Assembly: GCF_000202635.1 (NCBI RefSeq) | Contig: NC_015125.1 | Span: forward strand, 1,488,001-1,552,000 | DNA from: Microbacterium testaceum StLB037 | GTDB taxonomy: Bacteria > Actinomycetota > Actinomycetes > Actinomycetales > Microbacteriaceae | Length of the DNA: 64,000 nt | Direction of reading: 5' to 3' | In this document: positions 1 through 64,000 of the stretch, in pieces | How the letters are laid out: each line of letters starts with the position of its first letter | Numbering within the stretch: position 1 is the first letter of the stretch | The notes under the pieces: generated by a model | Told to the model about the DNA's origin: nothing | The model's input: the letters and a program-made list of their open reading frames with translations, nothing else | The model's database searches: none | Made by a program: the position numbers and the translations under genes

Positions 1-130
1 GCACGTCGACTCTCGCGAGAACAGGATGCCGCAGCACCCGGCCGCGCGCGGACCCCACCGCGCGCGTCTCGGGGACGAGAGGGACGACCCGCTCGAGGAC
101 GGCGGCGAGGTGCTCGGCGACGTCGATCAT
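1..130 (-). CDS. moeA: MoeA, N-terminal fragment (molybdopterin molybdotransferase)
   Basis: Partial gene running off the left edge; only the first 43 codons are present, starting at the ATG complementary to 128-130. The visible protein begins MIDVAEHLAAVLERVVPL and continues through a GRVLRHPVLARVDV stretch. This matches the usual MoeA start: an amphipathic helix, then an alanine/glycine-rich GRVL segment leading to the substrate-binding PPFDxSAMDG region, which lies outside the window. MoeA inserts molybdenum into adenylylated molybdopterin. The call is supported by the nearby fdhD and FdhF/YdeP-type genes, which need this cofactor. The fragment is short, so the call rests on pattern and context. 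Confidence 0.7.
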   Translation of the reverse strand, partial: MIDVAEHLAAVLERVVPLVPETRAVGSARGRVLRHPVLARVDV

Positions 131-179
131 GCGGTCGTTCCGGTACGGGGCGAGGCCATGAAAGCAGCGTAGGCCGGGG

Positions 180-638
180 TCAGAGGTCGAACCGGTGCGG
201 GATCGCGCCGTCGCCGTCGCGGTAGGGCACGAACCCCATGGCCCGGTAGTAGGCGAGCCCCGGCGCATTGTCGGCGCCGATGGTCGCGTCGATGTGCCGC
301 AGGCCCGCGGCCTCGGCTGCGGCGAGAGATCGCGCGAACAGGCTGCGGCCGATGCCGCTGCGGCCCACCTCGGGATGGATGTGGGTGCCGATGATGCCCC
401 AGCCCTCCTCGACCCCGTACGGGTTGCCCGGCCATGCGCGCTTGAGCGACTGGAAGCCCACCACCCCTCTGTCGCGGTCGGCGACGGTGCAGGAGATGCC
501 GTGCTCGGCGTCGAAGTAGCGCTCCTCGACGAGGGCTGCGTCGACCGGCGACGGCCGGAGCCCCGCGCGATGGATCGCGTTCTGCACCTCGACCATCGCC
601 TCGACGTCGGCGGGTCGCGCTTCGCGGAACTCGATCAT
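180..638 (-). CDS. GNAT-family N-acetyltransferase
   Basis: A 152-residue protein with the compact GNAT fold. It starts MIEFREARPADVEAM and carries the acetyl-CoA pyrophosphate-binding loop VGRSGIGRSLF (about residues 91-101), followed by the conserved C-terminal segment DNAPGLAYYRAMGF (about 123-136). GNAT enzymes transfer an acetyl group from acetyl-CoA to an amine; the substrate cannot be told from sequence. I chose the ATG at 636-638 because upstream in-frame sequence is low-complexity proline/arginine-rich and not GNAT-like. It stands alone and is divergent from the DUF1990 gene across a repeat-bearing intergenic region. Confidence 0.85.
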   Translation of the reverse strand: MIEFREARPADVEAMVEVQNAIHRAGLRPSPVDAALVEERYFDAEHGISCTVADRDRGVVGFQSLKRAWPGNPYGVEEGWGIIGTHIHPEVGRSGIGRSLFARSLAAAEAAGLRHIDATIGADNAPGLAYYRAMGFVPYRDGDGAIPHRFDL

Positions 639-723
639 GCGCCCATCCTCGCAGCCGCCTCCGACATCGGCGGCGCCCGCGTGCGCCTCTGGTGCGTGCG
701 GAGCCTGCGCCGCGCCGCGAACT

Positions 724-807
724 GTGGCGAGCGGAGGAGATTCGGCGGGCGGAGGGCCCGGGAGCGATCCCACCTCCTCCCTCCCCCAGATCTCCTCCTC
801 TCGCCAC
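724..807. repeat. inverted-repeat element A
   Basis: Arms GTGGCGAGCGGAGGAGAT (724-741) and ATCTCCTCCTCTCGCCAC (790-807) match at 17 of 18 positions around a 48-nt purine/pyrimidine-rich spacer. The core GGAGGAGAT/ATCTCCTCC recurs in element B at 4945-5018, so this looks like a dispersed palindromic repeat rather than a one-off terminator. Confidence 0.65.
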
Positions 808-962
808 CGCCGCAGCCGCGGGGAACCCCGGCCGCCACCGCCGCAGCCGCGCGGAACCCCGCCCGCGACCCCGCCACACCCCCAGCCGCCCCCGCGGCGT
901 GCCCCGGCCGCAACCCACGCCGGACCCGCCGCAATCCCGCGCGACCCACACCCCCGCCCGAC

Positions 963-968
963 TACCGT
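963..968 (+). promoter_or_regulatory. -10 box, leaderless type (DUF1990 gene)
   Basis: TACCGT ends 7 nt before the ATG at 976 and no Shine-Dalgarno sequence is visible. This matches leaderless actinobacterial promoters, where transcription starts at the start codon. Confidence 0.5.
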
Positions 969-975
969 GGCCCTC

Positions 976-1461
976 ATGGACGACCTGACCTACGACGAGG
1001 TCGGCGCGACCGCCGGAGAAATGCCGCCGGGTTACCACCACGTGCGCGCCCGCCGCGTGATCGGCCAGGGTCCTGAGGTGTTCGCGCGCGCCGCCGACGC
1101 CCTCCTCGCGGGCGAGGCCCAGCGGCGGGCCGGGGCGCGGGTCGAGATGCCCCACACCCCGCTGCGCGAGGGCGACCGTGTCACGATGCGGTTGGGGCTC
1201 GGCATCCTGAGCTTCCGGATTCCGTGCCTCATCGTGTGGGCCGAGCGCACCGCGACGACCGCGGGGTTCGCCTACGGCACGCTGCCCGGACACCCCGAGC
1301 GCGGCGAGGAACGCTTCACGCTCACGCTCCTTCCCTCGGGTGAGGTCGTGTTCGAGATCGCCGCGTTCTCGGCCCCGGGTCGCTGGTTCACCCGCGTGGG
1401 CGCTCCCCTCGGCCGATTCGTGCAGGCGTGGATGACGCGACGGTATCTCCGCGCGCTGTAG
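976..1461 (+). CDS. DUF1990 family protein
   Basis: A 161-residue soluble protein starting MDDLTYDEVGATAGEMPPGYHH. The pattern is typical of DUF1990: an N-terminal TYDEVG with GYHH motif, a central basic segment (VRARRVIGQGPEVFARAADALL), and a conserved half with FAYGTLPGHPERGEE followed by FEIAAFSAPGRWFTRVGAP near the C-terminus. The family has no established biochemical role. The start at 976 is supported by a -10 box 7 nt upstream; longer in-frame extensions are low-complexity. It is transcribed alone and ends at a bidirectional terminator shared with the convergent Asp23 operon. Confidence 0.85.
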   Translation: MDDLTYDEVGATAGEMPPGYHHVRARRVIGQGPEVFARAADALLAGEAQRRAGARVEMPHTPLREGDRVTMRLGLGILSFRIPCLIVWAERTATTAGFAYGTLPGHPERGEERFTLTLLPSGEVVFEIAAFSAPGRWFTRVGAPLGRFVQAWMTRRYLRAL

Positions 1462-1479
1462 CCCACCGCGCACGAAGAA

Positions 1480-1507
1480 GGGCGCCTCGGCAATGCCCGG
1501 GGCGCCC
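1480..1507. terminator. bidirectional hairpin terminator
   Basis: Stem GGGCGCCTCGG (1480-1490) pairs with CCGGGGCGCCC (1497-1507) with one G-T wobble and a 6-nt loop. It lies between the convergent 3' ends at 1461 and 1524, and pyrimidine-rich sequence follows on the plus strand. Confidence 0.7.
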
Positions 1508-1523
1508 GTTCTCGCTTTCTGCG

Positions 1524-2498
1524 TCAGTTCTTCGGACGCTCGTCCTCCACGAGCGACTGCACGCTGTCGGTGGCCGGCGTCTTGTCGTCGGCGCGCACCT
1601 CGTCGGCGGCGATCGCGATGTCGATCGCAGCGTCTTCGAGGGCGTCGGCGACCACGTCGCTCACGTCGGCACGGTGGGCGGTGGACGCACCCGCGCTGTC
1701 CCCGCTCGGCGCGTCGACGCCGTGAGCGGTCGACGCATCAGCGGAGGGCGCGTCCGAGGCGGCGCGCTGGGGCTCGAGCCCGTCGGTGAGGCGATCCGCA
1801 GCGTCGATGTCCGCGTCGACAACGTCCGCGTCGGCAACGTCCGCGTCGGCGTCCGCCGCGACCACCCGCTCGCGCGCCGCCTTCACCGTCTCGTCCACGG
1901 CGGCGGCCGCACCGGCGGCGACGTCCTTGCTCCTGGCGACGGCCGCATCGACCGTCTGCGCGGCACGGGCGGCGATGTCCCTCGAAGCGGTCACCCCGTC
2001 GTCGACAGCCGCCGAGGCCCGGGCTCGCACGTCGTCGACCGTTTCGGAGGCGCGGGCCACCGTGGCATCCGTCCGCTCCTTCACCCGGTCCGCCGCGTCA
2101 CGGGCGCCGGCGGCGATGGCATCCGCTTTCTCCTCCGCCTGGTCGACGACGTCGCGGTCGAAGGGGCCGAAGACCCCGGTGACCACCACATCGACGTCGA
2201 CCGTGCCGCGCCCGAGAGGCTCGAGCGCCGTCTTCACCGCCGAGCGCACGGCGTGCGAGACCTCGTGCAGCTTGTGCGGGTAGTCCACGACGAGCGAGAT
2301 GGTCGCCGTCACCGAATCGGCGCGGTCGGTGTCGATCTTGACCCCCGGAACCGTGCTCGCGAGGCCGACGCGTTCGCGGACGGCATCCGAGGCCCGCCCC
2401 AGGAGGCTGCCGAGGGCGTGCACCCCGTTGACGGTCCCCGCGGCCGTGGCCGCGAGTTCCGCCGCCGCGTCGAGGGTGGGTGTGTCGATGCTGGTCAT
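1524..2498 (-). CDS. Asp23/Gls24-type protein with long amphipathic C-terminal tail
   Basis: A 324-residue protein, last gene of the Asp23 operon. Roughly residues 1-115 form an Asp23/Gls24-like domain (VPGVKIDTDRADSVTATISL, VDYPHKLHEVSHAVRSAV, VDVDVVVTGVFG). About residues 117-220 are a long run of Ala/Asp/Arg/Val-rich helix with repeats such as ARDAADRVKERTDATVARAS, predicted to be a coiled coil or amphipathic helix. The rest is an acidic, disordered tail. Asp23 proteins form envelope-associated oligomers in Gram-positive bacteria and respond to alkaline or wall stress; the tail is unusual for the family. The ATG at 2498 follows 14 nt after the upstream gene's stop codon. Confidence 0.75.
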   Translation of the reverse strand: MTSIDTPTLDAAAELAATAAGTVNGVHALGSLLGRASDAVRERVGLASTVPGVKIDTDRADSVTATISLVVDYPHKLHEVSHAVRSAVKTALEPLGRGTVDVDVVVTGVFGPFDRDVVDQAEEKADAIAAGARDAADRVKERTDATVARASETVDDVRARASAAVDDGVTASRDIAARAAQTVDAAVARSKDVAAGAAAAVDETVKAARERVVAADADADVADADVVDADIDAADRLTDGLEPQRAASDAPSADASTAHGVDAPSGDSAGASTAHRADVSDVVADALEDAAIDIAIAADEVRADDKTPATDSVQSLVEDERPKN

Positions 2499-2515
2499 GA
2501 CGTCTCCTGGTGGGA

Positions 2516-3103
2516 TCAGTGCACGCGGGTGTTGTCGCGCGCGAGCTTGGCGCGCAGACCCGAGTGGATGGAGATGTAGGCGCGCAGGTTCTGCCCGGTG
2601 AGGGCGGCGAGGTTGGTGACGAGCGTGTCGATGTGCTCGGCCACCTGGCGCGGCGAGGTGTTCTGTCGCGGGGTCACCGAGACGTGCAGCACCGACTCGC
2701 GCTGGATCTCGCCCGCGCTGATGCGCGACGACAGGATCTCGTCGCGCTCGGCGAGCGCGTTCTTCAGCGCCTCGGCGGCGAAACCGTCGGTGACCGTGAT
2801 GCGCCCCTCGGCGCTGTCGCTGCCCGTGGACTGGAGAGGTGCCTGACGGCGACCACGGACCGCGGCGGACGCGATCACGACGAGGAGAAGTGCCAGCACG
2901 ACGAGGGCGGCGACGGCACCCCAGCCCGCGGATTCACGCCCGAGCGACTCGAGCCAGCCCTGGAAGCCGCCCATGACGGACGTCCAGGTGTCGGCGCCGC
3001 CGGGGAGCAGCGCCACGGCGAGCGCCAGGGCGCCCGCAGCCAGCAGCACGACACCGACGAGGAAGAGGACGAAGCGGTTCAGACCGCGGCGCGTGGCGTT
3101 CAT
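2516..3103 (-). CDS. AmaP-like membrane protein of the Asp23 operon
   Basis: A 195-residue membrane protein. One hydrophobic segment lies near residues 10-34 (FVLFLVGVVLLAAGALALAV) and another near 62-81 (GAVAALVVLALLLVVIASA). A soluble C-terminal domain of about 100 residues includes VSVTPRQNTSPRQVAEHIDT. Two membrane helices plus a small Asp23-like soluble domain fit AmaP, the membrane anchor for Asp23 proteins. The start overlaps the upstream stop by one base (TGATG), implying translational coupling. Function is inferred from architecture and operon context. Confidence 0.7.
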   Translation of the reverse strand: MNATRRGLNRFVLFLVGVVLLAAGALALAVALLPGGADTWTSVMGGFQGWLESLGRESAGWGAVAALVVLALLLVVIASAAVRGRRQAPLQSTGSDSAEGRITVTDGFAAEALKNALAERDEILSSRISAGEIQRESVLHVSVTPRQNTSPRQVAEHIDTLVTNLAALTGQNLRAYISIHSGLRAKLARDNTRVH

Positions 3104-3681
3104 CAGGACTCCTTGGTGTCGGGGCGCTGCACGCGCAGCTGGGTGCGCACGGCGGGCGAGAGCTTGTAGGTCGAGATCTCCTCGTCGACGATGCGGCGCA
3201 GCTGCGCCTCGTCGACCGGGATGCCGACAGGGGGGCGCACCGTGACGTCGACGGTGCGGTGGGCGACGCCGACGACGATGTCGTCCCGGGCGATGCCCGA
3301 CTCGTTGCTCAGGTGCTGAGCGAGGGCGGATGCCACGACGCCGTTGTCGACGACGACGGCTCGGTCGCCCCACGCCATCTCGTGGCGCGACAGGCGCCCG
3401 GGCTTGAGGGCGAGGATCAGAACGATCAGGCCCACGAGCGCGAGGACGATGCCGCCGACGATGAAGGCGACGGGCTGGAGCGCGGTCGGAGCCTCGACGA
3501 CGGCGTTGAGCGCGGCGCCCGGGGAGACGAGCAGCGGCTGCCGGCCGAGAAGGGCCAGGACGATCTCGACCACGGCGTACGCCAGGACGAGCAGCGTCAG
3601 CAGGACCACGACGAGCATGGCCACGGTGCGCGGCGAGTGCGTCTCGCGACGCACGACGGTGCGGAGCACGGTATCGGTCAT
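3103..3681 (-). CDS. DUF6286-like membrane protein (Asp23 operon)
   Basis: About 192 residues. Two transmembrane segments (VAMLVVVLLTLLVLAYAVVE near 21-40 and PVAFIVGGIVLALVGLIVLI near 71-90) are followed by a soluble domain with DRAVVVDNGVVASALAQHL and VGVAHRTVDVTVRPPVGIPV, which resembles the DUF6286 family found beside Asp23 genes in actinobacteria. The ATG at 3681 overlaps the upstream stop by one base; a GTG at 3684 is an equally coupled alternative. Its topology parallels the next gene, and the pair probably arose by duplication of a membrane-anchor module. Confidence 0.7.
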   Translation of the reverse strand: MTDTVLRTVVRRETHSPRTVAMLVVVLLTLLVLAYAVVEIVLALLGRQPLLVSPGAALNAVVEAPTALQPVAFIVGGIVLALVGLIVLILALKPGRLSRHEMAWGDRAVVVDNGVVASALAQHLSNESGIARDDIVVGVAHRTVDVTVRPPVGIPVDEAQLRRIVDEEISTYKLSPAVRTQLRVQRPDTKES

Positions 3682-4073
3682 CACAGCACTCGCTTTCGCT
3701 GGGGGACGGTGGCGCCCGAGATGGTCAGGTCGACCCGCGAGACGTCGCGGCCGAACAGGTGCGACAGTCGCGACCGCAGCGCGGACTGCGCCGAGCGGGC
3801 CGCCTCGAGGACGGGGACGGCCGCGCCGACCGCGGCCGTGTCGTCGAGGCGCGGGACGGGGAACGGCGTGGTGACCCGCACCACGGCGGTGTCGCGCGCC
3901 GAGACGATGTCGACGCGGACGTTCTTGGCATCCACCCCGATGATGTCGGCCGCGGCACGCTCCGCCGTCTTCTGCAGAACGCGGTCGGCGACGTTCACGC
4001 GACCCGCGGGGAGGCCGGGGCCGGCAACCGTGGTGCGGCTGCCGACCCCGGGGGAAGCGGTGACGGTGGTCAC
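3681..4073 (-). CDS. small Asp23/Gls24-like soluble protein
   Basis: A 130-residue protein without signal peptide or membrane helix. The segment NVADRVLQKTAERAAADIIG followed by VRVDIVSARDTAVVRVTTPF and a C-terminal helix (SAQSALRSRLSHLFGRDVSR) ending in VDLTISG follows the Asp23/Gls24 alternation of helix and strand. It overlaps the upstream small membrane-protein gene by 4 nt and is coupled to the next gene. It is probably a second, divergent Asp23 subunit; nothing more specific can be read. Confidence 0.65.
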   Translation of the reverse strand: MTTVTASPGVGSRTTVAGPGLPAGRVNVADRVLQKTAERAAADIIGVDAKNVRVDIVSARDTAVVRVTTPFPVPRLDDTAAVGAAVPVLEAARSAQSALRSRLSHLFGRDVSRVDLTISGATVPQRKRVL

Positions 4074-4258
4074 GATGTGCTCCGACCCTTGAAGGCGTTG
4101 ACGATGTTCCCGAAATCGATCTCGCCCGCGGTGATGCGTGCGACGACGATTCCGATGGCCATGAACAGGGCGACGAGGATGAATCCCCAGAAGCCGAAGA
4201 TCAGGGCGCTGAGGGCGAGGACGAGCCCGGCGAGAGCGCCCTTCGTGGTGGCGCTCAC
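4070..4258 (-). CDS. DUF2273-like small membrane protein
   Basis: A 62-residue hydrophobic protein, mostly one helical hairpin (ALAGLVLALSALIFGFWGFI then LVALFMAIGIVVARI), ending in a basic tail with GEIDFGNIVNAFKGR. Size and position directly behind an Asp23 gene match the DUF2273 proteins of Asp23/AmaP operons in Firmicutes and Actinobacteria, thought to anchor the Asp23 layer to the membrane. It overlaps both neighbours by 4 nt (ATGA-type coupling). Confidence 0.75.
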   Translation of the reverse strand: MSATTKGALAGLVLALSALIFGFWGFILVALFMAIGIVVARITAGEIDFGNIVNAFKGRSTS

Positions 4259-4737
4259 TGGACGCGCTTTTCGTTGCTGTCGTCGTCGTTGTTGTCGTCG
4301 CCCGGGATGTGGACGTCGTTCACGTCGACGTTGACCTCGACGACCTCGAGACCGACGAGGCGGTTGATGGCCCCGGCGACGCGGCCGCGGACCTGGTCGG
4401 CGACCTCCTGGATGGGGGCGCCGTATTCCACGACGATCGTGATGTCGGCGGCGGCCTGGGTCTCGCCGACCTCGACCTTGACGCCCTGCGTCAGGTCGGT
4501 GGCGTTGATCGCGTCGCGGATGGCACCGAGCGCGCGGGCTCCGCCGCCACCCAGGGCGTACACGCCGGCGACCTCACGGGCCGCGATACCGGCGACCTTC
4601 GCGACGACGCCCTCGGCGATCGTGGTCTTGCCCTCGGTCGGGGTCTCCGCGCCACGGGCGCTCAGGGGACGGTTCACGCGCGATGCCGTCTGGGGGACGT
4701 TCTGCGCGGCGGGGGTGGTGGGGGCGTCGGTAGCCAT
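4255..4737 (-). CDS. Asp23/Gls24 family envelope stress response protein
   Basis: A 160-residue protein and first gene of the six-gene operon. After a disordered N-terminus comes the canonical core: GKTTIAEGVVAKVAGIAARE, VAGVYALGGGGARALG, GVKVEVGETQAAADITIVVE and YGAPIQEVADQVRGRVAGAI, then VVEVNVDVNDVHI and an acidic Asn/Asp tail. This is the best-conserved Asp23 member of the cluster. Asp23 proteins coat the inner face of the membrane under alkaline or cell-wall stress. The ATG at 4737 is preceded by a GAAAGG ribosome site. The promoter must lie in the hairpin-bearing region 4738-5122. Confidence 0.9.
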   Translation of the reverse strand: MATDAPTTPAAQNVPQTASRVNRPLSARGAETPTEGKTTIAEGVVAKVAGIAAREVAGVYALGGGGARALGAIRDAINATDLTQGVKVEVGETQAAADITIVVEYGAPIQEVADQVRGRVAGAINRLVGLEVVEVNVDVNDVHIPGDDNNDDDSNEKRVQ

Positions 4738-4851
4738 GTCGGTGTGCCTTTCACGTGTGCTTCCCGGCGGTGCCGGGGTGGGCGCTTTGGCCTACGTGGA
4801 TAAGACGTACCCAGGGCAAGAAACGTCACGCGGGGGATGGAAATATCTCTC

Positions 4852-4888
4852 GAAATCTGCATGCAGACGAATGCAGATGGTCGATTTC
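4852..4888. promoter_or_regulatory. nested inverted repeat, candidate operator
   Basis: ATCTGCAT (4855-4862) and ATGCAGAT (4871-4878) form a perfect 8-bp inverted repeat with an 8-nt spacer. Outer GAAATC (4852-4857) and GATTTC (4883-4888) extend the symmetry. It is AT-rich relative to its surroundings and lies about 115 bp upstream of the asp23 operon, between divergent genes. No regulator is identified. Confidence 0.5.
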
Positions 4889-4944
4889 CGCGGGATTCCG
4901 GGGCTGGACGCGCTCCCAAGGGGTCACGGTGCGGGGCGTGCACT

Positions 4945-5018
4945 GAGGGGAGGAGATTCGGGGAAAGGAGGATGCCGCGGGCTCGAGCGGTCCTCCCGAC
5001 GCCGGATCTCCTCCCCTC
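4945..5018. repeat. inverted-repeat element B
   Basis: Arms GAGGGGAGGAGAT (4945-4957) and ATCTCCTCCCCTC (5006-5018) are perfectly complementary over 13 bp. The core and overall length resemble element A at 724-807, including TTCGG after the left arm. Confidence 0.65.
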
Positions 5019-5122
5019 GCCGCCGGCCCGGCCGCCCGCCGCGGACGCATCGCGGCCTGCCCCCGCAGCCGCGGCGTACGCTCGACCCATGTCCCCCTCC
5101 CCCTCCTCGACACGGCCCTGAC

Positions 5123-6013
5123 GTGGGTCGCCTCACCGCCTCCCGCCGGGTCACCCGCATCACCCTCGACGGGATGAATCGGCAGAGACCGGATGCCATC
5201 GCCGTCGAGGAGCCGCTCGAGATCCGCGTCGCGGGCTCGCCGTTGGCCGTCACGATGCGCACCCCCGGGCACGATGTCGAACTGGCGGCGGGATTCCTCG
5301 TGTCGGAGGGCGTCCTCAGCCGCGGAGATCAGTTCGCCCGCGCGATCCACTGCGGCGGACCGGGGACCGGCGGGGCCGATGGCAACACCTACAACGTGCT
5401 CGACCTGACGCTCGCGCCCGGGGTCGCACTCCCCTCCCCCGACATCGCGCGCTCCTTCTATACGACGAGTTCATGCGGTGTGTGCGGAACGGCCTCGATC
5501 GAGGCGGTGGAGAAGGTGTCGACGTACGACGTGTCAGCCGACGACGTGCGCGTCGACGCCCGGGACCTCGCGGCGTTCCCGGACCGCCTGCGCGAGGGGC
5601 AGAAGGTGTTCGACAAGACGGGCGGCCTGCACGGTGCCGCGCTCTTCGACATCTTCTCCGGCGAGATGCTCGTCGTGCGCGAAGACGTCGGTCGGCACAA
5701 CGCGGTCGACAAGGTGGTCGGGTGGGCGCTGCTGAACGACCGACTCCCGCTGCGCGGCACGGTGCTCCAGGTGTCGGGCCGCGTGAGCTTCGAGCTCGTG
5801 CAGAAGGCCGTGATGGCCGGCATCCCGGTGCTGTCGGCCGTTTCCGCGCCGTCGTCGCTCGCGATCGAGCTGGCCGAGCGCGCGGGGCTCAGCCTCGCCG
5901 CCTTCGTACGCGGGGGCAGCATGAACCTGTACTCCCGCGCCGACCGAATCGCGGTTCCCTCCACGGACGCGCCCACAACCCCCTCTGCCGCAGAAGCGTC
6001 GAGCGTACGCTGA
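5123..6013 (+). CDS. fdhD: formate dehydrogenase accessory sulfurtransferase FdhD
   Basis: A 296-residue FdhD. It transfers sulfur from a cysteine desulfurase to the molybdenum cofactor so that formate-dehydrogenase-type enzymes become active. The loop TTSSCGVCGTAS carries the two catalytic cysteines (C118 and C121), and the conserved DKTGGLHGAALF and REDVGRHNAVDKVVG segments follow. I start it at GTG 5123 because the protein then begins MGRLTASRRVTRI, the usual FdhD N-terminus; upstream in-frame sequence is low-complexity. The gene lies 60 nt before the FdhF/YdeP-type oxidoreductase in the same direction, its probable client. Confidence 0.95.
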   Translation: MGRLTASRRVTRITLDGMNRQRPDAIAVEEPLEIRVAGSPLAVTMRTPGHDVELAAGFLVSEGVLSRGDQFARAIHCGGPGTGGADGNTYNVLDLTLAPGVALPSPDIARSFYTTSSCGVCGTASIEAVEKVSTYDVSADDVRVDARDLAAFPDRLREGQKVFDKTGGLHGAALFDIFSGEMLVVREDVGRHNAVDKVVGWALLNDRLPLRGTVLQVSGRVSFELVQKAVMAGIPVLSAVSAPSSLAIELAERAGLSLAAFVRGGSMNLYSRADRIAVPSTDAPTTPSAAEASSVR

Positions 6014-6073
6014 CGAAGAGCGCGGGACGTGTGGATGCCACCGGCCCGGCACCGAAATCCACGGAGGGTGAGC

Positions 6074-8395
6074 ATGGGTGAATCGTTCGGGCTGATGACC
6101 GAGGAGCCGCGTCAGGGAGGCCTCGGACCGGCCGTGACGGGCGAGTGGTCGAGCACGGGCGAGTACGAGCACCCCGCCGCCGGGTGGGGAGCCGCCCTCA
6201 CGGTCGGCAAGGTGCTCCTCGAGCAACGGCAGCCCGTGGCAGGCACACGGGCGATGTTCACGATGAATCACCCGAAGAGCGGTTTCGACTGCCCCGGGTG
6301 CGCGTGGCCCGACGACAAGGGCGTCACCCTCGACATCTGCGAGAACGGCATCAAACACGTCACGTGGGAGATGACGCACAAGCGCGTCGGCAAGGAGTTC
6401 TTCGCCGAGCACTCGGTGACCGAGCTGTCGCAGTGGAGCGATTTCGCGCTCGAAGATGCCGGTCGACTGGTCGGCCCGATGGTCTACGACGCCGCCGGCG
6501 ACCACTACGTGCCGATCTCGTGGAACGACGCGTTCCGCCTCATCGCCGAGCAGATCACGGCCCTCGATTCCCCCGACCAGGCCGCGTTCTACACCTCCGG
6601 CCGCCTCAGCAACGAGGCGTCGTTCCTCTACCAGCTGTTCGCGCGCGAGCTCGGCACGAACAACCTGCCCGACTGCTCGAACATGTGCCACGAAGGTTCG
6701 GGGCGCGGGCTGACGGCATCCCTCGCCACCCCCAAGGGCACCGCCGACCTCGAGGACTGGGAGACCTGCGACGCGCTCTTCGTCCTCGGTGTGAACGCGG
6801 CCTCCAATGCCCCCCGCATGCTGACGAGCCTCGCCGAGGCGATCGATCGCGGGGCCCAGGTCGTGCACGTCAACACGCTGCGCGAGGTCGCCGGCACGCG
6901 CACGATCGTGCCGCACGAGATCGTCGACATGGCGACCTTCCACTCGACGCCCACCAGCACGATGAACCTCCAGGTGCGTCCCGGCGGCGATCTCGCCCTC
7001 GTCCGCGGCATGGCGAAGGTCGTGTTCGAGGCGTCCGAGACCGATCCGACCGCCCTCGACCAGGCCTTCCTCGACGAGTACACGACCGGCCTCGACGAGT
7101 ATCGCGCCCTGGTCGAGTCCACGCCGTGGGACCAGCTCGTCGAGCAGGCCGGGCTGACCGAAGCCGAGATCCGCGGCGCCGCCGACGTCTACCTGAGCGC
7201 CGACCGCACCGTGATCAGCTGGTGCCTCGGCGTCAGCCAGCACCAGCACGGCGTCGACACGGTCCGCGAGATCGTGAACCTTCTTCTGCTGCGTGGCAAT
7301 GTCGGACGCAAGGGCACCGGCCCGTCACCCGTGCGCGGCCACAGCAACGTGCAGGGCAACCGCACCTGCGGCATCAACCACAAGCCCACCGAGAAGTGGC
7401 TCGCGAAGCTCGACGAGGTGTGCGGCATCACCTCACCGCGAGAGCCCGGCCTCGACACCGTGCACACGGTGGCGGCCCTGCATCGCGGCGACCTCAAGGT
7501 GTTCCTCGGCATGGGCGGCAACTTCGTCCGGGCTGCTCCCGACACGAAGCTCACCGCCGAAGGCATGAGCCGCTGCGAGCTGACCGTCCACGTCAGCACC
7601 AAGCTCAATCGCAGCCACCTCACCCACGGCAAGCGAGCGCTGATCCTCCCCTGCCTCGGCCGCACCGAGCGCGACATCCAGGAGGCCGGCCCCCAGTCGA
7701 TCTCGACCGAGGATGCCATGAGCTCGGTCATGCTCTCACTCGGCTCACGCAAGCCCGCGTCGCCGCACCTGCTCAGCGAGCCGGAGATCATCGCGCGAAT
7801 CGCCCGCGCCACCATGCCCGACTCGGCGACCCCGTGGGAGTGGTACGTGGGCGACTACGACCGCATCCGCGACACGATGGCGAAGGTGCTCCCCGGGTTC
7901 GAGGGCTTCAACGAGCTCGTGCGTCAGCACTACGGCTTCCGCATCCCCCAGCCCGCGCGCGAGCGCGACTTCCAGACGCCGTCGGGCAAGGCGGAGTTCT
8001 CGGATGCCGAGCTGCCGAACGTCATCCCCGAAGAAGCCGACGTGCTGGTGCTGCAGACCATGCGCTCGCACGACCAGTGGAACACCACGATCTACTCGGC
8101 CGACGACCGCTACCGCGGCGTCCGCAACATCCGCGAGCTGGTGTTCATGCACCGCCGCGACATGAAGGAGCGCGGCATCGCCGAGGGTGACCTGGTCGAC
8201 ATCGTCGCGACCTCGCGAGACGGCTCGGTGCGTAGCGTCACGGGCTTCCGCGCGCTCGAGTACGACACCCCTCGCGGCAGCGCCGCGGGCTACTTCCCCG
8301 AGCTGAACGTGCTCCTCGGCCCCGACGACTACAGCCGCCAGAGCGACCAGCCGCTGATGAAGGACATCCGCGTGCGGATCGCGAAGACGGCGTAG
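6074..8395 (+). CDS. FdhF/YdeP family molybdopterin oxidoreductase
   Basis: A 773-residue molybdopterin-dependent oxidoreductase. The N-terminus has the family motif FDCPGCAWPD (C73, C76) with another cysteine at 89. The segment DCSNMCHEGSG (residues 200-210) puts C205 where E. coli FdhF has selenocysteine (pattern DCC..VUH), so a Cys-ligated molybdenum is likely. SNVQGNRTCGI and a C-terminal Molydop_binding domain follow. YdeP-type members are cytoplasmic and poorly characterised; E. coli YdeP is linked to acid resistance. The ATG at 6074 has a GGAGGG ribosome site; an earlier in-frame start at 6029 lacks support. FdhD just upstream suggests a sulfurated cofactor. Confidence 0.9.
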   Translation: MGESFGLMTEEPRQGGLGPAVTGEWSSTGEYEHPAAGWGAALTVGKVLLEQRQPVAGTRAMFTMNHPKSGFDCPGCAWPDDKGVTLDICENGIKHVTWEMTHKRVGKEFFAEHSVTELSQWSDFALEDAGRLVGPMVYDAAGDHYVPISWNDAFRLIAEQITALDSPDQAAFYTSGRLSNEASFLYQLFARELGTNNLPDCSNMCHEGSGRGLTASLATPKGTADLEDWETCDALFVLGVNAASNAPRMLTSLAEAIDRGAQVVHVNTLREVAGTRTIVPHEIVDMATFHSTPTSTMNLQVRPGGDLALVRGMAKVVFEASETDPTALDQAFLDEYTTGLDEYRALVESTPWDQLVEQAGLTEAEIRGAADVYLSADRTVISWCLGVSQHQHGVDTVREIVNLLLLRGNVGRKGTGPSPVRGHSNVQGNRTCGINHKPTEKWLAKLDEVCGITSPREPGLDTVHTVAALHRGDLKVFLGMGGNFVRAAPDTKLTAEGMSRCELTVHVSTKLNRSHLTHGKRALILPCLGRTERDIQEAGPQSISTEDAMSSVMLSLGSRKPASPHLLSEPEIIARIARATMPDSATPWEWYVGDYDRIRDTMAKVLPGFEGFNELVRQHYGFRIPQPARERDFQTPSGKAEFSDAELPNVIPEEADVLVLQTMRSHDQWNTTIYSADDRYRGVRNIRELVFMHRRDMKERGIAEGDLVDIVATSRDGSVRSVTGFRALEYDTPRGSAAGYFPELNVLLGPDDYSRQSDQPLMKDIRVRIAKTA

Positions 8396-8452
8396 CGGAA
8401 ACTCTGGCGTGATGACTTCTTGAAGCAATGCCCACGCAGCGTCGTTGCGATC

Positions 8453-8458
8453 TAGGCT
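8453..8458 (+). promoter_or_regulatory. -10 box, leaderless type (Abi-alpha-like gene)
   Basis: TAGGCT ends 6 nt before the ATG at 8465 with no ribosome-binding sequence between. This implies its own promoter rather than read-through from the oxidoreductase gene. Confidence 0.45.
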
Positions 8459-8464
8459 CCAAAT

Positions 8465-9310
8465 ATGGTTGATCCGATGGTTGGTGCTGCCGCGGCACAC
8501 CTCGCGAAGGCTTCTGATGCCTACAACTCAGAGGCCGCAAAAGCCGGCGCATCTTTATGGATGAAATTCCTCGGTCCGCCTGTGGAGGCTATGGGGCGTC
8601 ACTTGCAGCGCAGAGTCGAGCTTTGGTCGGAGGATGCGCTTGCCAACCGAGTTCTGCGCAAGGCTGCTGACAAAGTAGATCCGAGCGCGGAAGGCTCTGT
8701 ACCCCCTCGCGTCGCATCGGACATCTTCGATAAGGCACAGTGGGCGGAGGATGAGTTCGTCGCCGAGTATCTGTCTGGTGTGCTGGCGTCGGCCCGTACA
8801 ACTGACGCCGCAGACGACAGCGCCATTAGCTGGACTGCTCTCGTAGGACGATTGTCGTCGGCACAGTTGCGGCTGCATTACATCCTCTACTCAACCGCGC
8901 GTCATCATCTGCTCGGGCGGACGATCGACGCAACAAATGATCTGGACGACCTCCCGATCTTCGCTCCACTGCTACCGATCATCGCGCTCCTGCCGGGGGG
9001 CGTAGACGCGTTCAACGACGCTATGGCCAATCTCGAGAGGGAAGGCCTCCTCTCCCCCAGGTTTGATGTCGATACCCAGAGCGGTCGACTCGCCAACATT
9101 AAACAAATCCCCGCGGAACCCGTGATTGTTTACCGCATCACGTTGGCGGGAGCTCTACTGTTCTTCCGCGGCGGGGGTTCACGTACGACGGCGCTCAAGC
9201 GATTCTCGGATCCTGCGCACGATCTCCGATTCGACGACTGCGCGAGCATCCCGAGCCCAATTGCAGGCTCGGCTCTTTGGAACAGCCTGCCCGACGCCTC
9301 GGAAAGCTGA
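8465..9310 (+). CDS. hypothetical protein resembling Abi-alpha/DUF4393
   Basis: A 281-residue soluble protein. The segment VPPRVASDIFDKAQWAEDEF, then VAEYLSGVLASA and WTALVGRLSSAQLRLHYILY resembles the DUF4393 (Abi-alpha) pattern, in which helices of the type ..LQELFANLLAS.. precede ..LSP.(E/D)A..L. Abi-alpha proteins were named from phage abortive-infection work. Composition is the strongest observation: codons such as TCT, TTA, ACT and ATT are frequent here and nearly absent in neighbours, so GC is clearly lower. It is a single gene with its own -10 box. The family link is tentative; lateral acquisition is likely. Confidence 0.45.
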   Translation: MVDPMVGAAAAHLAKASDAYNSEAAKAGASLWMKFLGPPVEAMGRHLQRRVELWSEDALANRVLRKAADKVDPSAEGSVPPRVASDIFDKAQWAEDEFVAEYLSGVLASARTTDAADDSAISWTALVGRLSSAQLRLHYILYSTARHHLLGRTIDATNDLDDLPIFAPLLPIIALLPGGVDAFNDAMANLEREGLLSPRFDVDTQSGRLANIKQIPAEPVIVYRITLAGALLFFRGGGSRTTALKRFSDPAHDLRFDDCASIPSPIAGSALWNSLPDASES

Positions 9311-9424
9311 CCGCTGCACCCCGTCCTGAATTACGACGCCTTCTGACCACACTGGATGGGTGACGCCGAGCAACGCCACCCGGGCGCACCGCACTCCTCA
9401 CCTCGACGTGAGGCTGGTCCTTTC

Positions 9425-10687
9425 CTATCCCCCACCCCGCCGCGCCCACCCCGGCACCCGCTCCGGGCGCGGCCCCACCCCGATCACGAACGCCGGGACC
9501 ACGCTCAGCCCGCGCATCCGGCGCAACAGGATGCCAGCGGCTCGGGGCACGACGACCTCCTTCCGGCCCGTGATCACGGGCGCGATGACCCGCGCGTGCA
9601 CGACGCGCTGCAGAGTCTGGATCACGATGGTCGGGAACCGACGGCGGCGCTGGACTCGGGCGAGGATGCGACCGGACCCGACGCCCGCGAGCGCCCCGTC
9701 GCGGAGCGGTCCCGCGAGCAGGCGCGCGGTGGCGACGGCATCCTGAACCGCGAGGTTGATCCCCACCCCTCCCGCGGGCGACATCGCGTGCGCGGCGTCG
9801 CCGATGCAGAGCACACTGTTCGCGTGCCACCGGCGGAGGCGGTTGAGGTGCACATCGAGGTGCTTCACGTCGTCCATCGAAGAGATCGTGTGCACGTCAT
9901 CGGCCAGGTCGGGGAGAAGCTCGGCCACCTCGGCGCGGAACGCGTCGATTCCGGCGGCGCGGAGCGCGGCATCCGTCCCCTTCCGCCCGATCCAGGCGAC
10001 CTGCACGTACCCGCGACGCGGAATCGCGATGCCGATACGGCCCCGCCGAATACGCGGGAGCAGCGCCTCGGGGAGGTGTCGCACGGTCGTGATGCGGAAC
10101 CACCACACGTCGAACGGGACGCGGAACTCGCGCACCGGGAAGCCGACCGCCCGGCGGACGACGGACCACCGCCCGTCGCACGCGACGGTGAGGTCGGCGC
10201 GCACCTCGCCCTCGCCGTGCGGGGATCGGTACATCACGCCGCGGACGCGCCCGCCCCCGCGGAGCACCCCGGTCACCTCGTGCTCGCGCAGCAGGGTGAA
10301 GGTCGGCTCCGCCTCGGCGGCCGCGGCGAGCAGGTCGAGGAGGTCCCATTGCGGCACCATCGCGATGTACGGATGCCGCACCGGCAGCCGATCGAGGTCG
10401 GCCAGCACCACGTCGGAGCCGTCTGCCATGGGCACCCGGAACTGCCGCACGCGGGACTGAGGAAGGGCGTCGAAGAGCTCGAAGAGTCCGAGGTCGTCGA
10501 GCAGCCCGAGGGTCGAGGGGTGGACGGTGTCGCCCCGGAAGTCGCGCAGGAAATCCGCGTGCTTCTCGAGAACGGTGACCCGGATGCCACCCCGCGCGAG
10601 CAGAAGCCCGAGCACCAGCCCCGCGGGGCCGCCGCCGACGATGGCGCAGGTCGTGGCATCCGCACCGCTCTCCGCCCCAGGTGCCAT
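9425..10687 (-). CDS. FAD-dependent monooxygenase (UbiH/PHBH-like)
   Basis: A 420-residue class A flavoprotein monooxygenase. The N-terminal Rossmann motif is CAIVGGGPAGLVLGLLLARG. A DG-type motif is present (DLTVACDGRWSVVRRAVGFP), as is the FAD ribityl-binding GD motif (LCIGDAAHAMSPAGGVGINL). The C-terminal 70 residues are basic and hydrophobic. Such enzymes hydroxylate small aromatic or quinone-like substrates with NAD(P)H; the substrate is unknown. I use the ATG at 10685-10687, just before the FAD motif, because the longer in-frame extension overlaps the upstream gene in another frame. It starts 8 bp after that gene ends, so the two are probably co-transcribed. Confidence 0.9.
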   Translation of the reverse strand: MAPGAESGADATTCAIVGGGPAGLVLGLLLARGGIRVTVLEKHADFLRDFRGDTVHPSTLGLLDDLGLFELFDALPQSRVRQFRVPMADGSDVVLADLDRLPVRHPYIAMVPQWDLLDLLAAAAEAEPTFTLLREHEVTGVLRGGGRVRGVMYRSPHGEGEVRADLTVACDGRWSVVRRAVGFPVREFRVPFDVWWFRITTVRHLPEALLPRIRRGRIGIAIPRRGYVQVAWIGRKGTDAALRAAGIDAFRAEVAELLPDLADDVHTISSMDDVKHLDVHLNRLRRWHANSVLCIGDAAHAMSPAGGVGINLAVQDAVATARLLAGPLRDGALAGVGSGRILARVQRRRRFPTIVIQTLQRVVHARVIAPVITGRKEVVVPRAAGILLRRMRGLSVVPAFVIGVGPRPERVPGWARRGGG

Positions 10688-10695
10688 GGCGGTGC

Positions 10696-11589
10696 TCAGC
10701 CGTGCGACGCGACCGGGGCGAGGGCCTGGAGGCTCGGATGACGAGTGACGGCCTCGGGGCCGTGTGTCATCAGCACGGTCATCAGGGCCGTTTCGGGGAT
10801 CGCCGGTCCGCTCAGCAACATCGGCGAGGTCGAATCGAACTGGCACACGAGCGACCACCGGTCGACCTCGGGGAACACCGCCGTCATCGCGGAGTAGAAG
10901 AAACTGAGCCACTGCCCGTTGACGTTGCAGACGAGGCGCTGGTTCGACACGAGGAGACGCACGCTCTGCTGCTCGCGCCACTGCGTCTGCGCTGCGGCTT
11001 CGGCGGCCGAGCGGCGAGAGGCGTTCCCGGCGGCCGTCATGGCCACCCCGGCCGCGACGAAGAGCGGGTGGCCGAAGAAGAACCCGCCGGAGGTCGTGTA
11101 CGTCGTGTCTTGACCGTAATAGCGGGCGTACTGGGCCGTGGTGTCGAAGAAGAACGTCTCCCCGGGCTGCGGGACGACGTCCCACACGTCGATCGACGGC
11201 GGCACCTGACGGCGCTCGAGGGTGAGCCGGAGTTGGCCGGCACGGTGCCAGGCTTGCGCGTACGCGGCGTCGACCGCCTGCGCCTGCTGTTCTGTCCGCG
11301 TGAATCTGCCCTTGGCCCAGCGCCGTCGACGGTGCGCCGCAGCAAGCACGCGGACCACCCCCACGACGAGGAACACCACGGCCACCGCGGCTACCAGGTA
11401 GGCCAAGCCCATCAGGGCGAGGCCTGCCACACCGATTCCGACGGCGGACTCGTCTCCCCGCGTCGCGTTGATCATGGCGGATCCCGTGAGGCCCAGCCCG
11501 AAGAAACCGCCGACACCGATGACGAGCGGAAGCAGCCAGGGAAGGTGCCTCCGGACGCTCTCCGGAAGCCGAGATCGTCGCTGCCCCAT
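10696..11589 (-). CDS. hypothetical membrane protein
   Basis: A 297-residue protein I do not recognise. A basic N-terminus (MGQRRSRLPESVRRHL) leads into two membrane helices near residues 18-40 and 50-80. Then comes a long soluble domain with VPPSIDVWDVVPQPGETFFF, a Tyr-rich stretch (AQYARYYGQDTTYTTSGGFF), a short hydrophobic GHPLFVAAGVAMTAAG segment, and VRLLVSNQRLVCNVNGQWLS. The last resembles the small beta-rich LVSNQRL..NG.W modules seen in PH-like membrane-associated domains. It probably shares a transcript with the FAD monooxygenase 8 bp downstream. Confidence 0.6.
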   Translation of the reverse strand: MGQRRSRLPESVRRHLPWLLPLVIGVGGFFGLGLTGSAMINATRGDESAVGIGVAGLALMGLAYLVAAVAVVFLVVGVVRVLAAAHRRRRWAKGRFTRTEQQAQAVDAAYAQAWHRAGQLRLTLERRQVPPSIDVWDVVPQPGETFFFDTTAQYARYYGQDTTYTTSGGFFFGHPLFVAAGVAMTAAGNASRRSAAEAAAQTQWREQQSVRLLVSNQRLVCNVNGQWLSFFYSAMTAVFPEVDRWSLVCQFDSTSPMLLSGPAIPETALMTVLMTHGPEAVTRHPSLQALAPVASHG

Positions 11590-11728
11590 GTCGTCCTCCT
11601 CGCTTCGAAGGGCGCCGCTCCATCGGCGCTGCGCTCGAACCTACTCCTGGCCTCCGACACCGTCTCGCCGCCTGTGGACAGCGGTCGGGAGCCCGGCCCC
11701 GGAAGCACGGGTGCCTCGGGGCGGAAGC

Positions 11729-12109
11729 TCAGACCTTGGCGGAAACCAGCACGCCTCGCTGCTGCAGACCCGCCTCGACCTCCGCGATGGCGCTCTTGTA
11801 CGCGTTGTGCAGCTTCAGCTGCTCCATGCCGTCGTCGCTCCCCCCGGCCGGCTGAAAGATCGGCCGGTGCAGATCGACCTCCACGGTGCCGCCGAGATCG
11901 GAGAATTTCACGTCGAGCACTTCCCGGAGGTCGTCATTGGGGGCACGGACGCCGAGGAACATCGTCTTGACGAGATTGCCGTGCGTCGCCTTCCAGTGGT
12001 CCCGCTCCTGCTCGACGGTGAAACCCGCGGCCTCGAGGGATGCTCGTGTGGCCTCCTGAGCGGCAGAGAGGTCGCCGCTCACGACGAACGAGAAGTTGAA
12101 GAGGGCCAT
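11729..12109 (-). CDS. hypothetical small soluble protein
   Basis: A 126-residue protein starting [20 protein letters not shown]. It has mixed alpha/beta character and no signal peptide or membrane helix. Features are a predicted first strand (FNFSFVVSG), a helix ([15 protein letters not shown]), a strand pair around [20 protein letters not shown], and a C-terminal helix. I do not recognise the family; the ferredoxin-like order suggests a binding domain. A GAAAGG ribosome site lies 8 nt upstream of the ATG at 12109. It faces away from purL across a 305-bp gap. Confidence 0.6.
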
Positions 12110-12414
12110 GGCACGCCTTTCGGTCCGGTGCCGCTCAGCCTGTCGTCTTCCCCGGTTCGGCACAACCCGGCGGCTGGAGCCCGGCCGAACCGTCGCGCGG
12201 ACCTCCCACCAACCACGCCGCCCCGCGGCATCCCGAACCGGTGTGTCGCCGCTCGTCTCCGCGCGACGGCACACCCTGGAGAACGGATGCCGCGCCCCAC
12301 CCTTCCTCCCCAGCGGGGCCGGGGCCGCGACCTGTCCCGGTCGGCGGCTCGCGATCGGCTGCCCCAACTAGACTGACTCCCGTCCGGCCCCTGCGATTCT
12401 TGGAGCTCAGCCGC
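12110..12414. other. divergent intergenic region upstream of purL
   Basis: A 305-bp stretch. I see no gene in it. A TAGACT box (12369-12374) is a possible -10 for purL with a leader of about 35 nt. No PurR-like palindrome or riboswitch fold was evident by eye. Confidence 0.5.
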
Positions 12415-14787
12415 GTGACCACCCCGAACCCCGCCGCCCCTACGCCCTCCGCCGACTCCGCCGCCGCGCGAGCGGCCGCTGCAGCCGACACGGTCGAGAA
12501 CGCGATCGCCACGCCCGAGAAGGATCAGCCGTACGGCGCCCTCGGCCTCAAGAGCGACGAGTACGCGCAGATCCGCGAGATCCTGGGCCGCCGCCCCACC
12601 AGCGGAGAACTGGCGATGTACTCGGTCATGTGGAGCGAGCACTGCTCCTACAAGTCGAGCAAGATCTACCTCCGTCAGTTCGGCCAGAAGGTCAGCGACG
12701 AGATGAAGACGCGTCTGATGGTCGGCATGGGTCAGAACGCCGGCGTCGTCGACGTGGGCGACGGCTGGGCGGTCACCTTCAAGGTCGAGTCGCACAACCA
12801 CCCCAGCTACATCGAGCCCTTCCAGGGCGCAGCGACCGGCGTCGGCGGCATCGTCCGCGACATCATCTCGATGGGCGCGCGCCCCGTCGCCGTCATGGAC
12901 CAGCTGCGTTTCGGCGCGATCGACCACCCCGACACCCCGCGCGTCGTGCACGGCGTCACGAGTGGAATCTCGTTCTACGGCAACTGCTTGGGTCTGCCCA
13001 ACATCGGCGGCGAGACCGTGTTCGACGCCGTCTACCAGGGCAACCCGCTCGTCAACGCCCTCGCGGTCGGCGTCATGCGCCACGAAGACATCAAGCTCGC
13101 GAACGCCACGGGCGTGGGCAACAAGGTCGTGCTGTTCGGAGCCCGCACGGGCGGCGACGGCATCGGCGGCGCCAGCATCCTGGCATCCGACACCTTCGCC
13201 GACGGCGGCCCCACCAAGCGTCCCGCGGTGCAGGTGGGCGACCCGTTCGCCGAGAAGGTACTCATCGAGTGCTGCCTCGAGCTCTACAAGGACGATCTCG
13301 TCGAAGCGATTCAGGACCTCGGGGCCGCGGGAATCTCGTGCGCCACGAGCGAGCTCGCCGCCAACGGCAACAGCGGCATGAAGGTCGAGCTCTCCAAGGT
13401 TCTGCTGCGCGACCCGTCGCTGACTCCCGAGGAAATCCTCATGTCGGAGTCGCAGGAGCGCATGATGGCGATCGTCGCCCCCGAGAAGCTCGACGCGTTC
13501 CTCGCCGTCGTCGGCAAGTGGGACGTCGAGACGAGCGTCCTCGGCGAAGTCACCGGAGACGGCCGCCTCGTCATCGACTGGTACGGCGAGCGCATCGTCG
13601 ACGTCGACCCCTCGACCGTCGCGGTCGACGGCCCCGTCTACGAGCGCCCCGTCGCGTACCCCACCTGGATCGACGCCCTGCAGGCCGACTCCGCCGCGAA
13701 GCTTCCCCGTGCGACGGATGCCGGCACCCTCCGCGAGCAGTTCACGACCCTGGTCGCGAGCCCCAACCTCGCCGACACCTCGTGGATCACCAACCAGTAC
13801 GACTACTACGTTCTCGGTAACACCGCCCTGAGCTTCCCCGACGACGCCGGCATGATCCGCGTCGACGAGGAAACGGGCCTCGGCTTCGCCATCGCGACCG
13901 ACTGCAACGGCCGCTACAACCAGCTCGACCCGTACAACGGCGCGAAGCTCGCCCTCGCCGAGGCGTACCGCAACGTCGCCGTGACCGGTGCCGTGCCCAC
14001 CGCGGTCACCGACTGCCTCAACTTCGGCAGCCCCGAGAACCCCGAGGTCATGTGGCAGTTCAGCCAGGCCGTCGAGGGCCTCTCCGACGGCTGTCTCGAG
14101 CTCGGCATCCCGGTCACGGGCGGCAACGTGTCGTTCTACAACCAGACCGGCGATCAGCCGATCCACCCCACCCCGGTGGTCGGTGTGCTCGGCATCATCG
14201 ACGACGTCGCCGCGCGCATCCCGAGCGGCTGGCAGGACGCCGGCGAGAACCTCTACCTGCTGGGCACCACCGCCGACGAGCTCGACGGCTCGCAGTGGGC
14301 CGGCACCATCCACGACCACCTCGGCGGTCGCCCGCCGAAGGTCGACCTCGCGCAGGAGCGCAAGCTCGCCGAACTGCTGCAGGCCGCGGGCTCGCAGTCG
14401 CTCGTCTCGAGCGCGCACGACCTGTCGTCGGGCGGTCTCGCTCAGGCCCTGGCCGAAGGCGTGATGCGCTTCGGCGTCGGCGCCCGCGTCTGGCTCACCG
14501 AGCTCATGGAGCGCGACGGCGTGGATGCCACCGCCGCCCTGTTCAGCGAGTCGACGGGCCGCGTGCTGGTCAGTGTCCCCCGCGAGGAGGACGTGAAGTT
14601 CCGCGGCCTCTGCGACGGGCGCGGCTACCCGGTGCTGCGCATCGGCGTGACCGACGTCGAGCCGGGCACCGAAGCATCCCTCGAGATCCAGGACGTGTTC
14701 ACCGTTCCCGTGTCCGAGCTGCGCCGCCTGTCGACCGAGACGCTGCCCGCGGTCTTCGGCCCGACCGTCGCGGAGCCCGTGGCCTGA
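12415..14787 (+). CDS. purL: phosphoribosylformylglycinamidine synthase subunit PurL
   Basis: A 790-residue PurL, the ATP-dependent catalytic subunit of FGAM synthase (fourth step of de novo purine synthesis), acting with PurQ and PurS. Signature stretches are [63 protein letters not shown] [12 protein letters not shown] and the second AIRS half with GGNVSFYNQ. Length fits the stand-alone small PurL type. I start it at GTG 12415, preceded by GGAG; the extension to 12241 is low-complexity. No purQ or purS is in this window, so the complex is encoded elsewhere. Confidence 0.97.
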
Positions 14788-14822
14788 CGCACCCCGCCCG
14801 CCCGCAACAGAGAGGAGACGCG

Positions 14823-14957
14823 GTGACGAACGACGACGACATGTCCGTGTTCGATGAGAAGCGGCAGCGCCGCGTGAAGGTCACCGCGTGGGTGGTCATC
14901 GCTGCTCTCGTCCTCACCGGCGGCGGGGCGACGGTCATCACGCTGCTCCTCGGCTGA
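14823..14957 (+). CDS. 44-residue single-pass membrane protein
   Basis: A very small gene with a strong ribosome site (GAGAGGAGAC) just before GTG 14823. The product begins MTNDDDMSVFDEKRQRRVKV and has one membrane helix (AWVVIAALVLTGGGATVITL) at the C-terminus. The charged N-terminus should face the cytoplasm. It follows purL by 35 nt in the same direction and is probably co-transcribed. I know of no described function. The clear ribosome site, acidic-then-basic lead and helix make it more credible than a chance frame. Confidence 0.7.
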   Translation: MTNDDDMSVFDEKRQRRVKVTAWVVIAALVLTGGGATVITLLLG

Positions 14958-15011
14958 CACCGGCCGCCGACGGGGAGCTTCCGAGGGCACCACTCGGGGG
15001 AGAGCGACCTC

Positions 15012-16085
15012 CTACACGTCGGCGAGGAACGCGCGGAGATCGTCGGCGAGCAGGGCGGGATGCTCCATCGCGCCGAAGTGCCCGCCGGACGGGAACCTCG
15101 TGAACCGAACCGTGGGATACCAGCGGCGCGCGAACGACTCGACGCCGTGGTCGATGTCATACGGAAAGAGCCCGAACGCCGTGGGCACGGTGACCCGTCC
15201 GCCGACGGGCGGGAAGCGCCGACGGTCGAAGTACACGCGCACGGCGCGCCCCGCAGTCCGCGTGAACCAGTGCAGCGACAGGTTCTCGAGAATCAGGTCG
15301 AGGGGGATGCGGTCGAACACATCCCCTTCGCCCCACGCCTGGAACTTCTCCAGGTACCAGCTCGCGAGTCCCGCCGGTGAGTCGGTGAGCCCCGCGGCCA
15401 GGGTTTGCGGCTTCGTGCGCTGCTGCGCGCCGTAGGCGCCCTCGCTTCTCTCCCAGGCTTCGGCGGCATCGGCCCAGGCCTGCTCCTCCGCGGAGAGGTG
15501 GTCATCGTCGGCGACGCGCCAGAGCGGCACGTCCGTGAGGTGCAGGCCCGTGACGCGGTCCGGGGCGAGAAGCGCCAACTGATCGACGATGGCCGCGCCG
15601 AGGTCGCCGCCGTGGACCGCGAACCGCTCAACGCCGATCTCGGTCAGCGCCGTCAGTAAGCGTTCGGCATTCCAGCGCGGTCCGCCCTCGTCAGGGCCGG
15701 GTGCGTCGCTGTAGCCGAATCCCGGGATGCTGGGGACGATGACGTCGAGGTCCGCGAGGTGAGTCGCGACCCCACGGAAGCGCAGGAAACTGTCGGGCCA
15801 TCCGTGGACGAGCACGACCGCCGGCGCGCCGGGCGTCCCCGTGCGCCAGAGGTGCACGCGCGACCCCGGGTCGCCCACGAGCAGGTGCTCCTCCGCGCGG
15901 AGACGCGCCTCGGCCGCGGGCCAGTCGAAGGTGGCCCAAGCGTGGAGGACGCGGCGCAATGCCGTGGGGCGCGTTCCGCGCGACCAGTCGTCCCCGACGT
16001 CGTCGGGCCACCGTGTCGCTGCGATGCGCCGGCGAAGGTCGGCGATCTCGTCGGGAGCGGTGCGGGGCTGCAGCCGGGTGATCAT
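15012..16085 (-). CDS. epoxide hydrolase (EHN domain plus alpha/beta hydrolase)
   Basis: A 357-residue protein with the N-terminal epoxide hydrolase domain (PDEIADLRRRIAATRWPDDV, WATFDWPAAEARLR) and an alpha/beta hydrolase core. The oxyanion motif is VLVHGWPDSFLRF, the nucleophile elbow is HGGDLGAA with Asp as nucleophile, and a late histidine sits in PSGGHFGAMEHP. Family members open epoxides by an aspartate ester intermediate; relatives act on juvenile-hormone-like or xenobiotic epoxides. The ATG at 16085 gives the canonical length. It is convergent with the purL transcript, divergent from the next gene, and monocistronic. Confidence 0.9.
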   Translation of the reverse strand: MITRLQPRTAPDEIADLRRRIAATRWPDDVGDDWSRGTRPTALRRVLHAWATFDWPAAEARLRAEEHLLVGDPGSRVHLWRTGTPGAPAVVLVHGWPDSFLRFRGVATHLADLDVIVPSIPGFGYSDAPGPDEGGPRWNAERLLTALTEIGVERFAVHGGDLGAAIVDQLALLAPDRVTGLHLTDVPLWRVADDDHLSAEEQAWADAAEAWERSEGAYGAQQRTKPQTLAAGLTDSPAGLASWYLEKFQAWGEGDVFDRIPLDLILENLSLHWFTRTAGRAVRVYFDRRRFPPVGGRVTVPTAFGLFPYDIDHGVESFARRWYPTVRFTRFPSGGHFGAMEHPALLADDLRAFLADV

Positions 16086-16222
16086 GCGCCCACCCTGGCA
16101 CGGGCACGGGCACGGGCGCGCGGCGAGATCGAGCCATCGCGCTCGCACGGTTACGGCCAGCCCGAGGCCGACCGCACTGCGGAATCCGGCCGGACGACAA
16201 GCGCCGTGTCGCATGCCCGACG

Positions 16223-16228
16223 TAGCAT
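16223..16228 (+). promoter_or_regulatory. -10 box, leaderless type
   Basis: TAGCAT with 6 nt to GTG 16235. The same box and spacing precede the paralogue at 17203, which supports both GTG starts. Confidence 0.55.
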
Positions 16229-16234
16229 GGGAAC

Positions 16235-17161
16235 GTGGAGCCGCTGATGGTCTTGTTGGCCGAGTGGTGGTGGATCGGGCCCGCGGCGGCCGGTGCCGGC
16301 ACACTCGGCTGGGTCGGCGTGCGCCGCACCCGCCGGCAGAGGGCACTTCCCGCCGGGACGACGACCACGGGCGATCGCGCGGCGCGCGCGTGGGCGTCCC
16401 GGCCGATGAGCAAGAACGCCGCCCGTCGACTGGAGCTCGACGCCGCGCAGCTCGACCTCCTCACCGCCCGTCAGGCCATCACGCGTGGTCGCGCCGACGT
16501 CAAGATCGCCGACGCCGAAGTGGTCCGCGCGCAGGCCGAGCGGGCGGCATCCCGAGGCTCCTCCGAGGCTGTGTCCGCGGCTCGCTCGCGACTCGTCGCC
16601 GCGCAGCACGCGCTGCGCGCCGCCTCGGCCGAGATGCGGGCCCGCCGCGCCGCGGTCAAGGCCGCGCAGGCGCTGCTCCCGGCGATCCGTTCCGGGAGCG
16701 CGCCGCTCCCGGTGGAGCGGCTCCTCGCCGAGCACGACGCCGTTCTGGCCCGCTGGATGGCGTACGAGACCGACCCCGCGCTGGCGATCGACTTCCCGGC
16801 GATGTCCGATCCGCGCTCTCCGCTGCTCGCCGAGTTCCTCCGTGCGCACGAACGCGCGCAGTGGCTCCGCCCCGCCTCGGCTCAGACGCGCATCGAGCCC
16901 GCGGAGTTCCTGGCCTACCGAGACGCGGTACGCCGCACCGTCAACGCCTTCGAGCACGCCGAACGCGTCGCCCGGCACGGCGACAAGACGCCGCCGCTGA
17001 CGTTCGAGGGGTCCGAGGCGTGGGGCCGCATGGCCTCCGACCTCGCCGAGACGGCGCAACGGGCGCTCGCCCGATCGATGGAGTCGATGGGCCGTGCCGC
17101 CGCGCGCAACTGGAACGAGCGCGGGTCGAAGCGCGGCCGGAAGAGTCCCGACCCCGAGTGA
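16235..17161 (+). CDS. membrane-anchored coiled-coil protein, paralogue 1
   Basis: A 308-residue protein of unknown function. A short N-terminal helix (about residues 8-30, WWWIGPAAAGAGTLGWVGV) is followed by a basic linker and a long Ala/Arg-rich helical region (about 60-150, probably coiled coil). A C-terminal domain has RWMAYETDPALAIDFPAMSD, then SPLLAEFLRAHERAQWLRP and EFLAYRDAVRRTVNAFEHAE. That domain is shared with the next gene, so the two are tandem paralogues. GTG 16235 is chosen because of the -10 box 6 nt upstream; ATG 16247 is an alternative. Gene-specific promoters suggest independent transcription. Confidence 0.65.
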   Translation: MEPLMVLLAEWWWIGPAAAGAGTLGWVGVRRTRRQRALPAGTTTTGDRAARAWASRPMSKNAARRLELDAAQLDLLTARQAITRGRADVKIADAEVVRAQAERAASRGSSEAVSAARSRLVAAQHALRAASAEMRARRAAVKAAQALLPAIRSGSAPLPVERLLAEHDAVLARWMAYETDPALAIDFPAMSDPRSPLLAEFLRAHERAQWLRPASAQTRIEPAEFLAYRDAVRRTVNAFEHAERVARHGDKTPPLTFEGSEAWGRMASDLAETAQRALARSMESMGRAAARNWNERGSKRGRKSPDPE

Positions 17162-17190
17162 CCCCGCGAGGTCGTCACCGCCGATCGGCG

Positions 17191-17196
17191 TAGCAT
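17191..17196 (+). promoter_or_regulatory. -10 box, leaderless type
   Basis: TAGCAT with 6 nt to GTG 17203, identical in box and spacing to the paralogue's promoter. Confidence 0.55.
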
Positions 17197-17202
17197 GACG
17201 GC

Positions 17203-17919
17203 GTGCACGACTTCTGGACCTTCGCGGGCAGCTACTGGTGGCTCGCCTTCCCCCTCTTCGGTATGACGATGGGGGCGATCAACGGCGTGAACAGGCGCCG
17301 TGAGGTGCAAGCCCGTCGTCGCCACCGCGAGCAGATCGAGCTGATCCGCGCTCAGGGAGGCGCCGTTCCGGCTCCCCTGGCACCCCCCGTCGACGCCGAC
17401 GAGCAGCAGCGCATCATCGCTGCCCAGGATGCCGTGACGCATCGCTGGCTGGAGTACGAGCTCGACGCCGAGAAGCTCATCAGTTACCCCGCGATGAGCG
17501 ACGGTCGGCAGCCGCTGACCGCCGCGTTCCTCCGCGCGAAGAAGGTCGCCGACAATCTCCGGCCCCGCGACGGGGAGACGCTCTCCCCCGAGCGGCTCAG
17601 GGAGTTCCGCGACGCCGTCACCGACTACGAGGTCGCGTTCGAGGTCGCCGAGCGTGACGCGCGGCGGGTCAAGGATGCGGGATTCTCCCCCGCCGAGCGC
17701 AAGCGACTCGACACGGCGAAGCAGTTGCTCACCGTCGCGACCGACCAGGCCGCCACCCCCAACGAACGCCAGCTCGCGTACAAGCGCGTGCGCGAAGAGC
17801 TCGACGGCCTGATCTGGTTGTCCGACGACGCGGTCGACGAGCTCGAGAAGAGGGTCGCGCTCGAGCTGCCGCGCGGCACCGATCCCGCCCCGCGGACACC
17901 GCCCGAGCCGGCGGTCTGA
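17203..17919 (+). CDS. membrane-anchored protein, paralogue 2
   Basis: A 238-residue protein starting MHDFWTFAGSYWWLAFPLFG, so an N-terminal membrane helix, then a basic coiled region. A domain shared with the preceding gene follows: RWLEYELDAEKLISYPAMSD, QPLTAAFLRAKKVADNLRP, and FRDAVTDYEVAFEVAERDAR. A further helical region (KRLDTAKQLLTVATDQAATP, LDGLIWLSDDAVDELEKRV) has no counterpart in paralogue 1. The shared motif is R-W-x2-Y-E-x-D with PAMSD and FLRA...LRP. Function is unknown; similar two-gene arrays occur in actinobacteria as hypothetical proteins. Confidence 0.65.
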   Translation: MHDFWTFAGSYWWLAFPLFGMTMGAINGVNRRREVQARRRHREQIELIRAQGGAVPAPLAPPVDADEQQRIIAAQDAVTHRWLEYELDAEKLISYPAMSDGRQPLTAAFLRAKKVADNLRPRDGETLSPERLREFRDAVTDYEVAFEVAERDARRVKDAGFSPAERKRLDTAKQLLTVATDQAATPNERQLAYKRVREELDGLIWLSDDAVDELEKRVALELPRGTDPAPRTPPEPAV

Positions 17920-17951
17920 CGCCACCCCAAGCCGCGGGCCACGCCCCCAAT

Positions 17952-18030
17952 GGAATCGGCGCACCCCACCAGAATCGGACCCCAGCCTCATCGGCATCCG
18001 ATTCCGGTGCGCCGATCCGATTCCGCGGCG
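17952..18030. repeat. 79-bp palindromic element, copy 1
   Basis: Aligns without gaps to 18079-18157 (64 of 79 positions identical by hand). Each copy has two GAATCGG motifs on the left and two CCGATTC motifs on the right, so it can fold on itself. Confidence 0.75.
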
Positions 18031-18078
18031 CCCGAGCCCGCGGTCTGACGCCGCGGCTGCCGCGGCGCCCGCAACGCG

Positions 18079-18157
18079 GGAATCGGCCCACAGCACCAGA
18101 ATCGGATGCCAAGCCCGTCGGCATCCGATTCTGATCCGCGTATCCGATTCTGCGGCG
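18079..18157. repeat. 79-bp palindromic element, copy 2
   Basis: Second copy, offset 127 bp from the first. It lies between the convergent 3' ends at 17919 and 18171, so a terminator role or a REP/MITE-like origin are both possible. Confidence 0.75.
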
Positions 18158-18170
18158 ACCTCCGTGTCGC

Positions 18171-18431
18171 TCAGCGCTTCCGCCGAATGCGGACCGGCCC
18201 CCGCGCCGTCGTCACGTCCACGACCTCGCCCCTCTGCGTCACCTCGACCTCGCCGAGACCGACCAGCTCGTGCGCGGCATCGCGCGCGGGCTGCATGAGC
18301 TCGCGCCAGTCGTCGCCGCCCACCGCGCGGGCGGCCTCCGACGGACAGATCGTCTTATCGGCATCCCGCGCCGCGAGCAGTTCGCGAATGGATGCCACGA
18401 GCCGGGGGTCCGCACCAGATGACGGGGCCAT
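18171..18431 (-). CDS. DUF3253 domain protein
   Basis: An 86-residue protein: PRLVASIRELLAARDADKTI, CPSEAARAVGGDDWRELMQP, ARDAAHELVGLGEVEVTQRG, then VDVTTARGPVRIRRKR. This is the typical DUF3253 order, a small winged-helix-like domain with CPSEAAR and WR..M.p.R motifs. Its biological role is not established. I use the ATG at 18431, which has a GGAGGG sequence upstream; a TTG at 18455 would add 8 residues. It runs convergent with the paralogue pair and divergent from the DUF2071 gene. Confidence 0.8.
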   Translation of the reverse strand: MAPSSGADPRLVASIRELLAARDADKTICPSEAARAVGGDDWRELMQPARDAAHELVGLGEVEVTQRGEVVDVTTARGPVRIRRKR

Positions 18432-18466
18432 CTGTCCAGTCTCCCTCCGTCCCAAGGGGCCGGGGT

Positions 18467-18472
18467 CAGAAT
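18467..18472 (+). promoter_or_regulatory. -10 box, leaderless type (DUF2071 gene)
   Basis: CAGAAT with 6 nt to GTG 18479. It is a weaker box than the TAnnnT examples but has the same spacing. Confidence 0.4.
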
Positions 18473-18478
18473 GAGCCG

Positions 18479-19210
18479 GTGATCACCGAGCGACACGCCC
18501 CCGACCTGCCCGGCCGCGCCGTCATCTCGCAGCGGTGGAATCGCGCGGTGTTCGTGCACTGGCGGATCGACCCGGCCGAGGTCGCCCCGCTGCTGCCGCC
18601 CGGAACCCGTCCGGACGTGCACGACGGATCCGCGTGGGTGGGGCTCGTGCCGTTCGTGCTGAGCGAGTTCCGTTTCCTCCCGTTGCCTCCGGTCCCCCTG
18701 CTGGGAACGTTCACCGAGATCAACGTCCGCACCTACGCGGTCGACGATGAGGGACGCCGTGGCGTCGTGTTCCGCACGCTCGAGGCCGAGCATCTCGCCC
18801 CGGTCCTCGCCGCCCGCGCGCTGTTCGGTCTGCCGTATCGCTGGGCGCGTGCCGGGGTACGCACCGACGGCGCGCGAATCGAGTTCCGGTCGCGGCGCCA
18901 CGGGGGTCGGCATCCGGGGACCCGCGTGCGAGCCACGCTCGGCACCGAACCGGTCGACACTCCGCTGTCGCGCTTCCTCACCGCGCGCTGGGGCTTCCAC
19001 GAGCAGCACCTCGGCCGCACCATCTGGGCGGCGAACGCCCACGAGCCGTGGCCGCTCGTCGAGGCCCGGCTCGACACCCTCGACGACGACCTCGTCGCGG
19101 ATGCGGGGTTCCCCCACCTCGCCGGCCGTGCCCCCGACTCCGTGCTCGCGATGCCCGCCGGACACCCGGGCTTCGTCACGCGGTTCACGGCCGCACGCGC
19201 GATCCGCTGA
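18479..19210 (+). CDS. DUF2071 family protein (YqjF-like)
   Basis: A 243-residue protein. Recognisable DUF2071 features are SQRWNRAVFVHWRIDPAEVA, LLPPGTRPDVHDGSAWVGLV, PFVLSEFRFLPLPPVPLLGT, FTEINVRTYAVDDEGRRGV, VFRTLEAE and the late LTARWGFHEQH...W. The family, including B. subtilis YqjF, has an acetoacetate-decarboxylase-like fold, but members lack an assigned reaction. GTG 18479 is chosen from the close -10 box; the region to 18392 in the same frame has no homology-like content. It is monocistronic. Confidence 0.85.
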   Translation: MITERHAPDLPGRAVISQRWNRAVFVHWRIDPAEVAPLLPPGTRPDVHDGSAWVGLVPFVLSEFRFLPLPPVPLLGTFTEINVRTYAVDDEGRRGVVFRTLEAEHLAPVLAARALFGLPYRWARAGVRTDGARIEFRSRRHGGRHPGTRVRATLGTEPVDTPLSRFLTARWGFHEQHLGRTIWAANAHEPWPLVEARLDTLDDDLVADAGFPHLAGRAPDSVLAMPAGHPGFVTRFTAARAIR

Positions 19211-19256
19211 GTCCCGGGTGGCGTACCGCTTCACCCGCGCACCGCCAGACTTCATC

Positions 19257-19286
19257 TTCACATGTAGACGTGCTCCCGCCTAGGTT
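19257..19286 (+). promoter_or_regulatory. promoter for the 96-residue membrane protein
   Basis: TTCACA (19257-19262) and TAGGTT (19281-19286) are separated by 18 bp. Start would be near 19293, about 50 nt before ATG 19342. Confidence 0.5.
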
Positions 19287-19341
19287 GGCCGGGGGAAGCC
19301 GTCCGGTTTCCCCTCCGCCGCCAGCCCCGGGAAGCACACTG

Positions 19342-19632
19342 ATGAGTGTCCACACCGCACCAGGGACCTCCACCCTTCACTGGTGGGCGGTTGCCGCCGT
19401 CGCCGTCGCGCTGATCGCACCCGTGCCCGAGGGATGGATCTTCGGCTTCCAGCTCGCGACCCTTGCCTTCGCGATCGTGGCGTTGTGCCTCGTGCGGGGG
19501 CGCGCGGCCCGTTCGATCGCGGCGGCTGCTGTGATCGTCATCGGTACCGTCGTGTGCGTTCAGATCATCGCCGACATCACCACTCTGCTGTACGAGCAGT
19601 CGTTCACCGAAGACGCCGTCATCATCGGCTGA
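19342..19632 (+). CDS. small integral membrane protein, 96 residues
   Basis: A 96-residue hydrophobic protein starting MSVHTAPGTSTLHWW. Three helices are apparent: WAVAAVAVALIAPV, FQLATLAFAIVALCLV and IAAAAVIVIGTVVCVQIIAD. It has a basic loop (RGRAARS) and a short acidic C-terminus. The family is not recognised. A promoter-like pair lies upstream and a strong hairpin follows downstream, so it appears to be a stand-alone gene. Confidence 0.6.
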   Translation: MSVHTAPGTSTLHWWAVAAVAVALIAPVPEGWIFGFQLATLAFAIVALCLVRGRAARSIAAAAVIVIGTVVCVQIIADITTLLYEQSFTEDAVIIG

Positions 19633-19761
19633 GCAGGGGCGAGAACGCGCCGCGGCGGCGGAAGCGGCCGTGCGACCTTCGCAGAATCACGGCTCTCTCG
19701 GAGATTTCCTCGACGAAAGTGCGAGAAAGCGGCGATTCTGCGAGCAGCGACCGCCGAACGC

Positions 19762-19800
19762 GGACGGCGGCGGCTCCCACCAGAGGAGCCGCCGCCGTCC
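19762..19800. terminator. bidirectional hairpin terminator
   Basis: A perfect 16-bp inverted repeat, GGACGGCGGCGGCTCC (19762-19777) and its complement (19785-19800) around a 7-nt loop, lies between the convergent 3' ends of the small membrane gene and opuAC. Confidence 0.85.
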
Positions 19801-19806
19801 GTCAGA

Positions 19807-20706
19807 TCAGCGCTGCGTCGAGAACGCGCTCGGGTTCTGCTCGAGCCACGCCTGCACGGCCTCGGGCTCCTTGCCCTCGCCGTACTCGTTGACGACGAGG
19901 TCTTCGAGCGAGCCGTACTGCTCGTCGTCGAGCTGGATGCCGGCGATGAGCTCGGCGGCATCCGGGTACTTCTCGGCGAAGCCGGAGGTGCCGAGGAAGT
20001 GCAGGGCCTCGGGCTTGCCCATCAGACCCTGCGGGTCCTCGAGGTCCTTCACGTCGTAGGCGTCGTTCGCCCAGAAGGGACGCCACAGCGTCACCGCGAT
20101 GTCCTTCTGCGCGGCGATGGCGTTGTCGAGCTCGGTGAGCATCGCCGCGGTCGACGAGGTCACGAGCTCGAGGCCGTCGAGGCCGTAGCCGGGCATCGCG
20201 ACTTCCTGCGTCTGCTTCGTGAGGCCCGCGCCCGGCTCGATGCCGTAGATCTTGCCGTCGAAGCGAGCGGCGTTGTCCTTGAGCTGGTCGATGGAGGTGA
20301 TGTCGACGTAGCTCGGCACCGCGATCGTCAGCTTGGCGTTGTCGTAGTACGCGCCGAGGTCCTCGATGTTGTCGCCGTACTTGTCCATGTAGTCGGCGTG
20401 CGTGAGCTCGGGCCAGGCCGACGGGTAGATGTCGACGTCGCCCTGCGCGAGGCCGGCGTACAGCGGGCCCGCCTCGGTGAGGGTCTGCATCTCGACGGTG
20501 TAGCCGAGCTTGCCGAGCTGGTCTTCGAGCAGGTACGCGGTGCTCAGTCCGTCGGTCCACGAGGGCAGGAAGCCGAGCGTGATGGTGCCCTTGCTGTCAT
20601 CGCCGCCCGAGCCGCCTTCGGCCTGATTGCCGCTGGCGCAGCCGGCCAGAGCGAGGGCGCTGACGGCGCCGAGGGCGAGGGCACTGGTGAGGTGTCGCTT
20701 GTTCAT
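19807..20706 (-). CDS. glycine betaine/proline ABC transporter substrate-binding lipoprotein
   Basis: A 299-residue OpuAC-like binding protein. The signal peptide ends in the lipobox LALAGCAS (lipidated Cys 23). The mature part begins with GTITLGFLPSWTDGLSTAYL and includes GDVDIYPSAWPELTHADYMD and GIEPGAGLTKQTQEVAMPGY, typical of quaternary-amine binders; the GIEPGAG loop and aromatic residues would bind betaine-like ligands. It is the last gene of a three-gene operon (ATPase, permease, binding protein), 102 nt after the permease. Substrate is inferred from family; choline or ectoine cannot be excluded. Confidence 0.9.
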   Translation of the reverse strand: MNKRHLTSALALGAVSALALAGCASGNQAEGGSGGDDSKGTITLGFLPSWTDGLSTAYLLEDQLGKLGYTVEMQTLTEAGPLYAGLAQGDVDIYPSAWPELTHADYMDKYGDNIEDLGAYYDNAKLTIAVPSYVDITSIDQLKDNAARFDGKIYGIEPGAGLTKQTQEVAMPGYGLDGLELVTSSTAAMLTELDNAIAAQKDIAVTLWRPFWANDAYDVKDLEDPQGLMGKPEALHFLGTSGFAEKYPDAAELIAGIQLDDEQYGSLEDLVVNEYGEGKEPEAVQAWLEQNPSAFSTQR

Positions 20707-20808
20707 TGCTGTGTTCTCTTCCTTTTCGTATGTGATTTCCGTGGGTTTCTTCGCGCATGAAGGGTCGGTGCAGCCGACCCCTCGTGCGGAGAGAGGGATG
20801 CCGAGGAG

Positions 20809-21789
20809 TCAGGCGCCCGTCGAGATCGGCGCTCGGCGCGGCGACGCCTCTTCCCGCTCGGCCTGGGCGGCGGCATCCGTCGCCGGGGCCGGGCGTGAGG
20901 GCGTGGCATCCGTGGATCCGGCGCGACGACGACCCAGGATCGCGAGCAGCGACGAGCCGTTGTCGGCGCGGTTGCCGAGAGCCGCGGTGAGCCGGTCGAG
21001 GTAGACCGCGAGGATGACCACGCTGAGGCCCGCTTCGACGCCCTTGGGCAGGTTGACGGTCGAGATCGACTGCACGACCTCCTTGCCGAGGCCGTCGGCC
21101 CCGACGATGCCGGCCACGACCGCCATCGACAGCGCGAGCATGATGACCTGGTTGACGCCGGCCATGATCGTCGGCATCGCCAGGGGCAATTGGATGCCGC
21201 GGAGGATCTGCCCCGGGGTCGCGCCGAACGCGTGACCGGCCTCGACGGTCTCGGAGTCGACTCCGCGGATGCCGAGCTCGGTCAGACGCACGCCCGGAGG
21301 CAGCGCGAAGATGACGGTCGAGACGACACCGGGCACGACGCCGATGCTGAAGAAGGTGATGGCGGGGATCAGGTAGACGAACGCGGGCATTGTCTGCATG
21401 AAGTCGAGGATCGGCTTCAGGACCGCACGAACGGTCGGGTTGCGGGCCGACCAGATGCCGAGCGGCACCGAGATCGCCACCGCGACGACGGTCGCCACCA
21501 GAACGAGGGCGAGCGTCTGCATCGCGGTGACCCACTGCCCCATCGCGAGGATGAGGGCGAAGCCGACGACGGTGCCGAGCGCGAGCTTCCACGAGCGCAG
21601 CAGCCACGCCAGCAGCGCGGCGACGACGATGACGACGATGATGGGAGCTGCCAGCAGCACGTCGCTGAGCCCGCCGACGAGGAAGCGGACGGTCACGGCG
21701 ATGACGTCGAAGAACCCGGAGAGGTTGTCGCGGAGCCAGTCCACGCCGGCGTCGACCCAGGAGCCGACGGGGATACGGAAGCCGTCCAT
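20809..21789 (-). CDS. glycine betaine/proline ABC transporter permease
   Basis: A 326-residue OpuAB/ProW-type permease. Hydrophobic segments include APIIVVIVVAALLAWLLRSW and TLALVLVATVVAVAISVPLG. The cytoplasmic EAA-type loop is ETVEAGHAFGATPGQILRGI. Conserved DFMQTMPAFVYLIPAITFF is the ProW family signature. The C-terminal 45 residues are a polar Ala/Arg/Pro-rich tail that most relatives lack. The ATG at 21789 overlaps the ATPase stop codon by one base (TGATG). Confidence 0.92.
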   Translation of the reverse strand: MDGFRIPVGSWVDAGVDWLRDNLSGFFDVIAVTVRFLVGGLSDVLLAAPIIVVIVVAALLAWLLRSWKLALGTVVGFALILAMGQWVTAMQTLALVLVATVVAVAISVPLGIWSARNPTVRAVLKPILDFMQTMPAFVYLIPAITFFSIGVVPGVVSTVIFALPPGVRLTELGIRGVDSETVEAGHAFGATPGQILRGIQLPLAMPTIMAGVNQVIMLALSMAVVAGIVGADGLGKEVVQSISTVNLPKGVEAGLSVVILAVYLDRLTAALGNRADNGSSLLAILGRRRAGSTDATPSRPAPATDAAAQAEREEASPRRAPISTGA

Positions 21790-23108
21790 CAGCGCACCGC
21801 CTCGCTCTCGCCGGCCGGACCCGCGTCGGCGAGCACCGCGTCGATCTCGGCGGAGGGCAGGGGCTGCGGAAGCACGGTGATCTCCTCCGTGGCGGTGGGG
21901 CCGGGGCCGAGGGCCGCGAGCAGGGTGACGCGGGGGATGACGCCGGTCAGGCGCCCCTCGGTGTCGAGCACGGCCAGGGGCAGGGGCGATTCGACCGAGG
22001 GGACGAAGAGGTTCATGAGGACGTCGTCCTCATGGACGCTCTGCGGCATCGGCTTGAGCTTGCTGCGCAGCGAGTTCTCTCCCGCGCGGACGAGCTTCAT
22101 GGCATCCCGGTCCGTGATGATGCCGAGCGGCTTGCGGTCGCGGTCGGTCACGTAGACGGCCGACATGTACGCGTCGCGCATCTGGCGGAGCGCGACGCGC
22201 GGACCGGCGGAGGCGTCGACGCGCGGACGCGGACGCTCCATGACGTTGCCGGCGGTGAGCACGCGGGCGCGGTCGACATCCTGCACGAACTGCTCGACGT
22301 AGTCGTTGGCGGGATCGGTGAGGATGTCTTCCGGGGTGCCGATCTGGACGATGCGCCCGTCGCGCATGACCGCGATGCGGTCGCCGAGGAACATCGCCTC
22401 GTTGAGATCGTGGGTGATGAAGACGATCGTCTTCTTCAGGGTCCGCTGCAGCTCGATGAGCTGCTCCTGCATCTCGCGGCGGATGAGCGGGTCGAGGGCG
22501 CTGAACGCCTCGTCCATGAGCAGGATGTCGGTGTCGGCGGCGAGCGCGCGGGCGATGCCGACGCGCTGCTGCATACCGCCGGACAGGGCGGAGGGGAGCT
22601 TGTCGCCCCACCCCTCGAGACCCACCAGGGCGAGGATCTCGTCGGCCTTGGCGAGGCGCTCGGCCTTGCCGACGCCGCGGAGCTCGAGGGGATACGCGAC
22701 ATTGGCCGCCACCGTGCGGTGCGGGAGGAGCGCGAAGTGCTGGAACACCATCGCGAGGCGTTCGCGCCGCAGGGAGCGCAGGCGCGCGGGCCCGACACCG
22801 GTGAGGGCGTCCCCCTTCACCTCGACGGTTCCCGCGGTCGCCTCGTGCAGACCGTTCAGCATGCGGATGATCGTGGACTTGCCGGAACCGGAGAGACCCA
22901 TGATGACGAAGATCTCGCCGGGCTGGACCTCGAAACTCGCGTCGATGACGGCGGCGGTCCCGTGCTCGGCGATCTCGTCGCGGCGCGCGCCGGAGCGGAG
23001 CTTCTGTACGGCGGCCTGTGGAGAGCGGCCGAACACCTTGAACAGGTTCTTCGCGGCCAGGGCTGGCGTCGCGGGGGTGCGCGGCGCGAGGGCAGGCGGA
23101 TGTGTCAC
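21789..23108 (-). CDS. glycine betaine/proline ABC transporter ATP-binding protein with CBS domains
   Basis: A 439-residue OpuAA/ProV-like ATPase. Walker A is GLSGSGKST, the ABC signature LSGGMQQR, Walker B ILLMDEAFSALD, and the switch histidine is in FITHDLNEA. After the ATPase domain come two CBS motifs (MRDAYMSAVYVTDRDRKPLG and LPLAVLDTEGRLTGVI), which in OpuA sense ionic strength. I chose GTG 23108 because GAGG sits 7 nt upstream; an in-frame GTG at 23147 would add 13 residues. First gene of the operon, behind a long gene-free region. Confidence 0.92.
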   Translation of the reverse strand: MTHPPALAPRTPATPALAAKNLFKVFGRSPQAAVQKLRSGARRDEIAEHGTAAVIDASFEVQPGEIFVIMGLSGSGKSTIIRMLNGLHEATAGTVEVKGDALTGVGPARLRSLRRERLAMVFQHFALLPHRTVAANVAYPLELRGVGKAERLAKADEILALVGLEGWGDKLPSALSGGMQQRVGIARALAADTDILLMDEAFSALDPLIRREMQEQLIELQRTLKKTIVFITHDLNEAMFLGDRIAVMRDGRIVQIGTPEDILTDPANDYVEQFVQDVDRARVLTAGNVMERPRPRVDASAGPRVALRQMRDAYMSAVYVTDRDRKPLGIITDRDAMKLVRAGENSLRSKLKPMPQSVHEDDVLMNLFVPSVESPLPLAVLDTEGRLTGVIPRVTLLAALGPGPTATEEITVLPQPLPSAEIDAVLADAGPAGESEAVR

Positions 23109-23494
23109 TGGTGCACCTCGGCGGCCTCGGGTGGCCGCATCGGTCACGCCCGGGTGGCAGTCGCCGGCGCTCCGGGGGGTGGAACGCGTTGGCGCGGAAT
23201 GTCGGATCCCGTGCCCCGACTGCCGACCGTACGCTCGCGGCGTCGACTCCCCCGAGTCGTCACCACGACCGCGGACTGGTCGAGTGGGCGGCCCAAAACC
23301 GGGCCGTCACTACGTTTTCACGCTGATGGATCGACTGGCAAGTTCGCCTACCGGCTTGCGATCCAGGATGCCGCGTGGCACACGCGCGCGCGTGCGTCAC
23401 CCTCTCAACGGGTGCCCGCGACACCGATGTCGCGTGTCAGCCCGGGCGTGTCGCGCGGCGCTTCCGCCACCCGGGGGCCTGGGTGACGGGCGGT
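23109..23494. other. gene-free region upstream of the opuA operon
   Basis: About 390 bp of non-coding sequence. It holds a short GACTC/GAGTC hairpin near 23247-23260 and an AT-richer patch around 23292-23340 that may carry the opuA promoter. I found no confident -35/-10 pair and no recognisable riboswitch. Confidence 0.5.
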
Positions 23495-23534
23495 GGGGCG
23501 CCGGGGCGCCGGGGCGCCGGGGCGCCGGGGCGCC
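23495..23534. repeat. five perfect GGGGCGCC tandem units
   Basis: Five uninterrupted copies of the 8-mer GGGGCGCC, which contains the palindrome GGCGCC, end 5 bp from the chorismate mutase stop codon. Confidence 0.95.
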
Positions 23535-23539
23535 GAACG

Positions 23540-23842
23540 TCAGTCGATGGGGTGCGCGGCAGCCGAGCGGTGGTGGCGGATGACCTCGGCCACGACGAAG
23601 TTGAACCACTTCTCGGCGAAGGCCGGGTCGAGATCCGCGTCCTCCGCCAGACGCATGAGCCGGGCGATCTGCTGTTCCTCACGAGCGGGGTCGGATGCCG
23701 GCATCCCGTGCTTCGCTTTCAGCACGCCCACCTGCTTGGTGCACCGGAAGCGCTCCGCGAGCAGGAAGATGAGCGCAGCGTCGATGTTGTCGATGCTGCC
23801 CCGCAGGTTCTGCAGGATCGTCGTGGGGTCGGCGTCCGTCAT
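23540..23842 (-). CDS. chorismate mutase (AroQ type)
   Basis: A 100-residue helical protein converting chorismate to prephenate. The core pattern is ILQNLRGSIDNIDAALIFLL, AERFRCTKQVGVLKAKHGMP, DPAREEQQIARLMRLA and FAEKWFNFVVAEVIRHH. These give the AroQ-type basic residues (Arg in NLRGSID, Arg/Lys in ERF..TKQVG..K) and the Glu/Gln of the last helix. The ATG at 23842 has GGGAGG upstream; the 14-residue in-frame extension is not conserved-looking. Free-standing, and divergent from the AI-2E family gene. It likely serves Phe/Tyr synthesis, but no other aro gene is near. Confidence 0.9.
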   Translation of the reverse strand: MTDADPTTILQNLRGSIDNIDAALIFLLAERFRCTKQVGVLKAKHGMPASDPAREEQQIARLMRLAEDADLDPAFAEKWFNFVVAEVIRHHRSAAAHPID

Positions 23843-23912
23843 GTGTCCTCCCGGAATCGCTCCGAGACTATCGCGGCGGGGCAAGAGCGGACACGTCCTC
23901 TCAGCGGACCCC

Positions 23913-23918
23913 TACAGT
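23913..23918 (+). promoter_or_regulatory. -10 box, leaderless type (AI-2E family gene)
   Basis: TACAGT ends 6 nt before ATG 23925 and no ribosome site is visible. Confidence 0.5.
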
Positions 23919-23924
23919 GTGACC

Positions 23925-25049
23925 ATGAGCCGATCGACGCGCCCCGACCCGACCGCCGAGGGCGCCGACGCCGGTGAGCCCACCTCGCGTGACCGCCCCG
24001 TCTGGTCGGCGATCTCACGCCCCTATGCCGCGGGCTTCTTCTTGACCCTCGGCGGGCTCACCGCGATCCTTCTCGGACTCGCGCTCTCGAGCCTGTCGAC
24101 CGTGCTCATCTACATCGCGATCGCGCTGTTCGTGGCCCTCGCCCTCGACCCCCTGGTGCGCATGCTCGTGCGCCGCGGGATCTCTCGCGCGTGGTCCATC
24201 GTCATCGTGTTCGGCGGACTCGCGGTGATCCTCGCCGCGGCGCTCTGGCTGCTGATCCCGCCGGTGGTGCGGCAGGTGGAGCAGTTCGTCGGCGACATCC
24301 CCACCTTCGTCAACGACCTCATCGACAGCGACGCCGTGCGCTGGGTCGAGTCGAACTTCGGCGACAGCCTGGCCGGCGTGCTCAAGGAGGTGCAGAGCTT
24401 CGTCACCAACCCGACGAACATCGCGGCCATCGGCGGCGGCCTCCTGCAGGTCGGGATCACGATCGGCACCTTCATCTCCGGCGCGATCATCGTCCTCGTG
24501 CTGAGCCTGTACTTCCTCGCCGCCCTCCCGAAGATGAAGAACAGCCTCGTTCGCCTGACCCCGGCGCGCAGCCGCGCGACGGTCTCCGACATGACGGGCC
24601 AGATCACCGATTCGGTCGGTGGCTATCTCGCCGGCATGGTCGTCCTCGCCCTGTGCAACGCCGTGTTCGCGTTCATCGTGCTGACGATCCTCCAGCAGCC
24701 CTTCGCGGCCCTGCTCGCCGCGCTCGCGTTCGGCATCACGCTCATCCCGCTCGTCGGTTCGGTGCTGTTCTGGGCGGTCGCGACGGTCTTCACATTGATC
24801 GTGAGCCCGACCTCGGGACTCATCTTCGCGATCGCCTACCTCGTCTACATGCAGATCGAGGCATATCTCCTCACGCCGCGCGTCATGAACCGGACGATCT
24901 CGGTCCCGGGCTCTCTCGTCGTGATCGGCGCGCTCGTCGGCGGAACGCTACTCGGCCTTCTCGGCGCCCTCGTCGCGATCCCCGTCACGGCCTCGGTCCT
25001 GCTGATCATCAAGCAGATCGTCATCCCGCGACAGGATGCCAAGAAGTAG
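23925..25049 (+). CDS. AI-2E family transporter
   Basis: A 374-residue polytopic membrane protein of the AI-2E/PerM family. There are about eight hydrophobic segments: GFFLTLGGLTAILLGLAL, TVLIYIAIALFVALAL, IVIVFGGLAVILAAALWLLI, then a soluble insertion (residues about 110-180 with VEQFVGDIPTFVNDLID), and a C-terminal bundle with GGYLAGMVVLALCNAVFAFI and LIPLVGSVLFW. Relatives export quorum signals or act as Na+/H+ antiporters, so transport specificity cannot be assigned. The start is fixed by the adjacent -10 box. It ends 3 bp before the convergent nagA stop. Confidence 0.9.
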   Translation: MSRSTRPDPTAEGADAGEPTSRDRPVWSAISRPYAAGFFLTLGGLTAILLGLALSSLSTVLIYIAIALFVALALDPLVRMLVRRGISRAWSIVIVFGGLAVILAAALWLLIPPVVRQVEQFVGDIPTFVNDLIDSDAVRWVESNFGDSLAGVLKEVQSFVTNPTNIAAIGGGLLQVGITIGTFISGAIIVLVLSLYFLAALPKMKNSLVRLTPARSRATVSDMTGQITDSVGGYLAGMVVLALCNAVFAFIVLTILQQPFAALLAALAFGITLIPLVGSVLFWAVATVFTLIVSPTSGLIFAIAYLVYMQIEAYLLTPRVMNRTISVPGSLVVIGALVGGTLLGLLGALVAIPVTASVLLIIKQIVIPRQDAKK

Positions 25050-25052
25050 CGC

Positions 25053-25976
25053 TCACGCCAGCACTCGGGCCGGGACCGTCGAGGCCGCAGCCCACGCCAA
25101 CGGCTCCGGCACGCCCGCGGCGATCGCCGTCGCGACGGCCCGGTCCATCGTGAGCGTCGAGCCGGCGAGGGTGTCGGTCCCCACCAGCACGGGTCGCGCA
25201 TCGCGCACCTCGACGTCCAGCCCGCCCAGCCGGTAGACACCGTCCCCGAGCCCCGTCGCCGACATCGCGTCCGTGACGAGCGCGACGCGGTGCGGAGCCG
25301 CGTCGAAGAGCGTCCGCATCACCACCGGGTGCACGTGGACGCCGTCGGCGATGACCTCGAGGACGACATGGTCGCGCGCGAGCGCGGCACCCACGGGCCC
25401 GGGTGCGCGGTGCCCGAGTCCCGGCATGGCGTTGAACGCGTGCGTGAGGAGGCTCGCTCCGCGGTCGAACGCGGCGGCGGCGGTGTCGTAGTCGGCCTCC
25501 GTGTGGCCCACCGCGACGGCGACCCCCGCCGCGACGAACCGATCGATCGCCTCCGTCGCGCCGGGGAGCTCAGGAGCGATCGTCACCGCGCGCACGATCC
25601 CGTTCCCCGCCTCGATCAGACGCTCGGCAGCCTCCGCCGACGGCACGGTCAAGGCCTCGGGGTCGTGCGCGCCGCGACGGCCGTGAGCGAGGAACGGTCC
25701 CTCGAGATGCACGCCCGCGACTCCGGGCACCCGAGGGAGCACCCCCGCCAACTCGCCCAGTCGGCGCGCCATGCGGTCGACGGGGGCGCTGACGAGGCTC
25801 AGGAGAAGGGTCTCCGTGCCGTGCGCGCGGTGGTGCTCGACGGCGGCACGCACGCCGTCGATGTCCGCGTCGTCGAAGCCGTGTCCGAGCGCTCCGTGGC
25901 AGTGGAGGTCGACGAACGCGGGCGCGGCAGGCGGTCCGGAGAGGGTGCTGACGGGCGGGTGGTTGCGCGAGGGCAT
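25053..25976 (-). CDS. nagA: N-acetylglucosamine-6-phosphate deacetylase, short form
   Basis: A 307-residue NagA, removing acetate from GlcNAc-6-P. Metal and substrate motifs are visible: FVDLHCHGALGHGFDD, VHLEGPFLAHGRRGAHDPEA, VAVGHTEADYDTAAAAFDRG, LTHAFNAMPGLGHRAPGPVG and LVTDAMSATGLGDGVYRLGG, the last with the catalytic Asp. Most NagA are about 380 residues with an N-terminal beta-sandwich strand set before DxHxHG. Here only some 35 residues precede it. A -10 box (TACGGT, 25984-25989) lies 7 nt from ATG 25976, supporting a genuinely short protein. Divergent from the ROK regulator. Confidence 0.9.
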   Translation of the reverse strand: MPSRNHPPVSTLSGPPAAPAFVDLHCHGALGHGFDDADIDGVRAAVEHHRAHGTETLLLSLVSAPVDRMARRLGELAGVLPRVPGVAGVHLEGPFLAHGRRGAHDPEALTVPSAEAAERLIEAGNGIVRAVTIAPELPGATEAIDRFVAAGVAVAVGHTEADYDTAAAAFDRGASLLTHAFNAMPGLGHRAPGPVGAALARDHVVLEVIADGVHVHPVVMRTLFDAAPHRVALVTDAMSATGLGDGVYRLGGLDVEVRDARPVLVGTDTLAGSTLTMDRAVATAIAAGVPEPLAWAAASTVPARVLA

Positions 25977-25983
25977 GGCGCCC

Positions 25984-25989
25984 ACCGTA
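25984..25989 (-). promoter_or_regulatory. -10 box, leaderless type (nagA)
   Basis: TACGGT on the minus strand with 7 nt to ATG 25976. This placement argues against a longer NagA reading frame upstream. Confidence 0.5.
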
Positions 25990-26097
25990 GTGCAGAGATC
26001 TGATCTATCGACCGTTCGCAACCGCGACGGCGGCTCCGCCCGCCGCGGCGAGACGTGCAATGATCTCGTCACCGCGTCCCCCATCGAAAGCAGCGGA

Positions 26098-27270
26098 ATG
26101 AGCGCGCCCTACCCCCACCTCACGTCGACGGGCGGCGTCTTCTCGCTCATCCGCGACGGCCTCGCGCGATCGCGTTCAGACCTCTCCCGCCTGACCGGCC
26201 TCGCCCCCTCCACGATCACGCTGCGCGTCGACGAGCTTCTCGGCCTGGGCGTCGTCGAGGAGGCCGGAGAAACGGCATCCCGAGGTGGCCGTCGTCCGCG
26301 CAAACTCGCCCTCGCCCGCGACGGGCGGGTCATCGCCGGAATCGACCTCGGCGCCGCGCACGCGACGATCATCCTCGAGGATCTCCGGGGTGGGCGGGTG
26401 GCCCGTCATCGGATGAGTCTCGACATCGCCCGAGCTCCCGAAGTGGTGCTGCGCGGCATCCATCGAGAAGTGCTCGCCCTGGTGGAGGCCGCCGCGGAGC
26501 CGGTCACTCTCGCGGGCATCGGCCTCGCCGTCCCCGGGCCGGTGGGCGTCCCGGACGGGCGGATCATCTCGCCTTCGCGCATGCCGGGGTGGAACGGCAT
26601 CGACGCCTCCGCGATCCTCGGCGGCATCGCGGGCGTTCCGGTGCGCTGCGAGAACGACGCCAATGCGATGGCCCTGGGAGAGCACATCGCCGACGGGCGC
26701 CGCTCGGCGAACATGCTCGTCGTCAAAGCCGGATCGAGCATCGGCGTCGGCATCATCGTCGACGGCACCCTCTACCGCGGGGCCACCGGAGTGGCCGGCG
26801 ACATCACCCACATCGCGGTCGCCGGGTCGACCGTGGCCTGCGTGTGCGGGCGGGTCGGGTGCCTGGATGCCATCGCCGGCGGCCGCGCGATCGGCGAGGC
26901 GATGACAGCGGGCGGAATCCGCGTGGACGACGTGGCGCAGCTGGCCGACCTGGCCCGGGACGGCCATCCGCTCGCGACGCGCCTGCTGCGCGAAGCCGGG
27001 CTGCGCACGGGCAGCGTGTTGGCGACCGTCGTCGGGTTCTTCAATCCCGAACGTCTCGTCCTCGGCGGGATCATCGCCACGACAGACGCATTCGTCGCGG
27101 GGGTGCGCTCGAGCATCTACGACCTGTGCCTGCCGCTCTCGACCTCGTCGCTCGACGTCGCGGCCTCGGTCGAGGGCTGGGACATCGGGGCCCGAGGGGC
27201 GGCTCTCCTCGTGCGCGACGAGCTGTTGTCCGCGGCATCCATCGATGCGCTGACGCGCGCACGGTCGTGA
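26098..27270 (+). CDS. ROK family transcriptional regulator (NagC-like)
   Basis: A 390-residue ROK protein with an N-terminal winged helix (VFSLIRDGLARSRSDLSRL, TGLAPSTITLRVDELLGLGV) and a sugar-binding ROK fold. The phosphate-loop position reads AGIDLGAAHATIILE instead of DxGGT, so kinase activity is unlikely. The zinc-like motif CVCGRVGCLDAIAG and GLAVPGPVGVPDG are conserved. It probably represses the adjacent nagA and importer genes and is released by an amino sugar or its phosphate. It is divergent from nagA with 121 bp between starts, and 180 bp upstream of the binding-protein gene, where two operator-like palindromes occur. Confidence 0.88.
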   Translation: MSAPYPHLTSTGGVFSLIRDGLARSRSDLSRLTGLAPSTITLRVDELLGLGVVEEAGETASRGGRRPRKLALARDGRVIAGIDLGAAHATIILEDLRGGRVARHRMSLDIARAPEVVLRGIHREVLALVEAAAEPVTLAGIGLAVPGPVGVPDGRIISPSRMPGWNGIDASAILGGIAGVPVRCENDANAMALGEHIADGRRSANMLVVKAGSSIGVGIIVDGTLYRGATGVAGDITHIAVAGSTVACVCGRVGCLDAIAGGRAIGEAMTAGGIRVDDVAQLADLARDGHPLATRLLREAGLRTGSVLATVVGFFNPERLVLGGIIATTDAFVAGVRSSIYDLCLPLSTSSLDVAASVEGWDIGARGAALLVRDELLSAASIDALTRARS

Positions 27271-27274
27271 CTTC

Positions 27275-27332
27275 TTTCACCGTTTGAAACCAAAAAGGTG
27301 ACTTCATCCGATCTGTGTAACAGGTCAGTTAC
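27275..27332. promoter_or_regulatory. two operator-like palindromes upstream of the fucoside/amino-sugar importer
   Basis: TTTCACCGTTTGAAA (27275-27289) has perfect 5-bp arms around CCGTT. GTAACAGGTCAGTTAC (27317-27332) has 5-bp arms around AGGTCA. Both are AT-rich against the local background and lie between the ROK gene and the lipoprotein gene. Also, TTCATCCGAT occurs twice (27303 and 27380). The ROK protein is the obvious candidate ligand for one of them. Confidence 0.55.
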
Positions 27333-27449
27333 GGAATGAAGCCAAGCTCCTCGGCGCCGTTAGCTTCTCCCCAAGACCCATTCATCCGATGTCTCCAGGG
27401 CTGATACGCCGGACCCGACCTCCGCAGCCCGCACCCGAGAGGAAACCTC

Positions 27450-28709
27450 ATGCACAAGAAACGGATCGCCTTCGCGGGCCTCGTCGCCGTCACGGCGATG
27501 GGCTTCACCGCCTGCGCCTCCGGAGGCAGCGCAGCCGACGGCGGCAAGACGACCATCGTCTGGAACATGTGGGCCGGTGACACCGCGTCCGAGCAGAAGC
27601 TCAAGGACCAGATGGCCGTCGCCCAGAAGCTCGTCGGCGACGACATCACCATCGAGCTCCAGACCGCGCCGTGGGCCGACTACTTCACGAAGCTCAACAC
27701 GAACATGGCGTCGGGCAAGGTCGCCTGCGTCACCGGCATGAACGGCCAGCGCCTCGCCGGCTACACCGAGGTGTTCGACGAGCTCACCGACGACGACCTG
27801 TCCACGATGGGGATCTCGCGCGACGCCTACAACCCGGGTGCGCTGAGCGTCATGGAGAACGGCGGCAAGCTGTACGGCCTCCCCTACGACACCGCTGCGA
27901 TGCTCCTCTTCTACAACGCCGACCTCTTCGCCAAGGCCGGCGCCCCGCTGCCGACCAACGACTGGACGATCGACGACTTCGAGAAGGCCGCGAGCGAGAT
28001 CACCGCCAAGGCCGGCGCGAAGGGCTTCGCCGTCTCGGTCGACGAGTTCCAGTGGCTCTCGCTGCCGATGGCCGAGACGGGCCTGCAGCCGGTCGACGAC
28101 TCGGGCAAGCTCGACCTGACCAACCCGAGCTTCGTCGAGGCGGCCACCCGCTACGGCGACCTCGTCACCAAGCTCGGCGTCTCGGACGCCGTCCCCTCCG
28201 CCTCCGACTCGGCGTGGACCACCACCCAGTTCGAGAACGGCAAGGCCGCGATGATCATCGAGGGGACGTGGATGGCATCCACTCTCACCGCACCCGACCT
28301 CGGCTTCTCGGCGGGCGCGGTGCGCATCCCGCGCGGTTCCGACGGCGCGTACGGCGTCGCGCTCGGCTCGGGGTACGGCATCGCCGCGAACTGCGAGAAC
28401 AAGGAAGCCGCCCTCAAGGTGCTCGGTGCCCTCTCGAGCCCCGACGTGCAGTCCGTGATCGCTCAGCAGGGCGGCTACCCCGCGCAGCTCGCCAGCCAGC
28501 CGGAGTTCTTCACCGCGCTCCCGGATGCCACGCGCGACAACCTCACCCAGGCCTTCACCGCCGCATTCGAGGGTGCGGTGTCGCAGCGCGTGACCGATCA
28601 GTGGACGCAGGTCGCGACCGCGATGCCGAACGAGCTCGTCAGCGTCTACACGGGCCAGGCGACCATGTCGTCGGTGCTCGACGGTCTCGAACAGCGTTTC
28701 GGTAAGTAA
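27450..28709 (+). CDS. sugar ABC transporter substrate-binding lipoprotein
   Basis: A 419-residue family 1 extracellular solute-binding protein. The signal peptide ends in a lipobox (GFTACAS, Cys 22). Mature landmarks are TIVWNMWAGDTASEQKL, a typical oligosaccharide binder start, and SVMENGGKLYGLPYDTAAML, FENGKAAMIIEGTWMAS and GVALGSGYGIA. It carries saccharide to the two downstream permeases. With a cytoplasmic fucosidase and GlcNAc catabolic genes in the same operon, a fucosylated GlcNAc oligosaccharide is the most economical ligand; this is inference. A strong hairpin follows its stop codon. No ATPase gene is in the cluster, so a shared MsiK-type ATPase is probably used. Confidence 0.9.
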   Translation: MHKKRIAFAGLVAVTAMGFTACASGGSAADGGKTTIVWNMWAGDTASEQKLKDQMAVAQKLVGDDITIELQTAPWADYFTKLNTNMASGKVACVTGMNGQRLAGYTEVFDELTDDDLSTMGISRDAYNPGALSVMENGGKLYGLPYDTAAMLLFYNADLFAKAGAPLPTNDWTIDDFEKAASEITAKAGAKGFAVSVDEFQWLSLPMAETGLQPVDDSGKLDLTNPSFVEAATRYGDLVTKLGVSDAVPSASDSAWTTTQFENGKAAMIIEGTWMASTLTAPDLGFSAGAVRIPRGSDGAYGVALGSGYGIAANCENKEAALKVLGALSSPDVQSVIAQQGGYPAQLASQPEFFTALPDATRDNLTQAFTAAFEGAVSQRVTDQWTQVATAMPNELVSVYTGQATMSSVLDGLEQRFGK

Positions 28710-28716
28710 GCCCCTC

Positions 28717-28748
28717 GGGGAGGCGGCGCCGCTCGGCGCCGCCTCCCC
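28717..28748 (+). terminator. hairpin after binding-protein gene (attenuator)
   Basis: A perfect 14-bp stem (GGGGAGGCGGCGCC and its complement) with a 4-nt loop, starting 8 nt after the stop. Placed inside an operon, it should lower downstream expression or stabilise the binding-protein mRNA. Confidence 0.75.
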
Positions 28749-28772
28749 CCTTCTCCTTCGAGGTACACCGCC

Positions 28773-30050
28773 ATGAACGCGAGCCGCACCGACTGGTTCG
28801 TCCACGACCGCTTCGGGATGTTCGTCCACTTCGGGCTCTACAGCGTCGCCGCCCGGCACGAGTGGGTCCAGAACTACGAGCGCATCGAAGCCGCCGACTA
28901 CGCGCGGTACGCCCGTTTCTTCGACCCCGACCTCTTCGACGCACGCGCCCTCGCGCGTCAGGCCCGTGAGGCCGGCGCCCGCTACGTCGTGCTCACCGCC
29001 AAGCACCACGAGGGCTTCTGCCTGTGGAACACGGCGACGACCCCGTTCAACGCCGTCGAAGCCTGCGGCCGCGACCTCGTGCGCGAGTACGTCGACGCCC
29101 TGCGCGCCGAGGGACTGCGCGTCGGCCTCTACTTCTCGCTGCTCGACTGGTCGCACCCGCACTACACGATCGACCGGCACCACCCCCAGCGCGGTGCCGC
29201 CGACGTCGCCGAGCGCAACGCCGCGCGCGACATGGCCGTGTACCGGGAGTACCTGCATGCCCAGGTGCGTGAGCTGCTGACCGGATACGGCCCTCTCGAC
29301 TACCTCTTCTTCGACTTCACCGAACCCGCGGAGGAGGACGGCCTCCCCGGCAAGTCCCCCGAGGACTGGGATGCCGAGACCCTCCTGGCGATGTGCCGGG
29401 AGCTGCAGCCCGACATGATCGTGAACGATCGCCTCGGCATCCCCGCCGATCTCGTCACCCCCGAGCAGTACCAGCCCGTGCGCCCCTTCGAGCGCGACGG
29501 CGTCCCCCTGGTGTGGGAGGCGTGCCAGACGATCAACGGCAGCTGGGGCTACCACCGTGACAACCACGACAGCAAGAGCGCGGCCCTGCTGGTGCGGATG
29601 CTCGCCCGCTCGGTGGCCCTGGGCGGAAACCTTCTCCTGAACGTCGGCCCGACCGGACGCGGCGAGATCGCCCCGCGCGACGCCGTACTGCTGTCCGAGG
29701 TCGGCGACTGGATGACCCGGCACGCGGATGCCATCCGCGGCGCCGCCGCGTCGAGCTTCACGGCCCCGTCGGGAGTGGTCTACACCCAGCGCGGCGACCG
29801 CCTCTACGCGCACCTGTTCGACTGGCCCTTCGGCCTACTCCACCTCCCCGACCTCGCCGACCGCGTCGCCTTCGCGCGCTTCCTCGACGACGGCTCCGAG
29901 GTGCTGCTCGAAGAGATCCCCGCAGGCCAAGAGGCGTTCAACCTCCAGCCCGCGGCCCCCGAGCCGGGGACCCTGACGCTCAAGCTCCCCGTCCAGCCTC
30001 CGTCGGTCGCGCTGCCGGTGATCGAGCTGTTCCTGCGGGCCTCCTCATGA
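28773..30050 (+). CDS. alpha-L-fucosidase, GH29, cytoplasmic
   Basis: A 425-residue GH29 enzyme releasing L-fucose from the non-reducing end. Family signatures are WFVHDRFGMFVHFGLYSV (from residue 8), VVLTAKHHEGFCLWNT (about 72-87), GLYFSLLDWSHPHY and DYLFFDF with D181 as likely nucleophile; NGSWGYHRDNHDSKS and GGNLLLNVGPTGRGEI follow. No signal peptide is present, so it works on imported saccharide. It lacks additional C-terminal carbohydrate modules; length is near the minimal GH29 plus a beta domain. It lies between the binding protein and permease genes and shares a 4-nt overlap option with the latter. Confidence 0.93.
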   Translation: MNASRTDWFVHDRFGMFVHFGLYSVAARHEWVQNYERIEAADYARYARFFDPDLFDARALARQAREAGARYVVLTAKHHEGFCLWNTATTPFNAVEACGRDLVREYVDALRAEGLRVGLYFSLLDWSHPHYTIDRHHPQRGAADVAERNAARDMAVYREYLHAQVRELLTGYGPLDYLFFDFTEPAEEDGLPGKSPEDWDAETLLAMCRELQPDMIVNDRLGIPADLVTPEQYQPVRPFERDGVPLVWEACQTINGSWGYHRDNHDSKSAALLVRMLARSVALGGNLLLNVGPTGRGEIAPRDAVLLSEVGDWMTRHADAIRGAAASSFTAPSGVVYTQRGDRLYAHLFDWPFGLLHLPDLADRVAFARFLDDGSEVLLEEIPAGQEAFNLQPAAPEPGTLTLKLPVQPPSVALPVIELFLRASS

Positions 30051-30064
30051 CGAAAGGTCACCGG

Positions 30065-30982
30065 ATGGTCACCGAATCCTCCATCGCCCCGCGGCGACGC
30101 AACACGATCGAGCGGAGGGAACGCCGTCAGGCACTCGGCTTCATCACCCCGGCCGTGCTCGGTCTCGCGGTCTTCACCGTGCTGCCCGTGGGACTCGCGA
30201 TCGTGATGAGCCTGTTCGACTGGCCGATCTTCGGCAAGCGGGCGTTCGTCGGTTTCGACAACTACGTGACGCTCCTCACCTCATCGCCCGACTTCTGGCC
30301 GGCGCTGCGCAACTCCGCGGTGTTCACGCTGCTCTACGTGCCGCTGAACCTCATCGTGGCGCTGGGACTGTCGCTGCTGCTCGGCCCCCGCATCCGCGGT
30401 CGCGCCGTCTTCCGGGTGCTGTTCTTCATCCCCGTGGTGACGCCGATCGTGGCGAGCGCGCTCATCTGGCGTCTCGTCCTGCAGCCGGATGGTCTGCTCA
30501 ACGGCATGACCGTCTCGCTCTTCGGCTGGGAACTGCCGAACTTCCTCGTCGACCAGAACTGGGCGATGCTCGCCGTCGTCGCGATGAGCGTGTGGGCGGG
30601 CATGGGCTACAACATGCTCGTCCTCACCGCGGCCCTCGAACAGGTGCCCACCTCCGTCGTCGAGGCCGCGCAGATCGACGGGGCCCGTGGCATCCGTCTC
30701 ATCTGGCAGGTGATCATCCCGCTCATCTCGCCCGCGATCTTCTTCGCCGCGGTGATGACGATCATCTCCTCGATGCAGGTCTTCGCCCAGCCGCAGCTGC
30801 TCACCGGCGGCGGGCCCGGCACGTCCACCGTGCCGCTGGTGATGTTCATCTACAACACCGGCTTCAAGTTCCAGGACCTCGGTCTCGCCGCCGCGGGCGC
30901 GTGGATCCTGTTCGTCATCATCATCGGCATCACGGCGCTGCAGTTCCGGGCGCAGAAGAGGTGGGTGCACTATGAGCACTGA
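30065..30982 (+). CDS. sugar ABC transporter permease 1
   Basis: A permease of about 305 residues of the MalF/LacF class. Six membrane spans include ALGFITPAVLGLAVFTVLPV, VFTLLYVPLNLIVALGLSLL, VFRVLFFIPVVTPIVASALI and the C-terminal AAAGAWILFVIIIGITALQF. The EAA loop is VVEAAQIDGARGIRLIWQVI. I chose ATG 30065 because GAAAGG lies 7 nt upstream; ATG 30047, overlapping the fucosidase stop by 4 nt (ATGA), is a real alternative adding 6 residues. It pairs with the next gene to form the membrane channel. Confidence 0.9.
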   Translation: MVTESSIAPRRRNTIERRERRQALGFITPAVLGLAVFTVLPVGLAIVMSLFDWPIFGKRAFVGFDNYVTLLTSSPDFWPALRNSAVFTLLYVPLNLIVALGLSLLLGPRIRGRAVFRVLFFIPVVTPIVASALIWRLVLQPDGLLNGMTVSLFGWELPNFLVDQNWAMLAVVAMSVWAGMGYNMLVLTAALEQVPTSVVEAAQIDGARGIRLIWQVIIPLISPAIFFAAVMTIISSMQVFAQPQLLTGGGPGTSTVPLVMFIYNTGFKFQDLGLAAAGAWILFVIIIGITALQFRAQKRWVHYEH

Positions 30983-31913
30983 GACCCTGCGACAGACCCA
31001 CCGCCCGACTCCGCTGTCGCCCGCGACCGCCGTCGACGGCCCGCGCGGCGGCCGACGCGGCCGGCGGCGCGGCCAGCCGGCCTCCCGCGGCGAGCGCCTC
31101 GGGCTGATCGGCGCGTACATCGCCGTGATCGTCGCGGCGGTCATCTTCGCCGCTCCGCTGATCTACGCGTTCTTCTCGGCCCTGAAGCCGTCGAACGAGG
31201 TGCTGCTCGCGCCTCCCACGCTGATCGGCAGCGAGGTGCGCTGGCAGAACTTCCTCGAGGTGTTCAGCTTCGCCCCGTTCCCGACCTACATCGCGAACTC
31301 GTTCCTCGTCTCGATCGCCGGGGTCCTCGTCGTCCTCGTCGTCTCGTCGACGGCCGGCTACGCCTTCGGGCGTCTGCGCTGGCCCGGGCGCGACATCGTG
31401 TTCGTGCTGTTCCTGGGCACCCTGATGGTTCCGCAGGAAGTGCTGGTCATCCCGATGTTCGTCGTCATGCAGTGGTTCGGGTGGGTCGACACGTACCAGT
31501 CGCTCATCTTCCCCTGGGCCTTCACCGCCTTCGGCACCTTCCTCATGCGGCAGTTCTTCCGCGGCATCCCGTTCGAACTCGAGGAGGCCGCGCGCATGGA
31601 CGGCGCCGGTCCCGTCCGCACCTTCCTGCAGGTGATCCTCCCGCTGGCTGGCTCGGCGCTCGCGGTGCTGGCCGTGTTCACCTTCCTCAACTACTGGAAC
31701 AGCTACCTCTGGCCCCTCGTGACCGTCAACGACTACAACGCCCTCGGAACCCTGCCCATCGGTCTCGCGAGTTTCGCGACGCAGACCGGAACTCGGTGGG
31801 ACCTGCAGATGGCGGCGACGATCATCTCGATGATCCCCACCACGATCCTCGTGATCGCCCTGCAGAAGCACCTCGTCAAGGGCATCGCGACGTCGGGTCT
31901 GGGCGGGCGATGA
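30972..31913 (+). CDS. sugar ABC transporter permease 2
   Basis: A 313-residue MalG-class permease. The N-terminus has a basic Arg/Gly-rich cytoplasmic stretch (RGGRRGRRRGQ), then spans such as LIGAYIAVIVAAVIFAAPLI and VFVLFLGTLMVPQEVLVIPM. The EAA loop is ELEEAARMDGAGPVRTFLQV. It ends with LQKHLVKGIATSGLGGR, typical of the family. It overlaps permease 1 by 11 nt and the M81 gene by 4 nt, so translation is coupled along the operon. Confidence 0.92.
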   Translation: MSTETLRQTHRPTPLSPATAVDGPRGGRRGRRRGQPASRGERLGLIGAYIAVIVAAVIFAAPLIYAFFSALKPSNEVLLAPPTLIGSEVRWQNFLEVFSFAPFPTYIANSFLVSIAGVLVVLVVSSTAGYAFGRLRWPGRDIVFVLFLGTLMVPQEVLVIPMFVVMQWFGWVDTYQSLIFPWAFTAFGTFLMRQFFRGIPFELEEAARMDGAGPVRTFLQVILPLAGSALAVLAVFTFLNYWNSYLWPLVTVNDYNALGTLPIGLASFATQTGTRWDLQMAATIISMIPTTILVIALQKHLVKGIATSGLGGR

Positions 31914-33394
31914 CCGCGCGACCGCCCCGCATCGTCATCGCCGGGATGGCGATCGAGTCCAGCGCGTACGCCGCCCACCGCGCCGGTCACGACGACTTCG
32001 TGGTGCTGCGCGGGAGCGAGGTGCTCACGCGGTACCCGTTCCTCGCTCCCGGTACGCCTCTGGGCGACGCCGCCGAGTGGATCGGCGTCTTCTACGCCCG
32101 CTCCATCCCCGGCGGACAGGTGCGTCGCGAGGTCTACGACGACTTCCGCTCACGGATCGTCGACGGCCTCGCCGCGGTCGGCGACGTGGATGCCGTGTAC
32201 CTCGACGTCCACGGGGCGATGGGCGTCGAGGGCATGGACGACGCCGAGGGCGACCTCGTCGAGGCCGTCCGCACGGTCGTCGGAGCGCGGCCGTTGATCG
32301 CCGCCCCGATGGACCTGCACGGCAACGTCTCGGAACGCTTCGCCCGCGCCGTCGACCTGCCGACGTGCTTCCGCCTCGCCCCGCACGAAGACGCCGACGA
32401 CACCCGCGAGCGCGCGGCGCGGACCCTGCTCGAGTGGGTGGGCCGCGACGAGCGCCCGGCGCGCGCCTGGGTGCGAGTGCCGATCCTGCTGCCGGGGGAG
32501 AAGACGTCCACGCGCGTCGAGCCCGCGAAGAGCCTCTATGCCCGCCTCGACGAGGTGGAGCGGATGCCGGGCGTCACGGACGCGTCCATCTGGATCGGCT
32601 ACGCGTGGGCGGACGAACCCCGCTGCCATGCGACGGTGATCGTCAGCGGCGCCGACCCGGCGACCCTCACGACCGAGGCCGAGACGCTCGCCCGCGCGCT
32701 GTGGGACGCCCGCGAGGACTTCTCGTTCGTCGGGCCGCCCGGCTCGCTCGCCGAGGGGATCGCCGCGGGACTCGCGCACCGCGCCACCGGCGGGGCGCGG
32801 CCGTACCTCGTGAGCGACTCCGGCGACAATCCGGGTGCCGGCGGCTCGGGCGACGTGACCTGGACGCTGCACCAGCTGCTGGCCGACGAGCGTCTCACGG
32901 GCGCCACGGATGACCTCACCGTCGCCGTCGCCTCGATCTTCGACCCGGCTGCGGTGGCCACCCTCGACGACACCGACGTGGGAGCGCCGGTGGACGTCGA
33001 GGCGGGAGCCCGCGTCGACGACCGTGTCAGCGGACCGGCCCGTATCGCCGGCGTCCTGGTCGGTCGATACGACGACCCGGTCGCCGGCCGCGTCGTCGTC
33101 ATCCGGGTCGGCGCCCTGCGGGTGATCGTGACCGAGCGCCGCAAAGCGTTCCACGCGGTCGACGACTTCCGCGCGATCGGGATCGACCCGCTCGCCACCG
33201 ACATCCTCGTGACGAAGATCGGCTACCTGGAGCCCACGCTGTACAACGTCGCCGCGGGCTGGACGCTGGCCCTCACGCCCGGCCCGGTGGACCAGGACCT
33301 CGTGCGTCTCGGGCACCACCGCATCGGGCGGCCGATGTTCCCCTTCGACGCGTTCGACACCGACCCCGACCTCACGGTGACGGTGCTGCGATGA
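31910..33394 (+). CDS. M81 family (MlrC-like) metallopeptidase-type protein
   Basis: A 494-residue protein of the M81/MlrC family, whose founding member (microcystinase C) is a zinc enzyme acting on linear microcystin and its fragments. Likely metal ligands are D99 and H101 in YLDVHGAMG and H137 in PMDLHGNVS. DSGDNPGAGGSGDVTWTLHQ marks the MlrC C-terminal half. Actinobacteria carry many M81 paralogues near sugar or amino-acid transport genes, and true substrates are mostly unknown. It sits between permease 2 and cutC with 4-nt overlaps on both sides, so it belongs to the amino-sugar operon. Hydrolysis of an amide or lactyl/peptidyl adduct on the imported sugar is only a guess. Confidence 0.85.
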   Translation: MTARPPRIVIAGMAIESSAYAAHRAGHDDFVVLRGSEVLTRYPFLAPGTPLGDAAEWIGVFYARSIPGGQVRREVYDDFRSRIVDGLAAVGDVDAVYLDVHGAMGVEGMDDAEGDLVEAVRTVVGARPLIAAPMDLHGNVSERFARAVDLPTCFRLAPHEDADDTRERAARTLLEWVGRDERPARAWVRVPILLPGEKTSTRVEPAKSLYARLDEVERMPGVTDASIWIGYAWADEPRCHATVIVSGADPATLTTEAETLARALWDAREDFSFVGPPGSLAEGIAAGLAHRATGGARPYLVSDSGDNPGAGGSGDVTWTLHQLLADERLTGATDDLTVAVASIFDPAAVATLDDTDVGAPVDVEAGARVDDRVSGPARIAGVLVGRYDDPVAGRVVVIRVGALRVIVTERRKAFHAVDDFRAIGIDPLATDILVTKIGYLEPTLYNVAAGWTLALTPGPVDQDLVRLGHHRIGRPMFPFDAFDTDPDLTVTVLR

Positions 33395-34119
33395 CGGCCC
33401 TCGAGCTGGCGGTACAGGATGCCGCGGGCATCCGCGTCGCGGCCGAACTCGGTGTCGACCGGATCGAGCTGTGCTCCGCCCTGTCTCTCGGCGGCCTGAC
33501 CCCCTCGGCGGGTCTCATCGCCGCGGCGGCGGACTCCGGCATCCCGACCCACGTGCTCGTGCGACCGCGCGCGGGGGACTTCGAGTACGACGACGCCGAG
33601 CGCGCCGTGATCGTGGACGACGTCCGCCGGGCGTGCCTGCACGGCGCGACCGGGGTGGTCGTCGGGGGGCTCCGCGACGGGCGCGTCGACGAGGCGCTGA
33701 TGTCGCGCATCGTGGCCGCGGCCGACGGCGCTCCGGTCACCTTCCACCGAGCGTTCGACAACCTGTCCGACCTCGACGCCGGCCTCGACCGCCTGACCGC
33801 GCTCGGTGTCACCCGCGTGCTCACCTCGGGCGGGGCGGCTCGCGCCGAGGAGGCGCTGCCGGTCCTCGCGCGCCTGGTGAGCCGCGCGGATCACGACATC
33901 GAGATCATGGCGGGCAGCGGCGTACGCTCCGACAACGTCGAGCGGATCGCCGCGACCGGCGTCGACGCCGTTCACGCCTCCGCCAAGCGCACCGTCACCG
34001 GCCGGCCGGGGGTCGCGCTCGGCTCGGCGGCGACCGACGGCGGTGGGTACGAGACCGTCGATGCCGACGAGGCGCGCCGCCTGCTCGGCATCCTGCGTTC
34101 GACCGAGGAGGCGAGATGA
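33391..34119 (+). CDS. cutC: CutC family protein
   Basis: A 242-residue TIM-barrel protein: LELAVQDAAGIRVAAELGVD, RIELCSALSLGGLTPSAGLI, VLVRPRAGDFEYDDAE, VTFHRAFDNLSDLDAGLDRL, VTRVLTSGGAARAEEALPVL and VDAVHASAKR. This is a full-length CutC. It was named for copper tolerance in E. coli, but that link has been questioned, and in many Gram-positive genomes the gene lies among amino-sugar genes, as here. It overlaps the M81 and ROK kinase genes by 4 nt each. An enzymatic role in sugar breakdown is inferred from context only. Confidence 0.9.
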   Translation: MTALELAVQDAAGIRVAAELGVDRIELCSALSLGGLTPSAGLIAAAADSGIPTHVLVRPRAGDFEYDDAERAVIVDDVRRACLHGATGVVVGGLRDGRVDEALMSRIVAAADGAPVTFHRAFDNLSDLDAGLDRLTALGVTRVLTSGGAARAEEALPVLARLVSRADHDIEIMAGSGVRSDNVERIAATGVDAVHASAKRTVTGRPGVALGSAATDGGGYETVDADEARRLLGILRSTEEAR

Positions 34120-35021
34120 CGCTTCTTCTGGGAGTGGACAACGGGGGCACGCGGGTCAAGCTGCTGCTCGCGCGCGAGACCGACGGACGGCTCGAGCACG
34201 TGCGCACGAGCGACGCGCCGACCCCGCGCGGACCCGCGGCGATGGACGAGCTGGCCACCCTGACGCGGGCGTTCCTCGCCGACGACCGAGCCGACGCGTT
34301 CGGTCTCACCGTCGCGGGAATCCTCGACGAGGCATCCGGCGTCGTCTCCACGAGCGCGAACATGCGCTGGCTCGAGGGGCTCGCGCCCGCTCGCGAGCTG
34401 TCGGATCGACTCGGCATCCCCGGAGAGGCCGTCCAGGACGGCGTCGCCACGGCGATCGCGGAGGCGGTTCTCGGCGCCGGACGGGGAGCCGAGGACGTGT
34501 TCGTGCTGGCCCTCGGCACCGGCATCGCCGGCGCTCACGTCGTCGACGGATCGGTGCGCAAGGGCGCCCACGGCGGCGCGGGAGAGATCGGCCACATCGC
34601 CACGGGCGGAGACGAGATGTGCACCTGCGGGCAGTCGGGATGCCTCGAGTCGGTGCTGGGCGGCACGCGCCTCGGCGCCCGCTGGGATCGCGCGCGCGGG
34701 GTCGACACGCAGTCGACCGCCCTCGACGTGGTCCTCGCCGCCGAGCGCGGGGACGGCACCGCGCGCGCGATCCTGGACGAGGCCACCACGGCTCTCGCCA
34801 ACGGGCTGCTGAGCGTGATGGCGATGATCGACCCCGGGGTGATCGTCATCGGCGGCGGGCTGTCGAACTCCCCCGCCTGGATCATCGACCCCGCGATCGA
34901 GAAGGCCCATCGCCGCGCGACCTTCCACGCGGTTCCCCCCATCATCCGCGCGCAGCTCGGGTCGTGGGCCGGGGCGTGGGGCGCCGTGCTGACGGCGGGG
35001 CACAGAATGGAGCTGGTCTGA
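34116..35021 (+). CDS. ROK family sugar kinase (probable GlcNAc/glucose kinase)
   Basis: A 301-residue ROK kinase without a DNA-binding domain. The phosphate loop is LLGVDNGGTRVKLLL (DxGGT form intact). FVLALGTGIAGAHVVDG, the GAGEIGHI segment carrying the sugar-contact Glu/His, and the zinc motif CTCGQSGCLES are all present. It would phosphorylate the hexose or GlcNAc released inside the cell, supplying NagA. Specificity for GlcNAc rather than glucose is inferred from the flanking nagB and nagA. It overlaps cutC by 4 nt and nagB by 1 nt (TGATG). Confidence 0.88.
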   Translation: MTLLLGVDNGGTRVKLLLARETDGRLEHVRTSDAPTPRGPAAMDELATLTRAFLADDRADAFGLTVAGILDEASGVVSTSANMRWLEGLAPARELSDRLGIPGEAVQDGVATAIAEAVLGAGRGAEDVFVLALGTGIAGAHVVDGSVRKGAHGGAGEIGHIATGGDEMCTCGQSGCLESVLGGTRLGARWDRARGVDTQSTALDVVLAAERGDGTARAILDEATTALANGLLSVMAMIDPGVIVIGGGLSNSPAWIIDPAIEKAHRRATFHAVPPIIRAQLGSWAGAWGAVLTAGHRMELV

Positions 35022-35806
35022 TGGCCGAAGTGGTGATCACCCGGAGCGCGGACGAGGCGTCTGCGCTGGCCGCCGACCATGTCGCGCGGGCGATCGCGGC
35101 GCAGCCGCGTCTCGTCCTGGGCGTGGCGACGGGCTCGACCCCCGAGAGGTTCTACCGGCACCTGGCCCGGCGCATCGCGGAGGACGGCCTCGACACCTCG
35201 GGGGTGAGGGCGTTCGCGCTCGACGAGTACGTGGGCCTTCCCGCCGACCACCCGGAGTCGTACGCCGCCGTCATCGAGCGGACCGTGACCACGCCGCTCG
35301 GTCTCGACCCGGCGCACGTGCACGTGCCCGACGGCCGCGCGGCCGATCCGTTCGCCGCCGCCGCCGCGTACGATCGCGCGATCGACGAAGCGGGCGGAGT
35401 CGACATCCAGATACTCGGCATCGGGCGCAACGGCCACATCGGCTTCAACGAGCCCGGGTCCTCGCTCGGTTCCCGCACGCGCGTGAAGACGCTGGCCGCC
35501 TCGACCCGCGAGGCCAACGCGCGCTTCTTCGCCGACCCTGCCGACGTCCCCGTGCACTGCATCACGCAGGGCATCGGCACCATCCGCGAGGCCCGGCACC
35601 TCCTCCTGCTGGCGTTCGGCGCCGACAAGAGCACCGCGCTGGCCGGTGCGGTGGAAGGCCCCGTCTCGGCGAGCCTGCCCGGCTCCGCGATCCAGCTGCA
35701 CGCGCACGTCACGGTGCTGGCCGACGAGGACGCCGCGCAGCAACTGACGCTGGCGGATGCCTATCGCGAGGCGTGGGCGCTCAAGCCCGCCGCGCAGGGG
35801 TTCTGA
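35021..35806 (+). CDS. nagB: glucosamine-6-phosphate deaminase NagB
   Basis: A 261-residue NagB converting GlcN-6-P to fructose-6-P and ammonia. Conserved parts are VLGVATGSTPERFYRHLARR, VRAFALDEYVGLPADHPESY (catalytic Asp in LDEY), ILGIGRNGHIGFNEPGSSLG (catalytic His and Glu), and SRTRVKTLAASTREANARFF. The Asn before GH replaces the Asp of E. coli NagB, as in other Gram-positive enzymes. Last gene of the operon, followed by a bidirectional hairpin. Together with nagA it ties the locus to glycolysis. Confidence 0.95.
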   Translation: MAEVVITRSADEASALAADHVARAIAAQPRLVLGVATGSTPERFYRHLARRIAEDGLDTSGVRAFALDEYVGLPADHPESYAAVIERTVTTPLGLDPAHVHVPDGRAADPFAAAAAYDRAIDEAGGVDIQILGIGRNGHIGFNEPGSSLGSRTRVKTLAASTREANARFFADPADVPVHCITQGIGTIREARHLLLLAFGADKSTALAGAVEGPVSASLPGSAIQLHAHVTVLADEDAAQQLTLADAYREAWALKPAAQGF

Positions 35807-35821
35807 CGTCGACGACCAACG

Positions 35822-35862
35822 CGCGGGAGGACCGGGGCGCATGCGCTCCCGGCCCTCTCGCG
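35822..35862. terminator. bidirectional hairpin terminator
   Basis: CGCGGGAGGACCGGG (35822-35836) and CCCGGCCCTCTCGCG (35848-35862) form a 15-position stem with one mismatch and one wobble, between convergent nagB and the GH121-like gene. Confidence 0.65.
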
Positions 35863-35866
35863 TCGG

Positions 35867-38800
35867 TCAGATCGAGCGCCGGTGGCGCCGACGGGCGATG
35901 ACCATCGCGACGAGCCCCAGGACGAGCACGCTCACCCCGAGGCCGAGCGCCACGCGGGTCGCCCGGTCGTCCTGACCCGTCACCGCCAGGGGCGGGGTCT
36001 GCGGAGACGACACCCCGGGTACGGCCACCGTCACCTGCGCGGTGACCTCTCCGCCCGGGACCATCAGCGCGACGGTGTGCACTCCGGCTTCGGCGTATGC
36101 CGGGACCGTGAACACCCCCGAGGCCGTGCCGTCGGCTCCGACCGTGAGCGTCCCGAGACGCGCCGGCGTCGAGCGGAACTCCACCGCGAAGACCGTTCCC
36201 GGGTTCGCGCCCGTCACCGAGACCGGCAGCTGTCCGCCCGGAGCGACCTGCGCGACGCCGATGTGCACCACCTCGGATCCGGTGAGCGTCCCCGTCGGGT
36301 CGGTTCCAGGGTCCGTACCTGGATCGGTCCCGGGATCCGTCGGCTTCGCGGGCACGGCGACCTCGGCGACGTCGGACACGTTCCCGGCGACGTCCGTCAC
36401 CCGCACGCGCACCGTCGTCGCGGCATCCCCGACGGAGACGCTGCCGGTCGCGGCCGTCCACGGCCCCTCGCCCAGTCGGTACTCGACGACGGCGACTCCC
36501 GATCCTGCGTCGGAACCCGTGGGGGCCACCGTGCGCGACGGCGCGTTCCATCCGACGTCGGCGGTGGGCTTGGTGGCATCCCGTTTCACCTCCACGCCGA
36601 CAGGGTCGGAGGTGTTGCCGGCGGCATCCCTCGCACGGAAGGAGACGGCGGTGACACCGTCGGCCGCGATCTCCACGGGCGCCGTGTACCCCGCCCAGTC
36701 CCCGTCGCCGACACGCACCTCGACGACAGGGGCGTCGTCACGGTCGTCGATGGCGGATGCCGAGACGGCCACCGTGCCGGTGTACCAGCCGCTCGCGGGA
36801 ACGATCGGGTCGACCGCGGTGGTCACGACGGGCGCCTGCGTGTCGGGAACCGGGGTCTCCGGCTGCTCCCACACCTGCCATTCCTTGATGCCGACGCTGC
36901 CCTTGCCCTCGACCGTCCCGACAGGGTCGAGCTTCAGACGCAGACGCGTGGTGGAGACGGGGTCGAAGGTCACCGTGTTGTAGGTGTTCTTCGCCGTTCC
37001 GTACGCGCCGGCGTTCTTGACCGGCACCCACGCCTCGGTCGACGCGTCCCAGTACTCCGCGCTCCACGTCGCGGGGACGTCGATGCCGAGGCCCTGCGCG
37101 TCGAGGTTCGAGACGAAGTACACCCCCAGCTCGCCGATCCTCACCGGCTCGGTCCAGTCGTACTGCACCCACTGGTCGGTCACGGCGGGCCAGACACCCC
37201 ACACGTTCGCGTTGTCGTTCGGGGTGACGTCGCCCGACGACGTCGGCTGGACGTTGTCGTTCAGCCCCGTGACCTTGTTCCATCCGGCGGTTCCGGATGC
37301 CGTGGGCGAGGCGAGCAGCGCGACGTTGCGCTTCTGCGAGCCGTTCGCTTTCGGGATCGTCCGCTCGACGACCGACGAGACGTTGCCCGCCGCATCGGTC
37401 GAGCGCACCTGGACCCTCGTCTCGTCGAGGCCGATGAGGACCGAGCCCGTCAGCGCCTTCCAGTCGCCGGAGTCGCCCAGGCGGTACTCGATCGACGCGA
37501 CGCCCGATCCGGCATCCGTCGCCGACGCCTTGACCGTGCGGGCGACCGCGTCGGTCACGACCTCGACGGCCGGGGCCGTGGTGTCGATACGCACGGTCTG
37601 CTCGGCCACCGGCGAGGTGTTGCCCGCCGCGTCCGTGGCCCGAGCCTGCACGACGTGCGCTCCGTCGCCGGTCACCGAGACGGTACCCGTGTAGGCGGCC
37701 CAGGCGCCGGCATCCAGGCGAACCTCGATGCGCGGAGAGGCGTCCTGATCGTCGCGGGCCGTCACGTCGACGGCGACCGCCTGCGTGTACCAGCCCGAGC
37801 CGGGGGCCGCGGGCGACACCTGGAAGGCGACCGTGGGCGCCTTCGTGTCGTCCCCGCCGCCGCCCACCGTCACCACGGCCGACGCGGCCTTGGTTCCGGG
37901 CAGATCGCTCTGCACGGTCCCGGCGACCGTGAACTGCCCGGGAGCCGCGTACGACGAGGCGTCGACCGCGTCCCACGTGACCGGCAGGTCCTCCCGCGAG
38001 CCGTCGTTGAACAGCACGCCCACGGTCTTGGGCAGCGCCGGCGCGACACCCGGCCGGGTGCGGCTGGTCACGGCATCCACCTGGTTGATCTGACCGGGGG
38101 CGGTCGCCCGCACCCACACCGTCGCCTTCGCCGACACGGGGGAACCGGGCACGATGCCCGACACCGGGAAGCTGCCCTCACCGGCGACCTGGGCGTCGGT
38201 GACCTCGGCCCATGTCACGGGAAGGTCGGCGTGACTGCCGTCCGAGTAGGTGGCATCCACCGTCGCCGGCAGCTCCGGCTTCGTGCCCACCCCGGTGCGG
38301 ACATCGATCGGCTCGATCGCGGTCGGGGCGTCGGCGAACACCTTGAGCTCGCTCACGGCGACCGCGGCGTACGGGCCCGTGCCGGCCGCCTCGAGCACGA
38401 CGCGCAGGCGGGTCGTGGTGACGGCGTCGAAGGTCACGGCGTTCGCGGCGTCGCGCTGCACGGTGTACTCGGACGGGTTCGACACGTCGGCCCAGTCCGA
38501 ACCGGTCCAGTACTGCGCCTTCCAGCCCTTCGGGACGTTGACGCCGTTCGGAGAGGACGGGTCGGTCTGATCGCTCCAGAACGCGATCTCCGCCCCGGCG
38601 ACGCGCTGCGGCGTCTTCCACTCGTACTGCAACCACCGGGTGGCGGGGTGGTTGCCCGACCAGGTGCCCCAGATGTCGCTCTGGCTACCACCCGTGAACA
38701 GCACCTTCCCGTCGTTGACGGCGTTCACGTTGTTCCAGCCCGCGGTGTACTCCGCGGTGGGCGTCGCCTCGGGAGCGACGTTCGTGCCGGCCGTGACCGG

Positions 38801-41800
38801 CTCCCCCTGCACCGTCACGTCGGTCTGCGACGTCTTCTCGCCGTCATCCGCCGTCAGGCGCAGAACGTACTCGCCCTTGTCCGAGAAGCGCGCGGTCGTC
38901 GACGCCGCGGCGGCGTCGTCGAACAGCACCGTCGCCCCCTCCGGCGCGCTCACGACGCTCCAGCGCGACGACACCTCGCCGGAGGGCAGCCCGTCGTCCT
39001 TCACGGTGCCGACCAGCGCGGCCGCACCCCCCACGGAGGCCTGGCGATCCTGCCATGCGGTCACGAGCGGAGCCTGATTCGTGGATGCCGGAGCGGCGAC
39101 GCCCGTGTGGAACACCTGCAGCTCCTTGACCCCGGTCCGCGCGCCCGACGCATGCGTCGCGGTGAGGCGCACGGCGTCGCCCGTGACCTCCGGGAACTGC
39201 ACGAGGTTGTAGTTCGCCCGCGGGTACGCGGGGGTGCGAGCCTGCGACGGGATAGTGGACCACTGCCCGTTCCGACGGACCTCGAGGGTGTAGACCGCGG
39301 GCTCGGCGTAGCCGGGAGCGGTGGCCGACGAGGAGCTGGCGTAGAAGTAGGTGCGGATGTCGTCGAAGGTCTTCTCCCCGCCGAGCTCGACGGTGAGGGA
39401 GTCCTTCGCGTTCGGCGACCCCGCGGTTCCCCAGAACGGCTCGTTGACGGTCGTGCCGTCGACGGCGCCCGTCGGTTCGCGGCCGGGCGCCGAGAAGGTC
39501 GCGGTGGCCGATGCGGCGAGGTTCGCGCTGCCCGTGCTCGCGCTGCGCACGTCGGCACCCGCCTTGGCGAACAGGTCGACGACGCGGGCGTCGTCCGAGA
39601 AACGCACGTCCTGCGGCGCCTGGACGGAGGATGCCGTGGCGGTCGTCACCTTCGCGTCGCCCGTGACGACCTGGACCGTACCCGTCGCCGGGTCGTAGAC
39701 GACGTGCGAGAGCTTGTCGACCGTGAAGGCCAGCTTGCCGTCGAGGAACACGGAGTAGCCCTCGGGGACGTCGTCGCCGTAGTACCGCGTACCGCCGGGC
39801 GCGTCCCACGTGACCGTGAGATCGCGATCGCGGTAACGGATGTTGTTCGCGGTGAAGTGGTCCCAGCCGATGTCGATCGGGTCGAGCTCGATCTTGGCGT
39901 CGTCGCGGGTGCGCACGCCCATGGCATCCTCGATCATCGTGAAGTTCGTCGCACCGAGGATCGTGTGGTGGATCCATGAGCGGTAGTCGATCTTCTGCGG
40001 GTCCGCCGAGCCGTTCGCCCAGAACTCGTTCTGGTCGGGCAGGCGGTTGTCACCGCCGTTCTGGTAATGCGCCCAGGCGTTCCAGTAGAGGAGCTTCTTG
40101 TAGGACTCCGCCGTGATCGCGTCCGTCGGGTAGTCGCGCAGGACCTTCGACATCATCCGGAACATCACGGTGGAGTTGATGACCGAGAAATTGTTGCTGC
40201 CCTGCCCGCCGGTGGCGTTGTAGGCCGCCTGATCGGCCTGGTTCGCGGTGTAGAAGGGGAAGATCGGGTACTGCTTGTCGTCGGCGAAGAGGCGGAGCGC
40301 CTGGACGTAGTCGTCGTTGTAGTCGGCGTCGCCCGGCTTCGGTACGAGACCGACGGTGAACGGGTAGTAGTTGTTGATCTCCTTCCACGGCACGTGCTCA
40401 CCGTCACTGGCCATCGCGTGCTCGAGGAGCTTGGTGTCGGGGTTCCAGAGCACCTTCATGACCTGCGTCTTGATGTTCTGCGCGAATGCCTCCATCTCGT
40501 CGGCCTTCGCGGTGTCGCCGGCCGTGCGGTACGCCTGGGCGGACGCGAGGGCGTTGGAGTAGAGGTACGCGTTCTCGGCGCGGTCCTGGTAGCCGGGCTT
40601 CCAGTGGAACGACACGGCATCCGCGTCGTTCCCGGTCATCGCGCCCCAGTTGTATTCGATGAGGCCGTTCTTGTTGAAGTCGTACGCGTTGACGAGCCCC
40701 TTCACGTCGTCCTCCGCGTACGTCGCGAGGTTCTTCGCGATCGCCGTCGGACCGCCGTGCAGCTCGTACGAGCGCCACGCGGCCTCGGAGATGTACTGCG
40801 TGTAGCTGTTCGACCAGTTGGCGGGGTCGCCCGGGTTGTCGACGAACTTGTCGCTCTTGCTCGTCTCGCCGGTGGAGACCCAGGGGCCGTACGAGTAGAT
40901 CGGATCGCGGAAGTACTTCAGGTCGTCGATGAACATGCCCGTGGTGAGCACGATCGAGTTGTTGTACCCGAGAGCGCCCTCCACGGCGACGGGGAACTGA
41001 TACGTGTTGCCGGGCATGTCGGCGTCGAGGAAGTTGTAGCGCATCAGCCACCAGCGGTAGAAGAGCGTCGTGTCGATGTTGTCCTCGGGGGTGTCGAGGT
41101 ACGGGACGTTCTCGGCCCACCACCGGTTGTAGGCGGTGACGTGCGCGGTGTACGCCTCGCCGGCCGACTGCGCGCGCGTGGCGTCGTACTCCGTGCGCGA
41201 GGCCTCGATCTCATCGGTGACGAGGCCGAGCTGCAGCTTCGCGGTGGCCGAGCCGTCCGCCGGTACCGAGAGCGTCCGCGTCAGAGTCTCGCCGGCGGGC
41301 ACGAAGCCGTCACCCGAGAAGCGGGGCGAGATCCTCGTGAGGTCGTTGAGCGCCTCGACATGGCCGACGAGCTCGTCGCCGTCGACGGTCGCGGCATAGG
41401 GGGAGGATGCCACGAGCTCGACGTCGACCGCGTCGCCCGTCGCGTGCACCTCGAGGTTCGTCACCAGGACGTTCGCGTCGGTGATGAACTTCGTCTGCAC
41501 GACCTCGAGGCCGCCGCCTCGGTGGACGCTCCGCCAGTAGCTGGGCGTCTGCTTGCGCTGCGCGACGTCTTCGGTGAGAGCGACCTCCGCACCGCCGACG
41601 CGGGCGGTGATCGTGTACCCGGAGCGGCCGTCGATCGCCTCCCAGTACGCGAGCTGCCCGCCGAAACCGAGAGCGGACGGGTCGTGCTCCTTCATGAAGG
41701 CCGCACGACCGCGCGTGAACAGCCACTGGTTGTTGTCGCCGAAGCTGCCCGCGTCGCCGGTGCGCGCGAGCATCTCGTCCATCCAGAAGTCCTTCGCGGG

Positions 41801-42043
41801 GCTCGTGCCCGCGCCGGCCGCCACATCGGCGTCGAAGATCCTCCGCAGTTCGTTTCCCGGGGTGTACGTGACGCCGGTGTCGGGGACGGGGTTCGGGCTC
41901 CCCGAGAAGGTCGGGTACCCGATGTCGGTGTTGGCGGCGTGCGCCGGCGCGGCCACGAAGGCCGTCGCCAGCAGCGTCGCGATCGCCGTCGCGGCGATCA
42001 CGGAGCGCCCGACGCGATGGGGGATCGTCGGTGTGCAGTCCAC
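35867..42043 (-). CDS. wall-anchored multidomain glycoside hydrolase, GH121-like (beta-L-arabinobiosidase)
   Basis: 2058 residues. Signal peptide to about 36 (APAHA). Residues about 37-835 form a beta-sandwich plus (alpha/alpha)-barrel glycosidase region (NTDIGYPTFSGSPNPVPDTG, YNNSIVLTTGMFIDDLKYFR, WIHHTILGATNFTMIEDAMG) whose size and neighbours match HypBA2 (GH121). Then come three discoidin-like modules (about 836-980, 1086-1237, 1571-1724), a PKD-like module, two Big_4 Ig modules (DGSHADLPVTW, DGSREDLPVTW) and paired Ig repeats with ATDAAGNTS motifs. A TDPG-repeat linker follows, then LAVTG, a membrane helix and RRRHRR: a sortase signal. GTG 42043 has GAGAGG upstream. It should release arabinobiose from plant Hyp-rich glycoproteins outside the cell. 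The GH121 assignment comes from recall and context. Confidence 0.75.
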   Translation of the reverse strand: MDCTPTIPHRVGRSVIAATAIATLLATAFVAAPAHAANTDIGYPTFSGSPNPVPDTGVTYTPGNELRRIFDADVAAGAGTSPAKDFWMDEMLARTGDAGSFGDNNQWLFTRGRAAFMKEHDPSALGFGGQLAYWEAIDGRSGYTITARVGGAEVALTEDVAQRKQTPSYWRSVHRGGGLEVVQTKFITDANVLVTNLEVHATGDAVDVELVASSPYAATVDGDELVGHVEALNDLTRISPRFSGDGFVPAGETLTRTLSVPADGSATAKLQLGLVTDEIEASRTEYDATRAQSAGEAYTAHVTAYNRWWAENVPYLDTPEDNIDTTLFYRWWLMRYNFLDADMPGNTYQFPVAVEGALGYNNSIVLTTGMFIDDLKYFRDPIYSYGPWVSTGETSKSDKFVDNPGDPANWSNSYTQYISEAAWRSYELHGGPTAIAKNLATYAEDDVKGLVNAYDFNKNGLIEYNWGAMTGNDADAVSFHWKPGYQDRAENAYLYSNALASAQAYRTAGDTAKADEMEAFAQNIKTQVMKVLWNPDTKLLEHAMASDGEHVPWKEINNYYPFTVGLVPKPGDADYNDDYVQALRLFADDKQYPIFPFYTANQADQAAYNATGGQGSNNFSVINSTVMFRMMSKVLRDYPTDAITAESYKKLLYWNAWAHYQNGGDNRLPDQNEFWANGSADPQKIDYRSWIHHTILGATNFTMIEDAMGVRTRDDAKIELDPIDIGWDHFTANNIRYRDRDLTVTWDAPGGTRYYGDDVPEGYSVFLDGKLAFTVDKLSHVVYDPATGTVQVVTGDAKVTTATASSVQAPQDVRFSDDARVVDLFAKAGADVRSASTGSANLAASATATFSAPGREPTGAVDGTTVNEPFWGTAGSPNAKDSLTVELGGEKTFDDIRTYFYASSSSATAPGYAEPAVYTLEVRRNGQWSTIPSQARTPAYPRANYNLVQFPEVTGDAVRLTATHASGARTGVKELQVFHTGVAAPASTNQAPLVTAWQDRQASVGGAAALVGTVKDDGLPSGEVSSRWSVVSAPEGATVLFDDAAAASTTARFSDKGEYVLRLTADDGEKTSQTDVTVQGEPVTAGTNVAPEATPTAEYTAGWNNVNAVNDGKVLFTGGSQSDIWGTWSGNHPATRWLQYEWKTPQRVAGAEIAFWSDQTDPSSPNGVNVPKGWKAQYWTGSDWADVSNPSEYTVQRDAANAVTFDAVTTTRLRVVLEAAGTGPYAAVAVSELKVFADAPTAIEPIDVRTGVGTKPELPATVDATYSDGSHADLPVTWAEVTDAQVAGEGSFPVSGIVPGSPVSAKATVWVRATAPGQINQVDAVTSRTRPGVAPALPKTVGVLFNDGSREDLPVTWDAVDASSYAAPGQFTVAGTVQSDLPGTKAASAVVTVGGGGDDTKAPTVAFQVSPAAPGSGWYTQAVAVDVTARDDQDASPRIEVRLDAGAWAAYTGTVSVTGDGAHVVQARATDAAGNTSPVAEQTVRIDTTAPAVEVVTDAVARTVKASATDAGSGVASIEYRLGDSGDWKALTGSVLIGLDETRVQVRSTDAAGNVSSVVERTIPKANGSQKRNVALLASPTASGTAGWNKVTGLNDNVQPTSSGDVTPNDNANVWGVWPAVTDQWVQYDWTEPVRIGELGVYFVSNLDAQGLGIDVPATWSAEYWDASTEAWVPVKNAGAYGTAKNTYNTVTFDPVSTTRLRLKLDPVGTVEGKGSVGIKEWQVWEQPETPVPDTQAPVVTTAVDPIVPASGWYTGTVAVSASAIDDRDDAPVVEVRVGDGDWAGYTAPVEIAADGVTAVSFRARDAAGNTSDPVGVEVKRDATKPTADVGWNAPSRTVAPTGSDAGSGVAVVEYRLGEGPWTAATGSVSVGDAATTVRVRVTDVAGNVSDVAEVAVPAKPTDPGTDPGTDPGTDPTGTLTGSEVVHIGVAQVAPGGQLPVSVTGANPGTVFAVEFRSTPARLGTLTVGADGTASGVFTVPAYAEAGVHTVALMVPGGEVTAQVTVAVPGVSSPQTPPLAVTGQDDRATRVALGLGVSVLVLGLVAMVIARRRHRRSI

Positions 42044-42119
42044 GGTGTCTGTTCCTCTCGGCGCTGCTCGTCGATGAGCAGCGTGTGCGTGGCTGGCACG
42101 CTAGCGAGAGCCGGGAGAG

Positions 42120-42148
42120 TTTCGCAATGGTTTTCGGCAATTTCGAAA
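42120..42148. promoter_or_regulatory. candidate LacI sites upstream of the GH121-like gene
   Basis: The perfect palindrome TTTCGAAA (42141-42148) with further TTTCG/CGAAA half-sites at 42120-42124, 42133-42137 and 42155-42159 lies between lacI and the GH121-like gene. The half-site matches the CCGAAA/TTTCGG palindrome on the other side of lacI. Confidence 0.5.
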
Positions 42149-42176
42149 GATCAACGAAAACGGCGTGGAAGACCGC

Positions 42177-43196
42177 TCAGCGGTGCGCGATCGTCGACCC
42201 GCGGATGATGAGCTTCACGGGCATCTGATGCGTCCCCGAGCCGACGTCGACGCCGTCGATGGCGTCGAACACGCGCTGCGCGGCCTGACGACCGAGCTGC
42301 TGCAGGTTGGCGTTGATGCTCGTCAGCGGCGGCCGGGCGTTCTGCGTCAGCAGCTCCCAATCGTCGTAACCGATGACCGCGAGATCACCCGGCACGTCGC
42401 GCCCGAGGTCGCGAGCCGTGTCCAGCACGCCCCGAGCGATCTGGTCCGATCCGCAGAACACGGCGTCGACCTCCGGATGCCGCTCCAGCAGCATCGCGGC
42501 GGCGTCACGGCCCCAGTGCTCATTCCACGCGGCGAACATCGGCTCGCCGACGAAGTCGAGCCCGGCGGCGGCCAGGGCCGCACGCGCCCCGGCCAGACGA
42601 TCCTGCGCGGCCGCATAGGACGGGTCTCCCGAGATGTGGGCGATACGCCGTCGCCCGCACGCGAGGAGATGCTCCACGGCGAGACGACCGCCGGAGTAGT
42701 TGTCCGGCGTCAGCGAGAGGTCGCGGGGATCGTCCGACGGCGAATACGCGTAGACGACGGGGACCGGCAGCTCCTGTCCGAGGGACGGCCGCGGGTCGGT
42801 CTGCCGCCCCACGACGATGATGCCGTCCACACGACGACTCAGCAGGGCCCGCAGGTGATGCTGCTCGCGGATGGCGTCGCCCCGCGCATCGCACAGGAAG
42901 ACGTTGATCTGCCCGGCACCGAAGGCATCCTCCGCGCCCATGAGGATGGGGATCACGAAGCGACCCTCGAGGTCGTTCGTCAGCAGGCCCACCGTGCCGG
43001 TGCGACCCGCGAGCAGCCCCCTCGCCATCGCGTTGGGGGTGAACGCGAGTTCGGCAGCGGCCTCCATCACACGCTTGCGCGTTCCCGCGGCGACATCGCC
43101 GCGACCGTTGAGGGCCTTGGAGGCGGTGGCGATCGAGACGCCGGCGCGACGCGCGACGTCGCTCAGGGTGGCGGCGCGCGTGGCATCGGCGGTCAT
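42177..43196 (-). CDS. LacI family transcriptional regulator
   Basis: A 339-residue LacI-type repressor. The helix-turn-helix and hinge are ATLSDVARRAGVSIATASKA followed by LNGRGDVAAGTRKRVMEAAA. The ligand-binding domain runs from GTVGLLTNDLEGRFVIPILM to the end, with DAVFCGSDQIARGVLD and VIGYDDWELLT. ATG 43196 is just upstream of the HTH; an ATG at 43223 would add nine residues. It lies in the same direction as the GH121-like gene and divergent from the ABC importer/GH127 operon, so it probably controls both. Its inducer is presumably L-arabinose or an arabino-oligosaccharide. An IS now separates it from the importer genes. Confidence 0.9.
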   Translation of the reverse strand: MTADATRAATLSDVARRAGVSIATASKALNGRGDVAAGTRKRVMEAAAELAFTPNAMARGLLAGRTGTVGLLTNDLEGRFVIPILMGAEDAFGAGQINVFLCDARGDAIREQHHLRALLSRRVDGIIVVGRQTDPRPSLGQELPVPVVYAYSPSDDPRDLSLTPDNYSGGRLAVEHLLACGRRRIAHISGDPSYAAAQDRLAGARAALAAAGLDFVGEPMFAAWNEHWGRDAAAMLLERHPEVDAVFCGSDQIARGVLDTARDLGRDVPGDLAVIGYDDWELLTQNARPPLTSINANLQQLGRQAAQRVFDAIDGVDVGSGTHQMPVKLIIRGSTIAHR

Positions 43197-43231
43197 CGGA
43201 ATCCGTTTCTCGTTCGTAACCATTTGCCGTC

Positions 43232-43261
43232 TTGACGAATCGGCGGTACTCACGTTACCGT
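43232..43261 (+). promoter_or_regulatory. promoter pointing toward the arabinoside importer operon
   Basis: TTGACG (43232-43237), 18-bp spacer, TACCGT (43256-43261). This is the best sigma70-type promoter I see in the window. Transcription would start near 43268, inside the operator, and now runs into the IS. Confidence 0.65.
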
Positions 43262-43262
43262 C

Positions 43263-43278
43263 CCGAAAGGGATTTCGG
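43263..43278. promoter_or_regulatory. LacI-type operator
   Basis: CCGAAAGGGATTTCGG: perfect 6-bp arms with a 4-nt centre, 1 bp after the -10 box, so binding would block initiation. Confidence 0.65.
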
Positions 43279-43342
43279 TACTTTCGATATCCCGCCCTGT
43301 ACAGCGGTGCCGACCCCGAATGTCGCATCCGCTCAATGAAGA

Positions 43343-43348
43343 GCTAGA
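43343..43348. repeat. target-site duplication, left (GCTAGA)
   Basis: GCTAGA flanks the IS at 43343-43348 and again at 44518-44523. It fits the NCTAGN target known for IS481 elements. Confidence 0.92.
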
Positions 43349-44426
43349 TGTGCTGCCCAGGCAGGTTGGTCAATCTGCTGATGGGTGGGTGGCTTCCGAT
43401 TGCGGTGTGGGGCCTGTGGTGATTGTAGGAGTGCAGCCAGGCCGGGAGCGCGTTTCGGCGGGCTGATTCGGAGTTGTAGTGCCGGGAGTAGGCCCAGCCC
43501 TCGGCGAGGGTGCGGTGGAAGCGTTCGATCTTGCCGTTGGTCTGCGGCCGGTAGGGGCGGGTGCGTTTGGGGTGGATGCTGAGCTCGGCGCAGGCGTCGC
43601 GCCAGGCGAAGGACCGGTAGGCCGAGCCGTTGTCGGAGAGGACACGTTCGACGGTGACGCCGCGTGCAGCGAACCAGCCGACGGCTCGGCGTAGAACGGC
43701 GATGGCGGTGGCGGCGGTTTCGTCGTCGTGGATCTCGGCGTAAGCGACGCGGGAGTGGTCGTCGATGACGGTGTGGACGAACGCGGTGCCCGTGATCATG
43801 TCGCCGGCGATGCCGCGTTTGCCGGTGTGTTTGGCTGTGATGGCGCGGTTGCGGTCGCCCTGGAAGCGGCCGACGTATCGCCAGCCGCCGCCGTCGGGGA
43901 TGTTGCCGAGCTTTTTGACGTCGACGTGGATCATCGAACCGGGGTGTTCGTGTTCGTAACGGCGGGCGGGTTCGCCGGTGCGGACATCGACGTGGCTGAG
44001 CCGACCGGGGTGTTCGTGTTCGTAACGGCGGGCGGGTTCGCCGGTGCGGACATCGACGTGGCTGAGCCGATTGATGTGGCAACGGGTGAGAACGGCGTGA
44101 ACAGTCGACGCGGGCATCCCGAGCCGGGCGCCGATCCCGACCGGCCCCAGCCGCTGCTTCCATCGCAGGTGCACGACCTTGCGAACCAGCTGCCGCGGGG
44201 TCTTGCTCGGACTGCGATGAGGCCTCGAGGAACGATCGTGCATACCCTGTTCGCCCATTTCGACGTACCGGCGAGCCCACCGCTCCGCGGTGCGCCACGA
44301 CACCCGGAAATGGGCCGCCGCCGCAGCGACAGACCAGCCGTCATCGACGACCTGCCGGGCGAGTCGAAGGCGTTGGCGCGGTGTCAGAGCAGCGTTAGCG
44401 TGGGTCACGAGGACCTCCTTGGTCAT
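43344..44426 (-). CDS. IS481 family transposase
   Basis: A 360-residue transposase. An N-terminal HTH pair (TPRQRLRLARQVVDDGWSVA, AAAAHFRVSWRTAERWARRY) precedes a DDE integrase core: HVDVKKLGNIPDGGGW (first Asp), VIDDHSRVAYAEIHDDE, VLSDNGSAYRS (second Asp) and NGKIERFHRTLAEGWAY (Glu). Residues near 119-162 contain a 22-residue segment (RLSHVDVRTGEPARRYEHEH plus PG) twice in tandem, just before the first catalytic Asp. The stop codon TAG is not in the element: it is supplied by the CTAG of the left target duplication. Without the duplicate the length would be about 338, near the family norm. Confidence 0.93.
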   Translation of the reverse strand: MTKEVLVTHANAALTPRQRLRLARQVVDDGWSVAAAAAHFRVSWRTAERWARRYVEMGEQGMHDRSSRPHRSPSKTPRQLVRKVVHLRWKQRLGPVGIGARLGMPASTVHAVLTRCHINRLSHVDVRTGEPARRYEHEHPGRLSHVDVRTGEPARRYEHEHPGSMIHVDVKKLGNIPDGGGWRYVGRFQGDRNRAITAKHTGKRGIAGDMITGTAFVHTVIDDHSRVAYAEIHDDETAATAIAVLRRAVGWFAARGVTVERVLSDNGSAYRSFAWRDACAELSIHPKRTRPYRPQTNGKIERFHRTLAEGWAYSRHYNSESARRNALPAWLHSYNHHRPHTAIGSHPPISRLTNLPGQHI

Positions 44427-44517
44427 CGAGTGCGGGAACTAGACAGCTCCACTCTCGACCGGGAGGTCCTCACCCGTCCATCGCGTCACACCTCAACCAA
44501 CGTCCCTGGGCAGCACA
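43349..44517. mobile_element. IS481-family insertion sequence, 1169 bp
   Basis: The element is bounded by 22-bp terminal inverted repeats (43349-43370 and 44496-44517; 20 of 22 positions match; both ends begin TGTGCTGCCCAGG). A 6-bp direct duplication GCTAGA is directly outside each end. It encodes one DDE transposase on the minus strand. Intact ends, intact frame and a perfect target duplication suggest recent insertion. It is placed between the importer promoter/operator and the ribosome site of the binding-protein gene. Confidence 0.95.
43938..44069. repeat. two identical 66-bp tandem units inside the transposase gene
   Basis: 43938-44003 and 44004-44069 are identical by eye. 66 bp keeps the frame and adds 22 residues to the transposase. 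Confidence 0.93.
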
Positions 44518-44523
44518 GCTAGA
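44518..44523. repeat. target-site duplication, right (GCTAGA)
   Basis: Right copy of the duplication. Its last bases merge into AGAGGAGA, the ribosome site of the downstream gene. Confidence 0.92.
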
Positions 44524-44533
44524 GGAGATTGCA

Positions 44534-45829
44534 ATGACCCCATCCCGGCGCCGCTTCGCCCTTCGGGCAGCGACGGCCATCCTGGCCGCAAGCGCTCTCG
44601 TCGGCGGCCTGGCCGCGTGTTCCGGCGGTTCCAGCACCGCCGCTCCCGCCGACATCCCGGCGGAGGGCACCGACGACGGCGCGACCCTGACCCTCTGGAC
44701 GCGCGCTCCCCTCGAGAAGCAGGCCAAGGACCTCGTGGCCGCGTACAACGCGAGCCACAAGAACCAGGTCGAGCTGACCGTGGTCCCGAACGACGACTAC
44801 GTCGCGAAGGTCGGGGCGGCGGCGGGCTCGGGCGGATTGCCCGACCTGTTCGCGGCGGACATCGTGTACGTGCCCAACTGGGTGCAGCAGGGTCTGTTCC
44901 AGGATGTCTCGGCGCAGATCGACGGCCTGTCGTACAAGTCCTCCATCAACCAGGGACACCTCGACGCGGGCACGCTCGACGGCAAGGAGTACGTGCTCCC
45001 GTTCGTGCTCGACCTCTCGGTCATGATGTGGAACAAGGACCTCGTCAAGGAGGCCGGTCTCGACCCCGAGAAGGCCCCCGCCACGATCGACGACTTCGCC
45101 AAGACGGCCAAGGCCGTGCAGGCGCTCAACAAGCCCGGTGTCTCGGGAACGTCCACCGGACTCAACTGCGGTGGATGCCTGCTGTTCACCTGGTTCCCCT
45201 CCGTCTGGGCATCGGGCGAAGAGGTGCTGAACGCCGACGGCACGCAGTCCCTGCTCGACAACGACGCCGCCAAGAAGGTCTACTCCACGTGGAAGGACCT
45301 GAACGCGTCGGGTGCCGTCGCTCCCGGCTCGGCCGACGAGACCGGCGCGACGTGGGTCGCGGGCTTCCAGGAGGGCAAGGTCGGCATCATGCCCTTCCCG
45401 GCCACCCTGCTGCCGAGCCTGACCTTCGACGCGGGCGTCTCGGGCATCCCCGGTGTCAAGGGGGGCGAGTCCACGTTCGTGGGTGGTGACGGAATCGGTA
45501 TCTCCAAGGACTCGAAGCAGTCGCCGCAGGCGTGGAACTTCCTGTCGTGGCTGACGTCCGAGGACGCGCAGGTCGGTGTTCTCGCCAAGGGCGGGAGCAC
45601 CGTCTCGCGGTCGGACCTCGCCGACAACGAGTACGCGGCGAAGGACCCGCGCCAGGTCGCCATCAACGAGGTCGCCGGCAAGGGCAAGACGCCGGTCGCA
45701 CTGAACTTCCAGCAGGCGTTCAACGCCCCGGGAAGCCCCTGGCTCACTCTCGTGCGCAACGCCGTCCTCCAGGGAACCAACACCGTCGACGCCGACAACG
45801 ACGAGATCACCGCGGTCCTGTCGCAGTAA
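44534..45829 (+). CDS. sugar ABC transporter substrate-binding lipoprotein (arabinoside locus)
   Basis: A 431-residue solute-binding protein. The signal peptide starts with MTPSRRRFALRAAT and ends in the lipobox GGLAACSG (Cys 29). The mature start TLTLWTRAPLEKQAKDLVAA, SGGLPDLFAADIVYVPNWVQ and VAGFQEGKVGIMPFPATLLP are typical of oligosaccharide binders. The CGGCLLF segment holds two cysteines, a possible disulfide. AGAGGAGA lies 4-11 nt before ATG 44534, but everything further upstream is IS sequence, so the native promoter is cut off. Likely ligand: arabinobiose or short arabinosides from the GH121-like enzyme. Confidence 0.9.
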   Translation: MTPSRRRFALRAATAILAASALVGGLAACSGGSSTAAPADIPAEGTDDGATLTLWTRAPLEKQAKDLVAAYNASHKNQVELTVVPNDDYVAKVGAAAGSGGLPDLFAADIVYVPNWVQQGLFQDVSAQIDGLSYKSSINQGHLDAGTLDGKEYVLPFVLDLSVMMWNKDLVKEAGLDPEKAPATIDDFAKTAKAVQALNKPGVSGTSTGLNCGGCLLFTWFPSVWASGEEVLNADGTQSLLDNDAAKKVYSTWKDLNASGAVAPGSADETGATWVAGFQEGKVGIMPFPATLLPSLTFDAGVSGIPGVKGGESTFVGGDGIGISKDSKQSPQAWNFLSWLTSEDAQVGVLAKGGSTVSRSDLADNEYAAKDPRQVAINEVAGKGKTPVALNFQQAFNAPGSPWLTLVRNAVLQGTNTVDADNDEITAVLSQ

Positions 45830-45835
45830 CCCCGC

Positions 45836-45866
45836 GGGGGTGCCGGGCGGCTCACCCGGCACCCCC
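45836..45866 (+). terminator. hairpin after binding-protein gene (attenuator)
   Basis: GGGGGTGCCGGG (45836-45847) and CCCGGCACCCCC (45855-45866) pair perfectly over 12 bp with a 7-nt loop, 7 nt after the stop and before the permease genes. It matches the position of the hairpin at 28717-28748 in the other importer operon. Confidence 0.75.
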
Positions 45867-45885
45867 CTCCCCGGAAGGAACACCC

Positions 45886-46791
45886 GTGGCTCTCTCCTCC
45901 CCCACTCGGCGCTCACGCTACGCGCGCTCGGCGCTCGGCGGACCCGTCCAGGGCTGGCTGTACGCCGCACCGACGGCCCTGTTCGTCGTCGCGCTCTTCG
46001 TCATCCCCCTCCTCCTCGTCCTGCAGATGTCGGGCTCGGAGTGGCCCCTGCTCCGGGGCAACATGGGCCCGAACTTCCCCGAGAACTTCGCCGATGCCCT
46101 GAACCACCGCCTCTTCTGGGAGTCGGTGCGCTTCACGCTGCTGTACACGGTGATCACCACCGTCCTGCTGATCGGCCTGGGCCTCGGGCTCGCGCTCCTC
46201 GTGCAGGAGTCGACCCGGTGGAAGGGCTTCCTCCGCACGGCATTCCTCCTGCCCAGCGCACTCGGACTCGCCTCGGCGTCGCTGCTGTTCTACGTGCTCT
46301 ACTCCCCCATCGCCGGTCCGTTCGCCGGGCTCATGCAGTCGTGGGGCATCACCTTCCTGGGATCGCCCGACGGGGCGCTCTGGTCGACGGTGTTCCTCAT
46401 CGTCTGGCGCTTCGCGGGGTTCTACATGCTCCTGCTGCTCGTCGGGCTGCAGGGGATCCCGGAGGACATCTACGAGGCCGCGCGGATCGACGGCGGCTCC
46501 CGCTGGCAGATCTTCCGGGACATCACCGTCCCGCTGCTCCGGCCCACCTTCGCCCTCACCACCGTCATGTGCGTGACGGGGTCGCTCCTGGCCTTCGACC
46601 AGTTCTACATCCTCACCAAGGGCGGGCCGGACAACAGCACGATGACCGTCGTGCAGCTCATCTACAACATCGCCTTCCAGGGGCAGAACAGCCTCGGCAT
46701 CGCCGCCGCGCTGTCGGTCATCATCCTGCTCGCCCTGGTCGTCATCAACGTCGTGCAGCTGCGCGCGTTCCGTCGCCCCGAGGAGTCCTGA
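45886..46791 (+). CDS. sugar ABC transporter permease 1 (arabinoside locus)
   Basis: A 301-residue MalF/UgpA-class permease. Spans include WLYAAPTALFVVALFVIPLL, VRFTLLYTVITTVLLIGLGL and LRTAFLLPSALGLASASLLF. The EAA loop is IYEAARIDGGSRWQIFRDIT. Late features LAFDQFYILTKGGPDNSTMT and QNSLGIAAALSVIILLALVV are typical. GTG 45886 is preceded by GGAAGGAA 6 nt upstream and follows the intra-operon hairpin. It partners with the next gene, one nucleotide away. Confidence 0.92.
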   Translation: MALSSPTRRSRYARSALGGPVQGWLYAAPTALFVVALFVIPLLLVLQMSGSEWPLLRGNMGPNFPENFADALNHRLFWESVRFTLLYTVITTVLLIGLGLGLALLVQESTRWKGFLRTAFLLPSALGLASASLLFYVLYSPIAGPFAGLMQSWGITFLGSPDGALWSTVFLIVWRFAGFYMLLLLVGLQGIPEDIYEAARIDGGSRWQIFRDITVPLLRPTFALTTVMCVTGSLLAFDQFYILTKGGPDNSTMTVVQLIYNIAFQGQNSLGIAAALSVIILLALVVINVVQLRAFRRPEES

Positions 46792-46792
46792 G

Positions 46793-47698
46793 ATGGCCCT
46801 GACCGCCGCTCCCTCACCCGCCGCCACCACGAGCACCCGCACAATCGTCGCCCCCGGCTCGCGCGCGCGCCGCCGTCCGAACGGTCGCCTGCTCGGAGGC
46901 ATCCCCTCGACCGTGTTCATGGGGGGACTGGCGATCATCTTCCTGTACCCCCTGGTGTGGACCGGGGTCGCCTCGGTGAGCCCGCAGGCCGGCACGAGCC
47001 AGTCCGACGGCTGGGGCTTCGGCAACTACGCCACCCTCGCCTCCTTCCAGTCCGGGATCTGGGTATACCTGGGCAACTCGCTGTTCGTGTCGTTGCTCAC
47101 CGTCACCCTGACGCTGCTCGTGTCGTTCCTCGGGGGCTACGCCTTCGCCCGCTTCTCCTTCCCGGGGAAGAACCTGCTGTTCCTCCTGGTGCTGGCGATC
47201 CTGATGGTGCCCTACGCCACGCTGCTGATCCCGCTCTACGTCATCCTCAACGCCGTCGGACTCCAGAACTCGCTCGTCGGTGTGGCTCTCGTGCTGACGA
47301 TGTTCCAGCTGCCGTTCTCGATGTTCATGATGCGCATCTCGTTCGAGTCGGTGCCCCGCGAGCTCGACGAGGCGGCCCTCGTCGACGGGTGCACGAGCTT
47401 CGGCGCCCTGTGGCGCGTGCTGCTCCCGGCGGTCAAGCCGGGCCTCATCACGGTGGGCCTGTTCGCGTTCCTCACCGCCTGGAACGACTTCATCGCCCCG
47501 CTGATCCTCATCAACGACCAATCGCGCATCACGCTGCCCCTCGCGGTCGCGAACCTGCGCGGCCAGACCATGGGCGTCATCGACTACGGCGTCACTGAGG
47601 CGGGCGTCGTCGTGCTCGCGCTGCCGTGCATCGTCCTGTTCCTGATCCTCCAACGTCACTACGTGCGCGGCTTCATGTCCGGCGCCTTCAAGGGATGA
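46793..47698 (+). CDS. sugar ABC transporter permease 2 (arabinoside locus)
   Basis: A 301-residue MalG-class permease. After a basic N-terminus (RARRRPNGR), spans include VFMGGLAIIFLYPLVWTGVA, SLLTVTLTLLVSFLGGYAFA and LLFLLVLAILMVPYATLLIP. The EAA loop is ELDEAALVDGCTSFGALWRV. It ends ILQRHYVRGFMSGAFKG. The gene begins 1 nt after permease 1 and abuts the GH127 gene, so importer and enzyme are co-expressed. No ATPase gene accompanies the operon. Confidence 0.92.
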   Translation: MALTAAPSPAATTSTRTIVAPGSRARRRPNGRLLGGIPSTVFMGGLAIIFLYPLVWTGVASVSPQAGTSQSDGWGFGNYATLASFQSGIWVYLGNSLFVSLLTVTLTLLVSFLGGYAFARFSFPGKNLLFLLVLAILMVPYATLLIPLYVILNAVGLQNSLVGVALVLTMFQLPFSMFMMRISFESVPRELDEAALVDGCTSFGALWRVLLPAVKPGLITVGLFAFLTAWNDFIAPLILINDQSRITLPLAVANLRGQTMGVIDYGVTEAGVVVLALPCIVLFLILQRHYVRGFMSGAFKG

Positions 47699-47700
47699 CC

Positions 47701-49653
47701 ATGTCGACCACCCTCCCCTCTCGTCCGCTCGACCCGGACACGGCGCGTACCGTCGCCGCTCCCGTCCTCCCGACCCGCTCTCGTCTGCGCCCCCTCGGCC
47801 TCGGTGACGTCCGCATCACCGGCGGGTTCTGGGGCGAGCGACAGGGCGTCAACGCCGCCCACACGCTCGACCACATCCTCGGTCGTCTCGAGTCCGAGGG
47901 ATGGCTGCCGAACTTCGATCGCGCCGCCGCAGGAACCCTCCCGGCGGGTCGCCGGGGACGCGAGTTCAGCGACTCCGAGGTGTACAAGTACCTCGAAGCC
48001 ACCGCGTGGGAGATCGGTCGCAGCGACGATCCCGCGCTCGAACGCACCTTCCGCGACATCGTGGCGCGGGTGGCGGCGGCGCAGGAGACCGACGGCTACC
48101 TCAACACCGAGTTCGGGCGCCCCGGGCAGCAGCCGCGGTGGTCCGACCTGGAGTGGGGGCACGAGCTCTACTGCCTCGGCCATCTCTTCCAGGCGGCCGT
48201 CGCCCGCGAGCGGACGAGACCGGGTGCCGACGACGGGCTGCTCGCGATCGCACGACGCGCGGCGGATCTCGTCTGCGACGTCTTCGGACCCGACGGCATC
48301 CCCGCTTTCTGCGGCCATCCCGAGATCGAGGCGGCCCTCGTCGAGCTCGCCCGGGTCACGGGTGACACGCGCTACGCCGCCCAGGCCGCGCTCTTCGTCG
48401 AGCGACGCGGGCACGACACGCTCGCCGACATCGAGTGGGGTCGCCGGTACTTCCAGGACGACATTCCGGTGCGCGAAACGCGAGCCCTCGGCGGGCACGC
48501 CGTGCGTGCCAACTACCTCGCCGCGGGCGCGGTCGATGTCGCCGTGGAGAACGACGACGACGCGCTGCTCGCCGCCCTCCGTGGCCAGTGGGCCCGCACG
48601 CGGGGACGCCGCACGTACATCACCGGCGGCCAGGGCTCGCACCACCAGGACGAGGCGTTCGGCGACGACTGGGAGCTCCCGCCGGACCGCGCCTACTCCG
48701 AGACGTGCGCGGGCATCGCGTCGGTGATGTTCTCGTGGCGCCTTCTCCTGTCGGAAGGGGATGCCACGTACGCCGACCTGATCGAGCGCACGCTCTTCAA
48801 CGTCGTCGCCACCTCCCCCGCCGCGGACGGGCGCAGCTTCTTCTACGCCAACACGCTGCACCAGCGGGTCCCCGGCGTGGTTCCGGATCCTGACGCGACC
48901 TCCCCGCGCGCGTCGTCCTCGCTCCGGGCGCCGTGGTTCGAGGTGTCGTGCTGTCCGCCGAACGTGGCCCGCACGCTCGCCAGTCTCGACGCCTACGTCG
49001 CCACGGCCGACGCCGACGGCATCCAGATCCATCAGTACGCCCCGGCCGAGATCCGGACGACTCTCGAGGACGGCCGCGAGATCGCGTTCGACGTGGCGAC
49101 GCACTACCCCGCCGACGGCGTCGTTCGCGTCCGGATCGCCGCCGACGCCGACGAGGCCTGGACCCTGTCCCTGCGCGTGCCGGGATGGGCGACGGGCGCG
49201 CTCCTACGGGTCGACGGCGCGGACGGGCGCAGCGAGTCGCTGCCCGCCGAGCCCGGCTGGGCGCGGGTGCGCCGGGCCTTCCGTACGGGAGACGTGGTGC
49301 AGCTCGACCTGCCGATGGCGCCGCGCGTCGTCGTTCCCGACCCGCGCATCGACGCGGTCCGCGGCTGCGTCGCCGTCGAGCGGGGGCCGGAGGTGTGGGC
49401 GCTGGAGTCGGTCGACCTCGCCGAGGGGGCCGACGTCGGCGACGTCGCCCTCGCCTCCGACGCGTCCGTGGTCGAGAAGGACGGCCGCGTGTGGGTGCAG
49501 CTCGCGCACCGCGCGCCCGTCGACGAGGGCTGGCCGTACGCGCCCCCGACCCCCGCGGCCACCGGCGACGCGGAAGCAGTGGCCCTCGTGCCCTACCACG
49601 ACTGGGGCAACCGCGGCCCGTCCACGATGAGGGTCTGGATCCCGACCGCGTGA
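47701..49653 (+). CDS. beta-L-arabinofuranosidase, GH127 (HypBA1-like)
   Basis: A 650-residue GH127 enzyme (formerly DUF1680) that splits beta-linked L-arabinofuranosides by a cysteine nucleophile bound to zinc. All four metal-site residues are visible: E334 and C336 in YSETCAG, and C417 and C418 in FEVSCCPPN, almost the numbering of bifidobacterial HypBA1 (E338, C340, C417, C418). The ITGGFWGERQ start and SEVYKYLEATAWE are also typical. No signal peptide: it acts on imported arabinobiose. ATG 47701 has AAGGG 6 nt upstream; ATG 47695, overlapping the permease stop by 4 nt, is the alternative. Last gene of the operon, followed by a hairpin. Confidence 0.95.
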   Translation: MSTTLPSRPLDPDTARTVAAPVLPTRSRLRPLGLGDVRITGGFWGERQGVNAAHTLDHILGRLESEGWLPNFDRAAAGTLPAGRRGREFSDSEVYKYLEATAWEIGRSDDPALERTFRDIVARVAAAQETDGYLNTEFGRPGQQPRWSDLEWGHELYCLGHLFQAAVARERTRPGADDGLLAIARRAADLVCDVFGPDGIPAFCGHPEIEAALVELARVTGDTRYAAQAALFVERRGHDTLADIEWGRRYFQDDIPVRETRALGGHAVRANYLAAGAVDVAVENDDDALLAALRGQWARTRGRRTYITGGQGSHHQDEAFGDDWELPPDRAYSETCAGIASVMFSWRLLLSEGDATYADLIERTLFNVVATSPAADGRSFFYANTLHQRVPGVVPDPDATSPRASSSLRAPWFEVSCCPPNVARTLASLDAYVATADADGIQIHQYAPAEIRTTLEDGREIAFDVATHYPADGVVRVRIAADADEAWTLSLRVPGWATGALLRVDGADGRSESLPAEPGWARVRRAFRTGDVVQLDLPMAPRVVVPDPRIDAVRGCVAVERGPEVWALESVDLAEGADVGDVALASDASVVEKDGRVWVQLAHRAPVDEGWPYAPPTPAATGDAEAVALVPYHDWGNRGPSTMRVWIPTA

Positions 49654-49659
49654 CCACGG

Positions 49660-49693
49660 GACGGAGCTCGCTCCCCGAGGAGCGGGCTCCGTC
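49660..49693. terminator. bidirectional hairpin terminator
   Basis: GACGGAGCTCGCTCC (49660-49674) and GGAGCGGGCTCCGTC (49679-49693) pair over 15 positions with one wobble and a 4-nt loop, then TTCG. It lies between convergent GH127 and lactonase genes. Confidence 0.8.
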
Positions 49694-49709
49694 TTCGCGT
49701 TCGGGGGTC

Positions 49710-50939
49710 TCAGCGCATCGGCAGCAACCGCGTCGGCGAGGGCGACGCCGTGCGGTGACGCACGCGACCCGGCACGCCCGTGCGGGCATCGAGCGGGAGC
49801 GAGACGATCTCGTCGGCCAGCTGGCCCGCGACGAGCAGCGTGTCGTTGACCACGACGTGGTGCCGCGGCCAGTGCGTGCCGGCGTCCGCGAGAGCGGTGA
49901 ACTGCAGCGCCTCGCCCGCCCCGCGTACCGCGAGCACGCCGATCGTGTCGCTGCCGCGCACTCCCGCGTAGAGCGTGGAGCCGTCGCGGCTCGCGCACAG
50001 CTCGGCCGCGGTGTCGGTGTCGAGACTGCCGACGAGCGGCTGCCCGGAGATGATGTGCCACCGGCCCTCGGCATCCGGAGCCAGGACGAACACCTCGCGA
50101 CTGAGCTCGGTCACGACGTAGAGGTGGCCGGACGGATGCCACAACCCGTGCCGCGGACCGCTGCCCTTCGGCAGCACGACCTGCTGCACGAAACGCAGCC
50201 CGCTCTGGCCGGGGCGCCAGAAGCGCACCAGATCGAGGCCCATGTCGGTGGTGGCGACGAGACCGCTGGGGAGGAATATCGCCTGGTGCGAGCGCGAGAC
50301 GCGGGGGCCGATCGCGGCCTCCTCCGACTCGGCGTCGGTCTCGGGCACGGCGTCGTACGCGGGAACGTCGTACGCGGGAACGTCGTACGCGGGAACGAGG
50401 TCGCCGTACTCATCGCCCGCGGCTTCGCGCAGGGCCCGCGCGGCCGCGGCGAGATCGGGGACGACGGCGCCCGAGACGCGAGCGCCGGTCGAGACGCCGC
50501 TCTCCGCGGAGTCGGAGCCCCAGGGATCGGTGGCCTCCGCGGCGATCACGGGACGCGACGGGCGGCCCGCGGCATCCAGGTCGATCCGGACGACTCGTCC
50601 GTCGCTCCAGCAGCTCGCCACGAGGAAGGTCGCGTCCGGCGACACCGCGACATGGCAGACCGACTCGCCCGCCTCGATCGCGGGGCCGACCGGGGTCAGG
50701 CGCGTCTCGCTCGTGCGGCGGTAGGCCTGCACCGTCCCGTCGGATTCGAGCGCCGCGTAGAGCAGATCGTGCGTCGGGTGGGCGGCGAGCCACGATGCCG
50801 AACCGGGGGCGGCCACGGCCGTGCCGACCATTCCGAGCGGGCCCGAGGCCCAGACCGAATCGGCGTCTCCGGCTTGCAGGATGCCGATGCCTTCGGCCGA
50901 TCCCGCGTCCCCCGCGTAGGCCCCCACCCAGAAGCGCAT
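49710..50939 (-). CDS. lactonase family beta-propeller protein
   Basis: A 409-residue seven-bladed propeller resembling 6-phosphogluconolactonase (Pgl/YbhE type). Repeated blade patterns are LAAHPTHDLLYAALESDGTV, VAVSPDATFLVASCWSDGRV, GPRHGLWHPSGHLYVVTELS and LCASRDGSTLYAGVRGSDTI, with the His/Arg residues typical of the family (SRSHQAIF, HWPRHHVV). The actual substrate is uncertain. An acidic insertion near residues 180-205 holds VPAYDVPAYDVPAYD, three 15-bp tandem repeats. Its start lies 1 nt from the purA stop, so it is co-transcribed with purA. Confidence 0.85.
   Translation of the reverse strand: MRFWVGAYAGDAGSAEGIGILQAGDADSVWASGPLGMVGTAVAAPGSASWLAAHPTHDLLYAALESDGTVQAYRRTSETRLTPVGPAIEAGESVCHVAVSPDATFLVASCWSDGRVVRIDLDAAGRPSRPVIAAEATDPWGSDSAESGVSTGARVSGAVVPDLAAAARALREAAGDEYGDLVPAYDVPAYDVPAYDAVPETDAESEEAAIGPRVSRSHQAIFLPSGLVATTDMGLDLVRFWRPGQSGLRFVQQVVLPKGSGPRHGLWHPSGHLYVVTELSREVFVLAPDAEGRWHIISGQPLVGSLDTDTAAELCASRDGSTLYAGVRGSDTIGVLAVRGAGEALQFTALADAGTHWPRHHVVVNDTLLVAGQLADEIVSLPLDARTGVPGRVRHRTASPSPTRLLPMR
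50352..50396. repeat. three 15-bp units in the lactonase gene
   Basis: GTCGTACGCGGGAAC occurs three times without interruption (50352-50366, 50367-50381, 50382-50396), giving VPAYD x3 in the protein. Confidence 0.95.
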
Positions 50940-50940
50940 G

Positions 50941-52227
50941 TCAGTCGATCAGGTTGTGTCGCACGATCACCTGGTCGCGCGCCGGGCCGACGCCGATGAC
51001 CGAGATGCGCGTTCCGCTCATCTTCTCGAGTGCGAGGACGTAGTCCTGCGCGTTCTGCGGCAGGTCGTCGAACGTGCGGGCGGTGGAGATGTCTTCGCTC
51101 CAGCCGGGGTAGTACTCGAGGATCGGCTTCGCGTGGTGGAAGTCGGTCTGGTTCACCGGGAGGTCTTCGAAACGCACGCCGTCGACGTCGTACGCGACGC
51201 AGACCGGGATCTGCTCGAGACCGCCGAGGATGTCGAGCTTGGTCAGCACGAGGTCGGTGATGCCGTTGATGCGCGTCGCGTAGCGCGTGATGGGGGCGTC
51301 GTACCAGCCGACCCGGCGGGGGCGGCCCGTGGTGGTGCCGAACTCGAAACCGCGCGAGCGCAGCCAGTCGCCGCTCTCATCGAACAGCTCGGTCGGGAAC
51401 GGGCCCGAGCCGACGCGCGTCGTGTACGCCTTCACGATGCCCACGATGCGGTCGAGGCGGTTCGGGCCCACGCCCGAGCCGGTCGAGGCGCCGCCGGCCG
51501 TCGCGGACGACGACGTGACGAAGGGGTAGGTGCCGTGGTCGACGTCGAGCATCGTGGCCTGGCCGCCCTCGAAGACGACGACGTCGCCGGCATCCAGAGC
51601 CTCGTTCAGCAGCAGCGAGGTGTCGGCGACCATCGGCCGCACGCGCTCGGCGTAGGCGAGCAGGTCTTCGACGACCTCGTCGACGGTGATGGAGCGGCGG
51701 TTGAAGACCTTGACCAGCAGGTGGTTCTTCTGGTCGAGGGCTCCCTCGACCTTCTGGCGCAGGATGTTCTCGTCGAAGAGGTCTTGCACGCGGATGCCGA
51801 CGCGGTTGATCTTGTCGGCGTACGCGGGGCCGATCCCACGGCCGGTCGTGCCGATCTGACGCTTGCCGAGGAAGCGCTCCGTGACCTTGTCGAGCGTGCG
51901 GTGGTACTGCGTGATGATGTGCGCGTTGGCGCTGATCTTCAAGCGGCTCGTGTCGAGGCCGCGCGCGTTCAGCGCCTCGAGCTCGGCGAACAGCACCTCG
52001 AGGTCGACGACGACGCCGTTGCCGATCACGGGAGTCACCCCGGGCGAGAGGATGCCGCTGGGCAGGAGGTGCAGCGCGTACTTCTCGTCGCCGATGACGA
52101 CGGTGTGGCCGGCGTTGTTGCCGCCGTTGAACTTCACCACCCAGTCGGTGCGCTCACCGAGCAGATCGGTGGCCTTGCCCTTGCCCTCGTCGCCCCACTG
52201 GACGCCGACGATCACGATTCCGGGCAT
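50941..52227 (-). CDS. purA: adenylosuccinate synthetase
   Basis: A 428-residue PurA joining IMP and aspartate with GTP on the way to AMP. The GTP-binding loop is [14 protein letters not shown] (GDEGKGK at residues 12-18). [17 protein letters not shown] (catalytic His), [50 protein letters not shown] and LTKLDILGG are all conserved. Length is normal. ATG 52227 has GAGGAG upstream. It is followed 1 nt later by the lactonase-like gene. Confidence 0.97.
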
Positions 52228-52323
52228 GAGTGCTCCTCGCATGTTGTCCGGCGGTACACCCCATCCTATCGAGAGGGTCCGACACCGCCCCCGCAAGCCC
52301 CGCCTCGGCGGAGGCCGGCTCGC

Positions 52324-52329
52324 TAGCGT
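52324..52329 (+). promoter_or_regulatory. -10 box, leaderless type (Pr6Pr gene)
   Basis: TAGCGT with 6 nt to ATG 52336; no ribosome site visible. Confidence 0.5.
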
Positions 52330-52335
52330 GCCCCC

Positions 52336-53064
52336 ATGGCACGATTCTCGGCGTCGACGACGGCGCAGACCGCGGGGCGCGCCCCGGGGTGGGCGGCGGG
52401 GTGGAACCTCGCGCGGGTGGCGATGGCGGTGCTCGTCGCGGTGGCGGTGGCCGCCCAGTTCGTCTCGACGGTGAGCTTCTCCGCCGCGATGGGCCGCGAC
52501 CTCCTCACCGTCGTGGCGAACTTCTTCAGCTTCTTCACGAATCTGTCCAACCTCTCGGCGGTCGTCGTGCTCGCTCTCGCGGGAGCGAGGTTCTTCGTCC
52601 GCGGCCGCCGTCTCGAGGCCGATCCCCCCGCCCTGGCCACCGCTCTGGCGTGGGTGTCGACCTACATGATCATCACCGGCATCGTCTACAACCTGCTGTT
52701 GCGAGGGCTCCCGCCGCAGCCCGAGTCGGTGGGCTGGTCGAACGAGATCGTGCACGTGTGGGCCCCGCTGTTCTTCCTGCTCGATCTCCTCGTCGGTCCG
52801 GGTCGACGTCGGCTCCCGTGGAAGGCGGCCCTCGGCGCGGCGATCTTCCCGATCGTCTGGATCGTCTACACCCTCGCGCGCGCCCCCTTCATCACGAACC
52901 AGACGACGGGCGCGCCGTACTGGTATCCGTATCCGTTCTTCGACCCGCACACGAACGGCTGGGGCAGCGTCGCGGTCTACATCGTCGTCATCGCGGTGGC
53001 GGTCGTGGGTCTGGCGTGCGGGGCCGTCGCGATCGGGCGGGTGCGCGGCATCCGTTCGTCCTGA
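52336..53064 (+). CDS. Pr6Pr family membrane protein
   Basis: A 242-residue protein with six predicted spans: [100 protein letters not shown] and [31 protein letters not shown] and [11 protein letters not shown] match the Pr6Pr family, a group of unknown function related to FAR-17a/AIG1-like proteins. The start is set by the close -10 box. It is divergent from purA and ends at a hairpin. Confidence 0.85.
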
Positions 53065-53102
53065 GGCGCCGCTCGCAGAATCTCGTCGTCCTCGCGGAAA
53101 TC

Positions 53103-53128
53103 GGCGCGAACTCTCCGAGTTCGACGCC
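53103..53128 (+). terminator. hairpin terminator
   Basis: GGCGCGAACTC (53103-53113), 3-nt loop, GAGTTCGACGCC (53117-53128) with one bulged A, then TTTCTCC. It follows the Pr6Pr gene. Confidence 0.7.
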
Positions 53129-53168
53129 TTTCTCCGAGCGGGGGACGGATGCCACGCCCCGGGCGCTC

Positions 53169-53174
53169 TACCCT
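53169..53174 (+). promoter_or_regulatory. -10 box, leaderless type (cyclophilin gene)
   Basis: TACCCT with 7 nt to GTG 53182. Confidence 0.45.
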
Positions 53175-53181
53175 GGAGCGC

Positions 53182-53847
53182 GTGCGCACGCGACTGATCT
53201 CGGCGGTTCTCGCCGCCTCCGCCCTGCTCCTGATCGCCGGATGCGCGGGGCCCACCCCCGCCACCCCGCCCGCGAGCGAACCGAGCGCGGCCGGCGCGTG
53301 CGCCTACCCGACGTCGGGGAAGCCGTCGGTCGACGTCACCCCTCCCGCGGAGGGGACGGAGCGGCCGGCCGGGGACGTCCCGGTGACGCTCGATACTTCC
53401 GCCGGGCAGATCTCGATGACCCTCACCGGCGCGCGCACGCCGTGCACGGTCGAGAGCTTCGTGTCGCTCGCACAGCAGCAGTACTTCACCAACACGCAGT
53501 GCCACCGCCTCACGACGCAGGGCATCTTCGTGCTGCAGTGCGGCGATCCCACCGGGACGGGTCGCGGCGGGCCGGGCTACACGTTCGCCGACGAGCTCGA
53601 CGGTAGCGAGACCTACCCGGCCGGGACGGTCGCGATGGCCAACACCGGCCAGCCCGGGACGAACGGCTCGCAGTTCTTCCTCGTCTACGCCGACTCGAAG
53701 CTGCCCCCGAGCTACACGGTCTTCGGCACTCTCTCACCGGAGGGCCTCGCGGTGGTCGAGAAGATCGGCCAGGCCGGCGTCGCCGGCGGGGGTGCCGACG
53801 GCGCGCCCGCGACTCCGGTGGAGATCACCGCCGTCACGGTCGGCTGA
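53182..53847 (+). CDS. cyclophilin-type peptidyl-prolyl isomerase lipoprotein
   Basis: A 221-residue exported isomerase. The lipobox is LLIAGCAG (Cys 21), followed by a Pro/Ala-rich linker. The cyclophilin domain runs [93 protein letters not shown] and [33 protein letters not shown] has Leu where most cyclophilins have Arg/Phe-containing RxIxxFMIQGGD, so catalysis may be altered. It would act on the outer face of the membrane in folding exported proteins. GTG 53182 gives a compact signal peptide. Confidence 0.9.
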
Positions 53848-53919
53848 CACTCCTCCTCCCCAACGCGGAGGGGGGACGGAACCCCTCCACACGAGTCGGG
53901 GAGCGGCATCCGCCCCCGA

Positions 53920-55374
<1,455 letters not shown>

Positions 55375-55388
55375 CGAGACGACCTCGA

Positions 55389-55423
55389 CGAGAGCCCGCG
55401 GCGCCCGGCGTCGCGGGCTCTCG
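55389..55423 (+). terminator. hairpin terminator after argG
   Basis: CGAGAGCCCGCG (55389-55400) and CGCGGGCTCTCG (55412-55423) pair perfectly over 12 bp with an 11-nt loop. Confidence 0.75.
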
Positions 55424-55551
55424 CGCGTTGCGGGCCCACGCGCAGCGCTGGCTCCCGCGCATCGCAGGCTCCCGCGCATCGCCAGCTCCCGCGCATCGCC
55501 GGCTCCCGCGCGCGGCTGGCCCCCGAGCATCGCGGGCTCTCGCGCATCGCG
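55416..55551. repeat. 17-bp tandem repeat array, eight units
   Basis: Eight consecutive 17-mers, consensus GGCTCCCGCGCATCGCN, from 55416 to 55551; the central units at 55450-55500 are nearly identical. It lies between the convergent 3' ends of argG and the lipoprotein gene, and the first unit overlaps the argG hairpin. Confidence 0.9.
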
Positions 55552-55574
55552 GGCCCCTCCGGGAGCGCCGGTCG

Positions 55575-56075
55575 CTAGCTCAGCACACCGCACGCGCTGA
55601 AAACGGTGATCGTGACGATCCCCTCCGCACCCGTCTGCGACTGCAGGAGATACGACCCGGTGTCATTCCGGATCAGCGTGTAGGGGGAGGTCGCGATCAC
55701 GCTCCGGCCGGGGGCGACCTCGACATCGCCCGGGGTGTCGGAGGTCGTGACGTCACTCGCGTAGGTCTCGCGGATCTCGGCGATCGTCGAGGCGGGATCG
55801 GTGGCGCCGAAGACCCGGATCCAGTTCCACCGCGCGATCCCCGGGTCCTCGTCCGCGCAGGCCTCCACATCGTCGTTGTGGGGCTGGTCGAACTTCACCT
55901 CTCCGAACGCCGCGACCAGGGCGTCGCTCACCGCGCGCGCGTCGGAGCGCACCTCGTTCATCGACTTCGTGAAGGTCCGCGTCGGCACGTCGGTCGGCGC
56001 GTCCGCCGTGCACCCCGCAAAGCCCATCGCGAGGAGGGGAACGGCCAGCAGGGACAGGGAGGGATGACGGCGCAC
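55575..56075 (-). CDS. hypothetical lipoprotein
   Basis: A 166-residue lipoprotein: signal MRRHPSLSLLAVPLLAMGFA then GCTAD with lipidated Cys 22. The mature part has TFTKSMNEVRSDARAVSDAL, VKFDQPHNDDVEACADEDPG, WNWIRVFGATDPASTIAEIR and SPYTLIRNDTGSYLLQSQTG, ending TVFSACGVLS with a second and third cysteine that may form a disulfide. The family is not recognised; the size resembles small LppA/DUF4853-type mycobacterial and microbacterial lipoproteins. GTG 56075 follows GGGAGG at good spacing. It is divergent from the tetR operon. Confidence 0.7.
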   Translation of the reverse strand: MRRHPSLSLLAVPLLAMGFAGCTADAPTDVPTRTFTKSMNEVRSDARAVSDALVAAFGEVKFDQPHNDDVEACADEDPGIARWNWIRVFGATDPASTIAEIRETYASDVTTSDTPGDVEVAPGRSVIATSPYTLIRNDTGSYLLQSQTGAEGIVTITVFSACGVLS

Positions 56076-56105
56076 GATCCCATCCTCCCGCGACACCTCA
56101 AGAAT

Positions 56106-56140
56106 AAGTTGCACACACCCGTGCACTTTCGGCGTACACT
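56106..56140 (+). promoter_or_regulatory. TetR-type operator and -10 box
   Basis: AAGTTGCAC (56106-56114) and GTGCACTTT (56121-56129) form an inverted repeat (7 of 9 paired) around ACACCC, directly upstream of a -10 box TACACT (56135-56140). GTG 56149 is 8 nt further. Likely autoregulatory. Confidence 0.6.
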
Positions 56141-56148
56141 GATCCCTC

Positions 56149-56754
56149 GTGAGCATTCCCACCCGCCGCGACGCCGTCGAGAACCGCGCCGGCATCCTCG
56201 ACGCAGCGACCGCCGCGATCGGCCACGACCCGCGCGCGTCGATCGACGCGATCGCCCGCCGCGCCGGACTCTCACGCCGCGCCCTGTACGGCCACTTCGA
56301 CGACCGCAACGCCATCATCCGCGAGGTCATCGCCGCGGGGGCGGTCCGCTTCAACGCCATCGCCGACCGCGTCGACGACGCCGACTCGCGCGTGGCGCTC
56401 GCGCGCCTGGCATCCGAGCTCTGGGCGGAAGCCGCTCACGTGCAGGCCGCCGCCGCGCTCGCCCTCGACGACGCGCACCTGCCCGAGACCTCCGCCGCGC
56501 TCGCCCCGCTGCGTCGCCGGATCGACGCGATCGTCCGCCGCGGGCAGGAAGCCGGCGAGCTGCGCACCGACCTGCCCGCCCCGACCCTGTCGCGCCTGCT
56601 CGAAGAGACGGGCCGCACGGTCGTCAGCCGCGTCGACGCCGGCGCGTCGACGGCGCGCTCGATCGCCGTCCGCGCCGTCCTGGGCATCGCCGGCCTGTCG
56701 TGGACCGAGGCCCAGACCCTCCTCGCGGAGTACCCCGAACTGGAGAAGCAGTGA
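56149..56754 (+). CDS. TetR family transcriptional regulator
   Basis: A 201-residue regulator. The N-terminal HTH is AGILDAATAAIGHDPRASID followed by AIARRAGLSRRALYGHFDDR, with the GHF(D/E) signature ending recognition. The all-helical ligand domain is Ala/Arg-rich with no recognised ligand. It begins the three-gene operon with the degenerate ABC protein (4-nt GTGA overlap) and the YhgE/Pip protein, so it probably senses a compound handled by that system. The inverted repeat at 56106-56129 is the likely operator. Confidence 0.9.
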   Translation: MSIPTRRDAVENRAGILDAATAAIGHDPRASIDAIARRAGLSRRALYGHFDDRNAIIREVIAAGAVRFNAIADRVDDADSRVALARLASELWAEAAHVQAAAALALDDAHLPETSAALAPLRRRIDAIVRRGQEAGELRTDLPAPTLSRLLEETGRTVVSRVDAGASTARSIAVRAVLGIAGLSWTEAQTLLAEYPELEKQ

Positions 56755-57380
56755 GAATCGTCCTCTCCGAGGTCGCGAAGGGCCGCGCTGAGCGCGCCCT
56801 CCCCCCGACCTCCGCCGCGTTCGAGACGGGCCGGGCCACCCTGGCCCTCGCCGAGACGGAGCAGCGTCCCACGGTGCTGGGCCTGGTGGCATCCGGTCGC
56901 ATGAAGATCGACAGCGGCGAGGTCACGATCGACGGACGAACGGATGCCAAGGCCATCCGCCGCCGGGTCGCCCTGGTCGACGCCCCCGTCGTGTCGGAGC
57001 CCGAGCCGAACGTCACCGTCACGGGCGTCGTCGCCGAGGAACTGATGTTCGCCGGGCACGCGCCCACGCCCTTCGCCGCCGCGCGCTGGCTCGAGGACAT
57101 CGGCCTCGACGCGCTCGCGAGTCTGCCGATCGGCAACGTCGATCCGGCCGCCCGGGTCCGCCTGCTCCTCGAGCTCGCGGCGCTGCGCAAAGACGTCGAG
57201 GGACTCGTCCTCGTCGCGCCCGACCGCCACGGCGGCGAGCCCGCCGCCTGGTGGCGCATCGCCGGCGAGTTCGCGGAGCGCGGGTACGCCGTGCTCGTGA
57301 TCGCGGGCCAGGCGTCGCAGACGGCCCTGGACGCCGCCGGTGCGCTCAACACCACACCTGCCGAGGAGGACGCGCGATGA
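56751..57380 (+). CDS. degenerate ABC-ATPase-like protein of the YhgE operon
   Basis: A 209-residue protein. Its layout follows an ABC ATPase: a short strand set, GLVASGRMKIDSGEVTIDGR (resembling the G.I..G.(V/I).(I/V).G region after Walker A), VALVDAPVVSEPEPNVTVTG (Q-loop region) and VEGLVLVAPDRHGGEPAAWW (Walker B region). But no GxxGxGKST loop precedes it (ETEQRPTVLGL occupies that place), LSGGQ is replaced by GNVDPAARVR, and no catalytic Glu follows strand B. It is therefore probably a non-hydrolytic scaffold. GTG 56751 overlaps the TetR stop; its own stop overlaps the YhgE start. Confidence 0.6.
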   Translation: MRIVLSEVAKGRAERALPPTSAAFETGRATLALAETEQRPTVLGLVASGRMKIDSGEVTIDGRTDAKAIRRRVALVDAPVVSEPEPNVTVTGVVAEELMFAGHAPTPFAAARWLEDIGLDALASLPIGNVDPAARVRLLLELAALRKDVEGLVLVAPDRHGGEPAAWWRIAGEFAERGYAVLVIAGQASQTALDAAGALNTTPAEEDAR

Positions 57381-59314
57381 AGGTCCCGCAGATGATCACC
57401 GCGGAGCTCCGCCGCCTCACCTCGACGCGCATGTCGGTGATCGCCCTGATCGCCCTCCTCGCGGTTCCGATCCTGTACGGAGGTCTCTACCTCTGGGCGA
57501 ACCAGGATCCGTACGGAAACCTCTCCAACGTGCCGGTCGCCCTCGTCGTCGACGACACGGGTGCCGATGTCAACGGCCAGCAGCGCAACCTCGGCGACGA
57601 AGCCGCCGAGCAGTTGCTCGACAGCGACACGTTCGAGTGGCACCGCGTCTCCTCCGACGCCGCGGATGCCGGACTCGAGCGCGGCGACTTCGACTTCATC
57701 GTGACGCTCCCGGCGGACTTCACCGAGTCCGTGGCATCCCTGTCGAGTTCGTTCCCGCGACAGGCCGACATCGAGCTGCGCACGAACGATGCGAACAACT
57801 ACCTCGCCTCGACGATCGGCACGCAGGCGGTCGCGCGTATCCAGGCCTCCGTCGCGAAGAAGGTCGTCGATGAAGCGGGACTCTCGCTGCTCGACGCCCT
57901 TCACACGATCCGGGTGAGTCTCGTGGATGCCACGAACGGGGCGACGCAGCTCGTCGACGGCCTCGACACGGCGAAGAACGGCTCGTCGCAGCTCGCTACC
58001 GGGTCGGCGACCCTCGCCGACGGGTCGTCGCAGCTGGCGGACGGCACGGCGCTGCTGTCGAGCGGCGCGAACCAGCTGCGCGACGGGACGGCGCAGCTGC
58101 GCGACGGGTCGGCGCAGGTCGCCGATGGTGCACGTCAGGTCGCCGGGGGCGTGGACCGCATCGACGACGCGGCCCGCCAGGTCGGCACGATCGCCCAGGA
58201 GGCGGCGGCACGACTGCCCGAAGCGCGGACGGACATCGCCAAGGCCCTCGCCGACGCGGGGCTGAGCCAGGCCAAGATCGACGAGATCCTGTCGCGGCTG
58301 GACCCCGTCGGCGAGCGCCTCAGCGCCGCGAACGCCAAGGTGCAGAGCACGGTCGACCAGATCAACCAGCTCGACGATGGTGCGAACCAGGTCGCCGACG
58401 GCAGCGCCTCCCTGGCCACCGGAGCCGCCTCCGCGGCCGACGGAGCCTCGACCCTGGCCGATGGCGCCGGGACCGCGGCATCCGGAGCCGCCCAACTGCG
58501 CGACGGCGCGGCCCAGCTCCGCGACGGCGCGAGCCAGCTCGACAGCGGCATCGGCCAGCTCTCGACCGGCGCGACACAGCTGCGCGACGGGCTGGCCTCG
58601 GGCGTGCAGCAGATCCCCGACTCCGACGACGCGACCCGCAAGGCTCAGGCCCAGGCCATCTCCGACCCGGTGAGCGTCGGCACGAGCGCGGTCACCAAAG
58701 CGCAGAACTACGGCGCGGGCCTCGCCCCGTTCTTCGCGGCGCTCGCGGGCTGGATCGGCATCTACGCGCTGTTCCTGATCGTGAAGCCCGTGTCGAAGCG
58801 CGCGATCACGGCGCTGCGCTCCCCCGTCCGCGTGACCCTCGCGGGCTGGCTCACGCCCGCGGGCCTCGGTGCTCTGCAGATGGTCGGGCTCTTCACCGTC
58901 CTCGCCATCGCCCTGCAGTTCTCGTTCGCGAATCCGTGGGCTGCCCTCGGCATCCTGTTGTTCGCCTCCGCGACCTACGCGGCGATCGTGCTGGCCCTGA
59001 ACGTCTGGCTCGGATCGGTGGGGCAGTTCCTCGGACTCGTCCTCATGGTGCTGCAGCTCGTGACGGCCGGCGGAACCTTCCCCTGGCAGACGCTCCCCGC
59101 ACCTCTCGCGGCACTGCACCACGTGCTGCCGATGGGATACGTGGTGGATGCCATGCGCCAGGTCATGTACGGCGGAGACGTCTCACGCGTCGGGCCCGAT
59201 CTGCTGGTGCTGGGCGCGTGGATGCTCGGCGGAGTGGCCCTGGCAGCGCTGGGAGTGACGCGCATGACGCACCACCGCACCCTGCGCGACCTGCAGCCGA
59301 GCCTGATCGGCTGA
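57377..59314 (+). CDS. YhgE/Pip family membrane protein
   Basis: A 645-residue membrane protein. An N-terminal span (MSVIALIALLAVPILYGGLY) precedes an extracytoplasmic region. Its central part (about residues 190-430) is a long run of repeats such as DGSSQLADGTALLSSGANQL and RDGAAQLRDGASQLDSGIGQ, the L-x2-G-x3-L-x-D-G helix of phage-infection-protein/EsaA relatives. Five C-terminal spans follow, beginning FFAALAGWIGIYALFLIVKP. Relatives include the lactococcal phage receptor Pip and type VII secretion EsaA; several YhgE systems export lipids or drugs. It is coupled to the degenerate ABC protein and TetR. Substrate unknown. Confidence 0.9.
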   Translation: MKVPQMITAELRRLTSTRMSVIALIALLAVPILYGGLYLWANQDPYGNLSNVPVALVVDDTGADVNGQQRNLGDEAAEQLLDSDTFEWHRVSSDAADAGLERGDFDFIVTLPADFTESVASLSSSFPRQADIELRTNDANNYLASTIGTQAVARIQASVAKKVVDEAGLSLLDALHTIRVSLVDATNGATQLVDGLDTAKNGSSQLATGSATLADGSSQLADGTALLSSGANQLRDGTAQLRDGSAQVADGARQVAGGVDRIDDAARQVGTIAQEAAARLPEARTDIAKALADAGLSQAKIDEILSRLDPVGERLSAANAKVQSTVDQINQLDDGANQVADGSASLATGAASAADGASTLADGAGTAASGAAQLRDGAAQLRDGASQLDSGIGQLSTGATQLRDGLASGVQQIPDSDDATRKAQAQAISDPVSVGTSAVTKAQNYGAGLAPFFAALAGWIGIYALFLIVKPVSKRAITALRSPVRVTLAGWLTPAGLGALQMVGLFTVLAIALQFSFANPWAALGILLFASATYAAIVLALNVWLGSVGQFLGLVLMVLQLVTAGGTFPWQTLPAPLAALHHVLPMGYVVDAMRQVMYGGDVSRVGPDLLVLGAWMLGGVALAALGVTRMTHHRTLRDLQPSLIG

Positions 59315-59335
59315 GGACGCGCTCCGGGCCGGGTT

Positions 59336-59427
59336 CCGCGTGAAGAGCGGAGGATGAGGGACAACCGGAGGGGGAACCCGCGGCATCCGTCCTCCGCTCG
59401 CCCCCGCCCCTCCGCTCTTCACCGCGG
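59336..59427. repeat. inverted-repeat element C with alternative right arms
   Basis: Left arm CCGCGTGAAGAGCGGAGG (59336-59353) pairs with CCTCCGCTCTTCACCGCGG (59409-59427), 18 of 19. A second partner, TCCTCCGCTC (59390-59399), could pair with GAGCGGAGGA (59345-59354) instead. It lies between convergent genes and shares GAGCGGAGGA with element A. Confidence 0.7.
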
Positions 59428-59492
59428 CCCCCGGCCCCGCATCCCCTTGAACGGGCCGACCTCGTCCGCCGCCGCCCCAGGACCCTTCCCGG

Positions 59493-59852
59493 CTACGCCG
59501 CGATCACCGCAGCGAGCGCCACGACACCCGAGCCCAGGATGCCGCTGAGCCCCAGCCGCACGACCCGCAGCGGCCAGCGGCGCCGCGTGCGCCGCCACGG
59601 CAGGGCCGCGAAGCGGCGAACGGCTCCGACGGATCCCGCGGCCGCGACGACGACCGCCACGACCCAGAGGGCGGGCGATGCCTGCGTCCAGTCCACGAGC
59701 AGCGACGCGGCCGCGAACGCGACCACGACCCCGAAGGCCTCGGCCAGGACCATCACGCGGTCGCGGTGCGAGAACCTTCCGCCGAGCCAGGCCCGGACGG
59801 CGAAGAGGACGGCGACGGCCACGAGGAGCGCGGCGAGGACGACGGCGCTCAT
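59493..59852 (-). CDS. small integral membrane protein, 119 residues
   Basis: A 119-residue hydrophobic protein with about four spans: VVLAALLVAVAVLFAVRAWL, VMVLAEAFGVVVAFAAASLL, ALWVVAVVVAAAGSVGAVRR and LSGILGSGVVALAAVIAA, with basic loops (WRRTRRRWP). No family is recognised. It overlaps the serine hydrolase gene by 4 nt (ATGA), indicating co-translation, perhaps as a membrane partner. It ends 66 bp from element C. Confidence 0.6.
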   Translation of the reverse strand: MSAVVLAALLVAVAVLFAVRAWLGGRFSHRDRVMVLAEAFGVVVAFAAASLLVDWTQASPALWVVAVVVAAAGSVGAVRRFAALPWRRTRRRWPLRVVRLGLSGILGSGVVALAAVIAA

Positions 59853-60931
59853 CGTGCCGCTCCCTTCGTCAGAATGGCGTAGGCGACCTCGTCGACGTTC
59901 GTCGCGGTGTCGTCCAGCACGAACCCGGCTCGCCCGGCCGCCCGATCGAGCATGATCGCGGAGGTGAATCCGCCGGTCTGCCCGTTGTGGAAGGTGATCG
60001 CGGTGCCGTCGACGTCGAGCGTGAACCAGAACCACCCGATCGGACCGGATGCCGTCTCCCGGCGCGGATCCATCGCGGAGGCGCCCGGAGCGGTGCCGTC
60101 CAGGAGCGCCCGGACGAAGAGCGTCATGTCGTGCGCGGTGGAGCGCACGCCGCCCGCGGGGGCGTGCCCGCCGATGGCCCACTGGTCCTGCGCGACGCCC
60201 TGCGCGTTGTAACCGCGCGTGTCGATCGGACGCAAGTCGGCGGCGGTCACGGGCACCGTCGACTCGGTCATCCCGAGCGGCTCGAACAGGCGGGTCGAGA
60301 GGAGGGTCGGATAGTCCATCCCGGCGCACCGCGCGATCGCCTGCCCGAGAAGGGCCGTGCCGAGGTTCGAGTACTCGAACGTCCCCGGCTCTCCGACCCG
60401 CTCGGCGCGGGTGAGGGCGAGCATCTCGTCGACGGTGAGCGTGTAGGGATTCTGCCCGAGGAGACTGCGGCCGAGCGTGTCGGCCTGAAAGCCCGGATCG
60501 CTGAGGAGACGCGGCATCCCGGATGTGTGCGTGGCGAGATCGTCGAGACGGACCGCTCCCGCCGCAGTGCCGGCCAGCTCGGGCAGACACCCCTCGAGGC
60601 GGTCCTCGGCGGCCAGCTCGCCGCGCTCGATGGCGTCCTGGAACAGGAGCCCGGTCATGGTCTTGGTCGCCGATCCGATCTCGAACGGCGTGTGCTCGTC
60701 GGCCCCGAAGCCTGCGAACCGCGTGCGATCGCCGTCGATGGACACGACGACCGCTTCGTGACGTTGGCCCGCGGCGAGGAGGTCGCCGCGCACGGCCGCG
60801 GCGAGCGCGGCATCGCCGGTGACCTGCTCGGAGAGCGCGGGCGGACGCGGCATCGCGAGAAGACCGATCGCGAGCGTCATCGCGGGCGCCGCCACCATCG
60901 CCGCGGTCGTGAGCAGTCGTCGTCGTGTCAT
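59849..60931 (-). CDS. serine hydrolase, class C beta-lactamase / DD-peptidase fold
   Basis: A 360-residue penicillin-binding-fold hydrolase. The catalytic SxxK is in EIGSATKTMTGLLF, YxN in FEYSNLGTALLGQ and the third motif is HNGQTGGF (HxG). LATHTSGMPRLL is also typical. The N-terminus MTRRRLLTTAAMVAAPAMTL with following hydrophobic stretch is a signal peptide or anchor, so the enzyme acts outside the cell, either as DD-carboxypeptidase/esterase or beta-lactamase; sequence alone cannot separate these. ATG 60931 gives the signal. Direct repeats lie 44-73 bp upstream. Confidence 0.88.
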   Translation of the reverse strand: MTRRRLLTTAAMVAAPAMTLAIGLLAMPRPPALSEQVTGDAALAAAVRGDLLAAGQRHEAVVVSIDGDRTRFAGFGADEHTPFEIGSATKTMTGLLFQDAIERGELAAEDRLEGCLPELAGTAAGAVRLDDLATHTSGMPRLLSDPGFQADTLGRSLLGQNPYTLTVDEMLALTRAERVGEPGTFEYSNLGTALLGQAIARCAGMDYPTLLSTRLFEPLGMTESTVPVTAADLRPIDTRGYNAQGVAQDQWAIGGHAPAGGVRSTAHDMTLFVRALLDGTAPGASAMDPRRETASGPIGWFWFTLDVDGTAITFHNGQTGGFTSAIMLDRAAGRAGFVLDDTATNVDEVAYAILTKGAAR

Positions 60932-60974
60932 GGTTCCAGCCTCGGGCGCGGCGCCGTTCTCGGCCAGGGTCGCG

Positions 60975-61004
60975 GTGTCACGAGGTGGCATGACATGTGT
61001 CACG
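60975..61004. promoter_or_regulatory. direct repeat GTGTCACG, candidate operator
   Basis: GTGTCACG occurs at 60975-60982 and 60997-61004, 22 bp (two turns) apart. The second copy overlaps TGACATGTGTCA (60991-61002), an inverted repeat. It lies upstream of the serine hydrolase start. Confidence 0.45.
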
Positions 61005-61014
61005 TTCCGGCGGC

Positions 61015-61093
61015 TTCGACAGGCTCAGCCACCTCCGCCGCCCTCAGCCGATGGCTCAGCCGCCTCCTGGCCCAGGTCCCTGAGCCCGTCGAA
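61015..61093. repeat. dispersed actinobacterial inverted repeat
   Basis: TTCGACAGGCTCAG (61015-61028) and CTGAGCCCGTCGAA (61080-61093) are complementary at 13 of 14. Sequences of this TTCGACAGGCTCA type are, from memory, frequent intergenic repeats in Microbacteriaceae and other high-GC genomes. It lies between the hydrolase promoter and the kinase 3' end. Confidence 0.6.
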
Positions 61094-61108
61094 GGGACCG
61101 GAACCCCC

Positions 61109-62563
61109 TCAGACCGGCAGCCGCACCTCGAACACCGTCCGCCCCGGCGCACTCTCCACCGAGATCGTGCCCCCGTGCGCCGCCGTGATCGCCTCGGCGA
61201 TCGAGAGCCCCAACCCCGTGCTCCCGGCATCCCGATTCCGCGCGTCGTCGGCGCGGGCGAAGCGGTCGAAGAGCCGGCCCGCCACCCCCGGGTCGATTCC
61301 CGGGCCGGTGTCGGTCACGCGCAGCACGGCCTCGCTCCCCTCGCGACCGAGCGACAGCGTGACCGTCGTTCCCGCCGGCGTGTGCGTGGAGGCGTTGCGG
61401 AGCAGGTTCGCCACCACCTGCCGCAGGCGGTTCTCGTCCCCGGTGACCGAGATGAGGTCGTCGGTCACGTCGAGACGCCACTCGTGCGTGGCATCCGCCG
61501 CGTGCGCGTCGCTCACGGCGTCGACGGCGAGCAGCGTGAGCTCGACCTCGTCGCGACGCAACGGTTGTCCGGCATCCAATCGGGCCAGCAACAGCAGATC
61601 GTCGACGAGGGATGCCATGCGCTGGGCCTCCGACTCGATCCGGTCGAACGAGCGCGCCTGGGTCGGCGTCATCGGGGCGTCCTCGCCCAGCGACAGCTGC
61701 GCGTAGCCGCGGATGCTCGCGAGCGGCGTGCGCAGCTCGTGGCTGGCGTCCGCGATGAAGCGCCGGAGCTGTTCCTCGCTGTGGTGCCGCGCGGCGAGGG
61801 AGGACTGCACGTGCCCGAGGAGGTCGTTGAGCGAGGAGCCCACGCGACCCACCTCGGTCGACGGGTCGGTGTCGGTCGGGGCCACCCGGTCGGGGATGTC
61901 GACGCTTCCCTGGCTGAGCGACAGCGTGGACACGCGCTGGGCGACGTCGGCCACCCTGTCGAGCGGGCGCAGGCTCCGGCGGACGAAGAACGAGAGCCCG
62001 AACACGGCGATCAGCAGGGTCGCCGCGCTCACCGCCAGCAGGATCACCGTGAGCGCGCTCGTCGTCGCCGACACGTCGGCCTGCGAGCTGCCGGCGAACA
62101 CCGTCGTCCCGTCGACGTCGGCGGCCGCGACCCGGAAGGACCCCAGGTCACCGCCGAGGTCGATCGAGGTGGGTGTCCGGTCGGTGGACACGTCCGCGCG
62201 CAAGCGGGCCACCTGATCCTCGGTGAGCTGCACCTGGGTGCCATCGCTGCGCGTGTAGCTCGAGGTGCGCACGGTCCCGTCGGAGGTGACCACCGCCTGC
62301 AGCGATCCGATCCGCGGCGCCGGGCGTTCGGCATCCTGGCCCTGGTTCTGCCCCTCCCGCTGGTCCGGGGCGGGGCGCGGCTCGGACGACCCGCGCCCGA
62401 CGGCGAACGACAGTCCCTCGACCACCTGCTGGTCGAGACGGTCGAGGGCGAAGGAACGCAACGCCACGATCGTGGCCAGGCTCATCACGACGAACGCGAT
62501 CGCCACGAGCACGCTCGTCCCGACGACGAGGGTGCGACGCAGCGTCCACCGGGAACGGGTCAT
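61109..62563 (-). CDS. sensor histidine kinase
   Basis: A 484-residue HAMP-type kinase. Membrane spans are near residues 12-35 (TLVVGTSVLVAIAFVVMSLA) and 170-192 (LTVILLAVSAATLLIAVFGL). The extracytoplasmic loop between has a Gln/Glu/Asp-rich stretch (DQREGQNQGQDAE). Then come HAMP, the phospho-His box FIADASHELRTPLASIRGYA, and the ATPase motifs NLLRNASTHTPAG (N), VTDTGPGIDP (G1) and AGSTGLGLSIAEAI (G2). It overlaps the regulator gene by 4 nt. The signal is unknown; the divergent ABC permease is the likely output, as in many antimicrobial-peptide sensing loci. Confidence 0.95.
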   Translation of the reverse strand: MTRSRWTLRRTLVVGTSVLVAIAFVVMSLATIVALRSFALDRLDQQVVEGLSFAVGRGSSEPRPAPDQREGQNQGQDAERPAPRIGSLQAVVTSDGTVRTSSYTRSDGTQVQLTEDQVARLRADVSTDRTPTSIDLGGDLGSFRVAAADVDGTTVFAGSSQADVSATTSALTVILLAVSAATLLIAVFGLSFFVRRSLRPLDRVADVAQRVSTLSLSQGSVDIPDRVAPTDTDPSTEVGRVGSSLNDLLGHVQSSLAARHHSEEQLRRFIADASHELRTPLASIRGYAQLSLGEDAPMTPTQARSFDRIESEAQRMASLVDDLLLLARLDAGQPLRRDEVELTLLAVDAVSDAHAADATHEWRLDVTDDLISVTGDENRLRQVVANLLRNASTHTPAGTTVTLSLGREGSEAVLRVTDTGPGIDPGVAGRLFDRFARADDARNRDAGSTGLGLSIAEAITAAHGGTISVESAPGRTVFEVRLPV

Positions 62564-63294
62564 GACGCCTTGATCGTGTAGCCGACGCCGCGGACGGTGT
62601 GGATGAGGGGCTCGCCGAGGCTGTCGATCTTCTTCCGCAGGTAAGAGATGTAGATCTCGACCACGCTGCCGTTGCCGCCGAAGTCGTAGCTCCAGACCTG
62701 ATCGAGGATCTGCGCCTTGCTCAGCACCCGGCGCGGATTCTGCATGAGGTAGCGGAGGAGCTCGAACTCCTTCGCGGTGAGTTTGATCGGGATGCCGCCC
62801 CGCTCGACCTCGTACGACTCCTCGTCGAGCGACAGGTCGCCCACGCGCAGTCGCGGGTCGGCGTCGGCGATGGCCGCGACGTGCCGGCGCGCCATCCCCC
62901 GCAGGCGGACGACGACCTCCTCGAGGTTGAACGGCTTCGTGACGTAGTCGTCGGCTCCGGCCGAGATGCCCGCGATGCGGTCCTCCACGGCATCCTTCGC
63001 CGTGAGGAAGAGCACGGGGGCGTCGTTTCCGGCCGCCCGGATGCGGGTCAGCAGCTCCATGCCGTCGAGCCCGGGCATCATGATGTCGAGCACGAGGAGG
63101 TCGGGGCCGAACTCGCGGATGACGTTCAGCGCCTCCTGCCCGTTGGCGGCGGTGCGCGCGTCCCAGCCCTCGTTCTGCAGCGCCATGCGCAACAGGTCGC
63201 TGAGGTTGGCCTCGTCGTCGACGACGAGGACTCGGATCGGCGACCCGTCGGGACGGGTGAGGGGGGCGGGGCGGAAGGTCACGAGAGCCAGCAT
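62560..63294 (-). CDS. OmpR family response regulator
   Basis: A 244-residue regulator. The receiver domain has the acidic pair in VLVVDDEANL, phospho-acceptor D70 in LLVLDIMMPGLDG, Thr in VLFLTAKDA and K120 in DYVTKPF. The C-terminal winged helix runs LTAKEFELLRYLMQNPRRVL to SVVEIYISYLRKKID and HTVRGVGYTI. The ATG at 63294 adds a 20-residue lead before the receiver; no better start exists closer in. It is co-translated with the kinase and divergent from the permease across a region with OmpR-like direct repeats. Confidence 0.95.
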   Translation of the reverse strand: MLALVTFRPAPLTRPDGSPIRVLVVDDEANLSDLLRMALQNEGWDARTAANGQEALNVIREFGPDLLVLDIMMPGLDGMELLTRIRAAGNDAPVLFLTAKDAVEDRIAGISAGADDYVTKPFNLEEVVVRLRGMARRHVAAIADADPRLRVGDLSLDEESYEVERGGIPIKLTAKEFELLRYLMQNPRRVLSKAQILDQVWSYDFGGNGSVVEIYISYLRKKIDSLGEPLIHTVRGVGYTIKAS

Positions 63295-63336
63295 GCCCGC
63301 TCTCCGACCCCGCTGTCACCGGACATACGCGCTTCA

Positions 63337-63373
63337 TAGGAACGGTGAGGGAGCGGTGAGGGTGCCGTTCCTA
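63337..63373. promoter_or_regulatory. direct repeats within an inverted repeat, predicted response-regulator site
   Basis: GGTGAGGG occurs at 63344-63351 and 63355-63362, an 11-bp period typical of OmpR/PhoB-type tandem binding. The pair is flanked by TAGGAACGG (63337-63345) and CCGTTCCTA (63365-63373), a perfect 9-bp inverted repeat. It sits between the divergent regulator and permease genes. Confidence 0.6.
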
Positions 63374-63414
63374 CCTTCGGGGCACGGCCGCATCCCGCGT
63401 CCGAAAGGAGAAGC

Positions 63415-64000
63415 ATGTACGGCACCTACCTGCGGCGCGAACTCGCCGGCCGCGTCAAACAGACCGTGATCGTCGCGGTCGGGCTCGCGATCGCCATCGC
63501 GCTCGTCATCGTCGTGAACGCCCTGTCGGCGGGGGTGCGCGACGCGCAGTCCCAGGCCCTGTCGTCGGTCTACGGCGTCGGCACCGACCTGACCGTGACC
63601 GGCGCGCAGACCGAACCCGGACAGGGCGGCGGCGCGCGCTTCGACTTCGGCGCGGAAGACGGAGCGACCCAGGACGGCACGACCTCGCTCAGCCAGTCGC
63701 GCCTGATGACCGACATGCGACGCGGCACGCTCGACGCGTCGACCGTCTCGACGGTCGCGGGCCTCGACGGGGTGACCGCCGCGACCGGCGCGCTGTCGCT
63801 GACGAACACGACCTTCTCGGGCGAGGTCCCGGATCGCAGCGCTCAGTCCGGCACGGGCGAGGGCGGGCAGATGGGAGAGCCGCCGGCCGGCGGCGGTCCC
63901 GGCGGAGACGGCGGCAGTGCCTTCGGCGTCGACTCGTTCACCGTCCTCGGCGTCGACCCCTCGGCATCCGTCGGTCCCCTCTCGTCCGTCACCGTCAGCG
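63415..64000 (+). CDS. ABC transporter permease, FtsX/MacB type, N-terminal part
   Basis: The right window edge cuts this gene; about 195 codons are visible. It starts at ATG 63415 with GAAAGGAG 5-12 nt upstream. One N-terminal span (VIVAVGLAIAIALVIVVNAL) follows a short cytoplasmic lead, then an extracytoplasmic MacB_PCD-like domain (VYGVGTDLTVTGAQTEPGQG, LSQSRLMTDMRRGTLDASTV, VAGLDGVTAATGALSLTNTT) with a Gly-rich stretch. This fits permeases of MacB/FtsX exporters, whose ATPase gene normally follows. It is probably controlled by the divergent two-component system. Confidence 0.88.
   Translation, partial: MYGTYLRRELAGRVKQTVIVAVGLAIAIALVIVVNALSAGVRDAQSQALSSVYGVGTDLTVTGAQTEPGQGGGARFDFGAEDGATQDGTTSLSQSRLMTDMRRGTLDASTVSTVAGLDGVTAATGALSLTNTTFSGEVPDRSAQSGTGEGGQMGEPPAGGGPGGDGGSAFGVDSFTVLGVDPSASVGPLSSVTVS

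Follow-up and report, generated by a model that had tools for sequence, protein, structure and literature searches.

The closest described counterpart of the locus analysed here is the alf-2 cluster of L. casei. As set out in the main text of its report (PMC6960285), a GH29 fucosidase, a glycosylasparaginase and a kinase of the ROK family act on fucosyl-alpha-1,6-GlcNAc-Asn, the glycosylasparaginase step being carried out by AsnA2 and transport by an MFS permease. A term search of that main text finds neither CutC nor M81. Peptidase family M81 takes in MlrC, whose gene lies in a toxin-degradation cluster. MlrC cleaves an amide, specifically a peptide bond, and requires residues Glu56, His150, Asp184, His186 and His208, according to its report (PMC9506587). 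The CutC family (PDB 3iwp, 1twd, 2bdq and 4r9x) carries a copper-handling label and spans bacteria to humans, 3iwp being a solved human chain.

Members of the M81 and CutC families are encoded side by side in Microbacterium testaceum StLB037, within an operon whose genes are annotated for taking up and breaking down amino sugars. The window, that is, the whole 64,000-nucleotide stretch of DNA that was analysed, comprises positions 1488001-1552000 of a single-contig genome of 3.98 Mb. The operon runs in the order lipoprotein solute-binding protein, GH29 protein, two permeases, M81, CutC, ROK kinase and NagB, all on the forward strand. Upstream on the same strand lies a ROK-family transcriptional regulator of the NagC/Mlc type (26095..27270, with the start picked within the open reading frame; PF00480, 166 bits), for which the top NCBIfam match is TransRegNagC, under its cut-off. 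A NagA-like amidohydrolase of the GlcNAc-6-P deacetylase family is divergent from the operon on the reverse strand (25053..26084, exact start uncertain). This protein scores 38.6 bits against Amidohydro_1 and 213 bits against the nagA model TIGR00221, slightly under the cut-off of 225.65.

The importer is of the carbohydrate ABC type, and comprises the solute-binding protein (27450..28709; SBP_bac_1, 110.6 bits; a lipobox-like N-terminus judged from the sequence), permease 1 (30047..30982; BPD_transp_1, 68.4 bits) and permease 2 (30972..31913; 66.2 bits). Between the first two lies a protein of the GH29 alpha-L-fucosidase family (28773..30050; PF01120, 272.8 bits, matched from residue 6), which is probably cytoplasmic since no signal peptide is apparent by eye. 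Its closest solved relative is 6gn6, at 356 bits, with AlfC at 107 bits. That the importer is of the sugar type and the fucosidase is not closest to AlfC are observations that tell against a glyco-asparagine substrate. The M81 protein (31910..33394), the CutC protein (33391..34119; PF03932, 208 bits), the ROK-family sugar kinase, proposed to be a GlcNAc kinase (34116..35021; PF00480, 152.3 bits), and the glucosamine-6-phosphate deaminase NagB (35021..35806; NF001684, 353.6 bits, and TIGR00502, 237 bits, both above cut-off) complete the operon. Three junctions are 4-nt ATGA overlaps: M81 begins at 31910 while permease 2 runs to 31913, cutC begins at 33391 before the end of M81 at 33394, and the kinase gene begins at 34116 before the end of cutC at 34119. 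The kinase and nagB genes share 1 nt, at 35021. These coordinates and domain families confirm the initial annotation, which had placed M81 and cutC inside an amino-sugar operon with 4-nt overlaps to permease 2 and the ROK kinase. The overlaps suggest translational coupling without proving it.

The window and the alf-2 cluster, as the latter is described in the source, thus have in common a GH29 fucosidase, an importer, a ROK-family kinase and an amino-sugar end product, together with an amide-cutting enzyme if M81 has the role proposed here. They differ in transport, which is by an ABC importer rather than an MFS permease, and in the amidase, for which the window would have M81 in place of AsnA2. 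The window genome has a fucosidase-family gene, an importer and a ROK-family kinase in one cluster but contains no PF01112 glycosylasparaginase gene. By analogy the operon may work like the alf-2 pathway, with M81 proposed in place of PF01112, and we do not class it as a member.

Both M81 domains, PF07364 (316.5 bits) and PF07171 (158.5 bits), score above their cut-offs. The AlphaFold model has a mean pLDDT of 88.5 and matches clearly only M81 structures; in structural alignments MlrC (PDB 7ylq) and 3iuu show 22 to 27 percent identity to it. In MlrC, Asp184, His186 and His208 lie 34, 36 and 58 residues past His150, and in an ungapped alignment D135, H137 and H159 of the window protein stand at identical spacings past H101. 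E16 would be the counterpart of Glu56, by structural offset, and with this placement the full catalytic set of MlrC is present. All five residues are invariant in 27 aligned sequences, the window protein included. D135, H137 and H159 should be the zinc ligands, and H101 and E16 the remaining catalytic residues. D99 had been named as a metal residue along with H101 and H137; the two histidines hold up, but D99 varies, being Glu in P0128, His in P0181 and Gly in MlrC. The residues are thus those of MlrC, whereas the gene context is not, an amino-sugar operon taking the place of a toxin-degradation cluster.

The CutC protein, a TIM barrel, has the CutC fold and scores above the PF03932 cut-off, and its AlphaFold model has a mean pLDDT of 94.2. 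Outside the family, the closest folds are phosphate-handling TIM barrels. The family label is copper handling, but the context places this member in amino-sugar breakdown, pointing away from copper homeostasis, and we propose that it acts on the released amino sugar.

The linkage between M81 and CutC was followed across other genomes. A search with M81 found 562 loci that encoded a relative, and 80 named loci were kept as best matches, 69 of them actinobacterial and 11 from Bacteroidota by title; the closest is in Microbacterium testaceum NS283, at 91 percent identity. The 69 actinobacterial loci are neither independent nor complete, because they are best matches, many come from Microbacterium and in some the contig ends inside the locus. 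In 34 of the 69, CutC and M81 are no more than 9 kb apart, and in 25 no more than 500 nt. The neighbour counts for these loci, like those given below for the CutC loci, come from single-sequence searches at E 1e-12, which may overlook distant copies. The CutC profile recovers the identical 34, with 29 within 1.5 kb, and did not detect CutC near M81 in the other 35, some of which are cut by contig ends. Among relatives that carry both genes, the gap between the matched stretches ranges from 0 to several kb. A ROK kinase is found within 9 kb of M81 in 59/69 loci, as is a ROK regulator (again 59/69), but nagB is this close in only three and nagA in two, so that the nagA/nagB part of the setting of the window is local. 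The initial annotation had held that the two genes are retained by selection alongside amino-sugar breakdown, and had asked how often the pair lies beside nag and ROK genes. The co-location exceeds chance, but the claim has to be narrowed, since the regular company of M81 is ROK kinases and importers and only rarely nagA or nagB.

Canonical CutC was present in 23 and M81 in 32 of 246 genomes sampled evenly across the class, the line for canonical CutC (at least 137 bits) having been set after the scores had been seen. Six genomes have both, and in five of the six the genes are adjacent. Two proteins, P0232 and P0239, among the 120 matches listed of 7223, have M81 and CutC fused in one chain with a linker; they look alike by eye and may reflect a single fusion event. 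A distant alphaproteobacterial clade of M81 is likewise linked to CutC, its three CutC-linked members forming a separate deep clade in a quick tree of 55 M81 sequences that has SH-aLRT support only and some long branches. Plasmid records with CutC number 66, and nine were opened. M81 lies near CutC on those of Peteryoungia, Loktanella, Palleronia and S. cattleyicolor, and PF01112 lies near it on that of Hymenobacter. On the Paracoccus, Sphingomonas and Kozakia records CutC occurs with GlcNAc genes or GH20, and neither M81 nor another amidase lies beside it in the stretch inspected; the Parabacteroides record has no related gene near CutC. Conservation of the M81-CutC setting is sufficient to imply a function.

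The transport genes beside M81 vary. An importer of the oligopeptide type (SBP_bac_5, oligo_HPY) is found in 29 of the 69 actinobacterial loci, and GH29 in 27, with a sugar-type importer in 26 of those 27; no locus of the 69 has both an oligopeptide importer and GH29. The window belongs with the sugar type, having GH29 beside M81, ROK and CutC, and one further locus (L137) has an amino-acid-type importer (SBP_bac_3) beside M81. In the same quick tree, supported as above by SH-aLRT only, sugar and oligopeptide contexts interleave inside supported clades. Since importers for sugars, oligopeptides and amino acids all serve this set of M81 proteins, the molecule taken up is probably a sugar linked to an amino acid or a short peptide.

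The partners of CutC elsewhere narrow the linked group further. In two loci (L110 and L111) an asparaginase II gene adjoins CutC, overlapping it by 11 nt in L110, and comes after an SBP_bac_3 importer that is a homologue of the L137 importer; M81 is absent from both stretches. In Hymenobacter DG25B a gene annotated as N(4)-(beta-N-acetylglucosaminyl)-L-asparaginase shares 4 nt with CutC, and GH92 comes next. Another stretch (L160) has the row MFS, MFS, ROK, PF01112, CutC, NagB; its PF01112 protein may be exported, because a twin-arginine signal match falls slightly under cut-off. Sixteen further stretches were inspected; GH92, GH20 or GH29 occurs in L183, L185, L192 and L195, and a ROK gene in L193. 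The PF01112 protein of Bacteroidota thus shares the slot of M81 beside CutC, and in L160 the company of ROK and NagB, although it belongs to a different Pfam family. Among the 18 canonical actinobacterial CutC loci that have no adjacent M81, two have asparaginase II and two have nagA/nagB, while the other 14 matched no amino-sugar or amidase query. These 14 loci, like the 35 M81 loci that have no CutC nearby, count against a glyco-asparagine pathway.

All 11 Bacteroidota genomes picked for carrying M81 have CutC near PF01112, directly in 10 and at about 2.2 kb in one. An even sample of 118 Bacteroidota genomes has CutC in 34 (one broken, in G485), PF01112 of whatever type in 85 and the glycosylasparaginase type in 58, this type being defined as a match from model position 23 or later, a split made after the hits had been seen. 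The glycosylasparaginase type is present in 34/34 genomes with CutC versus 24/84 without it (Fisher p 2.7e-14, uncorrected for kinship). The two genes lie within 400 nt in 13 of the 34, within 3 kb in 16 and within 12 kb in 18, and are further apart or on separate contigs in 16. M81 occurs in six of the 118, all with CutC. The Bacteroidota M81 proteins look exported and have no sugar context, and M81 is not a replacement for PF01112 there, because the genomes with M81 hold PF01112 too. These features, the 16 genomes in which CutC and PF01112 are far apart or on separate contigs, and the three plasmid records on which CutC has GlcNAc genes or GH20 but no amidase likewise weigh against the glyco-asparagine reading.

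Because CutC adjoins an enzyme annotated as cutting sugar-asparagine in other bacteria, the M81/CutC pair likely strips asparagine; the group removed is narrowed to asparagine because the neighbours of CutC elsewhere are of the glycosylasparaginase type or are asparaginase II. We give a probability of about 45% to the reading that the operon is a variant of glyco-asparagine breakdown, in which a metal amidase replaces the glycosylasparaginase and CutC is a pathway enzyme. The ABC importer would take up fucosylated GlcNAc-asparagine, a remnant of N-glycoproteins, and GH29 would strip the fucose from the imported fucosyl-GlcNAc-Asn. M81, as a zinc-dependent enzyme, would then cleave the amide of GlcNAc-asparagine, which is the glycosylasparaginase step, and the 1-amino-GlcNAc so released, or its 6-phosphate form, would be the substrate of CutC. 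The ROK kinase, NagA and NagB would route the sugar to glycolysis.

Asparagine may be only one case of a wider chemistry, M81 and CutC acting on some other amide-linked amino sugar such as a different GlcNAc conjugate. This we consider unlikely, albeit the strongest of the alternatives. The difference in importer types between M81 loci would suit it, as would the plasmid records of Paracoccus, Sphingomonas and Kozakia, in which CutC keeps GlcNAc genes or GH20 and no amidase is visible; asparaginase-type chemistry is, however, what the alternative neighbours of CutC have in common.

A slightly smaller chance attaches to M81 being a peptidase that trims imported glycopeptides beside the glycosylated asparagine, with an unlinked asparaginase II or another enzyme cutting GlcNAc-Asn. 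The bond cut by MlrC, as its source describes it, is a peptide bond, and the oligopeptide importers beside 29 M81 genes fit such a role. The window genome does hold an unlinked asparaginase II, at about 414 kb, which in itself also tells against the glyco-asparagine reading. Asparaginase II is nevertheless widespread (174 of the 246 genomes in the class sample), and of the 23 canonical CutC loci only two have it as a neighbour, both in genomes with a second copy; PF01112 itself fills the slot beside CutC in Bacteroidota, and a small glycoside suits the importer and GH29 of the window.

The initial annotation had envisaged a joint, undescribed step on the imported saccharide, in which an acyl, lactyl or peptidyl group might be removed. 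Peptidyl removal gains from the linkage, the fusions and the oligopeptide and amino-acid importers, but the window genome speaks against lactyl or muropeptide chemistry, its only match to a MurQ-type etherase being a partial one of 35.9 bits to TIGR00274; MurQ is the MurNAc-6-P etherase of muropeptide recycling. It is accordingly improbable that a muropeptide or a derivative of MurNAc is imported and that M81 is a lactyl-peptide amidase or something similar. Cell-wall fragments would suit oligopeptide importers and amino-sugar genes, and of the 21 M81 genomes tested, 10 have MurQ above its cut-off (in an eleventh, G164, the match is near full-length and slightly below), but the GH29 genes near 27 of the 69 M81 genes do not suit murein and the partners of CutC elsewhere are asparaginase-type enzymes, GH92 and GH20. 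It is very improbable that CutC serves copper handling and sits in the operon by accident, for which the family name and annotation speak, given its linkage to M81 in both Actinomycetota and Alphaproteobacteria, the two fusions, and the glycosylasparaginase-type PF01112 that accompanies it in every CutC genome of the Bacteroidota sample.

A broader extension of the glyco-asparagine reading is doubtful. It would make CutC, from bacteria to animals, a non-copper enzyme that handles the 1-amino-GlcNAc (or its 6-phosphate) left by sugar-asparagine cleavage, and this group of M81 proteins a zinc-dependent glycosylasparaginase with no relationship to the classical enzyme. A literature search found no link of CutC or M81 to GlcNAc-Asn in titles or the openings of abstracts, passing mentions in the text being possible.

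The analysis gives the CutC family a concrete, testable metabolic assignment in place of its copper label. If the glyco-asparagine reading is true, the glycosylasparaginase step would have been solved once more by an unrelated enzyme, M81, and a substrate would be suggested for the many proteins that bear a microcystin-degrading label. Actinobacteria would then have an additional route by which to feed on the remnants of N-glycoproteins.

The M81-CutC operon is met convergently by a gene on the reverse strand (window 35867-42043) for a 2058-aa protein, whose domain matches are to an MGH1-like glycoside hydrolase and to F5/8C and Ig-like domains, and whose C-terminus, as judged by eye, ends in a LAVTG-like motif. 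Beyond it, domain matches mark a transposase on the reverse strand (43344-44426), which has an integrase core domain and an IS481 leucine-zipper domain. On the forward strand (44534-49653), they mark a second ABC importer of the sugar type, accompanied by a protein of the GH127 beta-L-arabinofuranosidase family.

Elsewhere, five M81 genes lie in tandem at 10.5-18.0 kb of locus L140 (genome G072); they are 40 to 43% identical to the window M81, and no CutC was found in the 20 kb of this locus. The M81 proteins of the Bacteroidota loci L093, L095, L099-L101 and L105 have N-termini that look, by eye, lipoprotein- or signal-like, and these proteins are probably exported; none of the amino-sugar genes in our query set was found near them.

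Many actinobacteria in the class sample carry a divergent second CutC-like group, scoring 35 to 114 bits, which never adjoins M81 in any sampled genome possessing both. In genome G485, the CutC match (C34:6846-7396) is interrupted by TAG and TAA stop codons and is apparently a broken gene.

PF01112, the family that includes the glycosylasparaginase-type proteins, lies with CutC alongside a PIG-L-type de-N-acetylase domain fused to NagB (L160:6907-8829). An oligopeptide-type ABC importer adjoins the PF01112 gene in L144, L145 and L147, L144 having a further gene that we take to resemble M55 D-aminopeptidase. These importer loci may perhaps serve the use of isoaspartyl peptides.
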